A DNA stretch of 57,026 nt. Source: Nitrospirota bacterium (GTDB taxonomy: Bacteria > Nitrospirota > Thermodesulfovibrionia > Thermodesulfovibrionales > UBA6898). The DNA lies in NCBI GenBank assembly GCA_024275975.1, contig JAJRYC010000063.1, positions 1 to 57,026 on the forward strand, written 5' to 3'. The position numbers were made by a program, and so were the translations under genes. The notes beneath the pieces are model-generated. The model worked only from the letters and a program-made list of their open reading frames with translations. It made no database searches and was not told the origin of the DNA. Shown here one piece after another: positions 1 through 57,026 of this stretch; position 1 is the stretch's first letter; each line of letters starts with the position of its first letter.

Positions 1-358
1 CATAAATTGCTGTTTTTTATTTTCGGGCCCAATTGTTATGTTTATAAACAGGCCAGATTCTCTATCTTATCCTGCCGCCGACCGAAAAATAAAATGAAAT
101 TTAATGATTATAGATTCCAAAAGATTAAAATCAAGGCGCCATGGGACGAAATCCGCGTTAATTTCAGCGGCATATTTTATGACCGGCCATTCCGTACGAA
201 CGATGCATCCTGAAAAACAAACTTCATCATTTGTCTATCGCATTTGGGAGGCATAAACCGCCGGTTGTTGCCTTGATCAAGACAGCAGTGTTAGATTATT
301 AACCTGGATATTGCAAAAACATCCGGGAACGGGCGCGGTAATAACAGAGAGGACCTGA
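1..358. other. Intergenic, no supported gene
   Basis: I see no convincing gene here. A short open frame on the plus strand near the left edge has low-complexity composition, no recognisable motif and no ribosome binding site. The last bases contain a purine-rich stretch, GAGAGGACC, that serves as the ribosome binding site of the phosphatase gene starting at 359. Confidence 0.5.
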
Positions 359-871
359 ATGGGCATTGCTGAAATAGATACTTCATTATTTATCCTTATA
401 AATAAAAACCTGCAGAATGGTTTCTTCGATATACTGATGCCTTTTGTGTCAAAAAACACCGTGCCGATTTTTCTTCTGGCCGTTCTGCTGTCTGCTCTCA
501 AAGACCGAAAGAAAATCTGGCTGTTCACCGGCATCGCGCTTGTTGCGGTAGCACTGGCCGACGGCAGCGGGAATTTGCTGAAAGACCTCTTCGCGAGGCA
601 GCGGCCCTGCAATACCATTGAGGGGATAAATCTGCTGGTCGGCTGCGGACATGCTTTCTCAATGCCATCGAACCATACAGCCAATGCATTTGCATTTGCC
701 ATGGTCTTTCTGTTTATGCGCGGGAAAGCTTTAAGCTGGTTCCTTGTTTTTATCGCTGCGGCCGTAGGATTTTCAAGGGTCTATACAGGCGCGCACTATC
801 CTTTCGATGTCCTTGCCGGGGGACTACTCGGCGCCGGCGTCGCATATCTGTCGATTCAGTTATACAGATAG
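359..871 (+). CDS. PAP2-family membrane phosphatase
   Basis: This 170-residue membrane protein carries all three type-2 phosphatidic acid phosphatase signatures: a KxxxxxxRP block (KDLFARQRPC), a PSNH block (PSNHTANAFA, family consensus PSGH) and SRxxxxxHxxxD (SRVYTGAHYPFD). Such enzymes dephosphorylate lipid phosphates such as undecaprenyl pyrophosphate, lipid A or phosphatidate on the outer face of the inner membrane. The ATG follows GAGAGG at a suitable distance. The gene heads a plus-strand run of lipid-carrier glycosylation genes, so recycling or modifying a polyprenyl or lipid A phosphate is likely (inference). It ends with TAG at 869-871. No other stop lies between that TAG and the GT39 frame starting at 926, so the two genes share one frame. 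Confidence 0.93.
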   Translation: MGIAEIDTSLFILINKNLQNGFFDILMPFVSKNTVPIFLLAVLLSALKDRKKIWLFTGIALVAVALADGSGNLLKDLFARQRPCNTIEGINLLVGCGHAFSMPSNHTANAFAFAMVFLFMRGKALSWFLVFIAAAVGFSRVYTGAHYPFDVLAGGLLGAGVAYLSIQLYR

Positions 872-925
872 GCAGCCGCAATATATGCAAAACGGTCGTA
901 CGAACAGGCGCTTTATTTTAGCATT

Positions 926-2386
926 ATGCTTATGAGTCTTTTCAGGATTTACTTTATCCTGACCGGCCCGTTTGATCTGACTCCCGACGAGGCCCACTAC
1001 TGGGAATGGGCGCGGCATCCTGACTGGAGCTATTACTCCAAGGGGCCGATGATTGCTTATCTTATATATATAGGAACCGCTGTATTCGGGGATAATGTAT
1101 TCGGGGTAAGGATACTTGCGGTAGTCCTGTCGGCATTAAGCAGCATAATACTTTATAAGCTCGGCAGCGAGCTATACGATGAAAAAACAGGTCTTGCGTC
1201 GGCGCTCTTAATCCAGATAGTTCCCCTTTATTCCGTATTTGGTGTTCTCCTGACCATAGACTCCCCGTTTATTTTCGTCTGGGTGCTCTCTCTCTTCTAC
1301 TTCCACAGGGCGGTAAACAGCAGTCTGCCCGGAGCGGACAGGAAGCCGTCAGATCTTTACTGGGTAGTGCTCGGAATTTCTCTCGGAATCGGAATGTTGA
1401 CGAAATATACAATGGCCTTTTTTTATCTCTCGGGATTCCTTTTCTTCGTATTCCATAAAGACGCCAGGAGGCTCCTGACCTCAAGAGGGCCGTATATCTC
1501 TCTGCTGGTCAGTATGATCATCTTCAGCCCCGTAATTGTATGGAACGCGGCCCATGACTGGGTTACATTCAGGCATACGGCCGGACAGGCGCATATTACC
1601 GACGGCCTGACAATATCGGCAAAAAGTTTCTTCGAGTTTATCGGGTCACAGCTCGGGGTTGTCACCCCTTTACTGATCGTATTGATCTTTATCGCCGTCT
1701 GGAGGTTAAGAAAAGACAAAGAAGGGGCGTTTCTGTTCTGGTTCTCGGCACCTGTCATTGTTTTTTTTCTGCTCAAGAGCCTCCAGGCAAAGGTCCAGGC
1801 GAACTGGGCCCTGACCGCATACTTAACGGGTTTTATAGCATTCGCGGCATATTACTTAAGGGATTTCAGGAGATCAAAAAAAACGGTCAAAATTCTTACG
1901 GTCTCCGCTCTTTTGCTGGCGTTTATCGTCACGGTCTTCGCCCATTTCCCGGCGATTCTTAACCTCCCACCGAAAAAAGACCCAACAATAAGGCTTGTAG
2001 GCTGGAAAGAACTCGGCAGGGAGGTGAGCAGGATATACGCTGAAATGTCTACCCGTGGCCCTGTTTTTATCTTTTCAGACCGCTATCAGATATCCAGTGA
2101 ACTCGCATTTTATGTTGAGGGCCATCCAGCGACATATTGCATCAATCTCGGCAGAAGGATGAACCAGTACGACCTCTGGCCCGGATTCGACAAACTTATC
2201 GGCCACAATGCGATCCTTGTGAGAATAAAAAGCCGGAAACTGCCTGAAAACGTGAAAAACGCCTTTGAAACATGTGACAAGGAAGTGATTAATATACGAA
2301 CGAAACAGAACAAAATAGTGAAATTTACCGCCTATAAGTGTTATGATTTCAAGGGCATTGAATTTAAGCCCCCGGAATTCTTCTAA
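926..2386 (+). CDS. GT39 (ArnT/PMT-like) integral membrane glycosyltransferase
   Basis: The product is a 486-residue multi-pass protein. Near the N-terminus it has LTPDEAHYWEWARHPDWSYY, the acidic DE-containing first-loop motif of ArnT/PMT-type enzymes that move sugars from polyprenyl phosphate carriers to lipid A or protein. About ten hydrophobic segments follow, then a soluble C-terminal region of about 130 residues. Its stop overlaps the next start (TAATG), so it is translationally coupled to the GT2 gene that probably makes its lipid-linked donor. The start is uncertain. An ATG at 885 in another frame encodes a peptide ending FILALCL that would extend the first membrane helix naturally if one base were added near 930. 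Alternatively the frame is continuous with the phosphatase through its TAG. Confidence 0.9.
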   Translation: MLMSLFRIYFILTGPFDLTPDEAHYWEWARHPDWSYYSKGPMIAYLIYIGTAVFGDNVFGVRILAVVLSALSSIILYKLGSELYDEKTGLASALLIQIVPLYSVFGVLLTIDSPFIFVWVLSLFYFHRAVNSSLPGADRKPSDLYWVVLGISLGIGMLTKYTMAFFYLSGFLFFVFHKDARRLLTSRGPYISLLVSMIIFSPVIVWNAAHDWVTFRHTAGQAHITDGLTISAKSFFEFIGSQLGVVTPLLIVLIFIAVWRLRKDKEGAFLFWFSAPVIVFFLLKSLQAKVQANWALTAYLTGFIAFAAYYLRDFRRSKKTVKILTVSALLLAFIVTVFAHFPAILNLPPKKDPTIRLVGWKELGREVSRIYAEMSTRGPVFIFSDRYQISSELAFYVEGHPATYCINLGRRMNQYDLWPGFDKLIGHNAILVRIKSRKLPENVKNAFETCDKEVINIRTKQNKIVKFTAYKCYDFKGIEFKPPEFF

Positions 2387-3333
2387 TGAAAGTTTCAGTT
2401 GTAATACCACTATATAACGAAGAGGAAAATGTCGATGAACTGCATCGCAGTCTGAAACCCGTGATGGATGCGACCGGCATTGAATATGAAATTCTGTATG
2501 TAGACGACGGAAGCACCGACAATACATTAAATTTACTTCAGAAGATTCAGTCCGGGGACAGCAGCCTTACAATTTTAAGCCTCAGAAGAAATTTCGGCCA
2601 GACCGCGGCATTTGCCGCCGGCTTCGATTATGCAAGAGGAGACATCATAGTTACGATGGACGGCGATCTTCAGAACGACCCAAAGGACATACCAAAGCTC
2701 CTCGAACTCATGGAGGACAACGAACTCGTAAGCGGCTGGAGAAAGAAAAGGCAAGATCCGTTTCTCTCCAGAAGACTTCCGTCAATCATCGCGAACTGGC
2801 TGATAAGCAGGGTGACCGGCGTCAACCTTCATGATTATGGATGTTCGCTTAAGGCTTACAGAAGAGACGTGGTGAAAAACCTGAAGCTCTATGGTGAAAT
2901 GCACAGGTTCATACCGGCTGTCGCGAGCTGGTACGGGGTAAAGATCGCCGAGGTCGAGACTACCCATCATCCGCGAAAGAGGGGGAAGTCGAAATACGGA
3001 ATATCCAGGACAATGAAGGTTGTTCTTGATTTAATAACAGTGAAATTTCTGCAGAGCTTCTCTACCAAACCACTGCAGTTTTTCGGTCCCGTAGGACTCT
3101 TAAGCGGAATACTCGGGTTCCTTATCTCTTTATACTTGACCTTTGAAAAATTTATTCTCGGCAATGATATCGGCGGCAGGCCGTTGCTCCTGCTCGGAGC
3201 ACTGCTGATTATTGTCGGCATACAGTTCATAGGCATGGGCCTGTTAGGCGAAATGATGGCGCGTGTCTATCACGAAACACAGAAAAAACCGATCTACGTT
3301 ATGAGGAGAGTAATCACAAGTGACAAGAAATAA
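2386..3333 (+). CDS. GT2 polyprenyl-phosphate glycosyltransferase (DPM1/ArnC/GtrB type)
   Basis: The protein has 315 residues. The N-terminal GT-A domain begins with VSVVIPLYNEEENV and contains the nucleotide-binding DDGSTDNT and the metal/donor motif DGDLQNDP. The C-terminus has two membrane helices (about residues 230-255 and 265-290), the usual arrangement of dolichol/undecaprenyl-phosphate mannosyl-, glucosyl- or aminoarabinosyl-transferases. These enzymes load one sugar onto a lipid phosphate at the cytoplasmic face. The start overlaps the GT39 stop and the end overlaps the next gene by 14 bases, so three membrane-glycosylation genes form one coupled unit. The sugar cannot be told from sequence alone. 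Confidence 0.93.
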   Translation: MKVSVVIPLYNEEENVDELHRSLKPVMDATGIEYEILYVDDGSTDNTLNLLQKIQSGDSSLTILSLRRNFGQTAAFAAGFDYARGDIIVTMDGDLQNDPKDIPKLLELMEDNELVSGWRKKRQDPFLSRRLPSIIANWLISRVTGVNLHDYGCSLKAYRRDVVKNLKLYGEMHRFIPAVASWYGVKIAEVETTHHPRKRGKSKYGISRTMKVVLDLITVKFLQSFSTKPLQFFGPVGLLSGILGFLISLYLTFEKFILGNDIGGRPLLLLGALLIIVGIQFIGMGLLGEMMARVYHETQKKPIYVMRRVITSDKK

Positions 3334-4246
3334 GTTATTACTTATCATCATGAAGATAGCTGTAAGCGGAACAGCCCTTTACGTTGTCTTCTCAAAGACC
3401 GATATCAATCATATGTTTTCTATCCTCGGGAGCATCAATATTTTTTATTTTCTTGCCGCGGCACTTACTCATTTATCAACACAGCTGGTAGCAACAATCA
3501 GGTGGAGGATACTGATACCCGAGCAATGGAAAATTAATTTCCCGGAAAAATTCAGAATCAGGAAACTCTTTTCCCTCTATATGATAGGGGCCTTTTTCAG
3601 CAGCTTCCTTCCGGGTGTCATCGGCGGAGACGCCGTAAGGGCTTACTACCTTAACAAAGACGCCAAAAAAATAAGCCTCACTCTGGCATCAATATTCTTC
3701 GACAGGTACATGGGCTATGTCGGACTGATGACTATCGGCATTACGGCGTTTCCGTTCGCCCTGAAATATTTTGGTGAATCCCCCCAGAAATGGGCGATGC
3801 CTGTTTTATTCGCAATTTTCATTGTCAGCAGCTTTATTCTTTTCGGACTGCAGGTCGGAAGGAGATTCCGGGTGATCTCGGAATTTTACGGGTATTTCAA
3901 CTCATTAAAGGCAAAAAAAGGCCTCGTTGCAAAAGCCTTTCTGCTCTCCCTTCTGACACAACTTCTGAATTTCACGAAGGTCATTATCCTTGCTTACGCC
4001 ATGGGTGAACATATCCCCCTGCTCATTTTCTTCATCTTCCTGCCCATAGTCATGACCGTCACGTCCCTTCCTATCTCAATCTCGGGTCTCGGGTTAAGAG
4101 AAGGCTCTGTTGTGCTGTTGTTCGGCCTTATCGGGATCAAGCCCGAAGTGGCCACGGCCCTCGCTCTCGCATGGTTCTTCGCGGTATTTACCGGGAGTCT
4201 GCCGGGCCTGGTAGCATATATCAGGAGAACGAACAGGGCAGGATAA
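3320..4246 (+). CDS. YbhN/AglD-family (LPG synthase TM region) membrane protein
   Basis: The product is a 308-residue protein with about eight hydrophobic helices. It carries the family blocks FLPGVIGGDAVRAYYL and PISISGLGLREGSVV, characteristic of the lysylphosphatidylglycerol synthase transmembrane (flippase-like) family UPF0104. These proteins are often encoded beside GT2 and GT39 enzymes and are thought to help lipid-linked sugars across the membrane (family inference). The start is a GTG at 3320, overlapping the end of the GT2 gene by 14 bases, with GAGGAG about 11 bases upstream. No soluble LPG synthetase domain is present, so amino-acylation of lipid is unlikely. Confidence 0.88.
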   Translation: MTRNKLLLIIMKIAVSGTALYVVFSKTDINHMFSILGSINIFYFLAAALTHLSTQLVATIRWRILIPEQWKINFPEKFRIRKLFSLYMIGAFFSSFLPGVIGGDAVRAYYLNKDAKKISLTLASIFFDRYMGYVGLMTIGITAFPFALKYFGESPQKWAMPVLFAIFIVSSFILFGLQVGRRFRVISEFYGYFNSLKAKKGLVAKAFLLSLLTQLLNFTKVIILAYAMGEHIPLLIFFIFLPIVMTVTSLPISISGLGLREGSVVLLFGLIGIKPEVATALALAWFFAVFTGSLPGLVAYIRRTNRAG

Positions 4247-4258
4247 GACTGGATTAAT

Positions 4259-5686
4259 ATGGACATTACAGAAGAAACCAGACAACTTGAGGCCGCTGAC
4301 AAAAAATATATCTGGCACCCTTTTACTCAGATGCGGGACTGGGAAAAAGAGCCGCTGATAGTAATCGCGGAAGGCAGGGACTGTTTCATAAAAGATATCC
4401 ATGGGAAATGGTATCTGGACGGTGTATCTTCCTTATGGGTAAACATCCACGGTCACAGAAAAAAAGAGCTTGATGACGCCATTAAAGAGCAGATTGACAA
4501 CATCTCACATTCAGCCCTGCTCGGCCTGAGCAATGTCGCCGCGATAAAACTGGCGGAAAGACTTATAAGGACGATCAGAGATTCAGAACCTGAAAAGAAA
4601 TACGCCATGACGGGACAGCAGGAAGAATCCGGCCCGTCGTCCTCGCTCTCCTCATTATGCAAGGTCTTCTATTCAGATAACGGCTCGACTGCGGTTGAAG
4701 TTGCGCTCAAAATGGCATTCCAGTACTGGAAACATAAAGGCGTCGACGGCAGACACTGCTTCCTCTCCATTAACAATGCCTATCACGGCGATACATTAGG
4801 CGCCGTCAGCGTCGGCGGCGTGGATCTCTTCCACAAAGTCTTCGGACCGCTCCTGATGAAAACCTTCAAGGCGCCATCTCCATACTGCTACAGGTGCGAA
4901 CTTGGAATGGAATATCCGGCATGCGGCTTCACCTGCACCGAAAAGACGGAAGAGATACTCAAGGCCCACCATAATGAAATCGCCGCGCTGATAATAGAAC
5001 CGCTCGTCCAGGCAGCAGGCGGCATGATAGTTTCACCTCCCGGATACCTCAAGGCTGTCCGTGATCTATGTACAAAATACAATGTCCTTATGATTGCGGA
5101 TGAAGTTGCAACGGGGTTTAGGCGTACGGGTGAGATGTTCGCCTGCCGCCATGAGGATGTTGTGCCTGACATTATGTGTCTCTCAAAAGGCATTACAGGC
5201 GGCTACCTGCCCCTTGCCGTAACACTCGCCACGGAAGAGATCTATAATGAATTTCTGGGGGAATTCAGTGAGCTGAAAACATTCTTTCACGGCCATTCAT
5301 ATACCGGCAATCCCCTTGCGTGCGCTGCGGCGATAGCATGTCTGGATATATTCGAAAGAGAAGAGACATTAAAAAACCTTCAGCCGAAGATCAAAATTCT
5401 TGAAGACCGCCTTGCGGAAATTTCCACACTGCCCCATGTCGGAGACGCAAGGAACAGGGGACTTATGGCGGGCATTGAACTCGTCAGGGACAAGACGACC
5501 AAAGAACCATATGCATGGGAAGAGAAGATGGGCTGGCAGGTCGCGTATCACGCCAGAGACAATGGCCTGCTCATCAGACCGCTCGGGAACGTCCTTGTGT
5601 TGATACCGCCCCTGAGCATCAGCCACGACAACCTGGACCGGATGCTGGAGATTGCAAGGGACGCGATAATCGCGGCTACCAGTTAA
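4259..5686 (+). CDS. bioA: Adenosylmethionine-8-amino-7-oxononanoate aminotransferase (biotin synthesis)
   Basis: A class III PLP aminotransferase of 475 residues. The near-N-terminal IWHPFTQMRDWEKE block is diagnostic of BioA (DAPA synthase), which transfers the amino group of S-adenosylmethionine to KAPA, the third step of the biotin ring pathway. Other family marks are FYSDNGSTAVEVALKMAFQY, DEVATGFRRTG and the Schiff-base lysine region CLSKGITGGYLPL. There is a cysteine-rich insert (YCYRCELGMEYPACGFTC), seen in many BioA proteins. A roughly 20-residue polar insertion around residues 103-126 is less usual. The other bio genes are not in the window. A streptavidin-like gene lies about 1.1 kb downstream. 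Confidence 0.96.
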   Translation: MDITEETRQLEAADKKYIWHPFTQMRDWEKEPLIVIAEGRDCFIKDIHGKWYLDGVSSLWVNIHGHRKKELDDAIKEQIDNISHSALLGLSNVAAIKLAERLIRTIRDSEPEKKYAMTGQQEESGPSSSLSSLCKVFYSDNGSTAVEVALKMAFQYWKHKGVDGRHCFLSINNAYHGDTLGAVSVGGVDLFHKVFGPLLMKTFKAPSPYCYRCELGMEYPACGFTCTEKTEEILKAHHNEIAALIIEPLVQAAGGMIVSPPGYLKAVRDLCTKYNVLMIADEVATGFRRTGEMFACRHEDVVPDIMCLSKGITGGYLPLAVTLATEEIYNEFLGEFSELKTFFHGHSYTGNPLACAAAIACLDIFEREETLKNLQPKIKILEDRLAEISTLPHVGDARNRGLMAGIELVRDKTTKEPYAWEEKMGWQVAYHARDNGLLIRPLGNVLVLIPPLSISHDNLDRMLEIARDAIIAATS

Positions 5687-5798
5687 CCCGGAGACGTGCT
5701 TCCGCCCAGGAGCTGCCGGTTTCACAGGGAAAAATCAGGCTGCGGGCACGATTTCAACAGGGAATCTCATGCAACACCACCACAGTAAATCCGAATGG

Positions 5799-6362
5799 TC
5801 ATTTCAGGAGGAGAAGAAGTTTTTTTGCTTCCTTGCCGATATCCGTCCCGGGCGCAAGATCAACGGCTGTATTCAGCGCTTTACGCGCCTCCTCATTCCG
5901 TCCCGCCGACGCCAGAACAAAGCCGAGGCTGAGCCATATGCGCTGATAAGAGGGATCGACCTTCACGCCCTTCTTTAACGTATCCAGGGCGTTGCCGGAT
6001 CGGCCGGTATAATGCAGTGCAAGCCCAAGATCATTGTAGGTATCCACATCCGACGGGTTTAATTCCAGCACCTTCCTGTATCTCTCCACCGCCTGTTCAA
6101 ACCTGTTATTTTCGAAATAAATATCTCCGAGATTTGCCTGGAGTTCGGGATTTCGGGGGTCTTTATCAATCTTTTCCAGAAACTTCCGCTCCTTCGCATT
6201 AAATTCGGGAAAAGATTCGGGAACAGGTGGTTCTTCAAATGCCTGATTATCGGTTTTTACCGTTTTATAATCCGCGCGGTTAAGCGCAAAGTATACCGAA
6301 ACTACTATCCCTGCAATAAACACGGCTATTATCCAGCCTTTAATCTCTTTTGAAAGCATCAT
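5799..6362 (-). CDS. Membrane-anchored TPR protein
   Basis: The protein has one N-terminal hydrophobic helix (GWIIAVFIAGIVVSVYFAL) followed by about three tetratricopeptide repeats, for example NPELQANLGDIYFENNRFEQ and DVDTYNDLGLALHYTGR. TPR arrays act as protein-protein docking scaffolds, and a single anchor suggests an inner-membrane protein with the repeats outside the bilayer. I chose the ATG pair at 6362/6359. The frame stays open upstream to a TTG at 6443 that would add a second hydrophobic stretch, but neither start has a clear ribosome binding site. It is convergent with bioA. No specific function can be assigned. Confidence 0.75.
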   Translation of the reverse strand: MMLSKEIKGWIIAVFIAGIVVSVYFALNRADYKTVKTDNQAFEEPPVPESFPEFNAKERKFLEKIDKDPRNPELQANLGDIYFENNRFEQAVERYRKVLELNPSDVDTYNDLGLALHYTGRSGNALDTLKKGVKVDPSYQRIWLSLGFVLASAGRNEEARKALNTAVDLAPGTDIGKEAKKLLLLLK

Positions 6363-6443
6363 ATAAAATACAATTTTTATTGCTAAAATATCAAAAATCC
6401 AGGTTATTACTTCGGCGAATTTTTTACTTGACAGGATTTGCAA

Positions 6444-6822
6444 TCAAATTGCAGAATACTGCTGAATATATTTCAGATTAAACTTGATGGTGGGGGCGAT
6501 TAATAAACCGGATCTGATTTTATTCCTGTAATCATTGGCTGGATATTCAAAGTCTCCGGTATTTTCAGTCTCCACGGGATATGCCCTCCGCCCGGATACA
6601 GACAGGACATGTTACATGTGCAAAAAACTTTCGGTGGGAATTGGACCGGGTTTTGCCGCATGCACAAACCTATCTCTGCTGTGATTACACCTATACAGCA
6701 GCCCTGCGGTAGCCTGCCCAGGAGAACAAAAGAGACTGCAATAAAAAGTCCCGGTCCCCGGCATAGCAGGGTAAGCCGGATTAATGGTGCTGTAACTTTA
6801 AATACATTAAAAGGAGGCGAAC
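6444..6822. other. Intergenic region upstream of the avidin-like gene
   Basis: About 380 bases lie between the TPR gene (transcribed leftward) and the avidin-like gene (rightward), so promoters for both are expected here. I find no convincing -35/-10 pair, riboswitch-like structure or BirA-type operator by eye. Open frames in this stretch lack family features. The final bases contain a consensus ribosome binding site AGGAGG for the gene at 6823. Confidence 0.5.
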
Positions 6823-7254
6823 ATGTCGGTAAAAGGAACATGGTACAATGAATTGGGGTCGATGATGAATCTGGAAGTCAACGGAGCTTCGATAACCGGG
6901 ACCTATCAAACAGCAGTAGGAAGCGCGGAAGGAACTTATCAGCTAGTTGGAAGCATAGACAGTGACCCGACTGCGGGGGGAGAGGCGATCGCATGGGTTG
7001 TCGTCTGGAATAACCAGCATTTAAATTCACATTCAATAACTGCATGGTCGGGCCAATATCAAACAATTGGAGAGGAAGAAGAGATATCATCGCTCTGGCT
7101 GTTAACAAGAGAAGAACCTTCAGAGGACGATTGGTCTTCCACTTTAATAAATCAGGACATTTTTACGAGAACAAAGCCATCAGAGACGGATATTCTTAAG
7201 GCCAAAAAAAGAAAGTCACCATCTCATCCCGTACAAGGTCCATCCGCCGGATAA
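6823..7254 (+). CDS. Streptavidin/avidin-family biotin-binding protein, no signal peptide
   Basis: The protein has 143 residues and matches the streptavidin beta-barrel along its length: GTWYNELGS, TGTYQTAVGSAEGTY, WVVVWNNQHLNSHSITAW, SGQY, LWLLT, DWSSTL and DIFTRTKPS. Mapped to streptavidin numbering, the biotin contacts are N9 (N23), S13 (S27), Y28 (Y43), W62 (W79), S71 (S88), T73 (T90), W75 (W92), W92 (W108), W104 (W120) and D112 (D128). S45 is replaced by T30 and N49 by S34. There is no cysteine. The start is firm: AGGAGG lies seven bases before the ATG and the barrel begins at residue 5. That leaves no room for a secretion signal, which is unusual because characterised bacterial avidins are mostly exported. 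The Lys/Ser-rich tail of about 20 residues has no known role. It lies near bioA. Confidence 0.93.
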   Translation: MSVKGTWYNELGSMMNLEVNGASITGTYQTAVGSAEGTYQLVGSIDSDPTAGGEAIAWVVVWNNQHLNSHSITAWSGQYQTIGEEEEISSLWLLTREEPSEDDWSSTLINQDIFTRTKPSETDILKAKKRKSPSHPVQGPSAG

Positions 7255-7341
7255 AATGGAAAGTTAAAACCTGCCGGCAAAAGAATGACGAAATGGGTTC
7301 AGACGCGATAACAGCCGCTGAAATTTTTCCGGGATGACAGA

Positions 7342-7794
7342 GTGCAACGCAAAGTCATAGTTAATTTGGGGAATCTCGTCCTTTCGCTTTCGGACGCCAT
7401 GGATCTGGCCAGTCCCTCATTGATACAGCATCAGCAAAGGACGGCCTTTGTCGTCTGGGAGATAGGGAAGGCGGCGCACTTCACAGACGAAAGGCTGGAT
7501 GGTTCCGGCTATCCATTTCATTGCAGGGGGGATGAGCTCACCACGGGGGCCCGAATCCTTATGATCGCGGATTTATTCACGGCGCTTGCTGAAGACCGGC
7601 CATACAGAAAAGGGATGTCAGGGAAAGAGATTGTCCGGATTATGAAACAATTTTCCGACAGAGGACTTTTAGACTCTAAAATAATTAATCTGCTTTTGGA
7701 AAATCTCGGAGAAATATTCTCCTGCGTAACGGAGAAACAGGTCATCGCCAGGGAATTCTATATGAAACAATTTGAGTTCCTGGAAAAAAGATGA
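7342..7794 (+). pseudogene. HD-GYP domain protein with internal deletion (remnant)
   Basis: This 150-residue frame joins the beginning of an HD-GYP domain (SPSLIQHQQRTAFVVWEIGK) directly to its second half (DERLDGSGYPFHCRGDE, then ARILMIADLFTALAEDRPYR). In intact cyclic-di-GMP phosphodiesterases of this kind, a stretch holding the HD metal-ligand pair separates these blocks. Here it is missing, so the metal site cannot form and the product is unlikely to hydrolyse c-di-GMP. The only start is a GTG at 7342 with no good ribosome binding site. It may be a decayed gene whose GYP half still looks intact, or it could make an inactive regulatory fragment. Confidence 0.7.
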
Positions 7795-8194
7795 TGCATG
7801 GCCCAACAAAATCCTGACAGATCAGGTATTCCGGAGATTAAACAATAAGAATATTTTCCGGCAAGCAGAAATACACCGAAAAACCAGGGCCTGGAACGGT
7901 CTCCCGCGTTGTCATCCAGCCTTTTCCGCATACTCCGCATCAAGTAATATCCACCTTTATCCTGATTTCCTAAAACCGTCACCATTACAAGGCTTTTCAG
8001 CTATCCCTCCGCAATGAACAAATCCCTGGAATTACTTCTTATACCACCACCCGCATATAATACCTGACTAAACTGCACTAATAATTTGCTATAATGAATG
8101 AGCCAGGGAATGGAGTTACCGTTATTTGCTTTATGTAATAACCTTCTGCATAATTTTTCTGTATATTATTTTCGGATAAAGAGGAATACTCAGG
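7795..8194. other. Intergenic, nothing recognised
   Basis: About 400 bases separate the HD-GYP remnant from the AAA+ gene. Short frames are present on both strands but have no homology I recognise and no ribosome binding sites. The stretch before 8195 is AT-rich and probably contains the promoter of the ATPase gene, whose ATG follows a GAGG at about 16 bases and a CAGG immediately upstream. Confidence 0.45.
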
Positions 8195-9862
8195 ATGACA
8201 GGGAAGTGTTCGAACTGCGGATATAAAAGACGTCCCTCGGATATGGCGCCGGAATATGAATGCCCGAGATGCGGAGTCGTTTACACCAAAGTCAGGTCGG
8301 CTGATAAGAAGCAGGATGATGGTATAATGGCGGAATTTTACAGTTCCAAAGGCCATAAAAAGAAACTAAGCAGAAAGCAGGATGACCTGATAAAAGAGCT
8401 CTCCCTGCTTATCCGTTCGCGCTATGGACTTGTGATGCTGAAAACCATGGAAGAGGAACGGGCCGAGAGCTTGCTCAAATATCTCGCCGACTCAATGAAT
8501 ATGCCCTTTTTCACCTGGACAGCCACAAAAGGCCTGCAGAGAAATGATCTTGACAGGCCTGTTTACGGCACCGTTGATCCCAAAATGGCACTGGATCATA
8601 TCGGATTTTCGAAATTTCCCGCCATTTATTATTTCCAGGGGCTGGGCCCCTTTCTTGGCGATGTTCTTCTGAACTCCAAACTGGCAAACACCGCCCGCGG
8701 ATTCACCCAGAATAAAGGGGCGCTGGTAATAACCGGCAATAATTTACAGTTACCGGAAGAGTCCAGGGCATATGCGGCCGTCCTGGTGCCCCCCGCCCCT
8801 GACCGGCAGGATTACAAAGACCTGCTGAAGCATATTCACAGGGACCTGATTGCCCGGATGCCGGTCAGGATTGAGTTGTCCCGGCAGGACATGAATCGTC
8901 TACTGAACAACATGCAGGGGCTGACCCTGATGGAGGCCGAAAAGATTCTGACAAAAGCCATAATCGAAGATGGATGTCTGAATGCGGATGATATCCATTA
9001 CGTCATACAGGCCAAAAAAGCCGTTATTGAACGTGAAGGCCTGCTGGAATATTTTCCGGTTGAACAAAGCCTGGCTGACATCGCCGGCATTGCCAGTCTA
9101 AAATCATGGTTGAATAAACGTAAGACAATAATTACCGACCCCGAGAAAGCCGCCGGCTTTGGCCTAAAATTCCCCAAGGGCATCCTGCTCCTGGGAGTGC
9201 CGGGCTCCGGCAAAAGCCTCTGCGCCAAAGCCGTGGCAATGGAATGGGGCCTGCCATTGCTGAAAATGGACCCATCCAATCTCTACAACAAATATATCGG
9301 AGAAAGCGAAAAAAACTTTAAACGCGCGATGGATACAGCCGGAAAGATGTCACCTGTAATCCTCTGGATCGACGAGATAGAAAAGGCCTTTTCCTCGGGA
9401 GGCGGCGAAGACGGCGGAGTATCCCAGCGGGTACTGGGCATCTTTCTGTCCTGGATGCAGGATCGCAAAGGGAATGTTTTCGTGGTAGCAACCTCAAATG
9501 ATATTGCAAAGCTTCCGCCTGAATTTCTGCGGAAAGGACGTTTTGATGAAATCTTCTTTGTGGACCTGCCGAATCACGAAACCAGAATGGCTATTTTCAG
9601 GATTCACCTCAAACGCAAAGAACGTGATCCGGAAACCTTCGATTTAAGCACACTGGCTGAGGCCACGGATGGATTCAGCGGAGCAGAAATCGAACAGGTG
9701 ATTATTTCGGCCTTATATACCGCTTTTTCCGGGAATAAACACCTTACTACAAATCTTTTGCTTGAAGAATCTCAAAAGACCACTCCACTGTCAAAGACCG
9801 GAAGCGAGTATATCAACAATTTGCGCAACTGGGCGAAAGAACGCACTGTAAGCGCCCATTAA
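8195..9862 (+). CDS. Ycf46-like AAA+ ATPase with N-terminal zinc ribbon
   Basis: The protein has 555 residues. Residues 5-30 hold two CxxC knuckles (CSNCGYKRRPSD, then CPRCGVVY), a zinc ribbon. A region at about 60-300 resembles the non-catalytic N-domain of Ycf46-type ATPases (TMEEERAESLLKYLAD and a degenerate AAA fold). The AAA core has Walker A GVPGSGKSL near residue 333, Walker B ILWIDEIEKAF near 389, sensor-1 FVVATSNDI and the arginine-finger region LRKGRFDEIFFVDLP. Ycf46 proteins are soluble AAA+ proteins with poorly known substrates, linked in cyanobacteria to inorganic-carbon use. The zinc ribbon fused to the front suggests nucleic-acid or protein binding (inference). It is a single gene, not in an operon. 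Confidence 0.88.
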   Translation: MTGKCSNCGYKRRPSDMAPEYECPRCGVVYTKVRSADKKQDDGIMAEFYSSKGHKKKLSRKQDDLIKELSLLIRSRYGLVMLKTMEEERAESLLKYLADSMNMPFFTWTATKGLQRNDLDRPVYGTVDPKMALDHIGFSKFPAIYYFQGLGPFLGDVLLNSKLANTARGFTQNKGALVITGNNLQLPEESRAYAAVLVPPAPDRQDYKDLLKHIHRDLIARMPVRIELSRQDMNRLLNNMQGLTLMEAEKILTKAIIEDGCLNADDIHYVIQAKKAVIEREGLLEYFPVEQSLADIAGIASLKSWLNKRKTIITDPEKAAGFGLKFPKGILLLGVPGSGKSLCAKAVAMEWGLPLLKMDPSNLYNKYIGESEKNFKRAMDTAGKMSPVILWIDEIEKAFSSGGGEDGGVSQRVLGIFLSWMQDRKGNVFVVATSNDIAKLPPEFLRKGRFDEIFFVDLPNHETRMAIFRIHLKRKERDPETFDLSTLAEATDGFSGAEIEQVIISALYTAFSGNKHLTTNLLLEESQKTTPLSKTGSEYINNLRNWAKERTVSAH

Positions 9863-9938
9863 ACCTGGACAGGCCCGCATTGAGGACAAGGTTATTCAGG
9901 ACCACTGCCGCTCCACCGGACGGGAATCTGATTGTTCG

Positions 9939-10757
9939 TTATTCGTTGTCGGTAATTGAGTATCCCAGTTTATGCATCATCTCACCCGCGATTTCATTAA
10001 ATCGCTCTTTCTGCCGGTCAGACCAGCCGGTATGTTCCGGAATGCTGAATTTCCTGGTTTTATTCGGCTTGCTACCGGCGATAGTCAGCATCTCATCAAG
10101 AATCCCGGCATCGATATCAACATCTATAAATTTATGAAGCTCAATAAGTCTATTGCTGTCAATGGATTCCAGTGCAAGTGAAAATTTACGATCATCAGGG
10201 AGCGCGGAGAAGTTCCGCAGGATTGTTTTATTTATTTCCACCCATAGCCAGGAAATTTTCTCAAGACGTGTCTTCAATGTATCAGGATGGGATAAAAGAT
10301 TGTCCAGCGCCGTTTTCCCTATATTAACCAGGTATTTCCTGCGAATCCAGCTTTTTATATGAGATGCTACTGATTCTTTTCTGTACCAATCCCGCTGAAG
10401 ACCGCTCCGGACAAAATCACGGCCATTGCGGTACAGGTGAATAAATCTGGCGTCAAACAACTCATACAATTCTTCTATAAGGTTAGAGGCGTAATTAGAG
10501 CTCTCGACATAAACAAGGCGATTGATTAAAACCTGCTGTATTATATCTTTCCTTTTCCTGTGGATTTTTCTCTCGATCAGCCTTTTACGTTCAGGCCTTG
10601 ACCATTTAGCGAACGCCTCGGTCCTGAGATGGGGATGCGGTTCATGCAGGGCGAAAATCCCCGGATGTATTGCCAGCACGCGCGCCAGCATTGTTGAACC
10701 TGCGCGTCCGGTAGAGACTACAAATACAGGTTTTTTTGATTGCTCCGAAGTTCCCAT
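9939..10757 (-). CDS. PAPS-dependent sulfotransferase family protein
   Basis: The protein has 272 residues. Near the N-terminus VVSTGRAGSTMLARVLAIHP matches the 5'-phosphosulfate-binding loop. RNGRDFVRSGLQRDWY around residue 115 matches the 3'-phosphate-binding segment of sulfotransferases, which move sulfate from PAPS to a sugar or other acceptor. No membrane helix is visible, so it is probably cytoplasmic. It is the last gene of a minus-strand glycan cluster and starts one base after the preceding glycosyltransferase ends. A role in sulfating a surface glycan is the simplest reading (inference). The family is divergent and could act on another hydroxyl acceptor. Confidence 0.85.
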   Translation of the reverse strand: MGTSEQSKKPVFVVSTGRAGSTMLARVLAIHPGIFALHEPHPHLRTEAFAKWSRPERKRLIERKIHRKRKDIIQQVLINRLVYVESSNYASNLIEELYELFDARFIHLYRNGRDFVRSGLQRDWYRKESVASHIKSWIRRKYLVNIGKTALDNLLSHPDTLKTRLEKISWLWVEINKTILRNFSALPDDRKFSLALESIDSNRLIELHKFIDVDIDAGILDEMLTIAGSKPNKTRKFSIPEHTGWSDRQKERFNEIAGEMMHKLGYSITDNE

Positions 10758-10758
10758 A

Positions 10759-11745
10759 TTACATTGATAGCAATTGCTTATTTATTATGTCCATCATCTG
10801 CCTCATTCTCACCTCATATGTATGATCTTTTAACACCCTCTCTCTTCCCGCCTTTGCAATCTTCATTCTCAATCCATCATTGTTAAGGTAATATTTTATC
10901 ATATCTATCATTTCATCTTCGGACCGGAAGGTTACGATCTCCTTGCCGGGTTCCAATGTCTCTTCTATCCCCTCCACATGCTGACACATGTAAAAGGCGC
11001 CACAGCCCACCGCTGTATACATCCTCGCGCTCATGGACTTCCTGACATGAGGCATGGAATCAAAAGCAAGGAATATTTTAGAAAGCTTTGCGACTTTGGC
11101 ATATTCTTTACCCCATATGAATCTGCCGCCATAAGACCTTCCGAGTTTCCCCAGGATTAATGGTATTGTGGAAAACTTTCTCGGAATTCTTGGACCCCAC
11201 CACTTAAGTTTAAATCCTGAATTAATGACCCTCTCAAGAGCACCCCTTCTCGTGATATACTGGGACTTGGATCCGAGATTTCCAACAAACGTTACATCCG
11301 ATGAAAAGAACTTCACGTCTTCTCCTGTGATCTTTTCAATCTAGAAGAATGAAGGTTCAAATGCCTGGGATAACCAGAAAACGTTGGGAGTGTATTTTTG
11401 AAATTCCCTTACAAGCCCCTCGGACATGGTAAGAAACAGATCCGATGCTTTCACATACGCTGGCAGCCACTCAGGAATCACAGGATCCGGATACCACTGG
11501 ACCACTTTTGTGAACTGCCTTAATTCCTGGAATGTCTCCGCCGGAAGTTCGTTTTTTGTATGGATGATAAGGTCCGGGCTGTATTCTTTTATTATCTCGA
11601 AAATTTTGTTTTCAGGGTTTGATATCGAGGCCGGATTGAATGGCCGAACAATGTGACCGTTCTTCTCAAGCCCTATTTTGTAATACCACCCATTGTTCCA
11701 GTGTTTACTGAAGTCGGTTATTAATAAAATTCTGTATCGCATCAC
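10759..11745 (-). pseudogene. CgeB-like glycosyltransferase interrupted by in-frame TAG
   Basis: Two adjacent frames form one gene. The N-terminal half (11745 to 11341, GTG start overlapping the upstream stop as GTGA) begins YRILLITDFSKHWNNGWYYK and resembles the DUF3880/CgeB N-domain. The C-terminal half (11316 to 10759) has FVGNLGSKSQYITRR and an ARMYTAVGCGAFYMCQHVEG block, typical of the CgeB-type glycosyl transferase C-domain. A single TAG at 11343-11341 separates them and the frame is unchanged across it: SFF, stop, then IEKITGED. The gene is therefore truncated unless the stop is suppressed or is a sequence error. The GTG at 11316 could restart translation. Intact, it would be a cytoplasmic glycosyltransferase for the surface glycan. 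Confidence 0.8.
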
Positions 11746-12875
11746 ATAAGCCTCTTCTTTTTCAGTATGTCCCCGAAAAGGTTCTCATAGGTTTTGACCG
11801 TGTTCCCGATAGAAAAAGATTTTGATCGTTCCCTCGCTTTTCCGCCGAGTTCATTTCTTAAGGAAGGATCATCTATTAACATTTTTATTGTCTTTGCGAG
11901 CGCCTCTTCATCTCCCCGGGGGACGAATATTCCTGTATCAGCAAGAACTTCCCTGTTGGAAGGAATATCCGATGCAACCACGGGAAGTCCCGCGGCCATC
12001 GCCTCGATCAAGGCGGTGGGGAAGCCTCCCCACAGGGATGGAAAGCAGAAGATATCAAGTGAATTTAAAAATAATGGTATTTTTTCAGGACTCAACTGTC
12101 CGGTGAAAGTGCAGTCAACCTTGAGCCGGTCAGCAAGGCCCCTTAATTCCGCCCTTAGAGGACCATCTCCCGCGATAGCAACGGATATGGCTTCCAATCC
12201 CGAGACAGCGGACAGCAGGATTTTATGCCCCTTTTCCTCCTTAAGCCTTCCTGTCGTTCCTACTAGCAATGAATGGACCGGGATATTCATCAGCCTGCCT
12301 GCTTCCTGTTTGGGCGTGTCCTGATTGAATTTATCCATTACTATGCCGTTATAATTCACCTTTATCTTTTTAGCGTTAACTCCGTCGTATCTCATTATAT
12401 CCGAAGCAACGGTATTGGATACGGCAACCAGTTTGTCGCTGAAAAAAGCAAGAAGCCGGTTCAGGCATCTCCTGTGAATCTTGGGCTCGTTTGGTGATTT
12501 ATACGAACTGTGAAAAGAAGGAACCATCACCGGTACGCCTGCAAGTATGCCGGCAAGCCTTCCGTACAGATTGGCATGGTACTGGTGTGTCCTGAGGACA
12601 TGTATATTTTCCCGTTTAAGAAGTTTATAGAGGGCATAAACCGCACTCCAGTCGAATCCGCGTCCTTTCATTTTGTTAAGGACATCCACTTTATGGCCCG
12701 ACCTTATTAATTCATCCGCTATATCTCCGCCTTCCTTTATGCAGCAGACACTGACATTGAACCGTTTTTTGTCATAGCCCCTCACAACTTTTAGAAGCAT
12801 ATTCTCCACGCCGCCGACAGGCAGCCTGCTAACCACATGAAGAACGTTAAATATCCTGTTGCCCGGTTCCGACAT
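11742..12875 (-). CDS. GT4-family glycosyltransferase (group 1)
   Basis: An intact 377-residue GT-B enzyme. The N-domain opens with VLHVVSRLPVGGVENMLLKV, the usual GGVE/GGAE acceptor-side motif. The C-domain has GTTGRLKEEKGHKILL and the donor-binding FPSLWGGFPTALIEAMAAGLPV, with the EX7E-like pattern of retaining GT4 enzymes. It transfers a nucleotide-activated sugar during LPS core or capsule assembly at the cytoplasmic face of the membrane. Its end overlaps the start of the CgeB-like gene by four bases. Neighbours on the same strand are other glycosyltransferases and a Kdo-kinase-like gene. The exact sugar is unknown. Confidence 0.92.
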   Translation of the reverse strand: MSEPGNRIFNVLHVVSRLPVGGVENMLLKVVRGYDKKRFNVSVCCIKEGGDIADELIRSGHKVDVLNKMKGRGFDWSAVYALYKLLKRENIHVLRTHQYHANLYGRLAGILAGVPVMVPSFHSSYKSPNEPKIHRRCLNRLLAFFSDKLVAVSNTVASDIMRYDGVNAKKIKVNYNGIVMDKFNQDTPKQEAGRLMNIPVHSLLVGTTGRLKEEKGHKILLSAVSGLEAISVAIAGDGPLRAELRGLADRLKVDCTFTGQLSPEKIPLFLNSLDIFCFPSLWGGFPTALIEAMAAGLPVVASDIPSNREVLADTGIFVPRGDEEALAKTIKMLIDDPSLRNELGGKARERSKSFSIGNTVKTYENLFGDILKKKRLM

Positions 12876-12996
12876 TATTATTCTTCTCCTCTTGTCTCAC
12901 TGTCGCCGATAACGTATTTTCCTGCAGCGGCGCATTGATGTTCAAAAAAACATGGTCAATACACTTCCGATCTATTGAAAACCGGGATTATTATAC

Positions 12997-13791
12997 TCAC
13001 ACCTTCCATCTGCGCTCTGTGTAGTGTTTCAACAGCCGCAAAAACTTATCTCTTTTTTTTATGCCCGATGCATCGAGATAATGGTTTAGCAGCGCCCTCT
13101 TTTCATCGTCGAAAAAAGGGAGTCCAGGATAATTAAGACCTGCCAGGTCTTTTGCAAGGGGCCTCAAGCTGAAAGGTTTGTTCTTTCTTATGCTGTCAAT
13201 GTCTATGAAACCCGAGACGCCCGCATCAGTTACAAAAACATGAGAAAGGTGGGCGTCTCCAAACCAGTAACCCAGAAGATGGACCCTTGCCACTTCGTCC
13301 ATAATTTTTAAATACATCTCCATGGACAGGGATTTTTTCTCTCTTATCAGGATCTCATAGAGCGATTTCCCTTCGATCTTCTTCATGACGAAGATGGGTC
13401 TCTTTTTCCCCCCGAGGGTGCCATATGCCTCCACCTCCGGCACTTTTACGCCCTCAGCCAACAGTTGTTCGGAAAGAACATATATGCGACCGGACTTGTC
13501 CAACAGGGGAAATAATATTCTGTTTTTCAGAGTTAGAGGGTTAAGTATTTTAAAAAAGCAACCGGCCTTTTTATTATAAAGCAGGGTTGTTTTTTTAACA
13601 GTAGGATACAAATCAAATCCCTCTCTCCTGAATATTTCTTTCGCCTTTTCATTAATCCCCCTGACATGTTCAAACATAAAAGGGTGCTGTTTTGCCAACA
13701 GGCACAATTTTATTATATACCGGGACAGCGCATCCTTATAATAAATGAATGCCGTATCATCTCTAAAAAGAGTCATGTTACCGGAGGACAT
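12997..13791 (-). CDS. Lipopolysaccharide (Kdo/heptose) kinase-like protein
   Basis: The protein has 264 residues and the eukaryotic-like kinase fold used by KdkA/WaaP proteins. FVMKKIEGKSLYEIL resembles the nucleotide-binding N-lobe hinge. The catalytic loop is YWFGDAHLSHVFV, with the catalytic Asp but His where Asn is usual. SGFIDIDSIRKNKPF supplies the metal-binding Asp. Such enzymes phosphorylate inner-core Kdo or heptose of LPS. The position within a minus-strand glycan cluster, together with heptose kinase gene hldA 9 kb away, fits an LPS role. Substrate and activity are inferred from fold and context only. Confidence 0.8.
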   Translation of the reverse strand: MSSGNMTLFRDDTAFIYYKDALSRYIIKLCLLAKQHPFMFEHVRGINEKAKEIFRREGFDLYPTVKKTTLLYNKKAGCFFKILNPLTLKNRILFPLLDKSGRIYVLSEQLLAEGVKVPEVEAYGTLGGKKRPIFVMKKIEGKSLYEILIREKKSLSMEMYLKIMDEVARVHLLGYWFGDAHLSHVFVTDAGVSGFIDIDSIRKNKPFSLRPLAKDLAGLNYPGLPFFDDEKRALLNHYLDASGIKKRDKFLRLLKHYTERRWKV

Positions 13792-13835
13792 TCAACCCCC
13801 CAAGGTAATATCTTCCGGCACATGTCAACAGGGAC

Positions 13836-14927
13836 TTACCGGACATTGATAACCTCCCTGTACAAAGCCTCTGTCCGGTCTATCATTTTATCAACAGTAA
13901 ATTTTTCGAGTATCGTAGATCTTGCATTCCTTCCAATCTGTCTCCTGTAGCTCTTATTCCGTACAAGAGGAACAACTTTTTCAGCCAGGTCTTCGGGATT
14001 TTGGGGCTTAAAGTATAATCCGTTTACTCCATTTTCAATAAATTCCCTGAACGTGGGGATGTCCGATACCGCCACGGGTCTCTCCATGGCCATGGCCTCG
14101 AGAAGTGCGGTCCCAAGCCCCTCCAGGTATGAGGGGTATACAAATACATCTATTGTTTTTAAAACCCTCGCGATGTCGTTCCTGTGCCCCAGCAAAATAA
14201 CTTTGTCCCTGAATTCTTCTTTTACATAATCAAGATATTTACTCTTTCTTGACTCAAGCAACCCCCCTGCAACCAGTAAAAAACAGGGGGATTTTCTGCA
14301 TATAATATTAAAAGCCCTGAATAGGTATTCCTGCCCTTTTACGCGTGTAAACGTGGATGTATTTCCTATGACTGTTGCTTCAGGAGGGATGTTGAGTTCT
14401 CGTTTCAGGTCCTCCACCACCCCGGCATCAATAATATCCTCATTAACCGACGAAGTTATAACAGTGATCTTTTTCCCGTTTAAGCCGCAGCGTATAAGCA
14501 CATCTTTTATGGCCTTACTTATAGATATAATTTTACCGGGCGCAGCATAGATCAACCTTGTCAGAGGGTCTCTTCCAACAGGGTAAAGGTTATGCCGAAA
14601 CCTTACAAGGTGTTTGCCTGTAAGTTTTGCGGCTATTCCACCCGCCCAGCTGTCAACGGAACTATGAGTGGATACCAGGTCAATCTTTTCTTTTCTGATG
14701 ATATCCATTATTTTGGGAATAGTTTTAAGCTGCGCCTGCTTTACCATATTCACTTCATAAACTTTTATGCCTGCCTTTTTTGCTTTTTCTGCAAGCACAC
14801 TGCCCTTGTGGCATACAATAATAGCTCTATGCCCTTTTTTAGTTAAACCAAGGGATTCAGCCAGGACTCTGTTCTGCTGTCCCCCCCATTTCTTAAGGGT
14901 CTCGGTATGAAGGATTGTCATTTTCAT
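13836..14927 (-). CDS. GT4-family glycosyltransferase (group 1)
   Basis: An intact 363-residue GT-B glycosyltransferase. It begins TILHTETLKKWGGQQNRVL and carries STHSSVDSWAGGIAAKLTGK, a block shared with the interrupted enzyme upstream (15610-16719), so the two are paralogs. The C-domain has NTSTFTRVKGQEYLFRAF and PSYLEGLGTALLEAMAMERP, the donor-binding EX7E region. Both resemble heptosyl or core-sugar transferases of Gram-negative LPS clusters. It is preceded by the methyltransferase gene on the same strand with a gap of about 70 bases. Confidence 0.9.
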   Translation of the reverse strand: MKMTILHTETLKKWGGQQNRVLAESLGLTKKGHRAIIVCHKGSVLAEKAKKAGIKVYEVNMVKQAQLKTIPKIMDIIRKEKIDLVSTHSSVDSWAGGIAAKLTGKHLVRFRHNLYPVGRDPLTRLIYAAPGKIISISKAIKDVLIRCGLNGKKITVITSSVNEDIIDAGVVEDLKRELNIPPEATVIGNTSTFTRVKGQEYLFRAFNIICRKSPCFLLVAGGLLESRKSKYLDYVKEEFRDKVILLGHRNDIARVLKTIDVFVYPSYLEGLGTALLEAMAMERPVAVSDIPTFREFIENGVNGLYFKPQNPEDLAEKVVPLVRNKSYRRQIGRNARSTILEKFTVDKMIDRTEALYREVINVR

Positions 14928-14999
14928 ATTTCGATTATATTCAGCAAGAAGGCGTGGTCCAATTTTTAAAAATCGGCAGATCTAAATATGGATAATGCC

Positions 15000-15617
15000 T
15001 CATCGGCTGACAATTTTTCTCTTTAGTATATAAAACCTGTGGACGCAATTTATTTCATTCAGGAATTCTTTTTCGATCTCAAACAGTTCGGATATCCGGC
15101 GAACAACCTGTTTTCCTGATACGCCCCTGCCAATTTCCCAGTGATGCTGCCTGCTTGCACAGCGTTTCTTTGTGAAAGGATTTTTTATTATCAAGGTCCT
15201 TTCGCTTAAGAAAGGCAGACTAAACGCAATTTTCAGATGTTTCCTGCGGTGGGGTAAGGACAGAACCACCCGTTTTTTTGCTACCCTGTGCAATTCACTC
15301 AGTGCAACGGAAAATTTATCAAAAGGAATATGCTCCAGGACCTGACAGCATATCACCACATCAAAGGCGTCATTTCCAAAAGGAAGATTTGTTACGTCAC
15401 CAACTATGTCCGGTGAAACGGCATCGTTGATATCCAGCGTTACAACGTTGACTTTCCCGTTGCCGAGCAGTTTTATGGTATTTTCCGTAATGCCGCTTCC
15501 CTTGCCGGCCACCAGGACATCAGAAGGAAACACCTCAAGGGTCTCTGAAACCTGGTACCAGTAACTGAGCCATCTCGACTTTGAATTGTAGCCTAACGTT
15601 AGATATTTATCATCCAT
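15000..15617 (-). CDS. SAM-dependent methyltransferase (class I)
   Basis: The protein has about 205 residues from the ATG at 15617. This start is preferred because AGGGA lies just upstream and it overlaps the glycosyltransferase stop by eight bases, whereas the longer frame runs into that gene. The SAM-binding motif appears as VLVAGKGSGITENTI (motif I), VVTLDINDAVSPDIVGDV (acidic loop) and FDVVICCQVLEHIPFD (motif post-I), followed by LSELHRVAKKRVVLSLPHR. This is a Methyltransf_11-like enzyme. Context suggests methylation of a glycan or lipid precursor (inference). Confidence 0.85.
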   Translation of the reverse strand: MDDKYLTLGYNSKSRWLSYWYQVSETLEVFPSDVLVAGKGSGITENTIKLLGNGKVNVVTLDINDAVSPDIVGDVTNLPFGNDAFDVVICCQVLEHIPFDKFSVALSELHRVAKKRVVLSLPHRRKHLKIAFSLPFLSERTLIIKNPFTKKRCASRQHHWEIGRGVSGKQVVRRISELFEIEKEFLNEINCVHRFYILKRKIVSR

Positions 15618-16719
15618 TTTCCCTGCCAAACAACTCCCTGTAAAGACCTTCTGTTTTATCAAGCATGCCTGCAAATGAATAACCCGATGCAACTAATCTT
15701 CTGCCGTTTTCTCCGAATTGAATTAATAATTCTTTGTCCTGCAGAAGCCTGATAATCCCGACTGCAATGCCATCAGGGTCTTTCAGCGGCACAAGAATGC
15801 CCGTATTATCTTCAATAACGACTTCTTTCAACGGGGGAAGATCGGACGCAATTACAGGTTTTTTCATAGCCATTGCCTGTAATATAGTCTGCGGCACACC
15901 TTCGTTGGCATAAGAAGGATGAACGAGGATATCTATCGAGTGTAATATATCTGCTACATCCTTTCTATGCCCTAACATATACACCTTATCTCCTACCCCG
16001 GTCTCTGCTATCGTCTGCTCAAGGGTCTTTCTGTGAGGTCCATTTCCCGCTATCACAAACCTTGCTTCAGGGACCTCTCTCAAAACCAGGGGGATCGCCT
16101 TTACAAGGTGATCGAGTCCCTTCCAGCTCCTGATTACCGATACGGCGCCGATCAGTGGAGTTGATGATTTAAGATTAAGCTCCTTGCGGATATCAGAATG
16201 TTTTGTTTCAGGATTAAATACTTCGGCATCCACCCCTGTTGGGATAGATATAATCTTGTCAGGGTTAAAATTATTTGTCCTGACCATCTGCTCTTTTATT
16301 GCTTCGCCCGTTGTGATAATAAAGTGGGGAAGTGAGTTGTACAAAAGACCGGTCAACGGATTTTTGCCGATTGGAGTAGAGAGGTGTCTCGTCCTGAGCG
16401 TAAGGGGTCTGTTTTTTGCAATCCTCGCTGCAGGAAGCACAAGCCAGCTGTCCTTTGAGCTGTGAGTATTTACAATATCAAGCTTCTCCTTCTATATAAG
16501 CGTCTTAAAAAATAATACGATACTAAAAAAGTTCCGCCTCCTGAATTCAACCGGTATCGTCTTAAGACCTTCTTTTTCCGCGTTTGACAACAGCCCGCTC
16601 TCCAGATGAGCTGCGATGATGACACTATGGCCCCGCTCTCTCATTCCAATTGCTTCACGGAGAATCCTTATCTCCTGACCACCCCATCCCATCGATGCTT
16701 CTGTGTGAAGAATACGCAT
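15610..16719 (-). pseudogene. GT4-family glycosyltransferase interrupted by in-frame TAG
   Basis: The first part (16719 to 16492) begins ILHTEASMGWGGQEIRILRE and ends FFKTLI followed by TAG at 16494-16492. Reading on in the same frame gives KEKLDIVNTHSSKDSWL, exactly the conserved acceptor-domain block seen in the intact paralog at 13836-14927. It then continues through RTRHLSTPIGKN and GHRKDVADILHSIDILVHPS to EGVPQTILQAMAMKKP. One nonsense codon therefore splits an otherwise intact GT-B enzyme of about 370 codons. Without suppression the first 75 residues are lost from the enzyme. An internal start further in is possible but would delete part of the acceptor domain. Confidence 0.85.
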
Positions 16720-16723
16720 ATTA

Positions 16724-17542
16724 TCAGAAATATCTCAGGTAGGCCCTGCTCAACCAGCCCCTTGAATGAATAAAGAGTTTCTTTCTGAAAGTGAAAGGGC
16801 CTATATTGCCGATCACCAGCCGCTTAATCCTCCATGTCTCCGTCGCGGACGTATTCGCACCTTTTTCAGTAGTAAAGAGAAGCTCATAACCCGAAGACCT
16901 CGCCGCATCCACGTAGTCTGTATCATATTTTCCCCACGGCCAGCAGAGTACATTGCAGTCTTTATTCAATTTATCCTCAATTATTTTTTTTGAGATCTCA
17001 AGCTCCTCACGCAGTATGTCCGCACGTTTTGCTTTGTCGCTGTATAATTTGTCCCATCTCTGATGGGTATGAGTATGGGACTGAACATCTATTAGTCCCG
17101 ACCCCTCCATCTCTCTCAACTCCTCCCATGACAGTACAACCCCGGAGCCGCGATTTTCCGCAATCATATTCTCGCACTCTCCATGGGAAGGCAGACCCAT
17201 AACTGTTCCTTCGTCGGACCTTTGCCTTCTTCCCTTTTCGGAAATCAGGGATGTAACAATGAAAATGACGGCCTTCATATTATATTGTTTCAGTATCGGG
17301 AATGCAAAAACCCAGTTATCAAGCCATCCGTCATCAAACGTTATCATGACAGGCCTTTTTGGTGGTAGTTGCCGGCCCTTTATGATTGATAAAAATTCAT
17401 TCGTATGAAGTGCGGTAAACCCGCGGTCTTTGAGATACCTCATATGGCGTTCAAATATCCGTGGCCTGACATTAATAAAATCGCCCTCGGGATTGACATG
17501 ATGATACATCAACACGGGGACACTGAAATTATTTCTGTTCAT
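16724..17542 (-). CDS. Polysaccharide deacetylase (NodB-like)
   Basis: The protein has 272 residues. The catalytic motifs of carbohydrate esterase family 4 are present: MT1 as PVMITFDDGWLDN (catalytic base and metal Asp) and MT2 as DVQSHTHTHQRW, giving the HxxxH-type metal site. YHHVNPEGDFINVRPRIFE near the N-terminus is typical of the subgroup that lacks a signal peptide. These enzymes remove N- or O-acetyl groups from sugars. The start lies five bases after no other gene, and the downstream glycosyltransferase begins just beyond its stop. Deacetylation of the cluster's glycan or its lipid-linked precursor is likely (inference). Confidence 0.9.
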   Translation of the reverse strand: MNRNNFSVPVLMYHHVNPEGDFINVRPRIFERHMRYLKDRGFTALHTNEFLSIIKGRQLPPKRPVMITFDDGWLDNWVFAFPILKQYNMKAVIFIVTSLISEKGRRQRSDEGTVMGLPSHGECENMIAENRGSGVVLSWEELREMEGSGLIDVQSHTHTHQRWDKLYSDKAKRADILREELEISKKIIEDKLNKDCNVLCWPWGKYDTDYVDAARSSGYELLFTTEKGANTSATETWRIKRLVIGNIGPFTFRKKLFIHSRGWLSRAYLRYF

Positions 17543-17652
17543 AATTATTACACTCCTCCAGCCCCCGGGTGGAATCGGTGGAACCCCTTTCGTACGTAAT
17601 AAAAGAGACAGACAGGAAAAGATAAAGACTACCGCTCCGCTGCATTCCTCTA

Positions 17653-19379
17653 TTAAGAATTATCACTGGAAAGCGCGAACGCATTATAAAGCTTCATGTA
17701 AGTATTGTTCCTTGAAATAAGCTGATCGTGGGTTCCGATATCGACTATTTTCCCATTGTCGAGGATCACTATTCTATCGGCATTCTTGATCGTAGACAGC
17801 CTGTGCGCGATAACAATGGTTGTTCTCCCTTTCATTAATTTCTCCAGGGCATCATGGACAAGCGCCTCGGAGACCGAATCGAGCGAGGAGGTGGCTTCAT
17901 CAAGTATCAGTATCGGCGGATTCTTCAGTATCGCCCTTGCTATGGCCAGCCTCTGCCTCTGCCCACCCGAAAGCTTGAGACCCCTCTCGCCTATGACTGT
18001 ATCGTATTTTTCCGGTAATTCCATGATAAACTCATCCGCGTACGCCAGTCCCGCCGCCTCAACAATCTCGCTTTCCGTGGCCCCTGCCCGCCCTAAAGCT
18101 ATGTTTTCCCGGACAGTATCATCAAAAAGTATTACATCCTGGCTGACAATCCCTATCAGTTTCCTGAATGAATGCAGTTCCACCTCATTTATATCTATTC
18201 CGTCAATCGTTATTGTACCGCTGGAAGGTTTGATAAATCTTGAAACTAAATCAACCAGCGTTGATTTCCCTACGCCGCTCTGACCGACAATAGCAATGAC
18301 CTCGCCATGTTTTATTTCAAGGTTTATGTCTTTTAATACCAGGGGACCTCTTTCTTCATAGGCAAAAGTCACATTTTCGAATCTCAGCGATTTCCTGAAT
18401 TCATTTATTTTAATGCTGCCTCCCTCTTCGTGTCCGATATCAAACAGTTTATCGACTCTTTCTATTGAAGCCATTGTTTCCTGCAGGGTGTTATAACCAT
18501 CACCAATCTTTTTAACGGGGGTGAACACCATATAAACAGCTACCAGGATAGAGGCAAGATCACCGGGGGTAATAATCCCACTGACAACCAGCGTAACACC
18601 ATACCACATCGCAACTGCTATGCCAATTCCCGTTGCCGCATCAATGACAAGCTTGGTAAACTCCTTCAGCCTCATCACCCTCAGCATCTCCCTGTAGTAG
18701 CGCTGGTTTTCAGCCCTGAATTTATCTCCCATCATCTCTTCCCGGTTAAATATCTTGATCACACGCGCGCCAAGGATTGCCTCACCGACTTTATGGGTAA
18801 CCATGGATATTCTCCTCTGCGCCCGTTTTCTCTTCTTTTTAACGCTCTTGCCGAATTTTTTTGTGCTGTACGCCAGGAAAGGAACCAACAGCAATATCAT
18901 CAATGTCAGGTCCCATCTCCTGTAAAAAGCGACACCTAAAGAAAAATCACAGTGGGCACTGCTATCACAAATGTTTTTATCACGGTTGACACCAGTCCCT
19001 TGAACGCCCCAACGTCATTTATGACCCTTGATATGATCATCCCCGATGACTCCCGGTTGAAATAACCGACGGGCAGATAAAGAATGTGCGTATATAATTT
19101 ATTCCTGATTTCCCGTATTAATTTCATCCCCGCCGACTGCATCAAATACATCTGTCCGAAATGAAGAAGCCCTTTAGTTACAAAAAGCAGAACAATACCG
19201 GCCGGAATGAATTTTATATATTCATATTTTTTCTGAACCAGAATTTCATCAAGCGCCGGCTTTACAAGCCAGGCAATGGCCGCTGTGATACCTGAAACCG
19301 CAAGGCCGAGTACAATAGCACCGAATATCCTCGGCCAGTACGGCCTTGTAAGTTGACTTATCTTTCTGAAAATCTGCAT
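17653..19379 (-). pseudogene. msbA: MsbA-type lipid ABC exporter with a one-base frameshift
   Basis: The N-terminal part (19379 to 18936) encodes ABC transmembrane helices (ISQLTRPYWPRIFGAIVLGL and YFNRESSGMIISRVINDVG). The rest (18903 to 17653) encodes the remaining helices and a complete nucleotide-binding domain with Walker A AIVGQSGVGKSTL, signature LKLSGGQRQRLAIARA, Walker B PILILDEATSSLD and the switch histidine in VIAHRLSTI. The expected join (VIFL then LGVAFYRRWDLTLMI) needs one extra base near 18936-18948, where the minus strand reads ATTTTTCTTTAGG. A single-base loss in a T-run explains the split. The family flips lipid A or lipid-linked oligosaccharide, and gene loss would be harmful, so a sequencing error is plausible. 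Confidence 0.87.
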
Positions 19380-19452
19380 TTTTATAGTATAAACAATTTA
19401 TACGAATCTAAAAAAGTGACAGGAAATCCATGCCGGGGGAAATGTGGTGATT

Positions 19453-20202
19453 TTAGTAGCGGCCCCTTACCAGCGTCGCCGTAACATGACCGATCGCCAC
19501 CTTGGTCCGCAGTTTGACGGGAACGTGTTTGTCATCATCCGTAAGCCATATATACATGGCCCCTTTTCTGTTGAAAACACCTTCCGATTTCATAAGCGGC
19601 TTTATAAGAACCGTATCAAAAGTCCCGAGCTTCGTCGTTATCCTTTCCTTTCTGAGAATCTGCACCTCGACATTCCACATCTTCCTGCTGTCAAAGATAT
19701 TAACGAAGACCGGCTTCCCGACCTCGAGTTTTAATGTCCTGACATAATAAAAACTCGAAAGCGGGTCAAAGGTATCCGCCAGAATTTCGACGTTTTTTTT
19801 ATCATCGTCAAGGTGGTCGATGAAGGTCGCGTTATGGTTGCCATGGTCGAAAATTACCTCTTTATCGCGCCTGTGCCTGCCCTCTCTTATCTTAACCCTG
19901 TAACGCAGCGGTAATCCCAAATAAGGTCTTGCCGGATTCTTGGCAACTGTAGACACTATCCTGTCTTCAACAGGATAAAAAAAGGAGACCCAGTCGGCCG
20001 AGCGGGCGGTCGAGATAATCTTTATCGAATCTTTTTTATCTACTATTTTGAGAGTTGCTGTGCCTGCCTTGATACCCGACCATTTCAGTTCATAGACCAG
20101 TTTTTCCGGGATCTCAAAACCGGAGGCCCCGGGGGGCGCAAAAACACATAAAAAAGATAATACCAACAGGATATTGCAAAAGCAGGACTCTATATTTCTC
20201 AT
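19453..20202 (-). CDS. DUF3108 family exported protein
   Basis: The protein has 249 residues and begins with a signal peptide whose hydrophobic core is ILLVLSFLCVFAPPGASG. The mature part opens EIPEKLVYELKWSGIKAGTA and contains SFFYPVEDRIVSTV and FDPLSSFYYVRTL, a pattern I recognise as DUF3108, a beta-rich periplasmic family of unknown function. It is often encoded next to LPS and cell-envelope genes, as here upstream of the MsbA-type exporter (gap of about 70 bases, same strand). It may be the first gene of the minus-strand glycan cluster. Activity is unknown. Confidence 0.82.
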   Translation of the reverse strand: MRNIESCFCNILLVLSFLCVFAPPGASGFEIPEKLVYELKWSGIKAGTATLKIVDKKDSIKIISTARSADWVSFFYPVEDRIVSTVAKNPARPYLGLPLRYRVKIREGRHRRDKEVIFDHGNHNATFIDHLDDDKKNVEILADTFDPLSSFYYVRTLKLEVGKPVFVNIFDSRKMWNVEVQILRKERITTKLGTFDTVLIKPLMKSEGVFNRKGAMYIWLTDDDKHVPVKLRTKVAIGHVTATLVRGRY

Positions 20203-20288
20203 ACCATCAATTCCAGGTTTACCACAAATGGCGCATAAAATTCATTGAATAATGGATCGTCCGCCCGATATTCATATAATATCTGGTA

Positions 20289-20319
20289 TTGACCTCTGTT
20301 TGTCGGGCATTAGTATACT
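20289..20319 (+). promoter_or_regulatory. Possible promoter upstream of hisA
   Basis: TTGACC at 20289-20294 and TATACT at 20314-20319 resemble sigma-70 boxes, but the spacer is 19 bases, longer than the optimum. A second AT-rich block (TATATACTATT) lies just downstream and could provide an alternative -10. It sits about 65 bases before the hisA ATG. This is a by-eye call. Confidence 0.35.
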
Positions 20320-20385
20320 GCAATTTAGTATATACTATTACCAAATAATTATTAAGAATATCATTTTTATGATATATTAGTTATT

Positions 20386-21114
20386 ATGCATATTATTCCA
20401 GCAATAGATCTGAAAAACGGCCAGTGTGTCCGGTTGCGTCAGGGAAAGAAAGACAGTGTAACCGTCTACGCCAAAGATCCATCGATATCCGCCAGGAAAT
20501 GGGAAGCCCTCGGCGCAAAGATACTCCACGTCGTTGACCTGGACTGCGCTTTTACCGGCAACCAGAAAAACCTCAAGAGCATCCTGGATATAAGGATGTC
20601 AGTAAGAATGAAGATACAGGTCGGTGGTGGGATAAGGAATATAACGGCTGCGGACAGGCTTCTGAAGGCCGGGATAAACCGTATAATCATCGGAACGTCG
20701 GCGATAGAAGACTCCGAGTTCATGATCGAAGTATGCGACAGATTCCCCGGCAAGATTTTCGTCGGCATCGACGCAATAGACGGAAAAGTGGCTGTCAGGG
20801 GATGGGAAACAGTAAGCACTATTGAAGCAAGGGAATTCGCAAAAAGGATTGAAACAATAGGAGTTTCAGGCATTATATACACCGACATTTCCAGAGATGG
20901 CATGCTCTCGGGCCCTAACCTGCAGGCGCTGGAGGAAATGGTTAACATCGTAAATATACCGGTAATCGCCTCGGGAGGAATTGCGACAATAGAAGACATT
21001 AAGAACCTTTTAAAGATAAAAAAACTCTGGGGCGCGATAACAGGCAAAGCTATATATTCCGGGTCGCTTAACCTGAAAGAGGCAATTAAGATCGCGGAGA
21101 CGGCCGGGGAGTGA
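20386..21114 (+). CDS. hisA: Phosphoribosylformimino-AICAR ribotide isomerase (histidine synthesis)
   Basis: The protein has 242 residues, the normal length for HisA, the TIM-barrel isomerase that converts ProFAR to PRFAR in step 4 of histidine synthesis. It begins MHIIPAIDLKNGQCVRLRQG with the catalytic Asp at residue 8. It has IQVGGGIRN (first phosphate-binding loop), IYTDISRDGMLSGPN with the second catalytic Asp, and VIASGGIATIEDI (second phosphate loop). hisF follows 220 bases downstream on the same strand, with a hairpin between them. Other his genes are not in the window. Confidence 0.97.
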   Translation: MHIIPAIDLKNGQCVRLRQGKKDSVTVYAKDPSISARKWEALGAKILHVVDLDCAFTGNQKNLKSILDIRMSVRMKIQVGGGIRNITAADRLLKAGINRIIIGTSAIEDSEFMIEVCDRFPGKIFVGIDAIDGKVAVRGWETVSTIEAREFAKRIETIGVSGIIYTDISRDGMLSGPNLQALEEMVNIVNIPVIASGGIATIEDIKNLLKIKKLWGAITGKAIYSGSLNLKEAIKIAETAGE

Positions 21115-21175
21115 TCCGGCACAAGATAAATCTTCCCTGCCACTTGTACCCTTAGCGGGAAACAAACCAGTATTT

Positions 21176-21200
21176 TGAAGCAGCGGTGCCCGCTGCTTCA
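21176..21200 (+). terminator. Perfect 11-bp hairpin between hisA and hisF
   Basis: TGAAGCAGCGG at 21176-21186 pairs perfectly with CCGCTGCTTCA at 21190-21200 across a three-base loop. It is followed some 20 bases later by CTTTTATT rather than an immediate U-tract. It may be a weak or attenuating terminator, or an RNA-stability element that separates hisA from hisF expression. Confidence 0.5.
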
Positions 21201-21336
21201 TGAAATGTCAGAGAGACTGCTTTTATTCACTATGCTTTGACTGATTTAAAAAAACTGATTCAGGTATTTCAGAAAGGCTGATACAGATGACCGACTCAAG
21301 CCGTACCAATAACATATTCCTTATACGGAGCACCAA

Positions 21337-22176
21337 GTGTTTGCAAAAAGGATAATACCGTGTCTTGACGTAAAAGACGGTCGCGTAGTAAAAGGGGTGA
21401 GTTTCGTAAACCTGCGGGACGCTGGAGACCCGGTGGAGAACGCGAAATTCTATGATGAACAGGGCGCTGACGAACTTATATTCCTTGATATTACCGCATC
21501 CCATGAAAAGAGGAAGATAATCCTGGACATTGTTATGAGAACCGCGGAAGACGTATTCATGCCGCTTACTGTTGGGGGAGGAATCAAGACCCTCGATGAT
21601 ATAAGAGACCTTCTCAACGCCGGATGCGACAAGGTTTCGATCAATACAACCGCTGTAAAAGACCCGTATTTCATAAGCAGGGCCGCCGCCAAGTTCGGAA
21701 GCCAGTGCATTGTGGTAGCGGTTGACGCAAAAAGGGCTGTCGCCGACATGTCCGACGCAACGGGAGAAGACTGGGCCGATGACCAGTCACTCAGGGATGT
21801 CCGCCTTGAACCGTCCGCTGAAGGATTAAGATGGGCGATCTCGACGCACGGCGGAAGAAAGATGAAGCTCATAGACGCCGTTAAATGGGCGAAAAAAATG
21901 GAAGAACTTGGAGCTGGGGAGATAATGTTAACCAGTATGGACAAGGACGGGACTAAAGACGGATATGATATAGAGTTAACACGAACCATATCAGAGACTG
22001 TCTCTATCCCCGTGATCGCGTCAGGCGGCGCAGGCACTCTGCATCATTTATATGAAGCCCTTGCCGAAGGCAAGGCGGATGCCGTCCTGGCCGCTTCCAT
22101 CTTCCACTTCAGGGAGTTTACAGTTAAAGAGGCCAAAGAATATCTCAAGTCAAAAGGGATTTCTGTCAGGCTTTAG
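21337..22176 (+). CDS. hisF: Imidazole glycerol phosphate synthase cyclase subunit
   Basis: The protein has 279 residues with the HisF hallmark [19 protein letters not shown], in which the Asp is catalytic. It also has [17 protein letters not shown] and [19 protein letters not shown], with the second catalytic Asp, and [17 protein letters not shown]. HisF uses ammonia from HisH to turn PRFAR into imidazole glycerol phosphate and AICAR. The start is a GTG at 21337 with GGAG nine bases upstream. At about 280 residues it is slightly longer than the common 250-260. The extra residues sit near positions 138-165 ([20 protein letters not shown]), an insertion worth noting. It ends with TAG, overlapping the stop of the convergent gene. 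Confidence 0.97.
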
Positions 22177-23234
22177 ATACCGGCGATAATTTGACTGCCT
22201 GAACCTGAAGGCGCCGGCCTTTCTTTATCTCTCTTCGCAATCCTGTGATATTCTATAATAACGTCATCAGCCGGATAGACTTTAATGTTTGCGGAGCCTT
22301 TCCCGGCAAAGACGCTTACAGTCACCAGGCCGATACCCTTTGCGTCCGAATACCTGGCGCATATTGAGGCGGCGGTCCTTATGGTCTCCTCCGGCGCATC
22401 TCCTATGATAAGAGTAACCGGGCCGGCATGGCCCTCAACCCCCAAGCGAACCCATTTATCGGATAACAGTTTCAGCAACGCCTCGTTTTCATGCTTATCC
22501 CGTCCGACGATTATTTTGCAGTCAGGGGACAATCTGAAATGTCTCCCCAGTCTAAGCAACGCAAGGTCTTTAATCGAAATATTCTTATCATGTTCAAGGA
22601 GTTCCCTCAACCGGTATGAATAATTGGGGTCTGTCAACAAGCAGCCCCCCGCGGGCGCGGGGTAATCCGTCAGGCCGAATTCATCGGCAAGCGCCATCTG
22701 GGGCTTTCTTGAACGACCGCTGAAGTCATACAGCAGTTCCCTGTTAACAAGGCCCTTCTCCTCAGCCAGTGTCGGTTTCATCAGTTTAGCGCTCAGTGGC
22801 CGCAGGACATAACCCTTAAGTCCTGCCTCCCTGTCGATTATGTTAAGGGCATCCCTTCTCTGGCTCATGGGTCGCTGTCCCAGCACCTCTCCGGTTATAA
22901 TGAATTCAGCGCCCGACATCCGCATGAACTCCCAGGCTTCCCTGAGCATAAGAATCCTGCAGTCCATGCAGGGGTTCATATTTTTTCCATGACCAAACCT
23001 GGGGTTCTTCACTATCTCGATGAATTTATCCGCAAGGTGGCAGAGCTTTACTTCAAAACCGAATTTTTCGGCAGCGGAAAAAGGGTCTTTCGAACATGAA
23101 GACTTGTCGGAAATATCACAGCCGAAATGGGTCAGAAATGTGACGGCCTTCACCTCAATACCCTGTCTTAAAACAGCCAGAATAGCGAGTGTGCTGTCAA
23201 GTCCGCCCGAATATAACGCAACCGCCCTGGTCAT
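22173..23234 (-). CDS. PP-loop ATPase, tRNA-thiolation (ThiI/MnmA-like) protein with C-terminal NFACT-R-like domain
   Basis: The protein has 353 residues. The PP-loop [16 protein letters not shown] binds ATP for adenylation of a tRNA base. [14 protein letters not shown] provides a CxxC pair and [20 protein letters not shown] a further conserved Cys, as in sulfur-transfer enzymes. The last 90 residues ([13 protein letters not shown] at the end) resemble the NFACT-R RNA-binding module found on some bacterial ThiI-like proteins. The product is probably a tRNA 2- or 4-thiouridine-type enzyme, but the position modified is unknown. The start overlaps the hldA stop as ATGA, so the two genes are translationally coupled. 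The stop overlaps that of hisF on the other strand. Confidence 0.82.
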
Positions 23235-24202
23235 GTCCGGTTAAACGATTCCAGTATCTGATCATCGGTTGTCACTGCCGTGCCCACTTCCGCAACAACA
23301 ATCCCCGCCGCATGGTTCGCAATTACCGCCGCCTTTTCCAGACCAGCCCCTGATGCATGGGCAAGGGTAATGGCCGATATAACCGTATCCCCCGCGCCGG
23401 TAACATCATAGACCTTTTTGGCGACTGTCGGAATATGGACAACCTTCTTCTTTTCAAAGAGGCTCATCCCCTGTTCGCCCCTTGTAATCAGCACCGCGCC
23501 GCCGGCAAGTTTTTTCATCAGCGTCCTTCCCGCATCGAGCAGCGTCTTTTCGTCCTTTATCTCGATGTTGGCGCCGCTTGACGCCTCCGCCAGGTTGGGG
23601 GTTATCAATGATACGCCTTTATAATAATTAAAATGTCCGACCTTTGGATCAACGGCGACGAACTTCTTTTCAGCCTTTGAAATATTCAGAATACCCTTTA
23701 TAAATCTGGCTGAAACCATGCCTTTTTTATAGTCGGATATTATTATTGCGTCGTACATGGGTATAACAGACTTTATATAATTCAGAATTCCGTTCAATCT
23801 CTTTCCGTCGATGTAATTGCTGTCTTCCCTGTCGAACCTGACCACCTGCTGGTTGTGCGCGATGACCCGGGTCTTTACGGTCGTAGGCCTTTCCGAGACG
23901 AATATGCCGCTGCAGTCTACACCCTTCCGTTCAAGCATCTGAACAAGGGCCCCGCCGGCGGGATCTTTTCCGTTCATGCCGATAACCGAGACACGCCCCC
24001 CGAGAGAGACTATATTATGCGCGACATTTGCCGCGCCTCCCAGCATAAAACTCTCCCTTGTAACCTCAACGACAGGCACAGGGGCCTCGGGAGAGATCCT
24101 CTCCACCTTTCCCCATATATAATGGTCAAGGATCAGGTCCCCTATAACCAGCATATTAATATTCCTGAATCCTCTGATAATCTCCTGAAAATCCATACCC
24201 AT
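23231..24202 (-). CDS. rfaE1: D-glycero-beta-D-manno-heptose-7-phosphate kinase
   Basis: A 323-residue ribokinase/PfkB-family protein. The N-terminal block LVIGDLILDHYIWGKVERIS and PEAPVPVVEV is diagnostic of the HldE/RfaE kinase domain. Near the C-terminus KVYDVTGAGDTVISAI holds the catalytic Asp. It phosphorylates heptose 7-phosphate at C1 on the route to ADP-heptose for LPS core. The cytidylyltransferase domain (HldE C-half) is absent, so a separate hldC/rfaE2 gene must lie elsewhere. This supports a heptose-containing LPS and hence a Gram-negative envelope. It overlaps the PP-loop gene downstream. Confidence 0.94.
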   Translation of the reverse strand: MGMDFQEIIRGFRNINMLVIGDLILDHYIWGKVERISPEAPVPVVEVTRESFMLGGAANVAHNIVSLGGRVSVIGMNGKDPAGGALVQMLERKGVDCSGIFVSERPTTVKTRVIAHNQQVVRFDREDSNYIDGKRLNGILNYIKSVIPMYDAIIISDYKKGMVSARFIKGILNISKAEKKFVAVDPKVGHFNYYKGVSLITPNLAEASSGANIEIKDEKTLLDAGRTLMKKLAGGAVLITRGEQGMSLFEKKKVVHIPTVAKKVYDVTGAGDTVISAITLAHASGAGLEKAAVIANHAAGIVVAEVGTAVTTDDQILESFNRT

Positions 24203-24339
24203 AGTATACTAATATAACCTACTACAGCTCCAAATTTAAATATTTCCGATTGGATTAGCTTGAATATCAGTCGGCATTACTCACAAAAACCGGGCGAAAG
24301 CGATGAAAAATCCCCCCCCCTGCTCACCGCGCAGAGGCG

Positions 24340-24636
24340 TTATTCATCCCTGGACTTGGAAAACTGTTTCGCCTGGACTTTCCCGTTTAAAAACTGGATG
24401 GTGATTATAACCCCATCGCCCGTCCACTTTGATGAGGTCCCGGATATACCGCCTATCGTGATACTTGATGACTCTGTCGGCGAGCCGAGTATTTCTTTCA
24501 CTTCTTCCTGCGTCATACCTGTCCGGATTTTATCAAAATTGTCCTGGTTCAGTCTGAAACTGCAGGAAATCAGAACAAAAAAGATTGCGGTGATTAAAAC
24601 AGGTTTTGATATGTTCGAGACTGAATTTTTATTCAT
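24340..24636 (-). CDS. Small BamE/SmpA-like (DUF3862-type) lipoprotein
   Basis: The protein has about 98 residues from the ATG at 24636, chosen because GGAGG lies eight bases upstream; the frame is open further back but without a ribosome binding site. The N-terminus has a hydrophobic signal ending in the lipobox VLISC. The mature domain contains FDKIRTGMTQEEVKEILG, the BamE/SmpA-like helix signature, followed by SSKWTGDGVIITIQFLNGKV. It is probably an outer- or inner-membrane-anchored lipoprotein related to DUF3862. It lies downstream of the NuoG-like gene on the same strand with a gap of about 100 bases. Confidence 0.8.
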   Translation of the reverse strand: MNKNSVSNISKPVLITAIFFVLISCSFRLNQDNFDKIRTGMTQEEVKEILGSPTESSSITIGGISGTSSKWTGDGVIITIQFLNGKVQAKQFSKSRDE

Positions 24637-24738
24637 GAAAGTTCCTCCACACAAGGTTCTCCGGCGCTCCAGCCGTTCACGCAATATTCAGGTGAATATA
24701 ATAACAGATGGTCCCGGTTCGCTATATTTCAGCGGACT

Positions 24739-27219
24739 TCAAGCTCTGGAATCTCCCTTCGCGGACTCTATGGTTACCGCCTCTATAATTGCTCCGCCGT
24801 TCCGGGAAGGACGCGTAAGGGCATTGATCCGGCCGTAAGGAAAATGCAGCGATGTAAAGACCGTCCCTGATTCAACAGTGTCTGAAATTTTCGCCTTGAG
24901 ATAGACGGCCCCCCGCCTTGATGTCAGCCTGACATAGCTGTTGTCGGATATCCCGAATTTTTCGGCGTCATCCTCGCTTAATTCGAGGAATGGCTCGGAA
25001 GCAACCAGATCAAGCGCCTTCGACCTGGTTGAGATGGTCCCGGAATGCTGCAGAACATCTCTTGTTACCAACAAAAGCGGATATTCCGGATCCGGCCCTT
25101 CAGCAGCCGAATACGCTACCGGATTAAATGCCTTTTTACCCGGAACCTCCCGGTTATCCTTGATTGTGTTATTTATTTCGTATGTTATGCTCTCGAGGTC
25201 CCTGGCCGCAATGTCAGCCCCAAAAGACAATGACAGGTTGCGCAGTATCCGCCAGTCGGGAAGTGACTGGCCAGGGGCATCGACTATCTTCTGTAATTTC
25301 TGTGCGATCCCCTCTGCATTGATAAAAGTTCCGTCTTTTTCGGCCCAGCCGGAGGCTGGGAGTATAACATGCGCCAGTTTCGCCGTCTCTGTCATGGCTA
25401 TATCCTGGACCACAAGGAATTTCAGGGATTTAAGCGTCCCTGTTATTTTTGAGCTGTCCGGAAAGATTGAGACAGGGTCTTCCCCCATTATGTAAAGGGC
25501 ATTGACAGCGCCGTCTTCATACAGCATATCATAGATGTTCTTCCCTTCCGTCTGCATGATGTCCGGCCGGACTCCCATTCTGTACAGCCCATGGGTATTT
25601 GCATATTCAGCCGGTATCTGGAGGGCATCCGGTTCTTCGCCGATAAGGATTATCAGGTTGGCCGCGGCTGATACGGTATCCATGCCCTTTGAATTCTCCT
25701 AGACACCAAGAGTAAATGATATCATCCTGTTCCGGGCGTTCGCGATCGCTTCCGCAGCGGATATGATATCTTCCTCCGGAATGCCGGTAATGAGCGACAC
25801 TTTAGCGGGTGTATAGTCTTCAAGGCCCTGTTCGAACCCGGGAAACCCGGTGATATTCGAGACAGCCGCCCTGTCGCAAAGTTCCCTGTCCAGAACCACC
25901 TTCATTATTCCGTTAAGAAACGCCGTAGACGTCCCCTCCTTCATCTTCAGGTGTTTTGAGCTGTGCCTTGTAAGTTTTGTTTCCCTACAGTCGGCGACAA
26001 TCACTTGAGATCCGTTCCTCTTTGCCTGGAGGATATTAAGCCCGAACACGGGATGTGTGATACTTATGTCTGATTCAAGGACCAGGATAAGGTCTTTATC
26101 CAGGGGTGAATCCATATTTATCGAGTGTGTTTTCAGTCCAAAGGCCGCATCCAGTGCCTTCTGTACTTTTGCGTATCCGAACGATGCCGAAGAATCCATA
26201 TTGTTTGAGCCGATTACATTCAGCATAAACTTCCTCAGCATGAAGTTGTCCTCGTTCGTACATCTGTGCGATCCGATGGCGCCGATTGATTCCCTGCCGT
26301 TTGTATTGATGATCTTCTTCAGTTCCCCGCTTATGTATTCCAGTGCTTCATCCCATGTGGCCGGCACAAACGCCCCATCTTTTTTTATCAGCGGCGTCTT
26401 CAGCCGGGTATCACTGTAAATAAAATCGAACCCGAACCTGCCTCTCCCGCATAGATTTCCCTTGTTGCGACCGACGTCCTCCTTTCCCCTCGATCTGAGG
26501 ATTTTCCCTTCCCTGACGCCTAAGGTCAACGTACAGCCGCAGCCGCAGAAGGGGCATATAGTCTCTTTTTCCTCGAGGAACCACGCGCGCGCCTTAAACT
26601 TGAAGGGCTTGCTCAGAAGCGCGCCGGTCGGGCAGACATCCACGCACTGTCCACAGTAATCGCACTCAAGAATTTCGCCGAAAGCCGGCTGCACAACCGT
26701 GGGAAATCCCCTGCCGATCAACCCCAGAGCGCCACGCCCCTGATGTTCACTACAGATACGCACGCATTTTCCGCAGAGTATACATCTATTGGAAGTCAGT
26801 TCAATCAGCGGCCCCCTGACATCGGGAGGGGCTTCTTTTCTGTGCCTTATAAACCGGCCTTCGGGCTTGCCATACTCATATGCCAGGTCCTGCAGGTCGC
26901 ACTCTCCGGCCTTGTCGCATACCGGACAGTCAAGCGGATGGTGGACGAGAAGCAGCTCAATGACCGTCTGGCGGACCTTCCTGAGTTTTGGGGTGTCCGT
27001 CTTTACGGCCCATCCAGGCGCTGCGGGAGTGGAGCATGCGGCAAAAAGTCTGGGCATGCCTTCCACTTCGACTACACACAGCCTGCATCCACCGTATGGC
27101 CTGAGCCTCTTGTCAAAACAGAGGTTGGGTATCTTGATCCCGTTCATTCGGGCGGCGTTAAGGATTGTCGTGCCGTTTTCAACAGATATTTGTTTATCGT
27201 TAATAGTGAACTCAACCAT
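24739..27219 (-). pseudogene. NuoG-like iron-sulfur subunit (second copy), interrupted by in-frame TAG
   Basis: The frame runs from ATG 27219 (the previous gene's TAG lies just before it) to 24739, with one TAG at 25701-25699 between SFTLGV and ENSKGMDTVSA. That region is contiguous in relatives, so a single nonsense codon cuts an approximately 826-codon gene. The N-terminal part has the [2Fe-2S] set (GGCRLCVVEVEGMPRLFAAC), DCPVCDKAGECDLQ, and two further clusters (CILCGKCVRIC, CDYCGQCVDVCPTGA). ICPFCGCGCTL then leads into a molybdopterin-oxidoreductase-type fold. At the position of the formate dehydrogenase Sec/Cys the sequence is SSASFGYAK, so no metal ligand is present and formate oxidation is unlikely. 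With the adjacent NuoF-like and receiver-NuoE proteins it forms a second soluble NuoEFG-like module. Confidence 0.86.
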
Positions 27220-27220
27220 A

Positions 27221-29140
27221 CTATGCTTCCCCCTTTTTTGTGCTGCTTTCAGCACCAGCCGGTTCAGCCAATTCCGAAAGGTCGCCCTCATATCCCGCGG
27301 GCATGATCTTTATAGACCGGAATTTACATGCCTCATAGCAGCTTCTGCAATGGACACAGAGTTCCTGGATAATCTTGTGCGGTTGTTTCTTTTCACCGAC
27401 TATCGCTTTTGACGGGCATCCCCTTAAACAGGCGCCGCATCCGGTACAGAGTTTTTCATCTATCCGGAAGGAACAGAGGTCCCGGCAGACGCCTGCCTTG
27501 CACCAGCCGTGTTTTATATGTGATTCATATTCATCCCTGAAGTACTTGATTGTTGTGAGCACCGGATTCGGCGCAGTCTGTCCGAGTCCGCAGAGCGATG
27601 TTGCAATGATGTCCCTGGAGAGGTCTTCCAGTGTCACGACATCCTCTTCCTTGCCCCTGCCCTCCGCAATATCGGTCAGAATATCAAGTAATATCCTTGT
27701 CCCGACCCTGCATGGAGGACATTTACCACAGGATTCGTCCGCCGTGAATTCCAGGAAGAATTTCGCCATGCCTACCATGCATGTGTTGTCATCCATCACA
27801 ACCATTCCCCCTGAACCGACAATCGCCCCGGTTGCGACTATATCCTCATATGTTACAGGTGTATCAAGGAGGTGTTCCGGCACACAGCCGCCCGAGGGGC
27901 CGCCAAGCTGGACCGCCTTGAATTTCCCCCTTTTTTTTATTCCCCCGCCGACGTCGTGTATAATCGTCCGGAGAGGGATTCCCATCGGGACTTCGACCAG
28001 TCCGACGTTTTTTATGGTCCCGGTAAGCGCAAACACCTTGGTGCCGGAGCTCTTTTCGGTCCCCAGACTCCTGTACCAGTCAGCCCCTTTAAGGATTACA
28101 GGAGATATCTGCGCCAGGGTCTCGACATTGTTCAGCACCGAAGGTTTGTCCCATAATCCCTTATGTGCCGGAAACGGAGGACGAGGACGAGGCATTCCCC
28201 GTTTGCCCTCTATGGAACGCATCAGCGCGGTCTCTTCGCCGCATACGAAAGCGCCGGCGCCCAGGTAGATTTCGAGACCGAAATCAAATCCCGTGCCGAG
28301 AATATTCTCTCCCAGAAGCCCGGCCTCAACCGCCTTGTCTATCGCCATTTGAAGACGTTTAACAGCCAGTGGATATTCGGCCCTGACGTATATATAACCA
28401 TTGTGGGAGCCGATGGCTTTGGCACCTATAATCATTCCTTCGATAACTGAATGCGGGTCCGCCTCCATCACTGACCTGTCCATAAACGCCCCGGGGTCTC
28501 CTTCATCTCCGTTGCAGAGCATAAACTTGACGTCCGACTGAACTTTCGAGGCGAATTCCCATTTCAAACCGGTAGGAAATCCAGCGCCTCCTCTCCCCCT
28601 CAATCCCGAACTTTTCACAACGTTTATTATCTCTTCGGGGGTCATATGTATCAGGGCTTTTGCGGCGGCCTGGTAACCGTCTCTTGCTATATATTCCTCG
28701 ATATTCTCGGGATCCATAAGTCCTATGTTTCGCAGCACCCTCAGCTCCTGGAGATTGAAAAACGGCATGTCGGACCAGGGGGGAAGGGCGTAGTCCAGCA
28801 GGGGCTTTCCTTCAATGAAATGTTCCGTCACGATCTTCCGCATCTTTTCAGCATTAAGGTCACAGTATTTGATCGTTTCGCCGCCTGTTTCTTCGACCGT
28901 GGCAATCGGCTCCCTGCCGCAGAGTCCGGCGCAGCCGGAAGAAGCGACAAGTATATTTTGGATACTGTTTTTTGCGATCTCATCCATCAGCGCATCCATA
29001 ACTTCCCTTGCCCCTGCCGCAATCCCGCAGGTCCCCATATGCACAGTCACCTTTGTCCTGTATCCGCCTTCACGCAAGGTGAATTCCTCTTTATACTTCT
29101 GTTTGATCTTCAGTAGATCATCGGTCGTCAGCCTTGACAT
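27221..29140 (-). CDS. NuoF/HydB-like NADH-oxidising flavoprotein with thioredoxin-like and ferredoxin domains
   Basis: The protein has about 639 residues from ATG 29140, preceded by GGAGGG. The longer frame would run back into the receiver-NuoE gene. Domains in order: an N-terminal [2Fe-2S] thioredoxin-like fold (HMGTCGIAAGA, SSGCAGLCG); the NuoF FMN/NADH core (LRGRGGAGFPTGLKWEFA, CNGDEGDPGAF, GAFVCGEETALMRSIEGKRG); an SLBB region; the N3-type cluster site ESCGKCPPCRVGTR; and two C-terminal [4Fe-4S] motifs (CTGCGACLRGCPSKAI, CVHCRSCYEACKF). This layout matches beta subunits of NAD-linked [FeFe] hydrogenases and formate dehydrogenases (HydB/HndC type), not the shorter complex I NuoF at 36341. 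No hydrogenase catalytic subunit is nearby. It probably oxidises NADH or reduces NAD+ with ferredoxin-type partners. Confidence 0.92.
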   Translation of the reverse strand: MSRLTTDDLLKIKQKYKEEFTLREGGYRTKVTVHMGTCGIAAGAREVMDALMDEIAKNSIQNILVASSGCAGLCGREPIATVEETGGETIKYCDLNAEKMRKIVTEHFIEGKPLLDYALPPWSDMPFFNLQELRVLRNIGLMDPENIEEYIARDGYQAAAKALIHMTPEEIINVVKSSGLRGRGGAGFPTGLKWEFASKVQSDVKFMLCNGDEGDPGAFMDRSVMEADPHSVIEGMIIGAKAIGSHNGYIYVRAEYPLAVKRLQMAIDKAVEAGLLGENILGTGFDFGLEIYLGAGAFVCGEETALMRSIEGKRGMPRPRPPFPAHKGLWDKPSVLNNVETLAQISPVILKGADWYRSLGTEKSSGTKVFALTGTIKNVGLVEVPMGIPLRTIIHDVGGGIKKRGKFKAVQLGGPSGGCVPEHLLDTPVTYEDIVATGAIVGSGGMVVMDDNTCMVGMAKFFLEFTADESCGKCPPCRVGTRILLDILTDIAEGRGKEEDVVTLEDLSRDIIATSLCGLGQTAPNPVLTTIKYFRDEYESHIKHGWCKAGVCRDLCSFRIDEKLCTGCGACLRGCPSKAIVGEKKQPHKIIQELCVHCRSCYEACKFRSIKIMPAGYEGDLSELAEPAGAESSTKKGEA

Positions 29141-29141
29141 C

Positions 29142-30071
29142 TCAGCCCTCCTTTTCCACTGTCTCTTCAATCTCTTCCGGAGGTCCTGGCTCTACAAATG
29201 CCGGGGCGTATCGCCCAAGAATTTTCAGCGCCTTTTTCGGAGTCATTGATCCGAATGTCTCCTGGTCAACAACCATCACGGGCGCCAGGCCGCAGGCCCC
29301 CAGGCACCGCACGCCTTCGAGGGAGAATTTTTTGTCTCCGGTGGTATCACCTATATCTATATGTAACGCGTCTTTTATCTTCCCCAGCACTCCTTCAATA
29401 CCTCTTACGTAACACGCCGTACCGAGACATACCCTGATATTATGGTCACCCCTCGGCTTCATTGTAAAAAATGAATAAAAAGATACAACACTGTGCACTT
29501 CCGCGGGGGGTATATTCAGGCCCCGGCCGATCCTCTTCTGTACAGCAGGCGGGAGAAACCCCACAATTTCCTGGGCACGCTGAAGAACGGGTATCAGCGC
29601 CCCGGGTTTGTCTCTATATTCATGGACTGCCCTGTCAAGTTCAGCCGCCATTGCAGGCGGGAACTCTTCATCGACCTTCGCTTCTTCGGATTTTTCGCCC
29701 TCTAGCCATTGAACGGCCCTCCGGGTAACATCCAGCAGCACGGCAGGGGTAAAAGGCTTGGGAACATAGTCGATGATCCCGAGTCCAAGCGCCTCTTTTA
29801 TAGTGTCCTGGGACGGGTAACCGGTAATGATCACGATCCCGGTCGAAGGCCTGTTTTTTCTGATCCACCTGATGAGGGTTATACCGTCGACCTCCGGCAT
29901 CTTAAGGTCTGTAAAGACAAGGTTGTAGCCGTTCTGCTCGATTTTAAGAAGGGCTTCCCTGCCACCAAGCGCTCCCTCAACATTATATCCTTCGCCCTCC
30001 AGCACCCTCCTGGCGCTCTTTATAACGACGATCTCGTCGTCAACAATTAAGATCTTCGGCCCTGCTGCCAT
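29142..30071 (-). CDS. Response-regulator receiver fused to NuoE-like [2Fe-2S] subunit
   Basis: The protein has 309 residues. Residues 1-125 form a CheY-like receiver: KILIVDDEIVVIKSA (acidic pocket), NLVFTDLKMPEVDG (phosphoacceptor Asp), GIVIITGYPSQ (Thr switch) and YVPKPFTPA (conserved Lys). A short linker (LEGEKSEEAKVDEEF) leads to residues 145-295, a complete NuoE/24-kDa thioredoxin-like [2Fe-2S] domain with VCLGTACYVRG and VRCLGACGLAPVMVV (C-x4-C and C-x3-C). AGGAGG precedes the ATG. The stop lies two bases before the NuoF-like start. The fusion puts a phosphorylation switch directly on an electron-transfer subunit. I infer that phosphorylation changes assembly or activity of the NuoEFG-like enzyme. 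No DNA-binding domain is present. Confidence 0.92.
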   Translation of the reverse strand: MAAGPKILIVDDEIVVIKSARRVLEGEGYNVEGALGGREALLKIEQNGYNLVFTDLKMPEVDGITLIRWIRKNRPSTGIVIITGYPSQDTIKEALGLGIIDYVPKPFTPAVLLDVTRRAVQWLEGEKSEEAKVDEEFPPAMAAELDRAVHEYRDKPGALIPVLQRAQEIVGFLPPAVQKRIGRGLNIPPAEVHSVVSFYSFFTMKPRGDHNIRVCLGTACYVRGIEGVLGKIKDALHIDIGDTTGDKKFSLEGVRCLGACGLAPVMVVDQETFGSMTPKKALKILGRYAPAFVEPGPPEEIEETVEKEG

Positions 30072-30091
30072 AAAATCCTCCTGTATGATCT

Positions 30092-30859
30092 CTAAATTTT
30101 TAACGGTTCGATGCGTGCCAGCCAGAGAAGCCAGCCCTCGCTCAGGTTGTCACGGATAAGAGCGCTCATTGCCGTATTTGCCTCATGGTTGAGTTTCACG
30201 ACCCTGCCCGTCATCGGAGAAACGAGTTCTTCGGTCTGCCCGCCGCCCGAGATTATCTTTGCAAACGGTTCACCCGCCGTAATTACTTTGATGTCCGGCA
30301 GGAGATCGATATACATCAGCTGGCCAGCCAGCAGCCAGTATCTTACATCGCAGCCTATTTCCCACATCCCGCCTTCTACCGGCCTGGCCCATGTCCCCTC
30401 CTTGTAGTATATGACGGCGTTTTCCGTCCCCCTGAGCGGTACGATCTCATTCCTGAACTCATCAATAAACGCCTGCCGCAGAATCCAGCCCCTGTTGTCG
30501 AAGACCTTTTTCGCGACGTTCATCATAAACTCCGGGGTAAAAGGTTTTTCGATGAACTCGAATGCGCCGAGCCTTACGGATTCTTTTGCGTCCTCTACAG
30601 TGGGATAGCCCGTTATAATTACAACATCCAGTTCGGGCTGGACTTTTTTTGTCTCTTTCAGGACAGTGATTCCGTTTACATCAGGCAGTCTTATGTCTGA
30701 GATCAGCAGATCGAATTCTTCCTCGGAGACTTTTTTTATCGCATCTTCACCCTTATCGGTAGTTATAATATTAAAGCCTTCGGCGCCGAGGATTCTTTTG
30801 CAACTCAAAGTTACAACAGGGTCGTCGTCAAGTACTAATATCTTCCCTTTTTTTTCCAT
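30092..30859 (-). CDS. Response-regulator receiver fused to a GcvH-like (lipoyl-fold) domain lacking the lipoyl lysine
   Basis: The protein has 255 residues. Residues 1-122 are a receiver (KILVLDDDPVVTLSCKRI, DLLISDIRLPDVNG, VVIITGYPTV, EFIEKPFTPE). Residues 150-250 resemble the glycine-cleavage H protein: MWEIGCDVRYWLLAGQLMY, DLLPDIKVITAGEPFAKI, then VSPMTGRVVKLNHEA and EGWLLWLARIEPLKI. In GcvH the hairpin before SP carries ESxKA with the lipoylated Lys. Here that loop reads SGGGQTEELVSP, with Gly at the Lys position, so it cannot be lipoylated in the normal way. It is probably a protein-interaction module. GGAGG precedes the ATG and the gene ends with TAG. The receiver-NuoE gene follows after 20 bases. 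Confidence 0.85.
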   Translation of the reverse strand: MEKKGKILVLDDDPVVTLSCKRILGAEGFNIITTDKGEDAIKKVSEEEFDLLISDIRLPDVNGITVLKETKKVQPELDVVIITGYPTVEDAKESVRLGAFEFIEKPFTPEFMMNVAKKVFDNRGWILRQAFIDEFRNEIVPLRGTENAVIYYKEGTWARPVEGGMWEIGCDVRYWLLAGQLMYIDLLPDIKVITAGEPFAKIISGGGQTEELVSPMTGRVVKLNHEANTAMSALIRDNLSEGWLLWLARIEPLKI

Positions 30860-31022
30860 GATGGCCTCCAGTATTTTTAATTAAAACCCTGCATGGCAAT
30901 AGCCCGAAAATGCCCTGCTAAAATCTTCCAAAATAAGACGATAAATATCACTATTTTTATACATGGGTTCCTTCCACAACAGCAAAGACATCCAGCATGT
31001 AATCAAAGGACTTTACCGGGGA

Positions 31023-31397
31023 TTACCGCTTCTTCTGCTCAAATGCGTTGCGAACAGCCGAAACAAGCGCGTCCGGGGTAAAAGGCTTTTCGATATAATC
31101 GAAAGCCCCGAGCTTGATCGCTTTCACGGCAGTGTCGACTGTCTGATATCCCGTTATAATGATAACCTCGATCCCGGGCCATTCTTCCTTGATCTTTCCG
31201 AGCACCTCTATGCCGTCCATATCCGGCATCTTCAGGTCGGTAAGAACAAGATCAAACTCCTCTTCTTCGATCATCCTTAAGCCGTCAAACCCATTCCGGG
31301 CCATCTTCACTTCATAGCCTTCGGGTGTGAGCGCCCGGCTGCAGCTTGTCCTTACGATGTCTTCATCGTCGATTACCAGGACTTTACCTTTAGTCAT
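31023..31397 (-). CDS. Single-domain response regulator (CheY-like receiver)
   Basis: The protein has 124 residues and is a receiver with nothing after it: KVLVIDDEDIVRTSCSRAL (acidic pair), DLVLTDLKMPDMDG (phosphoacceptor), EVIIITGYQTVDTAVKAI (Thr) and YIEKPFTPDALVSAVR (Lys). Its ATG overlaps the kinase stop as ATGA, so it is translationally coupled to the histidine kinase and is its likely first phosphate acceptor. With no output domain it probably works by protein contact or as a phosphate shuttle to the two fused regulators downstream, which share closely similar receiver sequences. A 163-base gap separates it from the next gene. Confidence 0.94.
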   Translation of the reverse strand: MTKGKVLVIDDEDIVRTSCSRALTPEGYEVKMARNGFDGLRMIEEEEFDLVLTDLKMPDMDGIEVLGKIKEEWPGIEVIIITGYQTVDTAVKAIKLGAFDYIEKPFTPDALVSAVRNAFEQKKR

Positions 31398-32974
31398 GAC
31401 TTATATTCCCTGTATACGGGCAACCGGATAAAAAAACTGCTCCCTTCACCAAGTTTGCTTTTAACAAAAATACTCCCTCCATGTTCCTTGATAATGCCGT
31501 GGCTGACAGCAAGACCCAGCCCCGTGCCTTTACCAACAGGTTTTGTAGTAAAAAACGGCTCGAACAACTTCTCGATATCTTCTTCTCTTATGCCAGAGCC
31601 TGTATCACTGAATTCGATTTCTACAAATTCCTTGCCCTCATCCTCTATGGTCCTGCTGGTGATTGTTATCGTCCCCTTTCCATCGAATGCATCGGCGGCG
31701 TTCATAATCATGTTAAGAAAGACCTGCTGAAGCTGAGAAGGGTCCGCCTTTACCGGCGGGAGAGATTCGTCAAAGTTTATGATCAGCTTGATATTGAAGA
31801 AATCCGCCTTGTTACGCACTATATTCAGCGAGCTGCTTAATGCGTCGTTGACGTTGATCAGGGTTTTTTCGGCCGCCGACGCCCTGGCAAAGCCGAGGAG
31901 ACCTTTTATGATATTCGAGCACCGGTTTGCCTGGTCTATTATTACGTCTATATCCTCCCTGTCCTCAGAACCTTCAGGGAATTTTTTCCGCAGGAGATGG
32001 CCGAAGGTCACAATGCCTGTCAGCGGGCTGTTTATCTCATGCGCCACTCCGGCAGCCATTCTTCCAAGAGAGGCCAGCTTTTCTGAATGTATGAGCTGCG
32101 CCTGCGCTTTCTGCATGGCTTCGGTCTTTTCCATCACCTTTTTCTCAAGTGTATGTCCCCACTCGACAAGCTCATCCTTGGCCTTCTTCAGGTCGAGGGT
32201 CATGGCATTAAACGCCTTCGCCAGATCACCCATTTCGTCCCTGGTATTTATAGTCACCTGATAATCGAGGTCGCCGGCGGCTACTCTCTCCATCCCCTGG
32301 GCAAGAAGGCTTACGGGGGTTGAGACGAACTTCCAGAGAATTGTACACAGCACAACGGAGATAACAAACAGGAAGACAAGCACATATATGATCATAGCTA
32401 TGCCCTGCTGTTTAATGCTCTTGTCAAGAAGCGCCAGTGAAAGGTTTGCCTCAACAAGGCCGAGGACTTTCTGGTCCTTTGGATGAAAATGGCAGGTCGA
32501 GGTATAGCAGGCCGGTTCATTGTAAATAGGCTGTACGATATTCAGCACCCTATAATCTTTTTCCTTTTTTATGGACCAGGTTTTGGTATCTTTCGGATGT
32601 TCATCCTCTGTATGACAGCCGGTACATACAGGAGAGGTCTTATCCAGTATAGTCCCTATGTCTTTTTTGTTCGATGAATAAGTGATCCTTCCCTGCCTGT
32701 TGAATATCCTTATATTTAACACGCCCTCTTCCGAGCCGATCGCTTCAATCGTCTGTTGTATTATAAGTTTCTGATAGGCAAGCATGCCGTAACGTGTGCT
32801 TTTCCTTACATACTCCACAAAAGAATAGCCATATTTCACCGAGCCTTCGATGAGCGCATTCTCCTGGTATCTGAAGAGAAAATACCAGAATATAAGGCTG
32901 CCTGCAATCATCAATGTCCCGATTGTAATAATCAGTTTTCCCGTTAATGAATGTAAAGATTTCTTGACAAGCAT
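31394..32974 (-). CDS. Membrane sensor histidine kinase with periplasmic c-type heme motifs
   Basis: The protein has 526 residues. TM1 is at about 12-34 and TM2 at about 188-212, enclosing a periplasmic sensor of about 150 residues. That sensor contains a CTGCH heme-attachment motif near residue 117 and a second cysteine pair plus His, CYTSTCH, near 156 (C-x4-CH, atypical spacing). A HAMP linker (VAAGDLDYQVTINTRDEMGDL), coiled coil, HisKA with AAGVAHEINSPL (phospho-His near 311) and HATPase (FLNMIMNAADA, FSDTGSGI, GKGTGLGLAVSHGI) follow. The sensor probably reads periplasmic redox state or a gas through heme (inference). It is the first gene of a minus-strand set of regulators and a NuoEFG-like enzyme, and is transcribed divergently from nuoA. 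Confidence 0.92.
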   Translation of the reverse strand: MLVKKSLHSLTGKLIITIGTLMIAGSLIFWYFLFRYQENALIEGSVKYGYSFVEYVRKSTRYGMLAYQKLIIQQTIEAIGSEEGVLNIRIFNRQGRITYSSNKKDIGTILDKTSPVCTGCHTEDEHPKDTKTWSIKKEKDYRVLNIVQPIYNEPACYTSTCHFHPKDQKVLGLVEANLSLALLDKSIKQQGIAMIIYVLVFLFVISVVLCTILWKFVSTPVSLLAQGMERVAAGDLDYQVTINTRDEMGDLAKAFNAMTLDLKKAKDELVEWGHTLEKKVMEKTEAMQKAQAQLIHSEKLASLGRMAAGVAHEINSPLTGIVTFGHLLRKKFPEGSEDREDIDVIIDQANRCSNIIKGLLGFARASAAEKTLINVNDALSSSLNIVRNKADFFNIKLIINFDESLPPVKADPSQLQQVFLNMIMNAADAFDGKGTITITSRTIEDEGKEFVEIEFSDTGSGIREEDIEKLFEPFFTTKPVGKGTGLGLAVSHGIIKEHGGSIFVKSKLGEGSSFFIRLPVYREYKS

Positions 32975-32985
32975 TACTAAAGAAA

Positions 32986-33014
32986 TTTATAACATTATCG
33001 GATAATTAATGCAA
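32986..33014 (-). promoter_or_regulatory. Likely promoter of the heme-kinase/NuoEFG-like operon
   Basis: On the minus strand, TTGCAT (33014-33009) and TATAAA (32991-32986) are separated by 17 bases. The -10 box is strong and the -35 moderate. The kinase ATG at 32974 lies only 11 bases beyond the -10 box, so the transcript would begin very close to the start codon, giving a leaderless or nearly leaderless message. Confidence 0.5.
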
Positions 33015-33049
33015 GATAAAAACCTAAATCTACAACTTTAATTTTTTTC

Positions 33050-33078
33050 TTGACTTCTTTGCGCTATTTAGCTATAAA
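33050..33078 (+). promoter_or_regulatory. Likely promoter of the nuoA-N operon
   Basis: TTGACT (33050-33055) and TATAAA (33073-33078) are separated by exactly 17 bases, a near-consensus sigma-70 type promoter. The nuoA ATG begins at 33089, ten bases after the -10 box, with no Shine-Dalgarno sequence. The predicted transcript is therefore leaderless or carries only a few bases. It is back to back with the kinase-operon promoter, leaving about 35 bases between the two -35 boxes for shared control. Confidence 0.6.
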
Positions 33079-33088
33079 TTAAAGCGTA

Positions 33089-33460
33089 ATGACTGGATCA
33101 TATTTGCCTACGGAATATTTGCCGATATTGATTTTTCTTATGATTGCCTTAGCTTTTGGGCTTGGCGCCCTGTTACTGGGCGAGGCTTTCAGAATGAAAA
33201 GGCCTTATGCCGAGAAGCTGATGCCATATGAGTCCGGCAATCTCCCCGTGGGCGAACCGCGCCAGAGGTTTTCGATCCGGTTTTATATTATCGCCATGCT
33301 TTTTGTTGTATTTGATGTAGAGGCTGTTTTCCTGTATCCCTGGGCCGTAGTCTTTGATGAAATAGGGTTATTTGCTTTCATCGAAATGGTTATTTTTATA
33401 ATAATATTGCTTGTCGGATATATATACGCATGGAAAAAGGAGGCGTTTGTTTGGGACTAA
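33089..33460 (+). CDS. nuoA: NADH-quinone oxidoreductase subunit A
   Basis: The protein has 123 residues with three membrane helices. The conserved loop [20 protein letters not shown] and [20 protein letters not shown] are hallmarks of NuoA/ND3, whose loop lies at the quinone-site junction of complex I. It is the first gene of a complete nuoA-N set. The start has no ribosome binding site and sits ten bases after a -10 box. The next gene overlaps its end. Confidence 0.96.
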
Positions 33461-33981
33461 TTACGACGGATACCACTGGCAATCAGCTTGTTGAGGTTGA
33501 AGAGGGTACGGTGATCATGGCTCCGAACATCATCATAACCTCCATGGACAAACTGATCAACTGGAGCAGACGTTCATCCCTGTGGCCCATGACATTCGGC
33601 CTTGCCTGCTGCGCGATAGAGATGATGGCGACTTACGCAAGCCACAATGACCTGGACAGGATGGGAATTATCCCCAGGGGCTCCCCAAGGCAGTCCGATT
33701 TCATGTTTGTCGCCGGCACTGTCACAAAAAAAATGGCGCAGATAGTCAGAAGAGTTTATGACCAGATGCCCGAACCACGATATGTTATCTCCGTCGGCAG
33801 CTGCGCCAGCAGCGGCGGTATATTTAATACATACAGCACGGTACAGGGTTGTGACAGCATTCTTCCCGTTGATGTATATATCCCCGGCTGTCCTCCAAGG
33901 CCCGAGGCATTTATTGACGGGATAATAAAACTTCAGGAAAAGATAAAGCACGAGCATTTCAGGTGGAGCAGGTGGAGATGA
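33451..33981 (+). CDS. nuoB: NADH-quinone oxidoreductase subunit B (N2 cluster)
   Basis: The protein has about 176 residues. [20 protein letters not shown] supplies the tandem Cys pair, with [12 protein letters not shown] and [11 protein letters not shown] giving the other two ligands of cluster N2, the last cluster before quinone. I prefer the TTG at 33451 (MGLITTD) because AAGGAGG lies about nine bases before it. An upstream in-frame ATG at 33430 would place that ribosome site inside the coding sequence. It overlaps the end of nuoA by ten bases. Confidence 0.95.
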
Positions 33982-34065
33982 ACTCCAGGCTGGCGGCCCC
34001 CGGTTCTCTTTGAGACAGGCTGCAATTACAAACTATTAACTGCTTGAATTTAGTTAGCTGCATAC

Positions 34066-34599
34066 ATGGAACCTTTAGAGATAGTAGAAAAGATAAAAGA
34101 GATATTTCCTGCTGAACTCCTTGATACCAAGGAATTCAGGGGACAGGTGTCGATCACCCTCGGCAAATCCCGAATTCTCGAAATCTGTGGATATCTGCGT
34201 GATAAACCCGATCTGCATTTCGATTACCTTGTTGATCTATGCGGAATGGATTATCTCGGCAAAAAAGAGGTGAGGTTCGAAGTCGTCTATAATCTCTATT
34301 CAATGAAACACCGCCACCGCATACGGCTGAAAGCCGAAGTATCCGGGGATGGTCCGGCCATAGATTCCGTTACACCCGTCTGGAGGGGCGCGGACTGGCA
34401 TGAAAGAGAGGTCTATGACATGTTCGGGATCGTATTTAACGGACATCCCGACCTCCGCAGGGTGCTGATGCCGGAAAACTGGGAAGGACATCCATTAAGA
34501 AAGGACTATCCTCTCAAGGGGCCTGAAAAAGAATGGCAGGGATTCATCGAAGTCCTTGACAAGGCGGAGAGGTTCAGGGAGTTTGAATGGCATGATTAA
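34066..34599 (+). CDS. nuoC: NADH-quinone oxidoreductase subunit C
   Basis: A 177-residue peripheral-arm subunit of the 30-kDa family. The diagnostic motif is [19 protein letters not shown] followed by [25 protein letters not shown]. It is separate from NuoD rather than fused, as in most non-enterobacterial complexes. It starts 85 bases after nuoB, the widest gap in the first part of the operon, with no clear ribosome binding site before the ATG. Confidence 0.95.
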
Positions 34600-34638
34600 C
34601 AGAAGCAACCCGGAAGAAGAGATAAAAAACAATTAACC

Positions 34639-35838
34639 ATGGAACATATCGAAGACATAGAAAAGCCGTTCAGGACTCAGGAATTGACTATCAGCATGGG
34701 GCCGCAGCATCCGGCCACGCACGGAGTGCTCAGGCTTGTGCTTAACCTCTCAGGAGAGAATGTCGTAAAATGCACACCATATGTCGGGTACCTCCACAGG
34801 GGGATTGAGAAGCTCGGCGAAAACAGGACGTATTTTTCCGCGCTCCCGCTGAGCGACCGGCTTGATTATATAGCCTCGATGAACAATAATGTCGGATACG
34901 TAAACGCGGTAGAAAAACTCTTCGGCATCGAAGTTCCCGAAAGGGCCAAATTCATAAGGACCATGGTGGCGGAGATGGGAAGAATTTCGAGTCATATCGT
35001 ATGGCTCGGCACACATATCCTGGACATCGGAGCCACAACACCGTTCCTGCATTCCATGGCGCAGAGGGAACGGTTGCTGGATCTTTTCGAAATTTTATGC
35101 GGGGCGAGGCTTACAGTGAGCTATCCGAGAATAGGCGGCGTCCGCAATGACGTTTCACAGGAGTTCCTCGACAAGCTTTATGAGTTCGTCCTGGAGTTCC
35201 CTTCAAATATGGATAACTATGAAACCCTTGTTACAGAAAACAGGATATGGAAGCACCGGACTGTCGGCATAGGCGTTATATCCGCTGAAGAAGCGATCAA
35301 CTGGGGACTGACAGGCGGCACGCTCAGGGGTTCGGGTGTCGATTACGACGTAAGGAAGTACGCGCCGTATGACGCCTATGACAAGGTTGAATTCGACATC
35401 CCTGTCGGCAAAAACGGCGACTGTTACGACAGGTATCTCGTCAGGGTCGGCGAGCTGAGACAGGCAAACCGGATAATTAAACAGTGCATAGAAAACCTCC
35501 CCGCCGGGCCTATAATGTCGGATGTCCCGAAATTGACCCTTCCCCCGAAGGATATGGTTATGAAGGACATGGAACACCTCATACACCAGTTCATATTGAT
35601 AACAAAAGGCCCCTCCGTACCAGAGGGCGAGGTATATATGGGAACGGAAGCTCCGAAAGGTGAACTTGGGTTTTATTTTGTCAGTGACGGCACAGGCAAA
35701 CCCTACAGGATGAGGGTAAGGGCGCCCTCTTTTGTTCACGCATCCGTACTGCCGAGATTATGCGAGGGCGGCCTCGTTGCCGATGTAATCGCAAACATCG
35801 GAACAATAGACATTGTCCTGGGTGAATGTGACAGATAA
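34639..35838 (+). CDS. nuoD: NADH-quinone oxidoreductase subunit D
   Basis: The 49-kDa subunit with 399 residues, related to the large subunit of [NiFe] hydrogenases and lining the quinone cavity. Markers are [16 protein letters not shown] (quinone-site His), [37 protein letters not shown] and the C-terminal [12 protein letters not shown]. The hydrogenase Ni-ligand cysteines are absent, as expected for true NuoD. It sits directly between nuoC and nuoE. Confidence 0.97.
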
Positions 35839-35870
35839 ATGGATAACGAGGCGGAAAAAGAAGTGAATTT

Positions 35871-36335
35871 ATGCTGAGTGAAGCGGCCATAAAGGAAATT
35901 GAGGCAATAAGGGCCAAATATCCCACCGCCCGGGCGGCCCTTCTTCCGGCTATATATGTCGCCCAGAGGGAGTTCGGGTGGCTGTCTCCGGAGGCCTATG
36001 AGGCTGTCTCGGACATACTCGGCATCCCGAAGGCGATTGCCAGGGGCGTTGCGACATTCTACGCTATGTACAGGCATAGACCGATGGGACGAAATGTTGT
36101 TCAGCTCTGCACAAATGTCTCATGCATGATACTGGGCGCGGAAAAACTCGTGGATTTCCTGAAAAACAGGTACTCACTGGAACCCGGCGGAACAGACCCT
36201 GACGGAAGATTTTCACTGGTGATCATGGAATGTATCGGCGCATGCGGAACCGCTCCGGCGATGCTTGTGAATGAGGACTTCTATGAAAATCTCACCGAAA
36301 AATACATAGAAGAGATACTAGGGAAATACAAATAA
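35871..36335 (+). CDS. nuoE: NADH-quinone oxidoreductase subunit E
   Basis: The 24-kDa thioredoxin-like subunit with 154 residues. It carries one [2Fe-2S] cluster with ligands in VQLCTNVSCMILGA (C-x4-C) and MECIGACGTAPAM (C-x3-C). GVATFYAMYRHRPMGRN is the usual central block. This copy has no receiver domain, in contrast to the paralog at 29142-30071, which allows direct comparison of regulated and unregulated forms in one genome. Confidence 0.96.
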   Translation: MLSEAAIKEIEAIRAKYPTARAALLPAIYVAQREFGWLSPEAYEAVSDILGIPKAIARGVATFYAMYRHRPMGRNVVQLCTNVSCMILGAEKLVDFLKNRYSLEPGGTDPDGRFSLVIMECIGACGTAPAMLVNEDFYENLTEKYIEEILGKYK

Positions 36336-36340
36336 AAAAC

Positions 36341-37603
36341 ATGGAAAAGGTGCTTTTAAAAAACATAGATAACCCCGATTCAGCCGATATAGGCGAATAC
36401 CGAAAGGCTGGAGGATATCGGAGTCTTCCGAAGGCCCTTGAGCTGGAACCGAAAGCCATTATCGAGGAAGTGAAGAAGGCCGGACTGAGAGGGCGCGGAG
36501 GAGCGGGATTCCCAGTTGCGATGAAATGGACATTCGCCTCGTCGGACCCCAAGTTTCCCAAGTACCTCCTCTGCAACGCGGACGAAGGGGAACCCGGCAC
36601 GTTTAAAGACCGGCCGATACTCGAGAAAAACCCCCATCTACTTATAGAGGGCATGATCATCTCGGGTTATACCCTTAAAGCGGAATACGGTTATATCTAT
36701 CTAAGAGGTGAATATCCGGAGGCAAAACATATATTGGACAAGGCGATCGCCCAGGCTTATGAAAACGGGTTTCTTGGCGAAAAAATCGCTGGAAAAGATG
36801 TCAGGTTCCATCTCGCGGTCCATCAGGGCGCGGGGGCGTATATCTGCGGCGAGGAGACGGCCCTGATCGAATCACTCGAGGGCGACAGGGGGCAGCCGAG
36901 AATCAAGCCGCCATTCCCGGTCAATGTCGGAGCATTCTCGATGCCGACGGTCGTAAACAATGTCGAGACCCTTTCGAATCTGCCGTACATAATCGAGATC
37001 GGCGGTGAGGCATACTCAAAGATAGGCAGTCCCGACTGTCCGGGCCCGAAACTTTATTGTGTCAGCGGACATATTGAGAAGCCGGGTGTCTACGAACTAC
37101 CGATGGGCACAATCCTCAAAGATATAATTTATACACACTGCGGCGGAATCAAAGGCGGCGGGAAGCTGAAAGCGGTCATTCCCGGCGGTATTTCAACGCC
37201 TGTACTGCCGCCGGACAAATTAGACTGTCCGATGGATTTTGTCAATATGCCGAAGCATGGAAGCATGCTCGGTTCCGGCGCTGTTATTGTTATGGATGAA
37301 AGCGTATGCCTCGTCAAGGTTTGTTACAGGGCGTTGAAGTTTTTCGAGCATGAATCCTGCGGGAAATGCACCCCCTGTCGTGAAGGCACCGGATGGCTCA
37401 GGAGTATCCTCGGAAGGATAGAAGACGGCAGCGGCGTTGACGGCGACATAGAACTTCTGCTGTCGGTCTCGGGCAACATCATGGGCAAAACATTCTGCCC
37501 GCTCGGCGACGGTGCGGCGTCCGTGGTGCAGAACTTCATTAAACATTTCAGACCTGAATTTGAAGATCATATAAAAAACGCAGGGTGTTCCCTGAAGAAT
37601 TAA
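36341..37603 (+). CDS. nuoF: NADH-quinone oxidoreductase subunit F (NADH/FMN site)
   Basis: The 51-kDa subunit with 420 residues that binds NADH, FMN and cluster N3. Motifs are LRGRGGAGFPVAMKWTFA, CNADEGEPGTFKDRPILE, GAYICGEETALIESLEGDRG, and the cluster ligands ESCGKCTPCREGTGW with the final FCPLGDG. Unlike the paralog at 27221, it lacks the thioredoxin-like N-domain and the two C-terminal ferredoxin clusters, which is the standard complex I form. It begins five bases after nuoE. Confidence 0.97.
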   Translation: MEKVLLKNIDNPDSADIGEYRKAGGYRSLPKALELEPKAIIEEVKKAGLRGRGGAGFPVAMKWTFASSDPKFPKYLLCNADEGEPGTFKDRPILEKNPHLLIEGMIISGYTLKAEYGYIYLRGEYPEAKHILDKAIAQAYENGFLGEKIAGKDVRFHLAVHQGAGAYICGEETALIESLEGDRGQPRIKPPFPVNVGAFSMPTVVNNVETLSNLPYIIEIGGEAYSKIGSPDCPGPKLYCVSGHIEKPGVYELPMGTILKDIIYTHCGGIKGGGKLKAVIPGGISTPVLPPDKLDCPMDFVNMPKHGSMLGSGAVIVMDESVCLVKVCYRALKFFEHESCGKCTPCREGTGWLRSILGRIEDGSGVDGDIELLLSVSGNIMGKTFCPLGDGAASVVQNFIKHFRPEFEDHIKNAGCSLKN

Positions 37604-37612
37604 AGGGTTATC

Positions 37613-40198
37613 ATGATAACGGTAAACATAAACGGTAAAGATATAAAACTCGAAAAGGCGGTCACGGTGCTTGAGGCTGCAAGGTCCGCGGGGATCAAGA
37701 TACCGACACTCTGTTATCATGAACAGCTTGAGAAATACGGCGGCTGCAGACTCTGTCTTGTAGAGGTCGAGAAGATGCCGCGACTCCAGACCGCCTGCAC
37801 GCTTATATCGGCTGACGGGATGGTGATCAGGACAGAGACCGAGCAACTGGCCGAGGTCCGCAGGGGTATCCTCGAATTTCTACTCATCAATCATCCACTG
37901 GACTGTCCTTACTGCGACAAGGCGGGCGAATGTGAACTCCAGGACCTTGTGGAGAAATACGGGACGGCCAAGGGGAGATACATGGAGAAGAAGAGAACTG
38001 TCCCCGAAAGCCTGGAAGATCCGGTAATTGTCCGGAATATGGGGAGATGCATCGCCTGCACACGGTGTGTGAGAATGTGTGAGGGTGTCCAGGGCGCATC
38101 GGCCATCGCAGTCATAAACAGGGGCGGGCATTCGCATATCGAGCCCTTTTCGGGAGGCAGGTATGACTGTGAATACTGCGGCAACTGCGTCTCCGTATGC
38201 CCTGTCGGAGCGATCATGTCCAGGCTGCACAGACACAGCTACAGGCCCTGGCAGGTAAAGGAGAATATCGAGACGGTATGTCCTTACTGCGGGGTTGGCT
38301 GCACGGTTATCCTGCAGGTCCGCGATGACGTCATAAAACGGGTTGTTCCCAGGATTGGTTCTGTTGTCAACAACGGGATGCTATGTTCCAGGGGCAGATT
38401 CGGTTATGAATTCGTTGGCAACAGAGAGAGGCTTACATCACCGCTGATAAAAAAGAACGGCGTGTTTGAAGAAGCCACATGGGAAGAGGCAATCAGCCTT
38501 GTCGCCAACAGGCTGAAAGAGGCCAGGGACGGATACGGCGGCGCGGCTGTGGCCGGAATCGCATCGCCAAGATGCACCAACGAGGATAATTTCATCTTCC
38601 AGAAATTCATGAGGGTCGTCCTCGGGACGAATAACATAGACAGCTCGGCGCGGACAGGGTATGCCGGCGCGCAGAGTTTTATCGAAAATATATCCGGACA
38701 GGGCGCAACCGCAAATATCATAGCAGGCCTTTCGAATTCCGATGTTGTCCTGGTGACCGGCGGAGATCCCACAACGGTAAACCCGATACTCGGCCTGCAG
38801 ATCAGGTCCTGCGCCGGAAAAGGCGGCAATATCCTTACAGTTGGCCATGTCAGGGGTCTTAGGCATTTCAACCCGGCGGAACTGAGACCCGCGCTATTTA
38901 CCGAGACCCTCCTGCTTGAGGGAATACTCCACTCACTTAAAAACACAAAGGAATTACCCGGCTCGAACCCGAAGTTTGAAGCGAAGATACGCGAACTCAA
39001 TATTTCGCCCGAAGATATCATAAAGACATGCGGGGTTTCAGAGGAAGATTTCAACGGATTCCTCAAAAAACTCTCTGGGGCCGCCAATCCCGCCATAGTG
39101 ATCGGGAAAGAATTGATCCAGAGCATAGGGAGCAGCTACAAGTTATTTCTGGTCCTGGCGATAAATTATCTTATCAACGGCAGGGTCTATCTGCTTTCCG
39201 AACGCGCGAACGAACAGGGTCTTATTGATATGGGCTGCACGCCCGACTCGCTGCCCGGATGCAGGCCGGTCGCCTATGCTGAATTCAGGAGAAGATATGA
39301 GACGGCATGGAAGACCACAATCCCGGACAAGCCCGGCCTTTCGATCTTTGAGATGATGGATTCGGCTGGAAGCGGGGCGCTGAAAGCCATGTATATAATG
39401 GGGGAAAACCCTTTGTTTAATCTTCCGGAATCTCATGCCTCGGAGGCCGCCCTGAAGAATCTTGACTTCCTGGTTGTGCAGGATATCTTCCTCACAGAGA
39501 CAGGAAAACTTGCCGATGTCGTACTTCCCTCCCTGGGCTGGTCGGAAAAAGAAGGAACATTCACAAATATGGAGCGGAGGATTCAACGCCTGAGGAAGGC
39601 CGTGTACAGAGACGGGATGGAAGACTGGAAGATACTATCCGAGGTCGCAAAAAATATGGGCGTGAAGTTTAACTACGCAGACGCTGAAGAGATTTTCAAT
39701 GAAATCAGCAGGGTCTCGCCACTTCACAGGGACCTGACATACAATGAAATAGAAAAAGGGAACGCCTTATATCCTTACAAAGGCGAGCCTCTCCGGGGCG
39801 TCATGGAAGACATAGTAAGCCATAAAGGCGACAGACTGGATGCCGGTGACAAACTTTATCTCGGACTGGAAAGGCCTTTGTTCCACTCAGGCACCCTGAG
39901 CACAAAGGCCTCCGCGCTTCTACACATCTACCCCGAGGCGGTCGCAACAATCAGTCCGTCAACCGCAGAGAAGTTCTCCCTGAAGCCCGGAGATAAAGTC
40001 AGGGTAACCACAGGCGCCGGTTCGCTTTCACTCCCCGTCGCTGTTGATGATGCTGTCCACGGCTCGCTGGTTATGATCACAAACAACTTCGAGGGAAAAG
40101 GGGCATTCGCATTAATAAAGTATATTGCCGACCCGGTCACGAAAGCCCCTGTGATTGAAGGTATTGAAGTGCATTTAGAAAAGGACGGAACAGTTTAA
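37613..40198 (+). CDS. nuoG: NADH-quinone oxidoreductase subunit G
   Basis: The 75-kDa iron-sulfur subunit with 861 residues. N-terminal clusters: YGGCRLCLVEVEKMPRLQTAC ([2Fe-2S] ligands), HPLDCPYCDKAGECELQ, CIACTRCVRMCEG and CEYCGNCVSVCPVGAI. VCPYCGVGCTVILQV adds the extra N-terminal [4Fe-4S] site typical of formate-dehydrogenase-like NuoG. The remainder is a molybdopterin-oxidoreductase fold without a Sec/Cys metal ligand (SSARTGYAGA at that position), so it is structural. The stop overlaps the nuoH ATG (TAATG). It is an intact paralog of the interrupted copy at 24739-27219. Confidence 0.96.
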   Translation: MITVNINGKDIKLEKAVTVLEAARSAGIKIPTLCYHEQLEKYGGCRLCLVEVEKMPRLQTACTLISADGMVIRTETEQLAEVRRGILEFLLINHPLDCPYCDKAGECELQDLVEKYGTAKGRYMEKKRTVPESLEDPVIVRNMGRCIACTRCVRMCEGVQGASAIAVINRGGHSHIEPFSGGRYDCEYCGNCVSVCPVGAIMSRLHRHSYRPWQVKENIETVCPYCGVGCTVILQVRDDVIKRVVPRIGSVVNNGMLCSRGRFGYEFVGNRERLTSPLIKKNGVFEEATWEEAISLVANRLKEARDGYGGAAVAGIASPRCTNEDNFIFQKFMRVVLGTNNIDSSARTGYAGAQSFIENISGQGATANIIAGLSNSDVVLVTGGDPTTVNPILGLQIRSCAGKGGNILTVGHVRGLRHFNPAELRPALFTETLLLEGILHSLKNTKELPGSNPKFEAKIRELNISPEDIIKTCGVSEEDFNGFLKKLSGAANPAIVIGKELIQSIGSSYKLFLVLAINYLINGRVYLLSERANEQGLIDMGCTPDSLPGCRPVAYAEFRRRYETAWKTTIPDKPGLSIFEMMDSAGSGALKAMYIMGENPLFNLPESHASEAALKNLDFLVVQDIFLTETGKLADVVLPSLGWSEKEGTFTNMERRIQRLRKAVYRDGMEDWKILSEVAKNMGVKFNYADAEEIFNEISRVSPLHRDLTYNEIEKGNALYPYKGEPLRGVMEDIVSHKGDRLDAGDKLYLGLERPLFHSGTLSTKASALLHIYPEAVATISPSTAEKFSLKPGDKVRVTTGAGSLSLPVAVDDAVHGSLVMITNNFEGKGAFALIKYIADPVTKAPVIEGIEVHLEKDGTV

Positions 40199-41250
40199 TG
40201 GAGAAATTTTTTGAGACTATTGTCGCCCCGGGGGCTGTAGATTTCATGCTGTATATAGGAGTAATTCTGCTCAAGGTAATCGTCGTGGTCGTCATAGCAC
40301 TTCTGCATGTAGCCTTCGCCACTTATTTCGAGCGCAAGGTGATGGCCCGCATGCAGCTAAGAATCGGCCCCAGGGAAGTCGGCCCCTTCGGTCTCCTCCA
40401 GCCTTTCGCGGACGGCATCAAATTGTTCTTCAAGGAAGATATTATACCGGCCAACGCGGATAAACCGATATTTTATCTTGCGCCGATCATCTTTTTTGCC
40501 TCCGCCCTCACTTCATTGTCCGTGCTGCCTTTTTTTAGCGGTTTTGTCGTGGCCGATATAAACATAGGGCTGCTCTTCCTCCTTGCGATGTCTTCCCTTG
40601 GGGCATACGGCATCATGATGGCAGGATGGGCATCCGACTCGAAATTCGCGTTCCTCGGCGGGCTCAGGTCGGCCTCGCAGATTATCAGCTACGAGATAGC
40701 GATAGGACTCAGCCTCGTCGGCGTCATAATCATGGCGGGCTCCCTTAACCTTTCCGATATTGTAATAGCACAGCATAATTACCCGACCGGCATGTTCGCG
40801 ATACCCCAGTTCCTGGGTTTTGCTGTATTTCTTGTTGCAGCATTGGCGGAAACCAACAGGCTCCCGTTTGACCTTCCAGAGGCTGAAAGCGAACTTGTAG
40901 CGGGCTATTTCACCGAATACAGCGGATTCCGCTTTGCGATGTTCTTCCTCGGGGAATATACAGGGATGTTAATTATGTCCTCGATCGCTACATTGTGTTT
41001 TCTGGGCGGCTGGACTATCCCGGCCTTCATCACGAATTTCCTGCCGTTCCTGTCTTACGTGCCGGGTATTGTCTGGTTCCTGGCCAAAGTATATTTCCTT
41101 ATGTTCTGCTATTACTGGGTAAGATCGACTTTCCCGAGATACAGATACGACCAGCTTATGGCGATCGGCTGGAAGGTCCTCATCCCCCTGGCGCTTGCTA
41201 ATATAGTATTAACCGGCCTTGTGAAATCCTTGAGTAAGGGACTGCAATGA
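40198..41250 (+). CDS. nuoH: NADH-quinone oxidoreductase subunit H
   Basis: A 350-residue membrane subunit at the junction of the two arms that shapes the quinone tunnel. Markers are ATYFERKVMARMQLRIGPRE and VGPFGLLQPFADGIKLFFKE, plus ALAETNRLPFDLPEAESELV and GYFTEYSGFRFAMFFLGEY. About eight membrane helices. Start and stop overlap the neighbours nuoG and nuoI, indicating tight translational coupling. Confidence 0.97.
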   Translation: MEKFFETIVAPGAVDFMLYIGVILLKVIVVVVIALLHVAFATYFERKVMARMQLRIGPREVGPFGLLQPFADGIKLFFKEDIIPANADKPIFYLAPIIFFASALTSLSVLPFFSGFVVADINIGLLFLLAMSSLGAYGIMMAGWASDSKFAFLGGLRSASQIISYEIAIGLSLVGVIIMAGSLNLSDIVIAQHNYPTGMFAIPQFLGFAVFLVAALAETNRLPFDLPEAESELVAGYFTEYSGFRFAMFFLGEYTGMLIMSSIATLCFLGGWTIPAFITNFLPFLSYVPGIVWFLAKVYFLMFCYYWVRSTFPRYRYDQLMAIGWKVLIPLALANIVLTGLVKSLSKGLQ

Positions 41251-41816
41251 AAAAGGAAGTTTTTTTAAAGAGTATATCGTTTATAGATCTGATAAAGGGG
41301 CTGGCGTTCACCCTGAAGACATTTCTCTTCACCAAACCTGTCACAAGGCGCTACCCCAACAAGGTTAAAATATACGCCCAACCGGGCTTCAGGGGGCTTC
41401 ACGCGCTGGCCAAAGATGAAGATGGCAGGATGAAATGTGTTGGATGCGGCCTCTGCGGGGCATACTGCCCTTCACAGTGTATTCATATCTATACTACTGA
41501 AGGCGAGGACCATAAAAAAGTTGTCGACAGATACGAAGTGGATGTCCTCAGGTGCATCTTCTGTGGTTTTTGTGTCGAGGCCTGTCCGTTCGGCGCCATT
41601 ACACTGACCGAACACTATGAATACTCGGCCTATAAGAAGGAAGATTTTTACATGACAAAGGAAAAACTCCTCGATAACTGGGATAAATATATGTCTGGAG
41701 AGAAAGGTCGAAGGTATTTCCTGGATTTCTGGCGTCCGAAATCAGAGGATTTCACCGGGTATAAGGGGCAGGCCATGTTCAGCAAAACAAAGCCAAAGGA
41801 AAAGGAACAGGTATGA
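41247..41816 (+). CDS. nuoI: NADH-quinone oxidoreductase subunit I (two [4Fe-4S])
   Basis: A 189-residue ferredoxin-like subunit carrying clusters N6a and N6b, seen as CVGCGLCGAYCPSQCI and CIFCGFCVEACPFGAI. The N-terminus is amphipathic and docks on NuoH. The C-terminal tail (about 50 residues after the second cluster) is lysine-rich. It overlaps nuoH and nuoJ by four bases each. Confidence 0.97.
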   Translation: MKKEVFLKSISFIDLIKGLAFTLKTFLFTKPVTRRYPNKVKIYAQPGFRGLHALAKDEDGRMKCVGCGLCGAYCPSQCIHIYTTEGEDHKKVVDRYEVDVLRCIFCGFCVEACPFGAITLTEHYEYSAYKKEDFYMTKEKLLDNWDKYMSGEKGRRYFLDFWRPKSEDFTGYKGQAMFSKTKPKEKEQV

Positions 41817-42328
41817 TACAACAACTATTCTTCGCGTACTTTTCGGCTGCGATAATCCTTCTTTCGGTCCTTGTCATTACGAGAAGGAACCCCGTCCACA
41901 GCGTTATGTGGATGCTCCTTCTATTTTTCCATTTAGCCGGACTTTATCTATTCCTCGGCGCTGAATTCATAGCTGCCATTCAGGTAATCGTCTACGCGGG
42001 AGCGATACTCGTGCTCTTTCTCTTCGTCGTGCTGCTCCTTAACCTTAGAGAGGAACTGAAAACGAACAGGTTTATCACTTCATGGCCCGTCAGTTTAATT
42101 ATCTGCGCCGGAATACTTCTGCTTATCATCAGCTCCCTCAGGGACTTTCTACTGGGTCCAATCGGAAAATATTCAGTTGAATACCTGAGAAAGGAAACCA
42201 ACACAGTAGCGCTGGGAAAGGTTTTATACACCGAATTTCTTTTACCGTTCGAGATAGCATCCCTCGTGCTGCTTGTCGCCATCATCGGCGCGATCGTACT
42301 TGCCAAGAGAAGGGTAAAGAGTCACTGA
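41813..42328 (+). CDS. nuoJ: NADH-quinone oxidoreductase subunit J
   Basis: A 171-residue ND6-like membrane subunit with five predicted helices. The conserved third helix reads GAEFIAAIQVIVYAGAILVL, which contains the pi-bulge region important for coupling. RRNPVHSVMWMLLLFFHLAG is the usual preceding block. It overlaps the nuoI stop as ATGA. Confidence 0.95.
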   Translation: MIQQLFFAYFSAAIILLSVLVITRRNPVHSVMWMLLLFFHLAGLYLFLGAEFIAAIQVIVYAGAILVLFLFVVLLLNLREELKTNRFITSWPVSLIICAGILLLIISSLRDFLLGPIGKYSVEYLRKETNTVALGKVLYTEFLLPFEIASLVLLVAIIGAIVLAKRRVKSH

Positions 42329-42378
42329 AAGGTATATTTAATGCAAAACATGGATAACATAAGATTGGAGAGTGAGGA

Positions 42379-42681
42379 ATGGTCCCTTTAGACTGGTATC
42401 TTATATTGAGCGCAACAGTCTTCATGATCGGGGTCTTCGGGTTCCTGACGAGGAGGAACATAATAATTATGTTCCTGTCGATTGAACTGATGCTGAACGC
42501 GGTCAATATCAGCCTGCTGTCTTTCAGCCACTACATGCAGGACATGAGGGGGCAGATACTTGCCTTCTTCGTTATAGCCGTGGCGGCGGCGGAAGCCGCG
42601 ATAGGGCTCGCGATAATCATAGCGCTATTCAAAAACAAGGCCACTGTTCATGTGGACGAAATGAACGAGATGAAGGGATGA
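42379..42681 (+). CDS. nuoK: NADH-quinone oxidoreductase subunit K
   Basis: A 100-residue ND4L-like subunit with three helices. The conserved acidic residues appear in [17 protein letters not shown] and [17 protein letters not shown], both part of the proton pathway. GAGG lies shortly before the ATG, and nuoL follows after ten bases. Confidence 0.96.
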
Positions 42682-42691
42682 GGAGCGGGAG

Positions 42692-44611
42692 ATGAACAAT
42701 TATCTTTTAGTACCTCTGTTGCCGCTTGCGGCGTTTTTGATCAATATCCTGCTGGGAAGGAACATACTCAGGGAGAAGGCTCACTGGGTCTCAATCTTCG
42801 CGGTGGTCGGCTCATGGATAGTCTCGGTGATGATTCTGCTGGATGTTCTGGACGGGAAAACCCTGGACGAGGACGTCTACGCATGGATAATCTCCGGCAC
42901 ATTCAAGGTCTCCGTCGGGGTGCTTATCGACCAGCTCACGGCGGTTATGCTTATCGTCGTAACAACCTGCAGTATGCTTATCCATATATACTCTGTCGGC
43001 TATATGCACGGGGACAAAGGCTATTACAGGTTCTTCGCCTATCTAAGCCTTTTCACTTTTTGCATGCTCATGCTTGTAATGTCCAACAACTTCCTTCAGC
43101 TATACTTTGGATGGGAGGGGGTGGGTCTCTGCTCATACTTCCTCATAGGATTTTATTTCAATAAAAAATCGGCGTCCGATGCCGGCAAAAAGGCATTTAT
43201 AGTCAACCGGTTCGGGGACTTCGGCTTCGGACTCGGGATAATAATTATATTCCTGACGTTCGGGTCCGTTTACTACGGGCCGGTCTTCAGTCAGGCCGGC
43301 AGATTCGCGGAACAGACAGTAAATTTTCTGGGGTATGACGTCCACCTCATGACGCTGATAGCGCTCCTCCTTTTCTGCGGGGCGATAGGAAAATCAGCGC
43401 AGATGCCCCTTCATGTATGGCTTCCAGACGCCATGGAGGGCCCGACTCCGGTCAGCGCCCTCATCCATGCCGCCACCATGGTTACAGCCGGTGTATTTCT
43501 GATTGCACGGTGCAGCCCGATATTCAACCTTTCCGAGGTGGCAATGGTGCTGGTGGCCTTAACAGGCGCCATAACATCCCTTTTTGCAGCCTCGATCGCC
43601 CTTGTACAGAAAGACATAAAACGGATTATCGCCTATTCCACCATAAGCCAGCTGGGGTATATGTTCCTTGCGTGCGGAGTCGGGGCGTATACAGCCGGTG
43701 TATTCCATCTTTACACCCATGCCTTTTTCAAGGCGCTCCTCTTCCTCTGCGCCGGCAGTGTGATGCATGCCATGTCGGGAGAACTCAATATACAGAAAAT
43801 GGGCGGGCTGAAAAAATATATGCCGGTGACATACTGGACCATGCTCTTTGCATCCCTGAGCATCTCCGGGGTCCCCGGGTTTGCAGGCTTCTTCAGCAAG
43901 GACGAGATACTCTGGCTTGCATATGCGGGGACAAATCCAGTGGGTAAATTAGTATGGGCGATCGGGACAATCGTCGCGTTCATGACCGCGTTCTATTCAT
44001 TCAGGCTTATATTCCTCACCTTCCATGGTGAGTTCAGGGGCACGGAGGAGCAGAAGCACCATCTCCACGAGTCACCAAAGAGCATGACCATACCGCTCAT
44101 ACTGCTCTGCGCAGGGGCTGTCGGCGCCGGATGGGTCGGCATCCCGCATCTACTTGGAGGCGGGGCTCATTTTACCGAATTCATGAAACCCCTCTTCGGC
44201 CATCCAGAGACCGTCGGCACACATGAGGAAGAAGGTATGCTCATGATGATATCCGTAATCGCGGGATTCTCGGGTATCGGGCTTGCGGCATTATTCTATC
44301 TCAAGAGGACGGACATCCCCCTGAAACTCGGACAACAGTTCAGTTCTGTTTACAGGGTGCTTTTTAATAAGTATTATGTGGATGAGCTTTACAGTTTTAT
44401 AATCGTAAGACCGGCGATATGGACAGGGCGGAACATACTGGCGGGCATTACCGATGCAAAAATTATCGAGTCCGTAGTCAACGGAGTTCCGAATGCTATC
44501 GGCGGATTCAGCAGGGCGCTCAGAAAGATACAGACAGGAGTTCTGCATCACTATGCGGCAGTCATGGCGCTTGGACTATTAATCATTTTAGCGGTTATGC
44601 TTTTGGGGTGA
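42692..44611 (+). CDS. nuoL: NADH-quinone oxidoreductase subunit L (antiporter-like)
   Basis: A 639-residue antiporter-like proton-pumping subunit. Markers are FLQLYFGWEGVGLCSYFLIG with the key Glu, KSAQMPLHVWLPDAMEGPTP with the key Lys, and LIHAATMVTAGVFLIARC. KRIIAYSTISQLGYMFLACG and HAFFKALLFLCAGSVMHAM follow. The C-terminus contains the long amphipathic lateral helix region characteristic of NuoL. GGAG precedes the start. Confidence 0.97.
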   Translation: MNNYLLVPLLPLAAFLINILLGRNILREKAHWVSIFAVVGSWIVSVMILLDVLDGKTLDEDVYAWIISGTFKVSVGVLIDQLTAVMLIVVTTCSMLIHIYSVGYMHGDKGYYRFFAYLSLFTFCMLMLVMSNNFLQLYFGWEGVGLCSYFLIGFYFNKKSASDAGKKAFIVNRFGDFGFGLGIIIIFLTFGSVYYGPVFSQAGRFAEQTVNFLGYDVHLMTLIALLLFCGAIGKSAQMPLHVWLPDAMEGPTPVSALIHAATMVTAGVFLIARCSPIFNLSEVAMVLVALTGAITSLFAASIALVQKDIKRIIAYSTISQLGYMFLACGVGAYTAGVFHLYTHAFFKALLFLCAGSVMHAMSGELNIQKMGGLKKYMPVTYWTMLFASLSISGVPGFAGFFSKDEILWLAYAGTNPVGKLVWAIGTIVAFMTAFYSFRLIFLTFHGEFRGTEEQKHHLHESPKSMTIPLILLCAGAVGAGWVGIPHLLGGGAHFTEFMKPLFGHPETVGTHEEEGMLMMISVIAGFSGIGLAALFYLKRTDIPLKLGQQFSSVYRVLFNKYYVDELYSFIIVRPAIWTGRNILAGITDAKIIESVVNGVPNAIGGFSRALRKIQTGVLHHYAAVMALGLLIILAVMLLG

Positions 44612-44618
44612 TTCTACA

Positions 44619-46157
44619 GTGGAAAAGACAATAATAAATAATCTGGGATTCCCGGTGCTCAGCACACTGATATTCCTGCCTATAGCCGGCGCGGTCTTTC
44701 TGCTCTTTGTAAACAGGAGCCGGGGGACTGTTATCAAAGGGGTCAGTCTTGTCATCAGCCTGATAACGTTCATACTTTCAATACCCCTCTTTGTAAAATT
44801 CGACAGGACAACTCACCTGATGCAGTTTGTCGAGAGGCATGAATGGATTCCGGTCTGGAACATCAACTATCACCTGGGAATCGACGGTATAAGTATTCTC
44901 TTTGTGCTTCTGTCAACACTCATTACGATTCTCTGCGTTCTCATCTCATGGAACTCCATCAAGATGAAGACCAAGGAGTTTTACATATCCTTACTCGTCA
45001 TAGAAGGCGCCATGATAGGGGTCTTCTGCTCGCTTGACTTCATGCTCTTCTATCTCTTCTGGGAGGCGATGCTGATCCCGATGTACCTCCTTATTGGCGT
45101 TTGGGGAGGTCCTAACAGGATTTACGCCGCGACAAAGTTTTTCCTCTATACTCTCGTGGGCAGCGTGCTGATGCTGGTCGGAATAATCGTCCTCTATCTT
45201 TATTCGGGCGGGACATTCGATATCCTCGAACTCATGACAAAGACATACCCATACAATATGCAGCTCTGGCTTTTCTGGGCATTTTTCGCGGCCTTCGCGG
45301 TCAAGGTCCCGATGTTCCCTGTTCATACATGGCTTCCCGACGCGCACACGGAAGCGCCGACGGCGGGCAGCGTAATACTTGCCGCCGTGCTTATAAAAAT
45401 GGGGGCTTACGGTTTCCTCCGGTTCTCCCTGCCGCTGTTCCCGGAGGCGTCAAAGGCGATGACACCCGCAATGCTTGTCCTTTCCGTCATAGCCATCATA
45501 TACGGCGCTGTCATCTGTCTGGCGCAGACAGACATGAAACGCCTGATCGCCTACAGCTCGGTAAGTCATATGGGCTTTGTGACCCTGGGAATATTCTCGC
45601 TTAACACACAGGGGATGGAAGGCGGCATACTGCAGATGATAAACCATGGAATCATCACAGGCGCCCTCTTTCTGAGTGTCGGGATGATATATGACAGGAC
45701 ACATACAAGGCAGATAGCCGATTACGGCGGTGTTGCATCCGTAATGCCGCTTTATGCAGCCGCATTTATGATATTCACACTCGCATCGATCGGTCTGCCC
45801 GCCACTAACGGGTTCATCGGCGAGTTCCTGATAATCCTCGGCGGCTTTGCCGCGAAACAGTGGGCGGGAGTACTTGCAGCAACTGGAATTATCATTGGCG
45901 CGGGCTATATGCTGTGGCTTTATCAGCGGGTCTTCTTCATGCAGATAAACCCGAAGGTGGCGGAACTGAAAGACATTAACGCGCGGGAGATAGTCACGCT
46001 TCTTCCGATGGTGCTGCTTATATTCTGGATAGGCCTGTACCCGAACACTTTTCTCGGCTTTATGCACGAGTCCGTGCGCCACCTGCTCGAACGTATAAAT
46101 GAAGGCAGCGGACAGGAGATCGCCGCCGCAAAAAATATTATGGAGATTCTGAAGTGA
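44619..46157 (+). CDS. nuoM: NADH-quinone oxidoreductase subunit M (antiporter-like)
   Basis: A 512-residue antiporter-like subunit starting at a GTG. Markers are HLGIDGISILFVLLSTLITI, MLFYLFWEAMLIPMYLLIGV with the conserved Glu, and KVPMFPVHTWLPDAHTEAPT. KRLIAYSSVSHMGFVTLGIF follows. It fits the standard NuoM length. It begins seven bases after nuoL and is followed by nuoN after 19 bases. Confidence 0.97.
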   Translation: MEKTIINNLGFPVLSTLIFLPIAGAVFLLFVNRSRGTVIKGVSLVISLITFILSIPLFVKFDRTTHLMQFVERHEWIPVWNINYHLGIDGISILFVLLSTLITILCVLISWNSIKMKTKEFYISLLVIEGAMIGVFCSLDFMLFYLFWEAMLIPMYLLIGVWGGPNRIYAATKFFLYTLVGSVLMLVGIIVLYLYSGGTFDILELMTKTYPYNMQLWLFWAFFAAFAVKVPMFPVHTWLPDAHTEAPTAGSVILAAVLIKMGAYGFLRFSLPLFPEASKAMTPAMLVLSVIAIIYGAVICLAQTDMKRLIAYSSVSHMGFVTLGIFSLNTQGMEGGILQMINHGIITGALFLSVGMIYDRTHTRQIADYGGVASVMPLYAAAFMIFTLASIGLPATNGFIGEFLIILGGFAAKQWAGVLAATGIIIGAGYMLWLYQRVFFMQINPKVAELKDINAREIVTLLPMVLLIFWIGLYPNTFLGFMHESVRHLLERINEGSGQEIAAAKNIMEILK

Positions 46158-46176
46158 GTAATATGGGGGGTTTTTA

Positions 46177-47606
46177 ATGCCTGAATTTGTTATGCCTGAC
46201 TTGCAGCCTATAATGCCTGAGATTGCATTGACCTGTCTGGCGCTTGCGGTCCTTCTCGCCGATCTTTTTATTAAGAGAAAAGAGGTGATAGCGCTTCTGA
46301 GCATACTAAGCGTTGGAATAGCCGCGTGCCTGATGGGCGATTCTCTCGGGGTTACATTTAACGGCATGTTCATATCCGACGGATACAGTATCTTCTTTAA
46401 GCTCATATTTTTCCTTAACGTTATACTCACCGTCCTGATCTCCGTTAAATACCTTGTGATCGAAAAAGTGAATTTCGGGGAATATTACGTCCTGATACTC
46501 TTCTCCACCATCGGCATGATGATCATGGCGTCAGCGGGTGACCTGGTGGTCCTTTTCCTGGGACTCGAGCTTATGGCGTTGAGCACCTATATACTCGCCG
46601 GATTCATCAGGTACGACGTCAAATCAAACGAGGCGTCAGTAAAGTACTTCCTGCTCGGTGCATTCGCGTCAGCCTTTCTGCTTTACGGGATAGCCATGAT
46701 ATACGGCCTTACAGGCACAACGAACATTCAGGCAATAGCTGATTATATAGGCAGGAACGGCCTTGCGGGCAATCCCGTCCTGATGGTCTCGATGATCTTC
46801 TTTGTGATCGCTTTTTCGTTCAAGATCGCCGCGGTCCCGTTCCATATGTGGGCTCCGGACACATATGAAGGTGCGCCCACATCTATTACGGCATTCATGT
46901 CAATCGGCCCCAAGGCAGCCGGGTTTGCAGTCCTCGGGAGGGTCTTTCTTACGGCATTCGGTTCTGTCAGGGTAGAATGGGCGGCAATCCTGATCCCGAT
47001 AGCGATATTAACAATGGGCGTCGGTAACATAGTGCCATATCCCAGACGAATATTAAGAGGATGCTGGCGTATTCTTCCATAGCACATGCCGGCTACATAC
47101 TGATCGGTATAATTACGGGTACTCTCCAGGGCACCGCGGGAGTACTGACATATCTTTTGATATATGCGTTTATGAACATGGGCGCATTCGCTGTAATCAT
47201 AATGATGAGATCGGAAGACTTCAGGGGCGATAAGATAACGGATTACCAGGGACTCGCTAAAACGCATCCCCTGGCCGCCGCGCTTATGCTGGTATTCATG
47301 TTCTCGCTCACGGGAATTCCACCGACAGCTGGGTTCTGGGGCAAATTTTATATCTTTATGGCCGCGGTAAACGCCGGATACACATGGCTCGTCGTAGTCG
47401 CCCTTATATTCAGCGTGATATCCGCATACTTCTACCTCAGGATAGTGATCTACATGTACATGAAAGAGCCGAAGGAGACGGTCAGACTCACCACATCCCC
47501 TACCCTGGGACTCGCCCTTGCCATAACACTGGCGGCGGTCCTCATCATCGGTGTATTCCCTGACAGGGTAATAGAGTTCGCTCGCATCGCCTTAAACGGG
47601 TTTTAA
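46177..47606 (+). pseudogene. nuoN: NADH-quinone oxidoreductase subunit N with a one-base frameshift
   Basis: The last nuo gene. The first frame (46177-47082) holds FLGLELMALSTYILAGFIRY and AAVPFHMWAPDTYEGAPTS. It then drifts into nonsense (VPYPRRILRGCWRILP). The second frame (47061-47606) resumes with MLAYSSIAHAGYILIG and GIPPTAGFWGKFYIF. The expected join, AISQTNIKRMLAYSS, is present in the second frame from about 47035. Restoring one base near 47031-47036, where the text reads ATAGTGCCATATCC, reunites them. A real loss of NuoN would disable complex I while all other subunits look intact, so an assembly or sequencing error is the likeliest cause. Confidence 0.9.
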
Positions 47607-47723
47607 GACAGAACAGCGGCTGTTATCCACTTCAAATCCGGATTACTTGTGAGCATACTATTATTTGCAAACCCAAATGGCATATTGTCAAAACAAATAA
47701 GAATCTAATTGAGAATAAAAAAA

Positions 47724-47765
47724 CAACCGAATGCGGGACAGGCACCTCCTGCCCACATTCGGTTG
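47724..47765 (-). terminator. Strong bidirectional terminator between nuoN and the carbonic anhydrase gene
   Basis: CAACCGAATG at 47724-47733 pairs perfectly with CATTCGGTTG at 47756-47765, and the inner arms (GGGACAGG and CCTGCCC) extend the stem. Read on the minus strand, the hairpin is followed by seven T residues, a classic intrinsic terminator for the carbonic anhydrase gene. Read on the plus strand it could also stop nuo transcription, though its T-tract there is weaker. Confidence 0.8.
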
Positions 47766-47850
47766 AATACTTTGTTATACTTTTTCTGTTTTTTGTTCTT
47801 TAATAACCAGTCCCGCCATGGAACAGATCATCAAAAAATATTTCAACTCT

Positions 47851-48627
47851 TTACCGTGGTATTTTACTCAATAGGGACTCAGATGTAACCAGGTCTCTCA
47901 CGCCATGGGCATGGTTTTCTTTATACTTGTTATTACTGCACCAATTACTAAAATTATCAATATCTAAAGTATCACATGTTTTCTTGACGTCCCATGTAAC
48001 CTGTAATGGTGAACAATGGTTATTGTTCCATACAGTTCCAGTCGTGGAACCAGTATACACTACCGTGGGATCACTGTGACTGATTGGTGATTCGGAAAAT
48101 TTCGCTTCACCATTTTTCCGCAAAACATAAACCTGGGCCGCGACTTTTAATTGAGGATTGGAACAGATAGTTGTTAAACACGCGTTTAATCCGCCACCAA
48201 GCGGTTCTACTCCCGGGGTATTGATATCACACGTAGTATACACCCAGTGAATTTCTATGGTATCTCCGGCCTCTATACCCTCGCACCCGTTGTACTCAGC
48301 ATGTTTTTCTGAAAGACGTCCGGCTGCGGGCTCCTGACAGGCCCAACCTGAATGGCTGCCGTCTTCCACAAACGTTGAATACGCCGCGGATTTATGCTCC
48401 GCGTTTCGATGAAAATGGATGTTACAAAGATTCATATCCTTAATTGAAGGCGCCTCTTCAAATGTCACGGAATTGCTTCCAGCCAGGTTGTCTATGTCCC
48501 TCGGTGATTGCGGTCCCGCGCCAATACATTGATTTTCCTCTTCAGGGGCATGATGTTTATTTTCTCCGGCGTACAAATTACCGGCTAATGCTATGCTAAC
48601 CAACAGAACCAATACTAAAGATCTCAT
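47851..48627 (-). CDS. Delta-class carbonic anhydrase, exported
   Basis: The protein has about 258 residues from ATG 48627, chosen because AGGAG lies just upstream. A signal peptide (SLVLVLLVSIALAGNLYAG) is followed by a domain with GAGPQSPRDIDNLAG, MNLCNIHFHRNAEHKS and DTIEIHWVYTTC. These match the delta carbonic anhydrase family first known from diatoms and found in scattered bacteria. The HxH of NIHFH and the later His in EIHW are the likely zinc ligands. Several cysteines suggest disulfides in the periplasm. It should interconvert CO2 and bicarbonate outside the cytoplasm. It is monocistronic, with its own terminator. The flanking region is accessory-like, so it may have been acquired horizontally (inference). 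Confidence 0.88.
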   Translation of the reverse strand: MRSLVLVLLVSIALAGNLYAGENKHHAPEEENQCIGAGPQSPRDIDNLAGSNSVTFEEAPSIKDMNLCNIHFHRNAEHKSAAYSTFVEDGSHSGWACQEPAAGRLSEKHAEYNGCEGIEAGDTIEIHWVYTTCDINTPGVEPLGGGLNACLTTICSNPQLKVAAQVYVLRKNGEAKFSESPISHSDPTVVYTGSTTGTVWNNNHCSPLQVTWDVKKTCDTLDIDNFSNWCSNNKYKENHAHGVRDLVTSESLLSKIPR

Positions 48628-49160
48628 AGTAAAACTCCTTTCCAATAAAATTATTTAAAAAAATTAAAATAGTAAAAGCTGGACCGGTAAATCACAAAAA
48701 AGTTTCATTTTGTCATAATAATCTGATACCTCCTTTTTAAATAGGTATCCGGGACTCAGTGTCCGGGGTCAAAAGCTTCACTACATGTAATAATCAGGTT
48801 TAATCCGACGGAGGGTTTGGCTTTACCAAGTTATAACATAATTATGTTTAATATATCACATCACGTTTTTCCTGAAAATTAAAAAAAATTAATACACGAA
48901 TAAAGCCGATTTATCATTGATGAAAACCGAGGTCCTTCAGGATTATCCATAGGTTGTATTTTCAGCATTTATCACCTGATTCATCATGGTCATTCCCGGT
49001 CCTTTGAGCGTGAATCCGGTCTTTCAGGTAAGTTCCGGATGCCGGATTAAAGACTTCGGGCATGACAAAAACAACAAACAGCTATCTACAAACAGACTCT
49101 AAATAAAAGATAGATGAATTTTTCCGAATTATTTAGTAATATTAATAAGGAAATCAATCA
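48628..49160. other. Intergenic region between carbonic anhydrase and DUF4157 genes
   Basis: About 530 AT-rich bases separate divergent genes, so both promoters are expected here. I see no gene. Small hairpins are present, including GATACCT (48725-48731) pairing with AGGTATC (48743-48749). A nested palindromic element lies at 48989-49066 and is listed separately. Confidence 0.5.
48989..49066. repeat. Nested palindromic intergenic element
   Basis: GTCATTCCCGG at 48989-48999 is an imperfect inverted match to TCGGGCATGAC at 49056-49066. Inside it, AATCCGG (49013-49019) pairs perfectly with CCGGATT (49042-49048). The shape and the GTCATTCCCGG end resemble short dispersed palindromic repeats common between genes in many bacteria. 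Copy number elsewhere in the genome cannot be judged from one window. Confidence 0.45.
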
Positions 49161-51221
49161 ATGCATGACAAAGCTCACATAAGCGCAAAGACACCCGAGG
49201 CAACAAAACCTAACACTGTTCAGACACGAAAGAGTGAGTTTAATAGCCCTGTTACTTCACCTATAGACTACATCTTATCCCTTCAGCAAACCATTGGCAA
49301 TCAGGCAGTTCAGCGATTAATCAGAAACACCCCCATCCCAGGGACTTCGATTGTCGGACAAATACAGTCTAAGCTAAAAATCGGTCAGCCCAATGATGTA
49401 TATGAGAAGGAGGCTGACCGTATAGCGGATCAGGTAATGCGGATGCCCGGGCCTGCTGTACAGTTAAAACCCGGCTGACCATTTGCACAAGCTCCCTCGT
49501 GCGGGGAGGAAGAACTTGTTCAAACAAAACCTCTTACACAAAGCATTAATCCATTGGTCCAAAAACAGGCTGAGGAAGAAGAGGAGGGAGAAACCCTCCA
49601 GACCAAGCAGGTTTCCGTCCAGGCTCTTGAAATCACCGACAGTATTGAATCCCGTATTCAAGCCATCAGAGGGGGTGGACAGCCTCTGCCTGAGTCTGCT
49701 CGTGAATACTTCCAGCCGAGATTTGGATACGACCTTAGCCGGGTGAGGGTGCATACAGACAAGGATGCCGTACAGATGAGCAGAGAGTTAAACGCTCACG
49801 CCTTTACCCATGGAAGAAATATCCATTTCGGGGCAGGTCAGTATTCGCCGGATACGAAAACTGGACGCCACCTGCTGGCTCATGAAATCACCCACGTGAT
49901 CCAACAACAAAACCATGCACCTTTCAGCATCCAGCGCCGGGTCACTGTGGAAGATCATACAGCGGAGATCCACTGCGACGAATCACCCAGGCACCGGAAA
50001 TGGGAAGAGGTCAGAGATCATATCGAGCGGATTTCCACCAACGATACCTTCACTGTGAACAATACCGGGAATATGGTGACAGGGAGTGCTGATATCTGCA
50101 ATAGGCCGCGACCGGATACACCCGTGGGAGAAGCTTGTCTTCGGGACCTGCACTGCCTGCCGGCTCCAACCGAAGATGATAAATGGAAAATCCGTATTAC
50201 CGATGATGAGTGGCCTCATACCAACTTTGAGCAGCGTCGGGTCTGGATCATGTCCAGTTGCTCACCCTTTGCCCTTGGTGCATGGGGCGGCGGTGCATCT
50301 GCCGGACAGCGGTTAGACCTGCCGAACTGGCGGGTTCTGGCCCACGAACTCTGCGGTCATGGTTGGCTTCAGGAAAGAGGGGAACATCCACCTTTTATCC
50401 GCATCTTCCGGGGTGGGAAGCAGATTGCCAGACCTGAGCATGACCCCACAGTGGAGATCGAAAATCAGATTGCGAGCGAAGTAGACACGCGGGAAGGCCG
50501 ACGAACCAGACCCAGGGGACTGTTTCGTTCACCGCATCACGGTGAGTCGTTGGCACGAATCACCCTCGCTTCCTATAGGACCAATACCTCTCACGTTCAT
50601 TCGCACATGTTCGACGATATCCTAACCATACGGAGATTTATGGATAACGGCAGCGTGCTCGTAGATATCATCGGACATGCGGATCATCCGGGCACTGACG
50701 CATACAACATAACACTCTCGGAACAACGTGCGGAAAACGCTCGCCGTGCTATCGTAGCCGGCAACACAGATCGCGCCCGCAGAATTCGCGCTGTGAAAGG
50801 GAGAGGCGAAAGCGAATGCCCTCCTGTGCCGGTAGACAGTCAAGGGACGCCCGAGTGCCGCAAGGTGGACGTCTACCTCTTTCCCATGGAAGGAGGTAGC
50901 GAGGACTATACATACACTGGCTTTGACGATGTGAAGATATTTTTTCAATATACTCCGGGCAGCATCCTCACACCTGTAGTCTTTCTCGATGTCGAACGCA
51001 GAGTGGAAGCTCTCAATGGTGTTGATGATGTTAGTCGCAGTAATTCTGGAAGTACTTCGTACGTTGAAATCGACCTCGACCTGCCGAACATGAGCTTTTG
51101 GACGGTCAGGTTCAGACTCTCCAGAGAACTGAGCACCCTTCCCAACACCCCCCCGGGCATGCTCGAAAGCATGCGGCGCATCCTGTTCGGACTTTGGATT
51201 GAAGCACAGTTTCGACCGTAA
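49161..51221 (+). pseudogene. DUF4157 (eCIS-core) protein with OmpA-like C-domain, interrupted by in-frame TGA
   Basis: Reading through one TGA at 49476-49478 joins two frames (49161-49478 and 49554-51221) in the same phase. The N-terminal piece has SPIDYILSLQQTIGNQAVQR and DVYEKEADRIADQVMRMP, typical lead-in to DUF4157. The second has ESAREYFQPRFGYDLSRVRV and GRHLLAHEITHVIQQ, a zincin-like HEITH. A central domain contains LAHELCGHGWLQERGEHP, possibly a second metal site. IIGHADHPGTDAYNITLSEQ near the C-terminus is an OmpA-like peptidoglycan-binding motif. DUF4157 is associated with extracellular contractile injection systems and toxin cargo, but no such apparatus is in the window. The 51-kb neighbourhood is accessory. 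Without readthrough only the larger part, from an internal TTG at 49554, would be made. Confidence 0.8.
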
Positions 51222-51272
51222 ATACCAGGGAAAGCTCCCCTATATCTACTGTGCGGCGTTGCTGTAAAGTAA

Positions 51273-51360
51273 GGAATTGTCCTGAAACTAAGCGGGTATT
51301 TATTTTAACCCAAGCTGGGGAATTAAGTTGAAACTAACTGGATATTCAAGCTGAAACTCG
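51273..51360. repeat. Tandemly spaced degenerate 28-bp repeats, possible insertion-sequence end
   Basis: GGAATT....TGAAACTAA...GNTATT occurs at 51273-51300 and again at 51320-51347, and a third partial copy (CTGAAACTCG) at 51351-51360. About 20 of 28 positions match between the first two. Repeated transposase-binding sites of this kind are found at the ends of IS21-like elements, but no transposase gene of that family is present. It may be a remnant. Confidence 0.4.
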
Positions 51361-51405
51361 ACACTACTCTCGGAATTTGGTCTGTCGATGCAAGAAAACA
51401 ACAGC

Positions 51406-51885
51406 TCACCGATTATCCCCTCTCAAGGCATCCCTTGAAGCTCTATCCACAAGAGTAAAAAGCCTGTCTATTTCATCTTTTTGATTCGATACCTGATGTC
51501 CACGCACTTTAACAAATATACAATTCAACTGATCGGTCATTCTATAAAAATCCTGATACAACTCATAATTGTTGAGGCGCCTATTTTTCTTTGAACGATA
51601 ATCATTTTGCTCAAACCGCTCACGTCTTCCCTGTAACCCCATGATGTTTTGAGAATCTGTATACACAATCACCTTTCTCCCCAATGCTTGAATATCGCTT
51701 AGCGCCCATAATAAAGTCTGCAATTCCAATTTCGTTGAAGAGGTATGCTCAAATCGCCTCACTTTCACGCGCGTCATCAACGAATCCAACGAAAGCCCAT
51801 GTTCAGACACAGCGAGGTAAGCCCCATATCCGATATTTGACTGAGTATTCACACTTCCATCCGTAAGAAGCATCAGTTCATCCAT
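51406..51885 (-). CDS. RNase HI-like protein
   Basis: The protein has 159 residues with an RNase H fold. The four catalytic acids can be placed at LLTDGSVNTQSNIGYGAY (first Asp), SSTKLELQTLLWAL (Glu), VIVYTDSQNIMGL (Asp) and LVDRASRDALR (last Asp), in the order seen in RNase HI. Such enzymes cut RNA in RNA-DNA hybrids. The spacing differs from housekeeping RnhA and there is a charged insertion (RERFEQNDYRSKKNRRLNNY), so it is more like the RNase H-like proteins of accessory regions. It stands alone among accessory genes. Confidence 0.8.
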   Translation of the reverse strand: MDELMLLTDGSVNTQSNIGYGAYLAVSEHGLSLDSLMTRVKVRRFEHTSSTKLELQTLLWALSDIQALGRKVIVYTDSQNIMGLQGRRERFEQNDYRSKKNRRLNNYELYQDFYRMTDQLNCIFVKVRGHQVSNQKDEIDRLFTLVDRASRDALRGDNR

Positions 51886-52301
51886 AAAAATATAACTTTA
51901 TTTGATAAAACACTAAAATTGAATTACGCCGAAGATCCAAGCTTCCCGCTACTAACTGCGCCATTTCTTTTGGCTTCATTATTTCAACCAGTACTTATAT
52001 AGTTTTTCTGCATATTACCAGATTTGGCGTGCAAAGTAAAAAAATTTCCTGTTATTTATGCTGTTATCATGAATAAAAAAGTAGGGTCTTGAATCGTAAA
52101 GAAATGGCCCTGACCTACCTTTGCCACTGCCTTAATATCTTCTTATCAGTTCGCATTCTATCCTCAGTGGCCTCACCATGACGAATTTTTACTGCTGAAG
52201 GGCTTTTGTTTAAACCAGCCTGCCCCCACTCTGTTCTATATTTAAGTTTTGACACCAATTCTCACATGCATATGGCCATTGCAACTGCAACTTCATTCGG
52301 A
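51886..52301. other. Intergenic region with a direct repeat and a possible small remnant frame
   Basis: It contains the left copy of a 70-bp direct repeat (51998-52067). A minus-strand open frame at about 52125-52265 encodes a basic peptide of about 46 residues (including SAVKIRHGEATEDRMRTDK) with no start of good quality and no family I recognise. GTAGGGTC and GACCTAC at 52081-52120 can form an imperfect hairpin. I assign no gene. Confidence 0.35.
51998..52067. repeat. Direct repeat, left copy (flanks ankyrin gene)
   Basis: A 70-base sequence starting TATAGTTTTTCTGCATATTA is repeated in the same orientation at 54801-54869, about 87 percent identical by eye with one single-base indel. Both copies end in a GTTATTTATG(C/T)(C/T)GTTAT block. 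The two copies bracket the ankyrin-repeat gene. Confidence 0.85.
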
Positions 52302-54785
52302 TTACCAGGGCTTGGATCTTTTCATCAGGTTTTCAAGGATACTTTTTTGCTCCTTTGCACCGTATTCTTTTAGAATCCTTCGTACCTCCCGATTTACAGC
52401 GATTCCAAGAGCAGTAATTCCATGCTGGCTAACTGCATTTGGATCTGCCCCCCTCTCCAGCAGGAGCTCGACAACCCCTGCCAGGCCAGACCCGGCTGCA
52501 ACTATTAGAGGCGTAATGCCCGTTTTATCGGCAGTGTTTACATTAGCACCAGCATCGATTAGAAACTGAACATCGTCAGTCTGTATATTCTTACGACATA
52601 CCATATGTAGAAGCGTTACTCCCGATCTATCGGCCGCATTGATGTCTGTGCCTCTCTCCAGAAGCAATCTTAATATGTCCATATCACCCTTCCTGCCAGC
52701 GTGCAGAAGGGCCGTCCTCTCCTGCTGATCCCTGGCATTGAGATCAGCTCCATGCTCCAACAACTTAATAGTGAGAGCCTTTTTGCCCGATCCCGCTGTA
52801 ATCATCAAAGTGGTTGTTCCCTCGGCACTCTGGACATTGATATCCGCTCCCTTGGCAATCAACAAGTCAATAATTTCAGGATCGCCTTTTCGACAGGCCT
52901 TAATAAATGCGGTGTCCCCTCGGCTGTCGCGGGCATCGACTTCAGCACCATTCTTCAGAAGCATCCTCGCCATTTCATAATAAATGTCCCCTCTTGCCAT
53001 CATTAATGCTGTCATCCCGTTTTCCATTGTAGCGTTTGTGTCGGCTCCATGCTTTATCAGGAACTTTGCCAGATCGAAGTGCCCCCCTTCACATGCACTG
53101 ATGAGGGGTGTTCGTCCATACCTACCCTTGCTGTTTATGTCAACGCCGGACCGGAGAAGCTCTTTCACCGGCTCGATATGACCCTTAGCCACCGCACTGT
53201 GAATAGCTGCGCTCTTGTTTTGGCTACTGAGGGCATCTCCTTTTTGCAGCATTGCGCGAACAACCCCAAGTTTGTCATGACCTGCAGCTACTGATAAAGC
53301 CGTATTTCCTTTTTTATCTCTGGCATTGATATCTGTTCCTTGCTCTATCAGTATATTAACAATATCCTCATGTCCTCCTTGAGCTGCGTACATTAACGCC
53401 GTTTTAGCCGCGCTGTTTCGTATGCTGGTGTCGGCACCGTTATCAATGAGAAATTTGACTACATCATTATGGCCGTAAAAACAGGAAACCATGAGAGCCG
53501 TATCGCCCCCCTTATTCGATCTGATGTTTACATCACTACCGCTGCTGAGAAGCTCCTTTACCACCGACAGGTGTCCATAGCGAGCGGCTATTATGAGGGC
53601 GGTGTCTCCTCGAATGCTCCCCGTTTCTGTAAACGCGTCCCTAGCGAGAAGAAGCTTGGTTACCTGTTTTTGGTTATACAGTGCGGCGAGCATTAAGGCT
53701 GTAAGTCCCTTGGCATTTTTCCGGTTTATGTCCGCTCCAGCATCTAACAACAGTTCGACCATGGGAAAATGCCCGGCTGAGGCAGCCAGCATAAGGGCAG
53801 TGGACCCATTAATATCAAAAGCGTTTACATCAACCCCTTTGTCAATCAAAATACTGGCTATCTCCAGGAAGCCACCTTGGGCCGCTTCCATCAGGGTGGT
53901 CATTTTGTGTTTCTTTATCTTATGAAGTATCGGCGTGCTGCCGGGAGGAGCAATAGCAAAGTTGAGCTGAACAAATGGGTTACTGAACATGTATCTGTCA
54001 TTTGGGTCCGCGCCGTTTTCCAGGAGGACTTTCACTGTCTCAAGACTCCCTTTACTGCATGCTTGCAGGAGTGCCGTCTGGCCTTTTGTTTGGTTTCTGG
54101 CATTGACGTCGGCGCCATTGAGAATGAGCACTCTGGCGGTTTCCGGACGGTCAATATAGGATCCCCGGATGAGAGCGGTATTTCCGGATTTGTCTATTGC
54201 ATTGACATCTGCTCCGCGCTCCAGTAGAAGTTTTACGATTTCCGTATGGCCATATGCATTCATCAGGATTGTCCGACCGTTACTCTCCCTGGAATGAATG
54301 TTCGCACCGTGTTTCAGCAGGATCTCAACGATTTGCAGTTGACCTTTAGTGCAGGCATGCCAGAGGGGTGTCCGGTGGAACGATTTATCAGCGGCATCGA
54401 CGTTGGCGCCATGTTTCAAAAGCAGTTTAACCATCTCTGTTTGACCGCTCATTGAAGCCGCCATTAGAGGGGTGAATCCGCCTGGATCAACCTTCGCCCC
54501 TCTGCCTAGAAGCAGTTCAGCTAATCCGAGGTAACCTTTAGATGCTGCGGCTGAAAGCGGAGTTGCACCGCTCATTTCCTTTGCATTAACATCAGCGCCC
54601 GCATCAAGGAGTCGCTCAACTTCTGCAATCCTGTTCTGATTACAGTCGGCTATTAACTCTCTTGTAATATCTCCGGCATGAACGAGATAGGGCATACTAA
54701 AGAAGAAAATTTGCAAAAATAAGACTATTAAGCATCCAAACTTATTGTGCTGAATCTCTTGTATGATTTTCTGTTGTTTATTCAT
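52302..54785 (-). CDS. Exported ankyrin-repeat protein
   Basis: The protein has 827 residues. The N-terminal signal peptide (hydrophobic core CLIVLFLQIFFFSMPYL, then HAG cleavage region) is followed by about 23 ankyrin repeats of 33 residues. The units follow the pattern GxTALMxAAxxGHxEIVKLLLExGADVNA, for example GRTPLISACEGGHFDLAKFL. No other domain is visible, so its role is protein binding. Secretion suggests a periplasmic or extracellular scaffold. Bacterial ankyrin proteins are often anti-host or stress-protective, but nothing here shows which. The gene lies between 70-bp direct repeats with one copy 16 bases upstream of its start, suggesting it moved or duplicated as a unit. Its base composition is similar to nearby accessory genes. 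Confidence 0.93.
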   Translation of the reverse strand: MNKQQKIIQEIQHNKFGCLIVLFLQIFFFSMPYLVHAGDITRELIADCNQNRIAEVERLLDAGADVNAKEMSGATPLSAAASKGYLGLAELLLGRGAKVDPGGFTPLMAASMSGQTEMVKLLLKHGANVDAADKSFHRTPLWHACTKGQLQIVEILLKHGANIHSRESNGRTILMNAYGHTEIVKLLLERGADVNAIDKSGNTALIRGSYIDRPETARVLILNGADVNARNQTKGQTALLQACSKGSLETVKVLLENGADPNDRYMFSNPFVQLNFAIAPPGSTPILHKIKKHKMTTLMEAAQGGFLEIASILIDKGVDVNAFDINGSTALMLAASAGHFPMVELLLDAGADINRKNAKGLTALMLAALYNQKQVTKLLLARDAFTETGSIRGDTALIIAARYGHLSVVKELLSSGSDVNIRSNKGGDTALMVSCFYGHNDVVKFLIDNGADTSIRNSAAKTALMYAAQGGHEDIVNILIEQGTDINARDKKGNTALSVAAGHDKLGVVRAMLQKGDALSSQNKSAAIHSAVAKGHIEPVKELLRSGVDINSKGRYGRTPLISACEGGHFDLAKFLIKHGADTNATMENGMTALMMARGDIYYEMARMLLKNGAEVDARDSRGDTAFIKACRKGDPEIIDLLIAKGADINVQSAEGTTTLMITAGSGKKALTIKLLEHGADLNARDQQERTALLHAGRKGDMDILRLLLERGTDINAADRSGVTLLHMVCRKNIQTDDVQFLIDAGANVNTADKTGITPLIVAAGSGLAGVVELLLERGADPNAVSQHGITALGIAVNREVRRILKEYGAKEQKSILENLMKRSKPW

Positions 54786-54800
54786 TTCATATACCTAACG

Positions 54801-54869
54801 TATAGTTTTTCTGCATATTAGCAGACTGGGCATGCAAAGTAAAAAAATTCCCGTTATTTATGCCGTTAT
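54801..54869. repeat. Direct repeat, right copy (upstream of ankyrin gene)
   Basis: Partner of the repeat at 51998-52067, in the same orientation. It begins TATAGTTTTTCTGCATATTA and lies immediately upstream (on the minus strand) of the ankyrin start codon at 54785. It therefore probably includes or overlaps that gene's promoter or 5' leader. Confidence 0.85.
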
Positions 54870-54885
54870 TATATTTCTTTAACTG

Positions 54886-55431
54886 TTACTTAATAATTAT
54901 GTCGTCTTCTGTTCCTAATGTCTTATCTTTTCCCGTCGAGAGTAACTTGAAAATTGTTTTATCCCCTGAGACTTCATAATGATACGATTGTCCCCACGCG
55001 TCTGATGCCCATCTTGATCGAATCGGACTCCGGCTAATCAGCGGTTGAAGATCTCCAGGATAATGTCCTTTTTCTTTTTTATATTTGTTTAACGCATTAA
55101 CAATATCGTTGCCTTCTTCCATTACGATTCTTGGTTTATTGTATGCCTCTGAATACCAATTTAATAAAACGAATGATCCATAAAATAATATCAGGAAGCA
55201 TACTGGTATTATCACAAAAAGAAATATAACTCCCCAGATGGCTTCTTTCTTTTCAAATTTTGGGGCTTCGCCCTTTTTGTTGAGTCGAATAATATCAATA
55301 ATACTCCAAGCTAACGCTATCGGATAAAGAGGTGTAAGGCCCAATAACAGCATCATTATAGCTCGACCGTTTTTACCATAATAAAATTGGCCAAGTCCAG
55401 GGAAAATTATCGATAATATTATTACTAGCAT
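54886..55431 (-). CDS. Membrane protein with C-terminal GspG-like pseudopilin segment
   Basis: The protein has 181 residues. The N-terminus has SIIFPGLGQFYYGKNGRAIM, a TM2-like glycine-rich motif, followed by two or three membrane helices up to about residue 90. The last 80 residues (NALNKYKKEKGHYPGDLQPL and DAWGQSYHYE, then STGKDKTLGTEDDI) match the soluble C-domain of type II secretion major pseudopilins (GspG), including the calcium-site region. There is no prepilin cleavage motif, so it is not itself a pilin. I know no function for this combination. It is flanked by the ankyrin gene and a transposase. Confidence 0.75.
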   Translation of the reverse strand: MLVIILSIIFPGLGQFYYGKNGRAIMMLLLGLTPLYPIALAWSIIDIIRLNKKGEAPKFEKKEAIWGVIFLFVIIPVCFLILFYGSFVLLNWYSEAYNKPRIVMEEGNDIVNALNKYKKEKGHYPGDLQPLISRSPIRSRWASDAWGQSYHYEVSGDKTIFKLLSTGKDKTLGTEDDIIIK

Positions 55432-55458
55432 TTTTTATTTCTTATATAAGGACGGGCC

Positions 55459-55475
55459 ATGGTGTCAGGTCTTGA
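55459..55475 (+). repeat. Inverted repeat end of transposase element (left)
   Basis: ATGGTGTCAGGTCTTGA here is the exact inverted complement of TCAAGACCTGACACCAT at 56475-56491. The left copy contains the end of the transposase coding sequence (its last codons and TGA). Confidence 0.9.
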
Positions 55476-56436
55476 CATGTGAATTAGTAACATCATTGAC
55501 AAGTTTTGAAAGTTTTTTGTCGCTTGCCATCTTTTCTTTCAATCTTGCAGATGCCTTGCTTACCGCACTATAATGTATACCACCAAATAGCTTGCCTATC
55601 TCCTCATTACTTATTCCCGCGTATCTTTGCATTATATAAATCGCCACTAATCTCGCTAAGTTTCCTTTTCCTCCCCTGCTCCTTACTTCCTTCTCTTCCA
55701 TATTAAAATTTTTAGCTACCACGTTTACTATATCCCCAGGCAATGCTCTTTTCTCAAACCTCTTTCTCTCCACTATTTCTTGACTTATCTGTTTGCCTTC
55801 TAAATATTCCATTATTTTTTCCTTGAACTCATCCCTCCCTAACACTACCTGCCCTAAAAGATCTTTTAATGGGCTTTCTATATTCACAATTAAACCTTCT
55901 TCTATATATTTCCTGTACTGTTGCTCTGCTTTCCTTCTTTTTTGACCAAATTTCGAAAGCACCCATGAGTACTCCACCCAGTTGTCATCTTTCCCTTTCC
56001 CCATATACCCACGATAACTGCTCCACCTATATTGTTCCGGGTTCTCTACCATACTTGCCCTTACTGGGTTTAAATGTACATATCTGCTTAACGGTATTAA
56101 ATATGCATCCTTGTCTACTATTATCGCTTTATATCTGCCCTGAAATAAATGTCCTGATCTCTTATGTCTCCTGTTGAAATATATTGTGTATCTGCTGTTT
56201 ATTCCATGCATTACTTTAAGAAGATTCCCTTTCGGTGTTTCAAGGATCAGGTGATAGTGGTTGTCCATTAGGACATAGCTGTGTAGAAGTATTCCAAGTC
56301 GGTCATGATAATCTTTGAGGATATTGAGAAAAGTTATTCTGTCTGTATTGTCTTTAAAAATATTGCTTCTCTCATTCCCCCGGCTTGTTATGTGATACAG
56401 TGCTCCGGGATATTCCACTCTTAAAGGTATTCCCAT
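55465..56436 (-). CDS. REP-associated/IS200-like tyrosine transposase with DnaA-C-like domain
   Basis: The protein has 323 residues. The N-terminal Y1 transposase domain has PGALYHITSRGNERSNIF, the metal motif LMDNHYHLILETPKG (HxH type) and RSGHLFQGRYKAIIVD, then SRYVHLNPVRASMVENPEQY, as in REP-associated tyrosine transposases (RAYT). The C-terminal 80 residues (GNLARLVAIYIMQRYAGISN, then IGKLFGGIHYSAVSKASARL) resemble domain IV of DnaA, a helix-turn-helix that binds double-stranded DNA. The stop codon lies inside the left inverted repeat. The element is about 1.03 kb and is bounded by 17-bp inverted repeats. It adjoins a truncated hicA gene. Confidence 0.92.
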   Translation of the reverse strand: MGIPLRVEYPGALYHITSRGNERSNIFKDNTDRITFLNILKDYHDRLGILLHSYVLMDNHYHLILETPKGNLLKVMHGINSRYTIYFNRRHKRSGHLFQGRYKAIIVDKDAYLIPLSRYVHLNPVRASMVENPEQYRWSSYRGYMGKGKDDNWVEYSWVLSKFGQKRRKAEQQYRKYIEEGLIVNIESPLKDLLGQVVLGRDEFKEKIMEYLEGKQISQEIVERKRFEKRALPGDIVNVVAKNFNMEEKEVRSRGGKGNLARLVAIYIMQRYAGISNEEIGKLFGGIHYSAVSKASARLKEKMASDKKLSKLVNDVTNSHVKT

Positions 56437-56467
56437 GAAGAAAGTTTATATGACTACCTTTGCTTTG
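56437..56467. other. Short leader of transposase element
   Basis: About 30 bases separate the transposase start from the hicA remnant's stop. The sequence is AT-rich (TTTATATGACTACC) and could hold the transposase promoter or a translation start region. No clear boxes are visible. Confidence 0.3.
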
Positions 56468-56593
56468 TCAAATATCAAGACCTGACACCATTCCTAACCG
56501 GATATGACTGCCTTTTTGCCGTACCACAACCCATCCATCGCGGCGTAAAGCTTTAACGACTTGGTCATAATTCAAACTCGGGACTTTCGTCAT
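56468..56593 (-). pseudogene. hicA: Truncated hicA-like mRNA interferase toxin gene
   Basis: A 41-codon frame starts at ATG 56593, overlapping the hicB stop as ATGA. It encodes MTKVPSLNYDQVVKALRRDG and RQKGSHIRL, the start and the catalytic-His block (KGSH) of HicA. HicA normally continues for another 25-45 residues. Here the frame crosses into the inverted repeat of the transposase element and stops (GMVSGLDI). The C-terminal fold, including the usual IPxHxE segment, is lost, so it is probably inactive. It was too short for routine detection. The missing portion is not found on the other side of the element. Confidence 0.8.
56475..56491 (-). repeat. Inverted repeat end of transposase element (right)
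   Basis: TCAAGACCTGACACCAT on the plus strand, the exact reverse complement of the left end at 55459-55475. It marks the point where hicA homology breaks off, so it is the probable insertion boundary. Confidence 0.9.
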
Positions 56594-56793
56594 ACAGTGA
56601 CTTCAAGAACCCGTGCTTCTGGATTAAATTCAATATCGTCTTCGATTGGCTCAAGATACAATTCAATAGCTTCTCGAATGTTGCTTAGTGCTTCTTCCTG
56701 TGTATCACCTTCACTAATACAACCTGGAAGTGACGGAACAATAGCCGTAAATCCTCCTTCGTCACTTGGTTCTAAAATTACTTTAAGTTTCAT
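56590..56793 (-). CDS. hicB: HicB-like antitoxin
   Basis: The protein has 67 residues with a HicB fold: VILEPSDEGGFTAIVPSLPG is the degenerate RNase H-like core, followed by CISEGDTQEEALSNIREAIE. It binds and neutralises HicA, here a truncated toxin, and may also autoregulate through its C-terminus, which is short and lacks a clear DNA-binding helix-turn-helix. GGAGG seven bases before the ATG gives a firm start. The order hicB-hicA with ATGA overlap is one of the two known arrangements. Confidence 0.93.
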   Translation of the reverse strand: MKLKVILEPSDEGGFTAIVPSLPGCISEGDTQEEALSNIREAIELYLEPIEDDIEFNPEARVLEVTV

Positions 56794-57026
56794 TTTTTAT
56801 CCTCCAACTCGTAATAATTTCCTATTTATTAAATTAAAGAGCAACTTATGCTTATTGAATTTAAATTATACCAGATAAAAAAAGAATTAACAGCGATTTT
56901 CGCAACGCGGATAGATTATAAGATAAAAGAAAGTAAGCAGCCAATCACCAAGGCAAAAACCTTTTAATTGCAATGAGTTAAGCAGATCATATCAATGCAG
57001 AGAGGTTAGAATCTTATATCGTATGA
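56794..57026. other. Intergenic right end of window
   Basis: About 230 AT-rich bases upstream of hicB. They must contain its promoter but I cannot place boxes with confidence, and no gene is visible before the window ends. Confidence 0.4.

Follow-up and report, generated by a model that had tools for sequence, protein, structure and literature searches.

Why would an electron-transfer subunit carry a two-component receiver domain? The question is raised by a single gene on the 57,026-nt stretch of Nitrospirota DNA analysed here, which we call the window. The original prediction for this gene was a receiver fused to a NuoE-type [2Fe-2S] subunit, perhaps acting in phosphorylation-gated electron transfer. 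The explanation that we favour, at a probability of about 0.5 for the reading as a whole, identifies the protein as BfuC of an electron-bifurcating module that feeds complex I and is tuned by phosphorylation of the receiver.

Domains and distribution of the fused protein

The gene lies on the minus strand and encodes 309 residues in one frame, in which Pfam recognises Response_reg at residues 7-115 (E 2.3e-27) and 2Fe-2S_thioredx at residues 146-288 (E 2.4e-47). As predicted, the catalytic residues of the receiver (D11/D12, D55, T83 and K105) and four cluster cysteines (C215, C220, C256 and C260) are all found in this one protein. In an AlphaFold model (46 relatives, mean pLDDT 88), the receiver adopts the (beta-alpha)5 fold with pLDDT mostly above 90, and is followed by a linker disordered at residues 128-134, four helices and a thioredoxin-like domain. 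The pTM of 0.46 leaves the orientation of the receiver towards the NuoE half unfixed. The coordinates of these and all other features are collected in Table 1.

Table 1. Features of the fusion locus, its neighbours and the paralogues. Coordinates refer to the window unless preceded by the name of another locus.
Feature	Position	Strand	Basis
Receiver-BfuC fusion, 309 aa	29142..30071	minus	One open frame; Pfam; fusion kept in about 110 genomes of the class
Receiver (CheY-like), residues 6-121; D11, D12, D55 (codon 29907-29909), T83, K105	29709..30056	minus	Pfam PF00072; AlphaFold
Linker, residues 122-144 (128-134 predicted disordered)	29640..29708	minus	pLDDT <50 at 128-134; relaxed selection
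BfuC/HydC-type [2Fe-2S] thioredoxin-like domain, residues 145-288; Cys215, 220, 256, 260	29208..29639	minus	Pfam PF01257; nearest solved chains; tree
BfuB/HydB: N-terminal HndB-like [2Fe-2S] domain, FMN/NADH domain, B1-B5 cluster cysteines	27221..29140	minus	Pfam; alignment
BfuA (NuoG/Fdh-alpha-like, A1-A5 cluster cysteines), with in-frame TAG at 25699-25701	24739..27219	minus	Alignment
Receiver with GcvH-like domain lacking the lipoyl lysine, 255 aa	30092..30859	minus	Pfam; alignment
Stand-alone receiver, 124 aa	31023..31397	minus	Pfam
Membrane sensor histidine kinase: CxxCH and Cx4CH haem-attachment motifs in sensor region, then HAMP, HisKA, HATPase	31394..32974	minus	Pfam; alignment
Shared divergent intergenic region, 114 bp, kinase gene to nuoA	32975..33088		
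Complex-I operon nuoA-nuoN (nuoN frameshifted), with its own nuoE 35871-36335, nuoF 36341-37603, nuoG 37613-40198	33089..47606	plus	
Paralogue without [2Fe-2S] domain	L120:7333-8157		
Paralogue without [2Fe-2S] domain	L121:9318-10064		
Paralogue without [2Fe-2S] domain	L122:6404-7222		
Paralogue without [2Fe-2S] domain	L123:8933-9676		

The iron-sulfur half is not of the NuoE type named in the original prediction. Its nearest solved chains, 7t2r_C, 7q4v_C and 8a6t_C, are HydC subunits from bifurcating hydrogenases of the NiFe and FeFe types; NfnC and further C subunits of the Bfu family come next, with complex-I chains lower in the ranking. Foldseek agrees, ranking FdsG and Bfu C subunits first. 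In the tree, complex-I NuoE is split from the BfuC-type domains with support of 100/99, and the sister of the fused clade is an unfused BfuC from another Nitrospirota class (support 97/91). This sister sits inside a nuo operon, where the order in one genome (locus L117) is BfuC, HndB-like, HydB, a NuoG-like gene and nuoH. The unfused NuoE of the window, which had been proposed for comparison, shares the PF01257 fold and the four cysteines, but its identity to the fused domain is about 30%, and the two fall in separate, fully supported clades. The tree and the nearest structures together rule out a duplicate of complex-I NuoE. From its sequence relationships, then, the iron-sulfur half is a BfuC/HydC subunit of the electron-bifurcating, HydABC-like Bfu family, with one predicted [2Fe-2S] cluster in its 2Fe-2S_thioredx domain, as is typical of BfuC.

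The source is a draft genome of 111 contigs and the window holds several broken genes, which might suggest that the join is an assembly artefact or a chance read-through of neighbouring genes. The original prediction had named such an artefact as grounds for its own dismissal. This explanation is refuted by about 110 genomes that carry the fusion (38-81% identity), by the grouping of the fused sequences in a single clade and by invariant residues, and we consider its probability negligible; the join is real. At a threshold of E<=1e-45, 112 of 163 genomes of at least 90% completeness from the Thermodesulfovibrionia-type Nitrospirota class, most members of which are uncultured, gave a match, with a handful of cases partial or confined to the NuoE half. 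A search of 41 relatives recovered the fused frame in 20 of the 24 other family members and in the majority of order-level genomes, at 45-81% identity. Outside the class, nine genomes from a sample of the phylum matched by the NuoE half alone. The best 80 of 133 relatives found by scanning genome contigs were all from Nitrospirota or related uncultured bacteria, and tblastn against plasmids returned unfused NuoE-like halves and no fusion. Phylogenetic analysis shows a single origin, as the fused domains form one clade in the maximum-likelihood tree (support 88/62).

Among 95 distinct fused sequences, the four cysteines are present in all, D11 in 94, D12 and K105 in 93 each, and D55 in 92. T83 is found in 89, with Ser at this position in two more. 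The acidic pair, acceptor Asp and Lys are kept together in 92 of the 95 receivers; three receivers (L128-L130) are degenerate, in proteins that retain the cluster. Compared with the nearest relatives, for which synonymous sites are near saturation, the non-synonymous distance is mostly 0.08-0.17 in both halves, with one value of 0.25, and rises to 0.37-0.49 in the relaxed linker and tail. By this measure, both halves of the fusion are under strong purifying selection.

One family also holds paralogues that have lost the [2Fe-2S] domain and retain the receiver together with the NuoE helical half. In three cases (L120-L122), the paralogue lies directly before HndB-BfuB-BfuA genes and after NfnA/NfnB-like genes. 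The acceptor Asp55 has become Glu in two of the four (L122 and L123). This decay indicates that the halves can degenerate independently of each other; that both are conserved together in the main family is therefore meaningful.

A putative bifurcating module and its clustered regulators

The two genes that follow the fusion encode the remaining subunits of a Bfu-type module. BfuB contains 51K FMN and NADH_4Fe-4S domains, an N-terminal [2Fe-2S] domain and two C-terminal [4Fe-4S] motifs, and aligns end to end with the bifurcating HydB, NfnB and StnB chains, including 7t2r_B. The cysteines for clusters B1-B5 are kept in 93-94 of 94 sequences at each conserved position; of these, B2-B5 go beyond the complex I complement, a trait of the Bfu family. 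Most relatives encode the HndB-like N-terminal domain in a gene of its own, 127 aa in length. An SLBB domain gave no Pfam match in BfuB at E<=0.001, and the region aligns to solved BfuB chains without large gaps. In BfuA, the cysteines for A1-A5 are invariant across 83 sequences. Matches of BfuA to TIGR01591 raised the candidate of a formate dehydrogenase module. This was rejected because the catalytic Cys-His pair, in alignment with 6tg9, is replaced by Gly-Tyr; the relatives have Gly-Tyr or Gly-Phe, and none has Cys-His. Sequence evidence thus supports the BfuC-BfuB-BfuA identity of the module well. It most likely is a bifurcating or confurcating FMN/iron-sulfur enzyme, predicted to couple NAD and ferredoxin.

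An in-frame TAG at 25699-25701 (minus strand) breaks the BfuA frame, which runs on to 24739; relatives mostly have Ser at this position, some Ala or Thr. Recoding of this codon was considered and set aside. The relatives' Ser codon is often TCN and a change from TCG to TAG takes one base, so the simpler explanation is either a nonsense mutation or an error in the sequence. Other genes of the window also look broken. A frameshift splits nuoN near 47,060 (47030-47090, plus strand) into ORFs 46177-47082 and 47061-47606, while the nuoN at locus L116 is intact at 479 aa. An MsbA-like ABC transporter at 17653-19379 (minus strand) is seemingly split into ORFs 17653-18903 and 18936-19379, possibly through an error or as a pseudogene. 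At 49161-51221 (plus strand), two adjacent ORFs that by eye resemble a DUF4157/eCIS-core type protein may be one frameshifted gene. With several such split genes in a draft genome, sequence error is a possible cause of both the BfuA stop codon and the nuoN frameshift.

Upstream of the fusion, two further receivers and a membrane histidine kinase lie on the same strand. The first receiver is itself fused, to a GcvH-like domain (Pfam GCV_H, 30.8 bits against a cut-off of 22.2). No lipoyl-site lysine is conserved in this domain among 75 sequences, which excludes a role as lipoyl carrier, and a Foldseek search with the model of the whole protein gave receivers alone among the top matches. This receiver-GcvH-like fusion was seen at 79 of 90 loci examined, nearly always directly upstream of receiver-BfuC. 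In the kinase, each of the four cysteines of the haem motifs is kept in 44-46 of 46 sequences. The kinase gene lies in the module cluster at about half of the loci, several of which end at contig edges. The first helices of the three clustered receivers, which carry specificity, are 36-43% identical to one another, as compared to a 95th percentile of 29% for the other receivers of the genome. This likeness fits a single shared kinase, although it falls short of proof. PHP, DRTGG and small HATPase genes accompany the module at 33, 29 and 30 loci, respectively, including L114-L116. They are likely to be accessory or regulatory proteins, and they presumably resemble the accessory genes of FeFe-hydrogenase operons. 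The window as a whole has one match to a sigma-54 site, a number in line with chance, and it does not lie near the operon.

Could the receiver serve mainly for docking or assembly, by tethering BfuC to sibling receiver proteins (the GcvH-like fusion, for instance) or by dimerising the module, with phosphorylation minor or vestigial? The paralogous clade that lacks the [2Fe-2S] domain, its Asp to Glu changes and the three degenerate receivers of the main family are all in keeping with this. Against it stand the purifying selection and the retention of acidic pair, acceptor and Lys in nearly all receivers, as well as the kinase gene found in about half of the clusters, and we judge such a role to be rather unlikely.

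It has also to be asked whether the signal runs the other way, such that the redox state of cluster C1, or the NADH/ferredoxin balance, alters receiver phosphorylation. The enzyme would then act on the kinase as a phosphate sink that reads redox state, and would feed the lone receiver or an NtrC-type regulator. The similar specificity helices of the clustered receivers would suit this idea, as would the NtrC-type receiver regulator that is found in the module cluster of many relatives. The cluster in the window, however, has no DNA-binding regulator, and the AlphaFold model has a flexible linker and no fixed domain interface. A reversed signal seems improbable to us.

Linkage to complex I and the possible control of electron input

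In the window, the module cluster and a nuoA-nuoN operon diverge from a shared intergenic region (Table 1). This arrangement recurs. Wherever a locus had enough upstream sequence (52 loci), we looked for nuoA-D within about 10 kb, and found it at 30, of which 28 are divergent; chance would place these genes nearby in about 1% of cases for any one locus. At the other 22 loci there is no nuo gene nearby. The module is embedded in a nuo operon at three loci (L052, L053 and L094). At L052, it lies between nuoD and nuoH, in the place of nuoEFG, in a genome with BfuB-type NuoF homologues only. The nuo operon adjacent to the module at L114-L116 has nothing but a TPR gene between nuoA-D and nuoH, and canonical NuoF is absent from these genomes; the arrangement at L113 is similar. 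At L095, the nuo operon lacks EFG and a canonical NuoF is encoded elsewhere in the genome. In the window and most nuo-adjacent relatives, by contrast, the nuo operon retains its own EFG, and the link in the window is divergent adjacency only. At two loci from another Nitrospirota class (L117 and L118), the nuo operons hold a canonical NuoF set, with a NuoG-like gene, and an unfused Bfu set together. Some genomes of the class have a complex I without NuoF and without the fusion, showing that an EFG-less complex I can exist alone. Taken together, the gene arrangements give moderate support to docking of the module on complex I.

The same receiver-controlled bifurcating module might instead be soluble, with NfnAB/NADPH or an unidentified third substrate via BfuA as its partner, and with nuo adjacency reflecting co-regulation. 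NfnA-like genes near the module at seven loci, and NfnB-like genes at nine, indicate that the electron partner may differ, and Nfn-like genes directly precede the receiver gene in the paralogous cluster. The loci with no nuo gene nearby, and the nuoEFG genes kept by the window and most nuo-adjacent relatives, also fit a soluble enzyme. Such an enzyme would not account for embedding in nuo operons, for the replacement of nuoEFG at L052 or for the unfused sister inside a nuo operon. We regard it as unlikely.

Under the preferred reading, a phosphorylation-tuned input module for complex I, BfuC-BfuB-BfuA would serve as an alternative or replacement electron-input arm, passing electrons from NADH and reduced ferredoxin into menaquinone. 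Schut et al. (2022) proposed Nuo-Bfu as a complex I that takes electrons from NADH and ferredoxin jointly (PMC9304861). The membrane kinase with its two haem-attachment motifs, the gene for which belongs to the module's operon, would respond to periplasmic redox state or to a haem ligand, and would phosphorylate D55 and the sibling receivers. The receiver is attached to the N-terminal helical half of BfuC, the C-terminal [2Fe-2S] domain of which is expected to swing between FMN and the ferredoxin branch, like that of solved relatives. In cryo-EM of NiFe-HydABCSL, the C-terminal [2Fe-2S] domain of HydC rotates by 24 degrees between positions near FMN and near HydB, a movement that the authors proposed as a gate for low-potential electrons (PMC8880783). 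In the HydABC of T. maritima, the C1 cluster, which lies beside the mobile bridge, is considered important for bifurcation (PMC9499530). If the C-terminal domain of HydC is the gate, then a receiver on BfuC rides on the candidate gate, and its phosphorylation state may bias the swing of the [2Fe-2S] domain or the dimerisation of the module. This would set the amount of ferredoxin-coupled electron flow that enters respiration. Several observations count against the reading: the 22 of 52 loci that have no nuo gene close by, the NfnA- and NfnB-like neighbours, the EFG-less complex I of genomes that lack the fusion, the three degenerate receivers, the unfixed orientation in the AlphaFold model and the stop codon in the BfuA of the window.

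Phosphorylation-gated electron transfer, as originally predicted, thus remains the best reading, with a receiver that keeps the residues for phosphorylation in 92 of 95 sequences. The original prediction had overlooked that the subunit belongs to a bifurcating Bfu/HydABC enzyme with its other subunits encoded directly downstream, that the kinase, the lone receiver and the receiver-GcvH-like fusion are encoded upstream, and that the module is linked to complex-I operons. A more specific version is that phosphorylation switches complex I between NADH-only input through its own NuoEFG and ferredoxin-coupled bifurcating input, within seconds of a haem-sensed periplasmic signal and without transcription. 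We offer this version tentatively, and think it more doubtful than probable.

Relation to known systems

The closest known system is Nuo-Bfu (Type 3 Bfu, BfuB clades 38/39; PMC9304861), which has the same BfuC-BfuB-BfuA set with all clusters, lies in or next to nuo operons and occurs in Nitrospirota; BfuB clade 39 is that of Planctomycetes and Nitrospirae. The module described here differs in the receiver on BfuC, in the receiver-GcvH fusion alongside it and in the separate nuoEFG that often coexists. The terms receiver, kinase and phosphorylation are absent from the main text of that paper. Bfu and Nuo-Bfu are already known, and the new part would be the receiver on BfuC. In the openly searchable literature we found no description of a receiver-NuoE/HydC fusion, and earlier awareness at the database level is possible.

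The HydABC hydrogenases (NiFe-HydABCSL and FeFe-HydABC; 7t2r, 7q4v, 7p5h and 8a6t) share the HydC/HydB/HydA core and the C-terminal [2Fe-2S] domain of HydC, but their HydC has no receiver, and the module lacks their hydrogenase active site. The StnABC/NfnABC and tungstopterin-AOR Bfu complexes (8oh5, 9n5u, 9bov and 9mqx) have a BfuB that can be aligned over nearly its full length, with a shifted N-terminal cysteine pattern common to 9n5u, 8oh5 and 9bov. They differ in having another BfuA catalytic domain or extra subunits, and no receiver. A receiver kept class-deep on the proposed gate subunit of a HydABC-type enzyme provides a natural and testable handle on the open question of the bifurcation mechanism.

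Two-component signalling in bacteria acts mostly via transcription, chemotaxis or second messengers. The findings suggest that a two-component signal may also switch respiration directly, rather than through gene expression, and that uncultured subsurface Nitrospirota may select the input of complex I post-translationally. CheB, PleD and PorX are response regulators with an enzymatic, non-DNA-binding output. The fusion likewise joins a receiver to a non-DNA-binding output, but here that output is a subunit that transfers electrons within a larger redox enzyme of several subunits.
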